A stretch of DNA of 21,291 bases from Butyrivibrio sp. (GTDB lineage Bacteria; Bacillota_A; Clostridia; Lachnospirales; Lachnospiraceae): positions 1-21,291 of the forward strand of contig JAILOW010000182.1 in NCBI GenBank assembly GCA_024690635.1, read 5' to 3'. The notes beneath the pieces were generated by a model. That model was not told the DNA's origin and did not search any database. It saw only the letters and a list, made by a program, of their open reading frames with translations. Positions 1-21,291 of this stretch are shown piece by piece (within the stretch, counting starts at the first letter, position 1; the number at the start of each line of letters is the position of its first letter). Both the position numbers and the translations under genes were made by a program.

Positions 1-1551
<1,551 letters not shown>

Positions 1552-1637
1552 TCAAAAAACAAGCATAAAACAACCTTCACAACCGATCTCCCCGATAATT
1601 GCCGATGAAAATGAGTTGTGACGGTAGATTTCCGCTC

Positions 1638-1653
1638 GTATTCTGCCGAATAC
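1638..1653. promoter_or_regulatory. Palindrome at the predicted PFOR transcription start
   Basis: GTATTC and GAATAC are perfect inverted 6-mers around a 4-nt centre (TGCC on the plus strand). The element starts 1 nt from the predicted PFOR -10 box, so it spans the likely start point. That position suits a repressor operator better than an mRNA hairpin. The regulator is unknown. Confidence 0.4.
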
Positions 1654-1654
1654 A

Positions 1655-1683
1655 ATAGTATCATTTTAGCCCGTTAATGTCAC
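1655..1683 (-). promoter_or_regulatory. Predicted promoter of PFOR
   Basis: On the minus strand GTGACA (1678-1683) is followed after 17 bp by TACTAT (1655-1660). A TG one base upstream of the -10 box gives an extended -10. The hexamers match consensus 5/6 and 4/6. Confidence 0.5.
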
Positions 1684-1736
1684 GCAATTTATAGTATTTT
1701 TATCATTAAAACAGATAAAACTTTTCAATTATTGTA

Positions 1737-1765
1737 TTGATAATTAATTTTTCTTATATTATGAT
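1737..1765 (+). promoter_or_regulatory. Predicted promoter of ferredoxin
   Basis: TTGATA (1737-1742) and TATGAT (1760-1765) are separated by 17 bp and each matches the sigma-A consensus at 5/6. The region upstream is rich in A and T tracts, as in UP elements, which fits strong expression of a ferredoxin. Confidence 0.65.
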
Positions 1766-1778
1766 AATTAAGTAACAA

Positions 1779-1801
1779 AGACAGGAACGGCTAGCCTGTC
1801 T
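1779..1801 (+). other. Stem-loop in the ferredoxin 5' leader
   Basis: AGACAGG (1779-1785) pairs perfectly with CCTGTCT (1795-1801) around a 9-nt loop. It begins about 7 nt after the predicted start point (about 1772), so it would sit near the 5' end of the mRNA. No T-run follows, so it is not a terminator; a 5' stabiliser is a reasonable guess. Confidence 0.45.
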
Positions 1802-1852
1802 GCATTATGTTGCAATTTCATTAATTTTCAAATTACGGAAGGAGATATTATT

Positions 1853-2023
1853 ATGGCATACGTTATTAGTGATGGTTGCATCAGCTGCGGTTCTTGCGCT
1901 GCTCAGTGCCCTGTTTCAGCTATTTCTCAGGGAGATACACAGTTCGTTATCGATGCTGGCACATGCATTGACTGCGGATCATGCGCAGCTCAGTGCCCCG
2001 TTTCAGCAATCGCTCAGGGCTGA
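1853..2023 (+). CDS. 2[4Fe-4S] clostridial-type ferredoxin, 56 aa
   Basis: This small gene encodes a low-potential electron carrier with two [4Fe-4S] clusters. It has two complete CxxCxxCxxxCP motifs: cysteines 9, 12, 15, 19 and 38, 41, 44, 48. Length and layout match clostridial ferredoxins of about 55 residues. AAGGAG lies 8 nt before the ATG. The two halves are almost the same peptide, with 17 of 19 residues identical between 9-27 and 38-56, showing the internal duplication of the family unusually clearly. It diverges from PFOR, which reduces such ferredoxins, has its own promoter and ends at a strong terminator, so it is probably monocistronic. It lacks the extra C-terminal residues of longer 2[4Fe-4S] ferredoxins. 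Confidence 0.95.
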   Translation: MAYVISDGCISCGSCAAQCPVSAISQGDTQFVIDAGTCIDCGSCAAQCPVSAIAQG

Positions 2024-2036
2024 TCACAAACATAAC

Positions 2037-2070
2037 AAAAAGAGCTTCCCGAATGGGAAGCTCTTTTTTT
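2037..2070. terminator. Bidirectional intrinsic terminator between ferredoxin and dnaB
   Basis: GAGCTTCCC and GGGAAGCTC form a 9-bp stem around GAAT, followed by seven T on the plus strand and preceded by five A. It can end ferredoxin transcription on the plus strand and the converging gdpP-rplI-dnaB transcript on the minus strand, whose last gene stops at 2083. Confidence 0.92.
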
Positions 2071-2082
2071 GTGCTTTTATTC

Positions 2083-3426
2083 TCAGTGGCCTCTTTCCTG
2101 ATTGGCAAACTTGGTAAACTGAGGAAGCCATACCAGTTCTACGGTTCCGATAGGGCCGTTTCTTTGTTTGGCAATGATGATCTCGGAAATTCCTTTCTTT
2201 TCCGTATCCTTGTTGTAATAATCATCTCTGTAGATGAACATTACCATATCCGCATCCTGCTCGATGGCTCCGGACTCACGCAGGTCAGAAAGCATGGGCC
2301 TGTGGTCAGGTCTTTGCTCAACCGCACGGGAGAGCTGTGAAAGAGCTACAACAGGAACGTTCAGCTCTCTGGCAAGGGCCTTCAGGGATCTTGAAATCTC
2401 GGAGATCTCCTGCTGTCTGGATTCTGAGCTTTTACCGGTTCCGCCTGTCATAAGCTGCAGGTAGTCGATCATGATGATCTGCAGGCCGTGTTCCATCTTG
2501 TACTTACGGCATTTGGACCTGAGCTCCTGAATGGAGATACCCGGTGTGTCGTCGATTATAAGCTTGGATCCGCCGATAACGCCGGCACTTTCAATGATGT
2601 TATCCCAGTCCATATCGGACATATTACCTGTTCTGATGTGCTGCGAATCCACGTGGGATTCCATGGCAAGGAGTCTGTTTACCAGCTGCTCCTTGGACAT
2701 TTCCAGCGAGAATATTGCAACGCACTTGTCATCATGAAAAGCCATGTGCTCTGCGATATTCAGAACAAACGCCGTCTTTCCCATTGAAGGACGTGCTGCG
2801 ATAAGGATAAGGTCAGATGGCTGGAATCCTGCTGTTCTGTAATCCAGATCCAAAAATCCCGTGGCAAGACCGGTAACATTACCCTTCATCTTGCTGGCCA
2901 TCTCGATCTTGTTAAGGGCGTTCATGACGATCTGATCGATGCCAACGAACTCGCCCGTATTTCTCTTTTGTGTTATCTGGAAAACTCTCTTTTCCACGTC
3001 ATTTAAAATAGCTTCCATTCCGTCGCTGCCGGTGTAGCAGTTATTGATGGTCTCCTCACTGACATGGATGAGCTTTCTCAAAGTAGACTTTTCAGCCACT
3101 ATCTGTGCATAGTATTTTACGTTCGCCGATGTGGGAACTGCCGAAACAAGCTCAGCGATAAACTCTACGCTGCTGACCTGAGGCGGCACATTCTTTTCCC
3201 TGAGTCTGTTCTGAAGAGTGACCTGGTCCACGGCACTGCCCTCGCGGTCCAGTTCCACCATGGTCTCGAACAGAGTCCCCAGCTGCCTGTTGTAGAAATC
3301 ATCCGGATTCACGATCTCGGCCGCTATCTCAATGGCTGTTCTGTCAATGAGCATGGCGCCTACAACGGACTGCTCAGCCTCAAGGCTGTTTGGCGCAACC
3401 CTTTTTAAAATCGTTTCATCCGCCAT
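2083..3426 (-). CDS. dnaB: Replicative DNA helicase DnaB (DnaC in Bacillus), 447 aa
   Basis: This is the hexameric 5'-3' helicase that unwinds DNA ahead of the replication fork and binds primase. The N-terminal primase-interacting domain covers about residues 10-110 (typical motif SLEAEQSVVGAML). The RecA-like motor domain follows from about 180: Walker A ARPSMGKTA at 211-219, Walker B IIMIDYLQLM at 317-326, and the KQRNGPIG arginine-finger region at 420-427. Length is normal and no intein is present. The start lies one base after the rplI stop, with AAAGGAG inside the end of rplI, so translation is coupled. It is the last gene of gdpP-rplI-dnaB, a gene order common in Firmicutes, and ends at the terminator shared with ferredoxin. 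Confidence 0.97.
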   Translation of the reverse strand: MADETILKRVAPNSLEAEQSVVGAMLIDRTAIEIAAEIVNPDDFYNRQLGTLFETMVELDREGSAVDQVTLQNRLREKNVPPQVSSVEFIAELVSAVPTSANVKYYAQIVAEKSTLRKLIHVSEETINNCYTGSDGMEAILNDVEKRVFQITQKRNTGEFVGIDQIVMNALNKIEMASKMKGNVTGLATGFLDLDYRTAGFQPSDLILIAARPSMGKTAFVLNIAEHMAFHDDKCVAIFSLEMSKEQLVNRLLAMESHVDSQHIRTGNMSDMDWDNIIESAGVIGGSKLIIDDTPGISIQELRSKCRKYKMEHGLQIIMIDYLQLMTGGTGKSSESRQQEISEISRSLKALARELNVPVVALSQLSRAVEQRPDHRPMLSDLRESGAIEQDADMVMFIYRDDYYNKDTEKKGISEIIIAKQRNGPIGTVELVWLPQFTKFANQERGH

Positions 3427-3427
3427 A

Positions 3428-3874
3428 TTACTGCTCCTTTACGTTTACCTTCAGCATTGCGGTTACCTGGGGATGAAGTTTTACCGGAATCTCATAGGTT
3501 CCGAAAGATTTGATGGGCTCAGCGATCTGGAGCTTTTTCTTGTCGATATCGAATCCGAACTGCTCCTTGGCGGCGCTTACAATCTCTTTTGAAGAAACCG
3601 ATCCGAATACCCTTCCGCCTTCTCCGGCCTTCATGGTTACTCTGATGGTCTCCTTTTCTATCTTTTCGGCATAAGCCTTAGCCTCGTCCAGCTGCTGCTT
3701 GGCAACAATAGAATCGCGCTTTTGCTGGTTCTTGAGCTCGTTTAAATTTTTCTGGGTTGCTTCTACTCCAAGTTTCTTGGGGAAAATAAAGTTCTTGGCA
3801 TAGCCATCGGAAACTTTAACAACCTCGCCCTTCTTTCCAAGGGTCTTTACATCTTCCAACAATATTACCTGCAT
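3428..3874 (-). CDS. rplI: 50S ribosomal protein bL9, 148 aa
   Basis: bL9 is a two-domain protein that binds 23S rRNA near the L1 stalk and helps keep reading frame. The N-terminal signature runs from MQVILLEDVKTLGKKGEVV through VSDGYAKNFIFPKKLG to about residue 36. A charged helix at about 40-75 links it to the C-terminal domain with GRVFGSVSSKEI near 86-97. Length matches the family. GGGGAG 9 nt before the ATG is formed by the last codons of gdpP, which stops 3 nt upstream. It sits between gdpP and dnaB in one transcription unit. Confidence 0.97.
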   Translation of the reverse strand: MQVILLEDVKTLGKKGEVVKVSDGYAKNFIFPKKLGVEATQKNLNELKNQQKRDSIVAKQQLDEAKAYAEKIEKETIRVTMKAGEGGRVFGSVSSKEIVSAAKEQFGFDIDKKKLQIAEPIKSFGTYEIPVKLHPQVTAMLKVNVKEQ

Positions 3875-3877
3875 TGA

Positions 3878-5929
3878 TTACAACTCCCCTTCTTCTATCA
3901 TTTGATCAAGTGTTCTCTTAAGTGTAGCTATAGCCTCGGCCACCGACACACCTTCCATCTGACAGCCTGCGCTGCTCATGTGTCCTCCTCCGCCGAGTCT
4001 TTCCATTACCACCTGAACATTTACTTCGTCGATTGATCTTGCACTTACATATACCTGATTCTGGTACTCGGTACATACAAAGCTGGCTCTGACTCCCTTG
4101 ATGTTAAGAAGCTCATTGGCAGCCTGCGCTCCCACTATGGTAGGGCTTTGTATCTCCTCGTTGGCAAGAACCGATATTGCATATCTGCCGCGATATATCT
4201 CAGCCTGGCTGACTGCATCCGCCTTGGCCTTGTATTCGCCTGCATCCTCTCTAAAGAGCTTTCTGACTCTGGTGACATCCGCGCCGTTTCTCCTAAGGAA
4301 CGCCGCAGCCTCAAAGGTTCTGACACCGGTCTTGTTCATAAAGTTGTTGGTATCAACCATCATTCCCGAATAGAGACTGTCTGCCTCTTCGTTATGGATC
4401 TTTACGTTTTCTCCGATGTACTGAAGTATCTCGGAAACCATCTCACAGGCACTTGATGCATAGGGCTCTACATAGGAAAGAGTGGCGTTCTCTATAACCT
4501 CGGTGCCCTGTCTGTGGTGATCAAGCACCACTATGGTCTTGCAGAATTTCAAAAGCTCAGGACACTCGGTAATGCTGGGCTTATTAACATCCACAACCAC
4601 CAGAACAGTATTGCTGCCTGCGATATCAATGGCCTGCTGATTGGAAATGATCATGTCATCTTCATAATCAGGATTGTTCTTGAAAAGATCCACCAGCGGC
4701 TGCATGGAAGTGGTCACGTCGTTAAGAACAATGTGACACTTTCTGTCCAGAGTCTTGGCAATCCTGTAAATACCAACGGATGAGCCGAAACTGTCAACAT
4801 CTCCGATCCTGTGTCCCATAACGATAACGGTATCTTTACCGGAAATGATCTCTCGAAGAGCATGAGCCTTAACTCTGGCCTTAACCCTTGTGTTCTTTTC
4901 GATCTGCTGACTCTTTCCTCCGTAGTAGGAGATGTTGTCGGCGCTCTTAACAACCGCCTGATCACCGCCTCGTCCGAGAGCCACGTCGATGGCGTTTCTG
5001 GCAAATTCGTAGTTCTGGGCATAGGACAGACCGTTGAGTCCGATGCCGATACTAAGAGTAACCGCCATTTCATTACCGATATTAACGGTCTTAACATCCT
5101 CAAGGATATCAAAGCGCTGCTCTTTAAGCATCTCACAGGACTTCTTGGGCATTACCACAAAGTACTTGTCTTTTTCAAGCTTCTTGGCGATACCGTTGCA
5201 GGATGCAATGTACTTGTTTACCTTTCTGTCGATGAGGGCTATCAAAAGAGATCTTCTGACTTCTTCCACGCTGTCAAGAGCCTCTTCGTAGTTGTCCAGA
5301 TAGATAAGTCCTGCTGCAAGCGACTGGTTGTCAACTTCCTGCAAAGCAAGCTTAAGAGCTGTCTCATCAAAAAGATAAATGGCGATAAGACTGCCCTCGT
5401 ATCCTTCCGCGTCGATGATATCACTGTTAACAGCCATCTCTTTTAAAGAGATCCTCTTCATCTTCATGGTGAAGTAGTTGTCTTCATATTCCAGATCGTA
5501 GGAGACTTCCTCGTATCCTTCAGGGAACTTCTCCATTGTTATGGAAGGAAACAGTGAAAAGATAGTCTTATGGAAGCCCCTCTCCTGATGTGTCACCTTT
5601 TCAAAAGCGGCGTTGGTCCAAACCACCTTGCCGGAGTCATCCAGGATCGCATGGGGAAGATCCAGCTCTCTAAGGAGCTTTTTCTGGATCTGCCCGTACT
5701 CCGTTGCGAAGCTCACCAGTTCATTCATGATAATGGGCTTGTTGTAGAAATTCAGATACAGGACTGCGATAAAGTAAAGTCCCGTAAACGCAAGAAGTAT
5801 AAGCCCTGCCGTAAAGCTGACAGTGAACACCGCTGCGTTCACAAAAATAAGCAGGATACCAAGATATGTAAATATCCGAAGATATGTCTTTAGTCTTCCC
5901 TTTAGTTTTACTCTGTTTTTGTTTGCCAT
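3878..5929 (-). CDS. gdpP: Cyclic-di-AMP phosphodiesterase GdpP (DHH/DHHA1), 683 aa
   Basis: GdpP is a membrane-bound enzyme that hydrolyses c-di-AMP to pApA, the messenger controlling potassium, osmolyte and cell-wall balance in Firmicutes. Two membrane helices lie at about 18-36 and 40-60, followed by a PAS-like domain (about 85-160), a GGDEF-like domain (about 200-335), DHH (about 365-530) and DHHA1 (about 575-680). Catalytic motifs are intact: MGHRIGDVDS at 371-380 (H373, D377, D379), VVVDV near 444-448, LDHHRQG at 469-475 and GGGGHMSSAG at 646-655. In the GGDEF-like domain the signature is replaced by EKDKY near 252-256, as known for the family, so it should not make c-di-GMP. AAAGGA precedes the ATG by 8 nt. 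It heads the operon with rplI and dnaB. Confidence 0.96.
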   Translation of the reverse strand: MANKNRVKLKGRLKTYLRIFTYLGILLIFVNAAVFTVSFTAGLILLAFTGLYFIAVLYLNFYNKPIIMNELVSFATEYGQIQKKLLRELDLPHAILDDSGKVVWTNAAFEKVTHQERGFHKTIFSLFPSITMEKFPEGYEEVSYDLEYEDNYFTMKMKRISLKEMAVNSDIIDAEGYEGSLIAIYLFDETALKLALQEVDNQSLAAGLIYLDNYEEALDSVEEVRRSLLIALIDRKVNKYIASCNGIAKKLEKDKYFVVMPKKSCEMLKEQRFDILEDVKTVNIGNEMAVTLSIGIGLNGLSYAQNYEFARNAIDVALGRGGDQAVVKSADNISYYGGKSQQIEKNTRVKARVKAHALREIISGKDTVIVMGHRIGDVDSFGSSVGIYRIAKTLDRKCHIVLNDVTTSMQPLVDLFKNNPDYEDDMIISNQQAIDIAGSNTVLVVVDVNKPSITECPELLKFCKTIVVLDHHRQGTEVIENATLSYVEPYASSACEMVSEILQYIGENVKIHNEEADSLYSGMMVDTNNFMNKTGVRTFEAAAFLRRNGADVTRVRKLFREDAGEYKAKADAVSQAEIYRGRYAISVLANEEIQSPTIVGAQAANELLNIKGVRASFVCTEYQNQVYVSARSIDEVNVQVVMERLGGGGHMSSAGCQMEGVSVAEAIATLKRTLDQMIEEGEL

Positions 5930-5975
5930 ACTGCGGTTCCTTTACCCCCAATCCCAATTGGACATTTCACACTAT

Positions 5976-6005
5976 AGTATAACACGAATCGATTTTGTTG
6001 GGCAA
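5976..6005 (-). promoter_or_regulatory. Predicted promoter of gdpP-rplI-dnaB
   Basis: Reading on the minus strand, TTGCCC (6000-6005) and TATACT (5976-5981) are 18 bp apart, matching consensus 4/6 and 5/6. The -35 box overlaps the T-run of the terminator of the upstream ribbon-helix-helix gene, so the two units are packed end to end. Confidence 0.55.
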
Positions 6006-6043
6006 AAAAGGAACCGGCACAGGTTTTTAACCGGCCGGTTCCT
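6004..6043 (-). terminator. Intrinsic terminator after the SPFH-RHH operon
   Basis: AGGAACCGGC and GCCGGTTCCT form a 10-bp stem with a 14-nt centre that can itself fold through GGTT/AACC. Six T follow on the minus strand. No T-run follows on the plus strand, so it works only for the minus-strand transcript. Confidence 0.85.
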
Positions 6044-6050
6044 ACATATA

Positions 6051-6248
6051 TCAATGTATATCCAGTTCAGGTGGCTCGTCCAGATTCTGCGAAACGTACT
6101 TGCCATCCTTTTTACGCTGTTTGACACACTCGGTCAAAAGATATTCTATCTGACCGTTGATCGATCGGAAGTCATCCTCCGCCCAGGCAGCTATCGCGTC
6201 GTACAACTTCGCATTAAGTCGCAGGGGAACCTGCTTTTTCTCTGCCAT
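6051..6248 (-). CDS. Arc-like ribbon-helix-helix DNA-binding protein, 65 aa
   Basis: The protein has the layout of a small RHH repressor: a strand with alternating residues (QVPLRL at 6-11), then helix A (KLYDAIAAWAEDDFRS) and helix B (NGQIEYLLTECVKQ). RHH dimers bind DNA through the paired strands. The tail after about residue 48 is charged and probably flexible. The ATG begins 2 nt after the stop of the SPFH gene, so the two are co-translated, and a terminator follows directly. Annotation pipelines often label such proteins HicB- or Arc-type antitoxins, but no toxin gene is present and the partner is a membrane scaffold protein. A role as autoregulator of the operon is inferred from the tandem palindromes at the promoter. 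No clear separate Shine-Dalgarno is visible, which fits coupling. Confidence 0.82.
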   Translation of the reverse strand: MAEKKQVPLRLNAKLYDAIAAWAEDDFRSINGQIEYLLTECVKQRKKDGKYVSQNLDEPPELDIH

Positions 6249-6250
6249 GA

Positions 6251-7312
6251 TCAGTAAAGACTTCCTGAATTAACTATAGGCTGGGCATCGTGATTTCCGC
6301 ACAGTACTACGAGGAGGTTTGAAACCATCGCTGCCTTGCGCTCCTCATCAAGCTGCACCAGCTCTTTTTCATTGAGTCTGCCAAGAGCCATCTCAACCAT
6401 TCCAACAGCACCATCAACAATAAGTTTTCTTGCATCAACCACTGCAGAAGCCTGCTGCCTCTGAAGCATTGCAGCTGCGATCTCCGGAGCATATGCAAGA
6501 TATGTGATCCTTGCATCCACGATCTCAAGGCCTGCGCCCTCAACCTTGGACTGGATCTCTTCCTTGATCCTGCAGGCAACAAGCTCTGTGGAGCCGCGAA
6601 GGCTTCCGTCATCAGCCTGTCCGTCGCCTGTGGTATCAACATTTTCTGTAATATCGTAGGGATACAGCTTAACTACGTTACGTACAGCAGAGTCACACTG
6701 AAGTGACAGGTACTCTTTGTAGTTGTCTACAGTAAATACAGCCCTGGCAGTATCTGTAACCTTCCACATAACCGCAACAGCGATCTCTACGGGGTTACCA
6801 AGGATATCATTGACCTTCTGCTTGGAGTTGCTGAGGGTCATGACCTTAAGAGATATCTTTTTGCCGGGGCCTGCCTTTAACTCACCGGTTGTTCCTATCT
6901 GAGAGGAACTGATAACCAGACCTGAAAGACCGCTCTTTTTATTGTCGGAAATGTCGCCGCTCTGTCCAAGCTTGGTATCTGCAGCGGGATTGAAGGCTGT
7001 GCAGAAAGGATTCACAAAGAAGAATCCGTCGCCCTTGAGCGTTCCAACATATTTTCCAAAGAGTGTAAGCACCAGAGCCTCACCGGGTTTAAGGACCTTA
7101 AGTCCAAGGAATAATATCCATCCAAAGCAAAGATAGATGATGCTGAGGAAGAATATCAATCCGCCGGCAGCGTCACTGCTCGAGCTGTCCATCTTCACTC
7201 CTCCGTATATCACTCCTATTGCAGCCAGTATATACAATGTGCAGGTAAGAAGCAGCATTGCGATACCGTTCTTGTGTCCGTTTATTACTTTTTCTTTAAT
7301 GTTCTCATTCAT
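6251..7312 (-). CDS. SPFH/Band 7 domain membrane protein, 353 aa
   Basis: SPFH proteins (stomatin, prohibitin, flotillin, HflK/C) oligomerise on membranes and organise lipid or protease microdomains. Two hydrophobic segments lie at about 17-38 and 49-71. The SPFH domain follows immediately ([19 protein letters not shown] at 74-92) and ends in the typical helical stretch [21 protein letters not shown]-terminal tail rich in charged helix ends in a short hydrophobic piece with [16 protein letters not shown]. There is no NfeD partner next to it, unlike many bacterial flotillin operons; the partner is an RHH protein. GGAGG lies 8 nt before the ATG. Exact cellular role is unknown. Confidence 0.9.
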
Positions 7313-7369
7313 GTTCTTTTCCTCCGTTTATGACTTTACATGATGTCGAAAGGTGTTGTTAAATTGTTT

Positions 7370-7391
7370 TGATATCATTATGATATCATTT
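7370..7391. repeat. Two tandem 11-bp palindromic repeats, candidate RHH operator
   Basis: The octamer TGATATCA, a perfect palindrome, occurs at 7370-7377 and 7381-7388, an exact 11-bp period with the same trailing ATT/TT bases. A weaker third copy (AAAATCATTT) follows. The repeats cover the predicted -10 box of the SPFH-RHH operon. Arrays of short boxes at about one helical turn are what RHH proteins such as MetJ or Arc bind, so autoregulation is a reasonable inference. Confidence 0.6.
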
Positions 7392-7407
7392 AAAATCATT
7401 TTGTCAA
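7380..7407 (-). promoter_or_regulatory. Predicted promoter of the SPFH-RHH operon
   Basis: On the minus strand a perfect TTGACA (7402-7407) is followed after 16 bp by TATCAT (7380-7385, 5/6 match). The -10 box lies at the junction of the two tandem palindromes, so a protein bound there would block RNA polymerase. The leader would be about 60 nt. Confidence 0.65.
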
Positions 7408-7462
7408 TACCCCCTCTTCGAAAATAAAAAAATTTACTTTATTACTTTATTTTTTTAGTGCA

Positions 7463-7486
7463 TTAGTAGACTAAAGTATGTATAAT
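7463..7486 (+). promoter_or_regulatory. Predicted promoter region of the amino-acid ABC operon
   Basis: A perfect TATAAT lies at 7481-7486, but no good -35 box is found 16-18 bp upstream. The would-be spacer contains the dyad TTAGT-AG-ACTAA (7463-7474), which may be an operator for an activator or repressor. The leader would be about 44 nt, too short for a T-box or large riboswitch. Confidence 0.4.
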
Positions 7487-7536
7487 TGTTTTTATCACTG
7501 ACAACAAAACAACGCATAAACAGGAGGACAACTATT

Positions 7537-8325
7537 ATGAAAAAAAGACTGTTAGCCATCATGTCAGCAATGATCATGATCCTTTCACTTTCAGCCTGCG
7601 GCAGCGCCAAGGCAGGTACTTCAGATGTGGAATATATAAAGGATAAAGGAACTCTCCTTGTGGGCATAACCGATTTTGCTCCCATGGATTACAAGGATGA
7701 TTCCGGCGAATGGATCGGCTTTGATGCTGACCTTGCAAAAAAGGTTGCCGATTCTCTTGGTGTAAAGGTTGAATTCGTTGAGATCGATTGGGACAACAAG
7801 GTTCTTGAGCTCAACAACAAATCCATCGATGTGGTATGGAACGGAATGACTCTCACTCCCGAGGTTACAAACGCCATGGAATGCACCAAGCCCTACCTCA
7901 ACAACGCACAGGTAGTTGTTGTTCCCGCAGACAAGGCAGGCCAGGTTCAGACCGTGGACGAGGCAAAAGCCCTCAGCTTTGCCGTTGAAGCAGGCTCTGC
8001 AGGAGAACAGGCTGCAACAGACAACGAGTTTGATTACACAGGCGTTACTTCTCAGGCAGATGCTGTTATGGAAGTTCAGGCAGGAACCTCAGGAGCCTGC
8101 ATCATCGACCTTCTTATGGCAGGTGCCATGATCGGCGAAGGAACAAGCTATCCCGATCTTACACACACCGTTGAGCTTACAACCGAGGAGTACGGCATCG
8201 GCTGCAGAAAAGGTTCCGACCTTGCAGCATACATCAACGACCAGCTCAAGGCTTACTATTCCGACAACAGCCTTCAGGACACCGCGGTTATCTACGGAGT
8301 TCAGGACGCAGTTATCCCACAGTAA
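7537..8325 (+). CDS. Polar amino-acid ABC transporter substrate-binding lipoprotein, 262 aa
   Basis: This is the extracellular receptor of an amino-acid importer of the HisJ/GlnH type (bacterial SBP family 3). A lipoprotein signal peptide runs from MKKRLLAIMSA to the lipobox LSAC with Cys21. The mature part shows family hallmarks: KGTLLVGITDFAPMDY, then GEWIGFDADLAKKVADSLG, a VEIDWDNKVLELNNKSIDVVWNG region and a GIGCRKGSDL segment near the end. Length is usual. The start at 7537 is chosen over an in-frame ATG at 7486 because AGGAGG at 7523-7528 and the signal peptide both fit it. The genes for permease and ATPase follow. The ligand cannot be read from sequence; glutamine, cystine or another polar amino acid are all possible. 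Confidence 0.93.
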   Translation: MKKRLLAIMSAMIMILSLSACGSAKAGTSDVEYIKDKGTLLVGITDFAPMDYKDDSGEWIGFDADLAKKVADSLGVKVEFVEIDWDNKVLELNNKSIDVVWNGMTLTPEVTNAMECTKPYLNNAQVVVVPADKAGQVQTVDEAKALSFAVEAGSAGEQAATDNEFDYTGVTSQADAVMEVQAGTSGACIIDLLMAGAMIGEGTSYPDLTHTVELTTEEYGIGCRKGSDLAAYINDQLKAYYSDNSLQDTAVIYGVQDAVIPQ

Positions 8326-8340
8326 AAGAGGAATCTATCT

Positions 8341-8997
8341 ATGTTTTGGACTGTTACCCTATCACTCCTTTCGGGGTTTCTGGCAACAATTAAATTATTC
8401 ATACTGACTTTGGTATTCTCGCTCCCCCTGGGACTTCTGATATGTCTGGGATCTGTGGGACGGCTTCGCATACTTAGGGCAGTTCTGAGATTCATCATCT
8501 GGATCGTCAGAGGAACTCCCCTTATGCTGCAGCTTCTTGTCATATACTACGGCCCCGGTATTTTCCTTGGTGCCAACGTATGGGGCACCTCGGGAAACGG
8601 CAGATTCATGGCGGCTCTCATAGCCTTTGTCATCAATTATGCCTGCTACTTTTCCGAGATCTACAGAGGCGGCATCCAGTCAATCCCCGTGGGACAGTAC
8701 GAAGCAGGTCAGGTTCTTGGAATGACCAGAAAACAGATCTTTTTCAAAGTCATTCTCCTGCAGCTTGTAAAGCGCATAGTTCCGCCCATTTCAAACGAAG
8801 TGATCACTCTTGTAAAAGACACTTCTCTTGCCAGAGTCATCGCAGTCTACGAGATCATATGGAACGGCCAGTCCTTTATAAAGAGTAGCGGCATTATCTG
8901 GCCTTTATTCTACACAGGCGCTTTCTACCTGCTCTTTAGCGGGCTTCTGACCCTGCTGTTCAGATACATAGAAGATAAACTGTCATATTTCAGATAA
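8341..8997 (+). CDS. Polar amino-acid ABC transporter permease, 218 aa
   Basis: This is the membrane channel subunit of the importer, of the HisM/GlnP type. About five hydrophobic helices are visible, with RGTPLMLQL near the third and the cytoplasmic EAA loop EAGQVLGMTRKQIFFKVILLQ, which docks onto the ATPase. The run TLVKDTSLARVIAVYE is also typical. AGAGGA lies 8 nt before the ATG, 15 nt after the stop of the binding protein. Only one permease gene is present, so it probably forms a homodimer. Confidence 0.94.
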   Translation: MFWTVTLSLLSGFLATIKLFILTLVFSLPLGLLICLGSVGRLRILRAVLRFIIWIVRGTPLMLQLLVIYYGPGIFLGANVWGTSGNGRFMAALIAFVINYACYFSEIYRGGIQSIPVGQYEAGQVLGMTRKQIFFKVILLQLVKRIVPPISNEVITLVKDTSLARVIAVYEIIWNGQSFIKSSGIIWPLFYTGAFYLLFSGLLTLLFRYIEDKLSYFR

Positions 8998-9008
8998 AAG
9001 GAAAAGCT

Positions 9009-9761
9009 ATGCCGATACTGGAAGTTAATAATCTAAAAAAGACATTTGAAAATACGCAGATCCTTAAGGGAATCTCTTTTACCATGGAAGAGGGCCAGAC
9101 CATATCCGTCATCGGCTCCTCCGGAAGCGGCAAGACCACTATGCTGCGCTGCCTCAATCTCCTTGAGACTGCAGATGAGGGCACCATAACCGTCAGGGGA
9201 CAGAAGCTTTTTGACGCATCGCAAAAGCCTGACAGCCCTGATGTTCTCAGGGAAAAGAGACTTCACTTCGGAATGGTGTTTCAGCAGTTCAATCTCTTCC
9301 CGCAGTACACTGCCCTCGAGAATGTGACTCTGGCTCCGGGGCTTCTCTGCAGTGACAGAACCCCCGCCGAGATAGAGACCATGGGAAAAGAGCTGCTGGA
9401 TCAGATGGGTCTGTCCGACAGAATGGGCAACTACCCGCACCAGCTCTCAGGCGGTCAGCAGCAGCGAGTTGCCATAGCAAGAGCCCTTGCGCTCAAGCCT
9501 GATATCTTGTGCTTTGACGAGCCCACATCGGCTCTTGATCCCGAGCTTACGGGAGAGGTGCTCCGCGTTATCAGAGAGCTGGCAAAAAAGAACATGACCA
9601 TGATAATCGTCACTCACGAAATGGCATTTGCAAGAGATGTTGCCGACGAAGTGATATTCATGGACGAGGGCATTATCCTTGAAAGAGGCCCTGCAAAAGA
9701 AGTCATAACAAATCCCAGAGAGGAAAGAACAAGACAGTTCCTCTCAAGTCTGGACAGATAA
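9009..9761 (+). CDS. Polar amino-acid ABC transporter ATPase (GlnQ/HisP type), 250 aa
   Basis: This is the nucleotide-binding subunit that powers uptake. Motifs are complete: Walker A GSSGSGKT at 36-43, Q-loop QQF near 92, signature LSGGQ at 146-150, Walker B ILCFDE at 166-171 and the switch His203. The D-loop reads SALDPEL. Length is normal for this subfamily. AAAGGA lies 6 nt before the ATG, 11 nt after the permease stop. It is the last gene of the plus-strand operon and is followed by a terminator shared with the converging MgtC-like gene. Confidence 0.96.
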   Translation: MPILEVNNLKKTFENTQILKGISFTMEEGQTISVIGSSGSGKTTMLRCLNLLETADEGTITVRGQKLFDASQKPDSPDVLREKRLHFGMVFQQFNLFPQYTALENVTLAPGLLCSDRTPAEIETMGKELLDQMGLSDRMGNYPHQLSGGQQQRVAIARALALKPDILCFDEPTSALDPELTGEVLRVIRELAKKNMTMIIVTHEMAFARDVADEVIFMDEGIILERGPAKEVITNPREERTRQFLSSLDR

Positions 9762-9780
9762 AAAAGTTTCAAAAGGCATA

Positions 9781-9809
9781 AAAAAGACAGCCCTAAAGGC
9801 TGTCTTTTT
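9781..9809. terminator. Bidirectional intrinsic terminator
   Basis: GACAGCC and GGCTGTC form a 7-bp stem around CTAAA with five T after it and five A before it, so it extends to 12 A/T-closed pairs and works on both strands. It separates the amino-acid importer (plus) from the end of the long minus-strand block. Confidence 0.9.
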
Positions 9810-9823
9810 ACTATCTATGAATC

Positions 9824-10522
9824 TTATACCTCTTCCACGTAGTTTACGTATTCAAGGTTGTTAAACAAAGAGATGATCTCACGGTGTGAGCCCTTCCTGT
9901 TCAGGTTGATATCGATGATAAGACCTGTGTCCGAGCTTTGAAGAGTTTTTTCCTTGCTCTTTGTCATGCTCATGATGATGAATCCCTGCTCGCCGATAAA
10001 GTTAGCAAGCTTGTTCACGCCGCGGTTTTTGTTTACCTCGATATAGATACTCATGTATCTGCTGTTGTTCTCAACTCTGTCACTGAGACGAAGAAGGATA
10101 ACATTGGCAAATACAATGAGAAGGAATGCGCAGATACCTGCCACCAGATATCCTCCTCCGATGGCCATTCCCATACAGGAGGTAACCCAGAGGGTTGCGG
10201 CAGTGGACAGACCTTTGATCTGTTTTTTGCCTGTTACCAGAATGGTACCTGCTCCCAGGAAACCGATTCCGCTTACCACACCGGCAGGGATACGGCTTAC
10301 ATCCGCAGCAAGGTTTGGAAGAAGCGCCAGATAAATATTCAGCACAGTTGCCACCGCAGAGCCAAGGCTCACAAGAGCAAAGGTCTTTATGCCTGCGTTG
10401 TGATGAGTCACTATTCTCTCCCAGCCCACAAGACCTCCGAAGATAGTTGCCATCACAAGCCTTATGGCAACAGCCACATCGCTTGTTCCCTGAAGGAATG
10501 TAATAGTATCGTTAAATGTCAT
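9824..10522 (-). CDS. MgtC/SapB family membrane protein, 232 aa
   Basis: MgtC-family proteins are inner-membrane proteins; Salmonella MgtC inhibits the F1Fo ATP synthase and affects phosphate and Mg2+ balance, while functions in Firmicutes are mostly unknown. The N-terminal membrane domain (about 1-145) has the family motifs GGLVGWER at 29-36, GIGFLGAGTI at 85-94 and GLSTAATLW at 104-112. The C-terminal part (about 157-232) looks like a small soluble ACT-like domain. I place the start at ATG 10522, 8 nt after AAGAGG; a GTG at 10531 lies inside that Shine-Dalgarno. The gene begins 17 nt after the stop of the ABC ATPase with no terminator between, so it is part of the importer transcript. Confidence 0.9.
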   Translation of the reverse strand: MTFNDTITFLQGTSDVAVAIRLVMATIFGGLVGWERIVTHHNAGIKTFALVSLGSAVATVLNIYLALLPNLAADVSRIPAGVVSGIGFLGAGTILVTGKKQIKGLSTAATLWVTSCMGMAIGGGYLVAGICAFLLIVFANVILLRLSDRVENNSRYMSIYIEVNKNRGVNKLANFIGEQGFIIMSMTKSKEKTLQSSDTGLIIDINLNRKGSHREIISLFNNLEYVNYVEEV

Positions 10523-10539
10523 ACAGTACACCTCTTCTT

Positions 10540-11601
10540 TTAAAGTGCGTACAGAGTGTTGTCCTCAAAGTTCAGATACACTGTGTCGCCCACTTTGTAG
10601 ATCTTTTTATTCTTGGGATTATAATCCTGGATCTTGATGAGGCTGTCACCGATCCTGATGTGATAATCCTGATAAGCACCCATAAAGCATGAGTAGTCGA
10701 TAACTCCCTTGATCGCACCAACATCCGAAAGGGTTGCTCCCTCGGGACGAAGAACCACGTCGCAGTCTGCACCTGCAGCAAGAGAACCTGTAGCGCACTT
10801 AACTGCTGTGCCGCCGATCTCAACCATATCCTGGCCTGTAACCTTGGCCTTGAGGAAGTTACACTCACCGATAAAGTCAGCAACGAACTTGTTGTTGGGA
10901 TAGTAGTAAGCTTCCTGAGGTGTTGCCACCTGCTCAACGATTCCCTTGTTCATGATGATGACCTTATCAGAAATAGCCATAGCCTCTGACTGATCGTGTG
11001 TTACATAAACCGCTGTGATGCCGGCTTCCTGCTGGATCCTTCTGATCTCGGTTCTCATGGAGACTCTGAGCTTGGCATCAAGGTTTGACAAAGGCTCGTC
11101 GAACAAAAGAACACCGGGCTCGATGACAAGAGCTCTTGCAAGGGCAACTCTCTGCTGCTGTCCGCCGGAGAGCTGGTTGGTCATACGGTTTTCCATTCCC
11201 TCAAGTCCCACAAGAGCAAGGATATCAGTTACCTTTCTCTTTATTGTCTCGGCATCCATCTTGCGAAGCTTAAGTCCGTAAGCCACATTATCGAAAATAT
11301 TGTAGTGAGGAAGAAGCGCATAGCTCTGGAATACCATAGCGGTATCACGTTTGTTGGGAGTAAGAGCGTTGATGGGCTCTCCTCCGAGGTAGATCTCACC
11401 TTCATCGGGAGACTCAAAACCTGCGATCATCCTAAGTGTAGTTGTTTTTCCGCAGCCTGAAGGTCCAAGAAGTGTAACAAAGCTTCCGGGCTCGATCTCC
11501 AGGTTCTGATCCTTTACGGCGTAGAAATCCTTGCCGGTCTTGGGATCTTTATAAATCTTTGAAATATGTTCAAGGCGTACGCCCTTTTTTTCTTTAGCCA
11601 T
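10540..11601 (-). CDS. ABC transporter ATPase of FbpC/AfuC/PotA type with TOBE domain, 353 aa
   Basis: This is the energy-coupling subunit of the importer encoded by the two genes upstream. Walker A GPSGCGKT is at 46-53, Q-loop QSY near 92, signature LSGGQ at 144-148, Walker B VLLFDE at 164-169, D-loop SNLDAKLR, and switch His202. From about 235 to the end is the regulatory extension with a TOBE domain, as in Fbp, Pot and 2-aminoethylphosphonate transport ATPases. AGGTGG precedes the ATG by about 5 nt and the permease stops 47 nt upstream. Pipelines would call it a ferric iron or spermidine/putrescine ATPase; the sequence does not decide the substrate. Confidence 0.95.
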   Translation of the reverse strand: MAKEKKGVRLEHISKIYKDPKTGKDFYAVKDQNLEIEPGSFVTLLGPSGCGKTTTLRMIAGFESPDEGEIYLGGEPINALTPNKRDTAMVFQSYALLPHYNIFDNVAYGLKLRKMDAETIKRKVTDILALVGLEGMENRMTNQLSGGQQQRVALARALVIEPGVLLFDEPLSNLDAKLRVSMRTEIRRIQQEAGITAVYVTHDQSEAMAISDKVIIMNKGIVEQVATPQEAYYYPNNKFVADFIGECNFLKAKVTGQDMVEIGGTAVKCATGSLAAGADCDVVLRPEGATLSDVGAIKGVIDYSCFMGAYQDYHIRIGDSLIKIQDYNPKNKKIYKVGDTVYLNFEDNTLYAL

Positions 11602-11648
11602 TTTTCCACCTATCCCGCATTTTTCATGCGTTTAATCTTAATTGACAG

Positions 11649-13364
11649 TTACTTCCCTTCCAGGTTTACCTTGCGGCTGGTTCCGAAGTACTTCATCACA
11701 AGGTTCATAAGAATAACTGAACTGTATGTGATGATGATAAGGATCGTCGCAAAGGCACAGGCGATACCAAAGGATCCTTTCTCCGCAAACTCATTGATCT
11801 GAACGGTAATGAGCAGGTAAGAAGGAGTAACCAGAAGGATGATCGCACTGATAGCAGTGATACTGCGGACGAAGGATGTAACAAAGCCGCTAAGGAAGCT
11901 GTCCTTGATAAGCGGAAGAGTTACCGTCATAAATACCTTAAAGCTGTCCGCGCCCATGTCATAAGCAGATTCCTCAATGCTCTTATCGATCTGGCGAAGA
12001 GCTGAGATTCCGCTTCGTGTACCTGTGGGAAGTGACCTTACGATGAATACGATTACAAGGATCGCACCTGTTCCGTAAAGGCCCTGCAAAATTCCTGTTC
12101 CGAAGATTCCCCCTGAGAAACCTCTGATGTATCCGATACCAAGAACAGTTCCGGGAACTGCCATGGCCAGCATAGAAACCGCTTCAATAAATCCCTTGGT
12201 CTTGAAATTTCTTTTAACCACAAGGTACGAAATGATCATGGACAAAAGAGCTGTGATAGGCGCTGAGATAAGTGACAGGATAAAACTGTCCTTAAAGGCC
12301 TTAAGTCCTTTGTACTTTTTAAATACCTGACCGAACCACTTGAAGGTCAGATGGAAATCATAGCCCCAGGTCTTGAACATCGCGCCGAAAGGAACGCAGA
12401 TGTACATAAGTATTACGAATACCGCAAGGGCTGAACACATGATGGTGAGCGGGATTGTAACGCTCTTATCCGTAATGAGCATACGCTCTCTGGATGCCTT
12501 ACCTGAGAGTGTAGCTGTACTCTTGGCTTCAAGGTAGTATTTCTGCACGATGAACATCAAAAGGGTAATACCCAAAAGAACTACCGCCATGGCAGCTGCA
12601 CCCTGTTTGTCGTAGGCACCCGTTATCTGAAGGTAGATGGTTGTTGCCAATGTGTCGTAGGATCCGCCGATGATCATGGGGTTTGCAAAGTCCGCGATGG
12701 ACTCGATAAAGGTTACAAGGAAGGCATTGCCAAGACCCGGAAGGATCAGAGGCAGTGTAACCGTCATGAATACCTTGAACCTTGATGCACCCATATCTCT
12801 TGCTGCTTCCTCAAGAGACGGATCGATATTTTTCAAAAGACCTTTCAGCATCATGTAGCAGACAGGGAAGAATGTAAGTGTCTGTACAATCGCAATTCCC
12901 CAGAAACCGTAGACGCTGTTGTCATAAATTTTCAGCAAAAATCTTGTGATGATGCCCGCTTTTCCAAAGAGCATGATCATTGAAAGTGAAAGCACGAAGG
13001 GCGGTGATACTACGGGAAGCATTGATACCGCCTTAAAAAGCACTTCCATAAATCCGGTACGGAGCTTTACATATACCTCAACATAGGCAAACAAAAGACC
13101 TATGAGGGCAGATGCGATTCCTACCAGAAAACCTACTTTTAAAGTATTGGTGATGGCCCTTCTGAAATTGGAAAGGCCCATGATCCTCTTAAAAACATCC
13201 AGTGTGAACCCATTTTCCGAAATGAAGCTGTCCGTCAGCAATATAGCCAGCGGATACAAGATGAACAGTGTAAGAAATGCTACCAAAAGCACGATGGTGG
13301 TTATCATTATGGGATCCGCCATGAGCTTTTTCCTGTCAAGGCTGGCACTTTGACTCTTTGCCAT
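11649..13364 (-). CDS. Fused double-domain ABC permease (FbpB/AfuB type), 571 aa
   Basis: Two permease domains are joined in one chain, giving about 12 membrane helices; FbpB, AfuB and PhnU-type permeases share this plan. Each half has its own EAA loop: EEAARDMGASRFKVFMTVT at about 185-203 and EESAYDMGADSFKVFMTVT at about 464-482. The two loops are very alike, as expected from duplication. The linker between halves, about 280-300, is polar. The protein therefore needs only one gene to form the channel. AGGAGG lies 7 nt before the ATG. A strong hairpin lies between this gene and the binding protein upstream and may lower permease expression. Confidence 0.95.
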   Translation of the reverse strand: MAKSQSASLDRKKLMADPIMITTIVLLVAFLTLFILYPLAILLTDSFISENGFTLDVFKRIMGLSNFRRAITNTLKVGFLVGIASALIGLLFAYVEVYVKLRTGFMEVLFKAVSMLPVVSPPFVLSLSMIMLFGKAGIITRFLLKIYDNSVYGFWGIAIVQTLTFFPVCYMMLKGLLKNIDPSLEEAARDMGASRFKVFMTVTLPLILPGLGNAFLVTFIESIADFANPMIIGGSYDTLATTIYLQITGAYDKQGAAAMAVVLLGITLLMFIVQKYYLEAKSTATLSGKASRERMLITDKSVTIPLTIMCSALAVFVILMYICVPFGAMFKTWGYDFHLTFKWFGQVFKKYKGLKAFKDSFILSLISAPITALLSMIISYLVVKRNFKTKGFIEAVSMLAMAVPGTVLGIGYIRGFSGGIFGTGILQGLYGTGAILVIVFIVRSLPTGTRSGISALRQIDKSIEESAYDMGADSFKVFMTVTLPLIKDSFLSGFVTSFVRSITAISAIILLVTPSYLLITVQINEFAEKGSFGIACAFATILIIITYSSVILMNLVMKYFGTSRKVNLEGK

Positions 13365-13393
13365 TGTTATTCCTCCTAGTATATCTTAAAGAA

Positions 13394-13417
13394 AAGGGCG
13401 GAAGAACTTCCGCCCTT
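13394..13417 (-). terminator. Intra-operon hairpin between binding protein and permease
   Basis: AAGGGCGGAA and TTCCGCCCTT form a perfect 10-bp stem around a GTTC loop, followed on the minus strand by the imperfect T-run TTCTTT. It lies between the stop of the binding protein and the permease start. It may be a leaky terminator or an mRNA stabiliser that gives more binding protein than channel, which is common in ABC operons. Confidence 0.65.
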
Positions 13418-13466
13418 ATATGAAGCATACAAATCGAGTGTGCGTTTTCGCCAGAATAAGCAAAGC

Positions 13467-14639
13467 TTATTCTGTCTGGAAACGATCGTCTGCTGCACTT
13501 CCGAGTGCGCTCATAACCTCTTCAACATAAGTTGCAGTGTTTTCTTTTGCATCAGCGAAGTCATAATCCATTACGTTGTCGGGATCAAGACCGAACTCTG
13601 TAGCAACCTCAGGCTGCTTTGCATTGTCGATAACAAGGAACTGGTAAGAACCGTTCTGTGCTGCAAGCTCTACGCAGTCAGGTGTAAGAGCATACTCGAT
13701 CCAAAGCTTAGCTGCATTGGGATGAGCACATCCCTTGAAGATAGCTGTTGCACCAACTTCGAATGATGTTCCTGTTGAAGGAATAACAAGTCCGATGTTG
13801 CCATAGCCGTTGTCAACGATCTGTGCGATTGCATCATGAAGGAATCCGATACCAACTACGCACTCTCCTGTTCCAACGTTCTTGGAAGGGCCTGAGCCTG
13901 ACTTTGTGTAAACTTCGATGTTCTTGTCAAGGTCAACAAGGTACTGGATACCTTCGTCGTGACCATACTTCTGGATCATTGTGTTGATAACGAGCTTCGC
14001 TGTTCCTGCTGTGTTGTAGTTTGAAAGCCATACAAGTCCCTGATACTTGGAATCAAGAAGGTCTTTCCAATCAGCGGGAGCCTCAAGTCCCATACGATCA
14101 AGCTCATCCTTGTTTACCATGAATCCGAGGATTCCTTTGTAGATACCATACCAGTATCCGTCGGGATCGCGGTACATGTCGCCAATAAGGTGGCTTGCAT
14201 TCTCTGCCTCATAAGCCTCTAAAAGTCCCTCGCCTGCTGCTACGTTGTAGGGATCGGTTGTGCCGCCGAACCAAACGTCGCCTGAAGGATTTCCGTTCTC
14301 TTCTTCGATCTTGCTCTGAACTTCACCGGTTGAAAGTCTCTGATACTGAACCTTGATTCCGTAAAGCTCTTCGAAATGCTCACATGCTGCTGCAAGATAT
14401 TCTTCTTCGCAGGATCCGTAAACAACCAGCTCACCCTCAGCCTTTGCTGCCTCGATGAGAGCATCCATTCCTGATGCTTCTGCCTCTGTAGCCTCTGCTG
14501 TCTCAGCGGGCTCAGCTGCAGGTGCCTCTGCTGTCTCAGCTGCAGGAGTCTCTGCTGCAGGTGCCTCTGTTGTGCTTCCGCAACCAACAACACCAAGTGT
14601 CATAAGTCCTGCCAATACCAACGCTAATTTCTTTTTCAT
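13467..14639 (-). CDS. ABC transporter substrate-binding lipoprotein, FbpA/AfuA fold, 390 aa
   Basis: This is the ligand receptor of the importer that follows it. A signal peptide ends at a VVGC lipobox (Cys20). Residues 21-57 form an Ala/Glu/Pro linker to the wall side. The binding fold starts at about 60 with GELVVYGSCEEEYLAAACE and contains GDVWFGGTTDPY, GILGFMVNKDEL and LVWLSNYNTAGTA. Where ferric-binding proteins such as FbpA have an adjacent Tyr-Tyr pair, this protein has GFLHDAIAQ with His268-Asp269. That argues against classical Fe3+ binding and resembles AfuA-like proteins that bind sugar phosphates; Glu294 could be a further contact, judged from memory of AfuA. AAAGGAG lies before the ATG. 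The ligand is unproven. Confidence 0.9.
   Translation of the reverse strand: MKKKLALVLAGLMTLGVVGCGSTTEAPAAETPAAETAEAPAAEPAETAEATEAEASGMDALIEAAKAEGELVVYGSCEEEYLAAACEHFEELYGIKVQYQRLSTGEVQSKIEEENGNPSGDVWFGGTTDPYNVAAGEGLLEAYEAENASHLIGDMYRDPDGYWYGIYKGILGFMVNKDELDRMGLEAPADWKDLLDSKYQGLVWLSNYNTAGTAKLVINTMIQKYGHDEGIQYLVDLDKNIEVYTKSGSGPSKNVGTGECVVGIGFLHDAIAQIVDNGYGNIGLVIPSTGTSFEVGATAIFKGCAHPNAAKLWIEYALTPDCVELAAQNGSYQFLVIDNAKQPEVATEFGLDPDNVMDYDFADAKENTATYVEEVMSALGSAADDRFQTE
14491..14569. repeat. Imperfect repeats coding the Ala/Glu/Pro linker
   Basis: A 17-nt unit beginning GCCTCTGCTG occurs exactly at 14491-14507 and 14524-14540, and a 16-nt unit GCTGCAGGTGCCTCTG at 14515-14530 and 14554-14569. All lie in the linker of the binding lipoprotein, so length change by slippage or recombination would alter only the spacer between lipid anchor and binding domain. 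Confidence 0.7.
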
Positions 14640-14742
14640 ATTCCTCTCCTTTCAATATCGGGTCATTGGATAGTAATATGATAAAAAAACGAGCATTTTT
14701 AAAATACCTAATTTTCTGTTTAATTATCCAAAAAAATGAACT
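14640..14742 (-). promoter_or_regulatory. Gap between response regulator and importer genes, possible regulated promoter
   Basis: The 103-bp gap is A/T-rich and has no intrinsic terminator, so readthrough from the regulator genes is possible. Candidate -10 boxes (CATATT, TACTAT near 14670-14680 on the minus strand) have no matching -35 box. Such a weak promoter would fit activation by the AraC-type regulator, but I see no clear repeated binding site. Confidence 0.3.
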
Positions 14743-15504
14743 TCACTTCACAAAATCGGATGGTGAACTTCCGGAGTACTTTTTAAAGACCGTGCTGAAG
14801 TACTTGTAATCACTAAATCCCGTCATATCAGACACTTCATAGATCTTGTATTTCCCTGTCTCCAGGAGCTTCACAGCCTGCTGAACCCTGTATTTATTAA
14901 GGAAATCCAGATACTTAAGTCCCGTTGCCTCTTTGAATTTCCTGGACAGGTAGCTGGCCGAAACTCCAAACTCCTCAGCAAAGCCCTCTATGCTGATCTT
15001 TTCTGCGTAAAGCTCTTTTGTCTTATCAAGGACCTGCTGTACGTAGTCGTTTTCCTTTTCGCTTTTGAAAAAAATAGGCTCTGATTCAAAGGCATCGATC
15101 ATGCGGTCATCGATCTGCCTAAGGCGCTTGTCTCTTTCGATGTCATCAATGACCTTCTTTATGTTTTCTTTCAGCTCCTCTTCATCAACGGGCTTCATAA
15201 GGTAAGCCGAAACCCCAAGCTCAATTGCCTTTTTTGCATACTCAAACTCACCATAGCTGGTCATGATGATAGCCTTGAAATCAGCTATTTCCCTGCCCTG
15301 ACGGATCATCTCTATTCCGTCTGTTATGGGCATCATAATGTCCGCAAGAACTATATCCGGCTGAAGTTCTCTTATCTTTTGAACTCCCTCCTGACCGTTT
15401 GCGGCTTCTCCCACTATGGTGCAGCCCATGGAAACCCAGTCCATTGTATATGCTATTCCTTTGCGGATGATGTCCTCATCCTCTGCTATCAAAACTCTGT
15501 ACAT
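14743..15504 (-). CDS. AraC-type response regulator (YesN-like), 253 aa
   Basis: This is the transcription-factor half of a two-component system. The receiver domain (1-120) has the acidic pair Glu8-Asp9, the phosphoacceptor Asp55 in LADIMMP, Thr83 and Lys105 in the usual places. A linker follows, then two helix-turn-helix units of the AraC/XylS family (about 155-253), including FGVSASYLSRKFKEATG and the signature-like end SDMTGFSDYKYFSTVFKKY. The ATG overlaps the kinase stop codon (TAATG), so the two are made together. The nearest likely target is the importer gene set directly downstream. Confidence 0.95.
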   Translation of the reverse strand: MYRVLIAEDEDIIRKGIAYTMDWVSMGCTIVGEAANGQEGVQKIRELQPDIVLADIMMPITDGIEMIRQGREIADFKAIIMTSYGEFEYAKKAIELGVSAYLMKPVDEEELKENIKKVIDDIERDKRLRQIDDRMIDAFESEPIFFKSEKENDYVQQVLDKTKELYAEKISIEGFAEEFGVSASYLSRKFKEATGLKYLDFLNKYRVQQAVKLLETGKYKIYEVSDMTGFSDYKYFSTVFKKYSGSSPSDFVK

Positions 15505-17180
15505 TAACTCTGTATCCTCTTTGGCAGGGTCAGCCTTACCATGGTTCCCTCACCCTTTTTACTGTTTAGCTCAAGACCGTAGTCCTCTTTATACATCAGC
15601 TGGATCCTTCGGTGTATGTTATAAAGTCCGAAATGTCCGGAGGTGTTATCGCTGTTTTCCAGCTGTGCCTTTAGGCCGCCAAGTACGTCCTCATCTATTC
15701 CGACGCCGTCATCCTCGCATACAAATATCAGACTTTCTTTTATCTGATAACCGCTGATGTTCACCGTAAGTTTTTCCTTTTCTCCGAAACCGTATTTTAC
15801 AGCATTTTCCAAAAGCGGCTGTAATAACAATTTGGGGATCAGGCATTCACGTATATCCTCAGCCACATTGATATTGTAGGCAAAGCGCTTGTTGAATCTG
15901 ATCTGAAGGATGTTCAGGTAATACTGCAGGTTATCAAGATCCTCCCTGACAGTTACCTCCTCCCTCATGTCCTTTATGCTGTAGCGCAAAAGACCTGACA
16001 ATGACACGATCATCTTGTCAGCAGCCGCTGCATCGATCCTTGCCATAAACCTGATATTGTCCAGGGTATTGAACAAAAAGTGAGGATTAAACTGGCTTTC
16101 GAGCTGTTTGACCTGAGAAAAAGCAGCATTCTCCGCAAGCTCTTTGTTTCTCTCAATCTGCTCCTTAAGACCGTCAAGCATCTCGTTAAAGTCATTGCCT
16201 ATGGTCTGGAACTCCCTGTTACTGTCAATATTAAGGCTTACATCAAGATCTCCCTGCTGAACCGCCTCAAAAGCATCCTCTATCTTTTTTACATCCCTCG
16301 TGTATTTCTCAGAGCTGGTGGCTGTACTTCTGTAGGTGATAAAAATGATGGCAATGAAGATGACAAGGATTATTGCCATCAAAAGAAGTATCATCCTAAG
16401 GCTTCTGTTGATGTCATAAAAAGTATAGACTCTGAGTCCCTTGGCCAGGCTTGATTCGTAGCAGATATATTTTTGTCCGCCGCTTCTGACATAGCCCGAA
16501 TGTCTCTCAAAGACTCCTCGTATCTGGCCAAGTTCATCCTTTAGTCCCTGAGTGTTGTTCAGATAGATCCAGCCGTTTTCATCTGTCACAATGCAGTATC
16601 TGCTGCGTTTATTGATGATGTCCGCAATGACCTGGGAGGGCACAGCGTACACAATGGCAAAGTCAAGGCTTCCGTTTTTATACTCCCCGAAGGTCACATA
16701 CAAAGTCCCTTCAAAGAGTATGGTATTGGTAAGTCCGGGTTTTGCCTTTATCCTGTTCCACACTCCCCAGTCCATAAGCTCGGGATCTGTCAGCGCCGAG
16801 GGAACTTCCTGCCTGCTGCCGCTGGTAAAAAGAACCTCTCCCTCACCTGACAGTATCATCAAAGTTCCAAGCTCGTCGTAAGCAGAAGTAGAATCATAGA
16901 GCTTGGCATAGATACGGTTTTTTACATTCTCCGCATCACTGCCGCTCTTATCCATGATGTTTTTAACATCCACAACCATGCTGTAATAGCCCGAAAGAAC
17001 CGCATTTGCCTCACTTGCTATCTCTTCGTTGTCACGCCTGTTGGACTCACCCATGTAGGCACTCCAGGATACAACAAAAACTATCATAACGGCAAACACG
17101 ATACCGATGACAGGTGCAAGAGAAAAGACTATGAATGTACGTCTTATACTTTCCTGAAAGGATTCAATCTCTTTATTCAT
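15504..17180 (-). CDS. Membrane sensor histidine kinase of the LytS/YesM type, 558 aa
   Basis: The kinase has a membrane helix at about 18-41, an extracellular domain at about 43-260, a second helix at about 261-283, a HAMP domain to about 340 and a His_kinase/HATPase core. The phosphoacceptor is His367 in NPHFLFN; the ATP site shows LLENAVKYG at 456-464, DDGVGID at 490-496 and FGLYN at 517-521. I choose the ATG at 17180 because GGAGG lies 5 nt upstream; a TTG at 17204 would add eight residues with no Shine-Dalgarno. Its first codons overlap the last codons of the binding-protein gene by 8 nt. The extracellular domain probably contacts that protein. Confidence 0.95.
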   Translation of the reverse strand: MNKEIESFQESIRRTFIVFSLAPVIGIVFAVMIVFVVSWSAYMGESNRRDNEEIASEANAVLSGYYSMVVDVKNIMDKSGSDAENVKNRIYAKLYDSTSAYDELGTLMILSGEGEVLFTSGSRQEVPSALTDPELMDWGVWNRIKAKPGLTNTILFEGTLYVTFGEYKNGSLDFAIVYAVPSQVIADIINKRSRYCIVTDENGWIYLNNTQGLKDELGQIRGVFERHSGYVRSGGQKYICYESSLAKGLRVYTFYDINRSLRMILLLMAIILVIFIAIIFITYRSTATSSEKYTRDVKKIEDAFEAVQQGDLDVSLNIDSNREFQTIGNDFNEMLDGLKEQIERNKELAENAAFSQVKQLESQFNPHFLFNTLDNIRFMARIDAAAADKMIVSLSGLLRYSIKDMREEVTVREDLDNLQYYLNILQIRFNKRFAYNINVAEDIRECLIPKLLLQPLLENAVKYGFGEKEKLTVNISGYQIKESLIFVCEDDGVGIDEDVLGGLKAQLENSDNTSGHFGLYNIHRRIQLMYKEDYGLELNSKKGEGTMVRLTLPKRIQS

Positions 17181-18198
17181 TGTCCCCTCCCATGATAAGC
17201 GCAAATTTATCCGTCCACTCTTTCTTACTCTTTATAACAAGGTCTCTGTCAACTTCTATTATGTCAAGGCTCCCTTTTTCGCTGACAAGATTTGATGCCT
17301 CCACGTCAGTTCGAACAGAACGCCTTCCGAGATTTTTGGATATATATTTTTGAACGTGGGCGTCCGTCATAAAGTCCACAAAAGCCTTGGCGCTGTCCAC
17401 ATTTTTTGCGTTTTTGTTTATGTAAAGGCCGTCGGGTGTTGAAACCACGCCCTCCTTCATATAGACGATCTTTATATGCTTGCCGGCTTTTAACATTGTG
17501 ATGGCAGCCTCTTCAAAGGTAAGACCCACAACATACTTGCCGCTTGAAACGCCCTCATAAACCGCGGAGGATCCTGAGACCAGTCCGCCGGTGAGCTGCC
17601 CTGCAAAAGAGCTGACATAGTCCCAGCCTTTTTCGGGATCGCCGCCACCCATGGCATAGAGCATCTTCACAAGCTGCTCAACAGAAGATGCTGATCTGCC
17701 GGGATCAGCGTAAGCGATCTTGCCCCTAAGAGCGGGATTAAGAAGATCCTCGTAGCCTTCTATCTTTGTATCTCCGATAAGATCAGTATTTATCATAAGG
17801 ACACTAGGCACATCAGTAAAACCTGTGATGCCTGATCCAAGGTCTTTAAACTCCGGGAGAAAACTGTCGTGATTTGCACATGTATACGGAAGAAAATAAT
17901 CACTGTAAGCACCAACGGACAATACGGATCCTCCCCATAAAAGATCCACATCTTTTCCCTCAACCATCATATCTATGGCCTCGGTGGTACCACACTTTAT
18001 GATTTCTACGGTAATGCCTGTCTCTGACTCAAATTCATTGATAAGAGGTCTCATAAAATCTATGGGATGAGGCGATGCCACCACAATCTTTTTATCCTCT
18101 TTATCGATCTGCGCATGACCTGCCAGGGCAAGATAAAGCCCCACAGCGGCCAGGATCAGGATTATAGCCGTTCCTGTTAAGATGTAAAACCTCTTCAT
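17173..18198 (-). CDS. Membrane-anchored substrate-binding protein, probable ligand sensor for the kinase, 341 aa
   Basis: The protein has an N-terminal hydrophobic helix (about 4-26) with no lipobox, then a periplasmic-binding-protein fold of the FbpA/AfuA/PgtC class: KKIVVASPHPIDFMRPLIN, GKDVDLLWGGSVLSVGAYS, YADPGRSASSVEQL and GLTFEEAAITMLKAG. It is only distantly like the importer's own binding protein. It is first in the operon, directly before kinase and regulator, with its stop inside the kinase start. In Salmonella, PgtC is a protein of this kind that works with the PgtB sensor and PgtA regulator for phosphoglycerate, so a sensing role is likely rather than transport. I prefer ATG 18198 after GAGGGG; a GTG at 18210 has no Shine-Dalgarno. 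Confidence 0.88.
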   Translation of the reverse strand: MKRFYILTGTAIILILAAVGLYLALAGHAQIDKEDKKIVVASPHPIDFMRPLINEFESETGITVEIIKCGTTEAIDMMVEGKDVDLLWGGSVLSVGAYSDYFLPYTCANHDSFLPEFKDLGSGITGFTDVPSVLMINTDLIGDTKIEGYEDLLNPALRGKIAYADPGRSASSVEQLVKMLYAMGGGDPEKGWDYVSSFAGQLTGGLVSGSSAVYEGVSSGKYVVGLTFEEAAITMLKAGKHIKIVYMKEGVVSTPDGLYINKNAKNVDSAKAFVDFMTDAHVQKYISKNLGRRSVRTDVEASNLVSEKGSLDIIEVDRDLVIKSKKEWTDKFALIMGGDNE

Positions 18199-18227
18199 AG
18201 ATCCCCTCACTGGAAAAATAATAATTT

Positions 18228-18255
18228 ATTATAGCATAGATAAAAAATGTTCTAA
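18228..18255 (-). promoter_or_regulatory. Predicted promoter of the sensor/importer block
   Basis: On the minus strand a perfect extended -10, TGCTATAAT (18228-18236), lies 16 bp after a weak TTAGAA (18250-18255). The leader would be only about 23 nt. A strong extended -10 with a poor -35 is compatible with basal constitutive expression of the sensors. Confidence 0.55.
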
Positions 18256-18282
18256 GATGCATGTCACCTAAAGAATTTCATA

Positions 18283-18311
18283 TTGTAAAATAAACGGCAA
18301 AACGATATAAT
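18283..18311 (+). promoter_or_regulatory. Predicted promoter of the alcohol dehydrogenase gene
   Basis: TTGTAA (18283-18288) and a perfect TATAAT (18306-18311) are 17 bp apart. The start point would be near 18318, giving a leader of about 47 nt that contains a Rex-like site. Confidence 0.7.
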
Positions 18312-18323
18312 ATTTATTGGGTT

Positions 18324-18341
18324 ACGTTATTTTTTTAACAA
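18324..18341. promoter_or_regulatory. Candidate Rex (NADH/NAD+ sensor) operator
   Basis: The 18-bp stretch matches the Rex consensus TTGTTAANNNNTTAACAA at 11 of 14 fixed positions; the right half TTAACAA is perfect and the core GTTA-N6-TAAC is intact. It lies just downstream of the predicted start point, where a repressor would act. Rex controls alcohol dehydrogenase genes in many Clostridia. The T-rich surroundings make a chance match possible. Confidence 0.45.
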
Positions 18342-18364
18342 TATTTTTCAAGGAGGTATTACTT

Positions 18365-19582
18365 ATGTCACGTTTTACACTGCCCAGAGACATCTACCAC
18401 GGAAAGGGCGCTCTTGAAGCGCTGAAGACATTTGAGGGCAAGCGCGCCATCATCTGCACAGGTGGCGGGTCCATGAAAAGGGGAGGTTTCCTTCAGAAGG
18501 TAGAAGATTACCTGAAGGAAGCAGGAATGGAAGTTGAATTGTTTGAAGGAATCGAGCCCGATCCTTCAGTCGAGACTGTTATGAAGGGTGCTGAAGCAAT
18601 GCAGAAATTCCAGCCTGACTGGATCGTTGCAATCGGCGGCGGTTCACCCATCGATGCAGCCAAGGCTATGTGGATCAAGTACGAGTATCCTGAGACAACA
18701 TTTGAAGATATGTGCAAGGTCTTTGGTCTTCCCAAGCTCCGCACAAAAGCTAAATTCTGTGCTATTTCATCCACATCAGGAACAGCTACGGAGGTTACAG
18801 CTTTCTCAATCATCACTGATTACCAGAAGGGTATCAAGTATCCTATCGCAGACTTCGAGATCACACCCGATGTTGCTATCGTAGATCCCGAGCTTGCACA
18901 CACAATGCCTAAAAAGCTTGTTGCTCACACAGGTATGGATGCTATGACCCACGCTGTTGAGGCTTATGTTTCCACAGCTAACTGCGAGTACACAGATCCT
19001 CTTGCAATCCATGCAATTGAGATGATCATGGAGCACCTTGTTAAGTCCTACAACGAAGATATGGCTTCAAGAGATGCTATGCACGATGCTCAGTGTCTTG
19101 CAGGAATGGCATTCTCCAATGCTCTTCTTGGTATCGTTCACTCAATGGCTCACAAGACCGGTGCTGTTTTTGCAGACCTTGGCGCTCACATCATCCACGG
19201 TGCAGCTAACGCTATGTACCTTCCCAAGGTTATCGCATTCAACGCAAAGGACCCTGTAGCTAAAAAGCGCTACGGCGTTATCGCTGATTACATGCACCTT
19301 GGCGGATCAAACGACGATGAGAAGGTTAAGCTCCTTATCGATTACCTGCGCAAGATGAATGATGACCTCAACATTCCTCACAGCATCAACCACTACGGTG
19401 CTGACGGACTTCCTGCAGAACAGGGCTTCGTACCTGAGGATGTATTCCTTGAGAGACTCCATGACATCGCAGCTAATGCTATTCTGGATGCCTGCACAGG
19501 ATCAAATCCCCGTCAGCCCAGCCAGGAAGAAATGGAAAAGCTGCTTAAGTGCTGCTACTACGACACAGAGGTTGATTTCTGA
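18365..19582 (+). CDS. Iron-containing (type III) alcohol dehydrogenase, 405 aa
   Basis: The enzyme reduces an aldehyde or ketone to an alcohol with NAD(P)H in the cytoplasm, typically to re-oxidise fermentation cofactors. The nucleotide site GGGSPIDAAK is at 91-100. Family metal ligands are present: Asp192 and His196 in GMDAMTHAVEAY, His263 in MAHKTG and His278 in the IHG motif. The loop between the last two histidines (GAVFADLGAHIIHG) is a few residues longer than in FucO. The family does not fix the substrate; butanol, propanediol and lactaldehyde enzymes all look like this. ATG 18365 is chosen because AAGGAGG ends 8 nt upstream; a TTG at 18317 has none. It is monocistronic, divergent from the sensor block. 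Confidence 0.95.
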   Translation: MSRFTLPRDIYHGKGALEALKTFEGKRAIICTGGGSMKRGGFLQKVEDYLKEAGMEVELFEGIEPDPSVETVMKGAEAMQKFQPDWIVAIGGGSPIDAAKAMWIKYEYPETTFEDMCKVFGLPKLRTKAKFCAISSTSGTATEVTAFSIITDYQKGIKYPIADFEITPDVAIVDPELAHTMPKKLVAHTGMDAMTHAVEAYVSTANCEYTDPLAIHAIEMIMEHLVKSYNEDMASRDAMHDAQCLAGMAFSNALLGIVHSMAHKTGAVFADLGAHIIHGAANAMYLPKVIAFNAKDPVAKKRYGVIADYMHLGGSNDDEKVKLLIDYLRKMNDDLNIPHSINHYGADGLPAEQGFVPEDVFLERLHDIAANAILDACTGSNPRQPSQEEMEKLLKCCYYDTEVDF

Positions 19583-19607
19583 TCTTCCGATAAATCCACA
19601 TGATAAT

Positions 19608-19642
19608 AAAGCGGCACAGGTCATTGACCTGTGCCGCTTTTT
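19608..19642 (+). terminator. Intrinsic terminator of the alcohol dehydrogenase gene
   Basis: AAAGCGGCACAGGTC and GACCTGTGCCGCTTT pair perfectly over 15 bp around ATT and run into TT, so five T end the hairpin. The stem may also serve the converging kinase-like gene, but the A-run on that side is short. Confidence 0.93.
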
Positions 19643-19690
19643 ATATGTCTGTTAACTTTTTATTTCAGAAAGTCTATGCCTGACAGTCCT

Positions 19691-20287
19691 TCACTCCCTG
19701 ACTTCTCCTGCTGCCTTGCATATGATATCAACGCAAGCATCTATACCAAGTGAAGAGCTCTTTACCGAAAGGTCGTAATATGAAGCATCTCCGAAGGTGG
19801 TATGGGTATAGTACTTGCAGTACTTAGCTCTTGCCTTGTCAACGGATTTCATATGCTCAAGTATCTTTTCATCGGATACTCCGGGCATCTTGCCGCGCAT
19901 CCTCTCAAGGCGCGCCCTCTGCTCAGCAGCGATAAACACATGAAGTGTTTTATCAAATTCCTTGAGAACGATATTTGCATTTCTGCCTACTATCAGGCAG
20001 TTGCCTTTTTCAGCCACCTTTCTGATGGCCTCTTTTTGTGCATTGAAAAGCCTCTCGTCCAAAGGCTTGTTGTAGAAATCAAAAAGGCTCTGTCCAAAAC
20101 CAAACTGCCTTGGAACGCGCTCATCGTAGTAGCGCACTTCCTCGGGAGAAAGGCTTCCGCTCTCCATTGCTGCCTTTAAGATCATATCCTTGTCACAATA
20201 ATATAAACCCAGTCTGTCAGCCACAGCCTTACCGATGGTGCTTCCGCCGGCTCCAAACTGTCTGCTGATGGTAATGATATTTTTCAT
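19691..20287 (-). CDS. Cytidylate-kinase-like family protein, 198 aa
   Basis: The protein belongs to the P-loop kinase family related to cytidylate kinase (Pfam Cytidylate_kin2), whose substrate is not known to me. The N-terminus IITISRQFGAGGSTIGKAV holds the family's altered P-loop, longer than the usual GxxGxGK. CLIVGRNANIVL and a lid-like stretch RARLERMRGK follow, and a conserved end with YYDLSVKSS. It is not the cmk housekeeping enzyme, which is about 220 residues with a canonical P-loop. I place the start at ATG 20287, where the family normally begins, after GGGG; an ATG at 20302 overlaps the ATPase stop (ATGA) and would add five residues. Either way translation is coupled to the ABC ATPase upstream. 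Confidence 0.85.
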   Translation of the reverse strand: MKNIITISRQFGAGGSTIGKAVADRLGLYYCDKDMILKAAMESGSLSPEEVRYYDERVPRQFGFGQSLFDFYNKPLDERLFNAQKEAIRKVAEKGNCLIVGRNANIVLKEFDKTLHVFIAAEQRARLERMRGKMPGVSDEKILEHMKSVDKARAKYCKYYTHTTFGDASYYDLSVKSSSLGIDACVDIICKAAGEVRE

Positions 20288-20298
20288 AGAATGCCCCG

Positions 20299-21042
20299 TC
20301 ATAATACTTTATTTAAGAAATCAATGGTCCTTTCCTCTTTTGGATTAAGAAGAACTTCCTGAGGAGTTCCTTCCTCCACAATAAAGCCTCCATCCATAAA
20401 GATAACTCTGTCTGCAACTTCTCTTGCAAAGCCCATCTCATGAGTAACAATGACCATTGTCATGCCGTCTGCCGCAAGGTTTTTCATAACCTGCAAAACT
20501 TCTCCCACCATCTCAGGATCAAGAGCTGATGTAGGCTCGTCAAAGAGCATGATATCAGGCTCCATACAAAGAGCTCTTGCTATGGCAACACGCTGCTTCT
20601 GACCGCCGGAAAGCTGGCTTGGAAAGCTTCCTTCTTTGTCAGCAAGGCCTACCTTTGCAAGCATCTTCTTTGCTCTCTCCACAGCTTCTGCCTTGGAGCA
20701 CTTTTTAAGCTCTATGGGAGCAAGGGTGAGGTTGTCCAGAATGTTCAGGTTGTTGAAAAGATTGAAGTGCTGGAAAACCATTCCGATGTTCTCACGGATA
20801 TGATTTATATTCACTTTCTTTTGGGTGATGTCCTGACCGTCGATGACAACCTTGCCGGAGGTAACCTCCTCAAGCCTGTTAAGACAGCGAAGGAATGTGG
20901 ATTTACCGGAACCTGAAGGTCCGATGACACATACAACTTCACCCTTTTTTATCTCTGCTGAAATATCGGATAAAACCTCAAGGTTTCCGTAACATTTCTT
21001 GAGATTATCAACTTTGATCTTGATCTCGTTATTATCTGCCAA
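20299..21042 (-). CDS. Second polar amino-acid ABC transporter ATPase (GlnQ type), 247 aa
   Basis: This is the ATPase of another amino-acid importer. Walker [10 protein letters not shown] is at 41-49, Q-loop QHF near 91, LSGGQ at 144-148, Walker B IMLFDE at 164-169 and switch His201. The best start is a TTG at 21042, 7 nt after AAAGGAGG and giving [10 protein letters not shown], the usual length; a GTG at 21072 lies upstream of that Shine-Dalgarno. The gene overlaps the end of the permease by 11 nt. It is about as similar to the ATPase at 9009 as paralogues of this subfamily usually are, so the two importers are separate systems rather than a recent local duplication. Confidence 0.95.
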
Positions 21043-21291
21043 TGCTGAGCCTCCTTTCAACCATCTTTGCACTTCGTGAAAGGATAGTTATAACAATAAG
21101 ATACATGGCTCCGACAATAGCCCATGTCTGGAAAGACATGAAGGTATTTGCCTGAACATTCTTTGCGGTATTTACCAGCTCCGGGAAACCGATAACTGAC
21201 AAAATGGATGTGTCCTTAAGGGTGATAATGAACTGGTTGATGAAGGTAGGGATCATGGTGCGGATAGCCTGAGGAAGCACAACTCTTCTCA
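21032..21291 (-). CDS. Polar amino-acid ABC transporter permease, C-terminal 85 residues (cut by window edge)
   Basis: The frame is open to the window edge. The visible piece starts in the conserved region [19 protein letters not shown] just after the EAA loop, continues with [15 protein letters not shown], and ends in a final membrane helix (about [17 protein letters not shown]) and a basic tail. It matches the C-terminus of GlnP/HisM-type permeases. It overlaps the ATPase start, and the binding-protein gene probably lies further upstream outside the window. Confidence 0.93.

Follow-up and report, generated by a model that had tools for sequence, protein, structure and literature searches.

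Seven genes lie together on the minus strand, between positions 9824 and 18255, of a 21,291-nucleotide stretch of Butyrivibrio DNA, the whole of which was analysed and is here called the window. The locus raises the question of what compound its sensing half detects, what its importing half carries, and whether the two halves belong to one circuit. The answer that we consider highly probable, on comparative sequence grounds, is a hexose-phosphate sense-and-import module: a re-wired Staphylococcus HptASR-uhpT circuit in which the same kind of sensor and operator would serve a different transporter.

Gene order and its recurrence

Gene and domain calls bore out the earlier note's description of a seven-gene, one-strand sense-and-import block; the order is real and the families are as assigned. 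The first three genes encode an hptA-like sensor solute-binding protein (17173..18198, matched to 6lki by sequence and fold; the likely start is the ATG at 18198, the mechanical open reading frame beginning at GTG 18210), an hptS-like histidine kinase (15504..17180; double-Cache ectodomain, HAMP, His_kinase and HATPase) and an hptR-like response regulator with an AraC-type DNA-binding domain (14743..15504). They are followed by an afuA-like importer solute-binding lipoprotein that keeps the sugar residues of AfuA (13467..14639), an afuB-like fused permease with two BPD_transp_1 stretches (11649..13364), an afuC-like ATPase with a TOBE_2 domain (10540..11601), and an mgtC-like membrane protein of the MgtC/SapB family (9824..10522). 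As had been claimed, the binding-protein stop overlaps the kinase start (by 8 nt) and the kinase stop overlaps the regulator start (by 1 nt, TAATG). The description of the genes as mostly overlapping or closely spaced is right for the tightly overlapping trio, but slightly generous for the rest: the gaps are 103 bp from hptR to afuA, 102 bp from afuA to afuB, 47 bp from afuB to afuC, and 17 bp from afuC to mgtC (counted from the mgtC ATG), two of them thus being about 100 bp.

A pattern scan found a 10-bp stem with a T-rich tail in the afuA-afuB gap (13394..13417, minus strand), a possible attenuator, and a 13-bp stem with a T run (9781..9809, minus strand), the likely terminator of the block. 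Both hairpins are named with caution because the numbers of pattern hits in the window are in no excess over shuffled sequence (8 terminator-like hits against a mean of 7.6; 16 promoter-like hits against 14.0). The window contains no tRNA, and no Rfam match at the gathering threshold.

The order is not a product of chance, since hptASR-afuABC recurs in related genomes; that it is found only here is therefore false. Among 299 sampled genomes of the family to which Butyrivibrio sp. XPD2006 belongs, XPD2006 itself included, 12 have an AfuA-type protein (E<=1e-60). Trio and importer are paired in 7 of these 12; the order is hptASR-afuABC in 5 and afuABC-hptASR in 2. One of the five, G293, is split across two contigs, with 112 of 112 hptR residues common. 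A tree, computed like the site-scan counts after L003 and L004 had been dropped (same places as L090 and L074), separates the two order groups, with an AU test p of 0.0465. The idea that trio and importer came together twice, independently, was considered and is not adopted; this separation and p value lend it weak support.

The mgtC-like protein matches PF02308 at 114.2 bits (cut-off 31.4) and falls below both NCBIfam equivalog cut-offs (PRK09977, 113.9 of 214; PRK15385, 74.4 of 255). Its inclusion in the block is correct here, but it lies outside the conserved core: in the hptASR-afuABC genomes it is present at this place in 7 of 11 and missing there in 4. MgtC is a clade-limited neighbour.

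The sensor trio

By sequence, the best solved relative of the hptA-like protein is Staphylococcus aureus HptA (6lki/6lkg, E 1.8e-35); in a fold search of the PDB the same protein ranks first, followed by AfuA with glucose-6-phosphate (G6P). The gene order hptA-hptS-hptR is that of S. aureus. The kinase combines a His_kinase domain (PF06580) with an ectodomain modelled as a double Cache (pLDDT 92.6), and the regulator is an AraC-type response regulator; double PDC is the ectodomain class given for HptS in passages of PMC8534201. The S. aureus HptS chain was absent among the 50 fold matches listed for the kinase ectodomain. Salmonella PgtC-PgtB-PgtA had been proposed as the model of the sensor; in its place, S. 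aureus HptASR proves the closest known relative, by both sequence and fold of the binding protein. Judged by these comparisons, the trio is HptASR-like, of the S. aureus glucose-6-phosphate sensor type, and not Pgt-like.

The hptA-like protein has an N-terminal transmembrane anchor and no lipobox, and the same replacement was seen in 11 of the 12 HptA rows of the hptASR-afuABC clade. Whether every dedicated sensor might be marked by such an anchor was also considered, and this was rejected: HptA has a lipobox in four UhpT loci (see below) and in L005, which lies within the clade. Note that anchor and lipobox were judged by eye: a pattern rule also flagged L075, overruled on account of a hydrophobic stretch after the cysteine, and missed lipoboxes in several Brachyspira, L030 and L082, which were counted as lipoproteins.

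In loci of Clostridium, Pelosinus and Bacillus, an HptA homologue is the sole binding protein of these families seen beside the ATPase and permease, and for this reason it probably serves transport there. If the same held in the present block, HptA would not be a dedicated sensor but would also feed the AfuBC permease, with AfuA widening the substrate range. We consider this very unlikely, because the HptA of the hptASR-afuABC clade has mostly exchanged its lipobox for an anchor, because HptA here adjoins a permease only ~30% identical to those accompanying its homologues elsewhere, and because the CuaDSR-CuaABC system, as described in passages of PMC10384115, splits sensing and transport between different proteins.

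The operator before afuA

Within the 103 bp that separate the trio from the importer lies an element that the earlier reader overlooked and that joins the two halves of the block. Comparative site scans place there a predicted operator, the HptR-box (14704..14741, minus strand), a pair of direct repeats spanning 38 bp at 65-102 bp before afuA; it scores 39.4 bits with itself left out of the matrix. When 47 loci (1,562,948 positions) were scanned, with the site of each locus left out of its own scoring, 33 sites exceeded 16 bits; each lies in a different locus, some of these loci being near-copies. All 33 precede an importer operon: 32 lie 87-178 nt before afuA or hptA as located by tblastn, and the remaining one, in L077, precedes a lipoprotein-permease-ATPase operon. 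The best match not before such a gene reached 13.5 bits. Note that the sites are not independent (near-copies L001/L002, L017/L020/L030, L018/L019 and L122/L123), and that loci L031-L072, with flanks of 1.5 kb, lay outside the scan. L015, at a contig edge, counts neither for nor against a box.

When whole genomes were searched with up to 3 mismatches, exactly one site, before afuA, was found in each of the 11 hptASR-afuABC genomes and none in 6 other genomes; a reversed-pattern control gave none in all 17. In Clostridium, Pelosinus and Bacillus, too, the box stands before importer operons of the HptA type. No box was found before afuA in L086, where an HptR-like gene is present, and none was found in L124-L126, where HptR has 35-40% identity. 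A matrix made solely from the 12 Butyrivibrio-type sites and applied to the other loci gave a top match of 31.3 bits, with true sites down to 7.4 bits and below; among 100 column-permuted matrices the highest score was 22.2 bits, and the mean maximum was 12.4. The case made by this matrix outside Butyrivibrio-type loci therefore rests on the positions of the top hits, not on score alone. Downstream of all 38 sites stands TA....T, at 20 nt in 26 and at 21 nt in 12, and no other offset from 0 to 39 occurs in more than 5 of the 38. By this phasing, the -10 element in the window is predicted to be TATCAT (14678..14683, minus strand), 20 nt downstream of the operator.

Fifteen Bacilli genomes have an HptA match, and seven were examined: four loci carry UhpT (NCBIfam NF007107, above cut-off) and three an ATPase-permease pair. 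In the four HptASR-UhpT loci, which are out of sample, the site before uhpT scores 24.6-29.6 bits, the next best reaching at most 9.0. Relative to the MNFFD peptide's ATG these sites begin at -93 to -96, and their position agrees with that published for the S. aureus HptR site, -67 to -96 (PMC6291074). In L122 and L123, an alternative ATG 21 nt upstream would place the site at -72. The HptR motif is known in S. aureus, according to passages of PMC10746227. No uhpT occurs among the 16 window proteins scanned; the box precedes afuA instead. Since the box precedes afuABC, HptA-type importers and uhpT, the comparison suggests a single kind of regulator-operator pair in control of different transporters, sitting here on afuABC(-mgtC).

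The importer, its ligand and related systems

AfuABC, which had been named as a model of the importer, was a sound choice: AfuA is the top structural relative of the afuA-like protein, followed among the three best by VcA0625, whose structure is titled as a G6P-binding protein, and by P5PA. H268, D269 and E294 match AfuA H205, D206 and E229, and these residues are kept in 20 of 20 aligned AfuA-type proteins, the block's own included. In AfuA, changing these residues abolishes G6P binding. At 14 of the 19 listed AfuA contact positions the residue is identical; the other five differ (T11E, G36S, S37T, S148A and I186S), with identical changes in all 20 aligned proteins, so that the sugar phosphate bound here may not be exactly G6P. 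In L088, which has no trio, a mannose-6-phosphate isomerase gene lies 69 bp after afuABC and a phosphoglucomutase/phosphomannomutase gene before it. Putative afuABC loci in some Firmicutes are mentioned in passages of PMC4546632. The prediction that the ligand is a phosphorylated organic compound is supported, and the range of candidates shrinks to hexose-6-phosphate-like sugars.

The presence of P5PA (6wce) as third-best relative, together with a Thr104 that matches P5PA Thr37 and not AfuA Ser37, could mean that pyridoxal-5-phosphate, or some other ring compound bearing a phosphate, is both the cargo of the importer and what the sensor watches. However, in the alignment P5PA shows a gap and an Ala instead of the Asp and Glu of the AfuA motif, both kept here and in 19 of 19 aligned relatives, and passages of PMC8427247 confine P5PA to Pasteurellaceae; the operator common to uhpT also counts against such a ligand, which we regard as highly improbable. 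Automatic names point to an iron(III) or 2-aminoethylphosphonate system: some relatives of the sensor protein are called 'iron(III) transport system substrate-binding protein' in databases, and the best NCBIfam matches are PhnS2 for the importer binding protein and PhnU2 for the permease, with PhnT2 top for the ATPase. This is hardly credible, since all three scores are under the curated cut-offs (163.7 of 392.75, 297.0 of 593.25 and 364.2 of 457.7, respectively), the closest structural relatives bind G6P, and the AfuA sugar motif is intact. Phosphoglycerate is set aside: the trio's listed NCBIfam matches (for the regulator, the best 25 of 117) include no Pgt model.

In the hexose-phosphate module that we favour, the trio would probably be made at a steady level, watching for substrate, since no HptR box was found before it. 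Glucose-6-phosphate, or a sugar phosphate closely related to it, would bind HptA outside the cell, HptA being held at the membrane by its N-terminal helix; by analogy with S. aureus, loaded HptA would act on the double-Cache domain of HptS, which would phosphorylate HptR. HptR would bind the direct repeats beside the -10 element, a site placed by comparison, and turn on afuABC-mgtC. AfuA, a separate lipoprotein, would capture the sugar phosphate, and AfuB and AfuC would import it by ATP hydrolysis, as residues and family suggest.

A bolder proposal, to which we give somewhat less than an even chance, is that HptASR and its operator form a portable cassette, re-targeted to at least four outputs (uhpT, an HptA-fed ABC importer, afuABC and the L077 importer); that the sensor of the Butyrivibrio line became membrane-bound, no longer competing with or docking on the importer; and that MgtC joined the operon to adjust the phosphate/magnesium balance during a flood of organic phosphate.

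No report of the HptASR-AfuABC pairing was found in the open-licence PubMed Central literature: the parts are known, the logic is known from CuaDSR-CuaABC, and the combination is without a report found. For relatives of this rumen/gut operon, an 'iron(III) transport' label may give way to a specific function, and a single 38-bp DNA signature may reveal hexose-phosphate regulons across Bacillota. One sensor-operator pair is suggested to serve the antiporter of those Bacilli that have UhpT and, in Lachnospiraceae, an ABC importer, and transporter swapping under a constant regulator is therefore open to direct study. The findings also suggest that sensors of this kind can be rewired to new transporters, and that scavenging free sugar phosphates pays off in the rumen.

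Among known systems, S. aureus HptASR-uhpT is alike in gene order, protein families and HptA fold, in the operator and how far it lies from the target gene (as seen in the four Bacilli UhpT loci), and in having just one target (PMC10746227 gives one HptR ChIP-seq peak; here each genome has one box). It differs in its target, which is the UhpT antiporter where the present block has the ABC importer afuABC(-mgtC), and in that HptA here is mostly transmembrane-anchored, whereas that of the four UhpT loci bears a lipobox. Actinobacillus pleuropneumoniae AfuABC, for hexose/heptose phosphates, shares the binding protein, permease and ATPase and the residues H205, D206 and E229; here there are five contact changes, an adjoining three-component regulator and a lipoprotein binding protein. 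Salmonella PgtABC-PgtP, for phosphoglycerate, also has a three-part sensor with a binding-protein-like component, but PgtA is an NtrC-type regulator, whereas the regulator here is AraC-type. The logic is the same in CuaDSR-CuaABC of Ruminiclostridium cellulolyticum: according to passages of PMC10384115, its ligand is cellobiose, its regulator is longer (318 residues between two domains), its sensor protein is a lipoprotein and its genes form two separate operons, but there, as here, one binding protein senses with a kinase and an AraC-type regulator, another transports, and the trio lies upstream of the importer operon.

Sensor and importer genes

On the minus strand of the window, the genes are arranged as hptA-hptS-hptR-afuA-afuB-afuC-mgtC, with overlaps of 8 nt (hptA/hptS) and 1 nt (hptS/hptR) and subsequent spacers of 103, 102, 47 and 17 bp. 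The sensor protein has a single identical database entry, its own, and its closest relatives belong to Butyrivibrio and other Lachnospiraceae; the window probably derives from a rumen or gut metagenome. By sequence, the solved structure nearest to the first binding protein is that of S. aureus HptA (6lki, 126 bits, E 1.8e-35), the runner-up protein scoring only 47.8 bits; a fold search with the modelled protein (pLDDT 91.9) puts HptA (6lkg) at the top, followed by G6P-bound AfuA. A passage of PMC8774646 describes HptA as the G6P-binding component of S. aureus HptASR. The modelled kinase ectodomain (pLDDT 92.6) has a double Cache fold, the class under which part of PMC8534201 lists S. aureus HptS, and the response regulator contains an AraC-type domain.

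For the second binding protein, the best-matching solved structures are AfuA (E 9.8e-55), VcA0625 (8x1a, titled a periplasmic G6P-binding protein; E 8.1e-53) and P5PA (E 2.8e-42). According to a passage of PMC4546632, G6P binding by AfuA is abolished by change of H205, D206 or E229. In pairwise alignment these residues correspond to H268, D269 and E294 of the window protein, and all three are kept in 20 of 20 aligned AfuA-type proteins (from the loci, the window protein included, bit score >400, short-flank duplicates excluded). P5PA, in contrast, lacks the Asp and Glu of this motif, both of which are present in the window AfuA. Of the 19 contact positions named in the relevant part of PMC8427247, 14 are identical between AfuA and the window protein, the changes being T11E, G36S, S37T, S148A and I186S, and 18 are invariant across the 20 proteins. 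The fused permease and the ATPase score below the curated cut-offs for a 2-aminoethylphosphonate importer. Context support for a hexose-phosphate substrate comes from a locus without the trio (L088:3358-11086), in which afuABC lies between a phosphoglucomutase/phosphomannomutase gene upstream of afuA and a mannose-6-phosphate isomerase gene 69 bp after afuC.

Several neighbouring genes were also noted. An iron-containing alcohol dehydrogenase (Pfam; 18317-19582, plus strand) diverges from hptA; tblastn detected no such neighbour at the other hptASR-afuABC loci examined, so it is probably unrelated to the block. A predicted amino-acid-type ABC importer (7486-9761, plus strand; binding protein PF00497, permease and ATPase assigned from sequence alone) is convergent with mgtC, another ABC ATPase (Pfam) lies at 20299-21072, and adjoining genes for DnaB helicase, ribosomal protein L9 and a GdpP-like c-di-AMP phosphodiesterase (Pfam) occupy 2083-5929 on the minus strand.

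A candidate HptR operator

Inspection of the DNA revealed a direct-repeat pair before afuA in every hptASR-afuABC locus (the 38-bp box, 14704-14741 on the minus strand of the window). With a weight matrix built from 12 sites, each locus being scored without its own site, sites of the trained type came out on top (39.4 bits for the window site), and the next eight matches, beyond which nothing exceeded 12 bits, came from loci without a training site and all preceded an importer operon. A broader 16-site matrix, applied with the same exclusion of the own site, was scanned over 1,562,948 positions in 47 loci and gave 33 sites above 16 bits, one per locus in 33 loci, although these represent fewer than 33 independent cases since several loci are near-copies. 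In all but one of the 33, the distance to the afuA or hptA gene downstream is 87-178 nt; a further match in L091 (15.1 bits) also precedes hptA, and the best match away from importer operons reaches 13.5 bits. The remaining site belongs to L077 (3563-12305), where a separate trio, with a transmembrane-anchored HptA besides HptS and HptR, is followed by the box and then by an operon for a lipoprotein, a permease and an ATPase. This importer is of another kind, and a Pfam search at 1e-5 found no family for its 449-aa lipoprotein.

The box was absent from scanned loci without a close hptR (L012, L013, L021, L023, L026, L029, L084, L085, L087, L088 and L092), and in L015 the contig is cut near its expected place. 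In L086, hptR is present and neither HptA nor the box was found; there a 300-aa HptS-like kinase without a sensor domain (11377-12279) lies beside an HptR-like regulator and afuABC, and this locus may be decaying or rewired.

When a matrix of the 12 Butyrivibrio-type sites only was applied to 43 other loci (1,362,124 positions), the top 13 matches all preceded an importer or uhpT and the 14th did not, weaker sites being intermixed with background. Because 100 column-permuted matrices reached 22.2 bits at best (mean maximum 12.4), this test is carried by place rather than score. A whole-genome pattern search allowing up to three mismatches, which may miss weaker sites, detected the box exactly once in every one of the 11 genomes with hptASR-afuABC, whereas six other genomes had none; the reversed pattern occurred in 0 of 17.

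Outside the family, 15 of 398 genomes from the class of a Bacillus relative had an HptA match at E<=1e-25, and seven of these 15 were examined. Four carry the trio beside a protein passing the UhpT cut-off (768-774 bits against 497). A matrix without any uhpT-type site placed a box before uhpT in all four (24.6, 29.3, 29.6 and 29.6 bits, with no other match above 9.0). Relative to the start codon of the MNFFD peptide the boxes span -95 to -58, -96 to -59 and, in two loci, -93 to -56; L122 and L123 have a second ATG 21 nt upstream. For the S. aureus uhpT promoter, a passage of PMC6291074 locates HptR binding at -67 to -96 and cre at -61 to -46, and in part of PMC10746227 ChIP-seq of HptR is described as giving one peak only. 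No box was found in the remaining three loci, L124-L126, which have an ATPase-permease pair and regulators 35-40% identical. The first recognition helix (SYLSRKFK or a variant of it) retains an Arg in all 35 box-bearing regulators read whole, two further ones being incomplete and outside this count; by alignment this Arg is missing in L087, L091 and L124-L126 and kept in L086 and L015.

Across 38 sites, a TA....T element begins 20 nt (26 sites) or 21 nt (12 sites) after the box, all other offsets in 0-39 being found in at most five. The box would thus end at the expected -35 place, which fits an activator touching RNA polymerase. Neither the locus scans nor the whole-genome search placed a box upstream of the trio itself, so the trio is probably not self-activated through HptR.

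Distribution, MgtC and HptA anchoring

A single scan with the sensor protein yielded 30 loci. The order hptASR-afuABC occurs in L001, L002, L005, L006, L007 and L024 and, by place in additional genomes, in L073, L075, L076, L090 and genome G293, whose block is split over contigs L074 and L089 that share hptR (112/112 residues identical). In L090 (5899-16063), about 10 kb with GGDEF, CotH kinase and nitronate monooxygenase genes separates hptR from afuA, and the box remains at afuA. The reverse order, afuABC-hptASR, occurs in L014, L078 and L079. Elsewhere, Clostridium, Pelosinus and Bacillus included, the gene for the HptA homologue adjoins those for an ATPase and a fused permease, the latter sharing about 30% identity with the window permease, and the kinase and regulator genes come next. 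Three Brachyspira loci (L012:7759-11020, L013 and L021) carry HptA-like binding proteins in tandem, two or three of them, ahead of a single ATPase-permease pair; within the stretch examined, neither a kinase nor a regulator from the families concerned was found.

Phylogenetic analysis of 45 HptA proteins places the 12 from hptASR-afuABC loci in one clade (100/100) and the three reverse-order ones in a separate clade; a constraint joining the two was weakly rejected (p 0.0465). The sample of 299 genomes from the family yielded an HptA-like match (E<=1e-15) in 43 and an AfuA-type match (E<=1e-60) in 12, seven of the latter pairing AfuA with the trio. Of the others, G150 (L086) has the regulator and the kinase missing its sensor domain, G249 (L087) has a kinase-regulator pair of another kind (25% and 32% identity), and the remaining three have no kinase or regulator in the stretch examined.

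The window mgtC product exceeds the PF02308 cut-off and does not reach that of either NCBIfam equivalog MgtC model. The gene follows afuC in seven of 11 hptASR-afuABC genomes, being the only PF02308 match of the genome in six; in the other four, the sole match lies elsewhere. Since these four form one clade, a single gain or loss suffices for the pattern. Salmonella MgtC boosts phosphate uptake via PhoR, according to PMC6658541, and we would guess at a role in phosphate balance here.

Inspection by eye indicated an N-terminal hydrophobic helix without a lipobox in 11 of the 12 HptA proteins of the hptASR-afuABC clade, L005 being the exception that keeps a lipobox, and an anchor also in the dedicated sensor of L077. 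The reverse-order proteins and nearly all HptA proteins beside their own permease appear lipoprotein-like, and two Succinivibrio-type proteins have plain signal peptides. Because HptA of the UhpT loci is a lipoprotein, anchoring is a feature of particular lineages and not of every dedicated sensor.

Relation to known systems

As far as our searches of the open-licence PubMed Central literature show, no earlier report couples an HptASR-type sensor to AfuABC. The operator shared by uhpT and afuABC and the transmembrane-anchored HptA also appear to be new, less certainly so because the search on these narrower points covered only the HptR motif. Separate binding proteins for sensing and transport are themselves known from CuaDSR-CuaABC and the systems cited with it in part of PMC10384115, and the block in the window would follow the same split logic.
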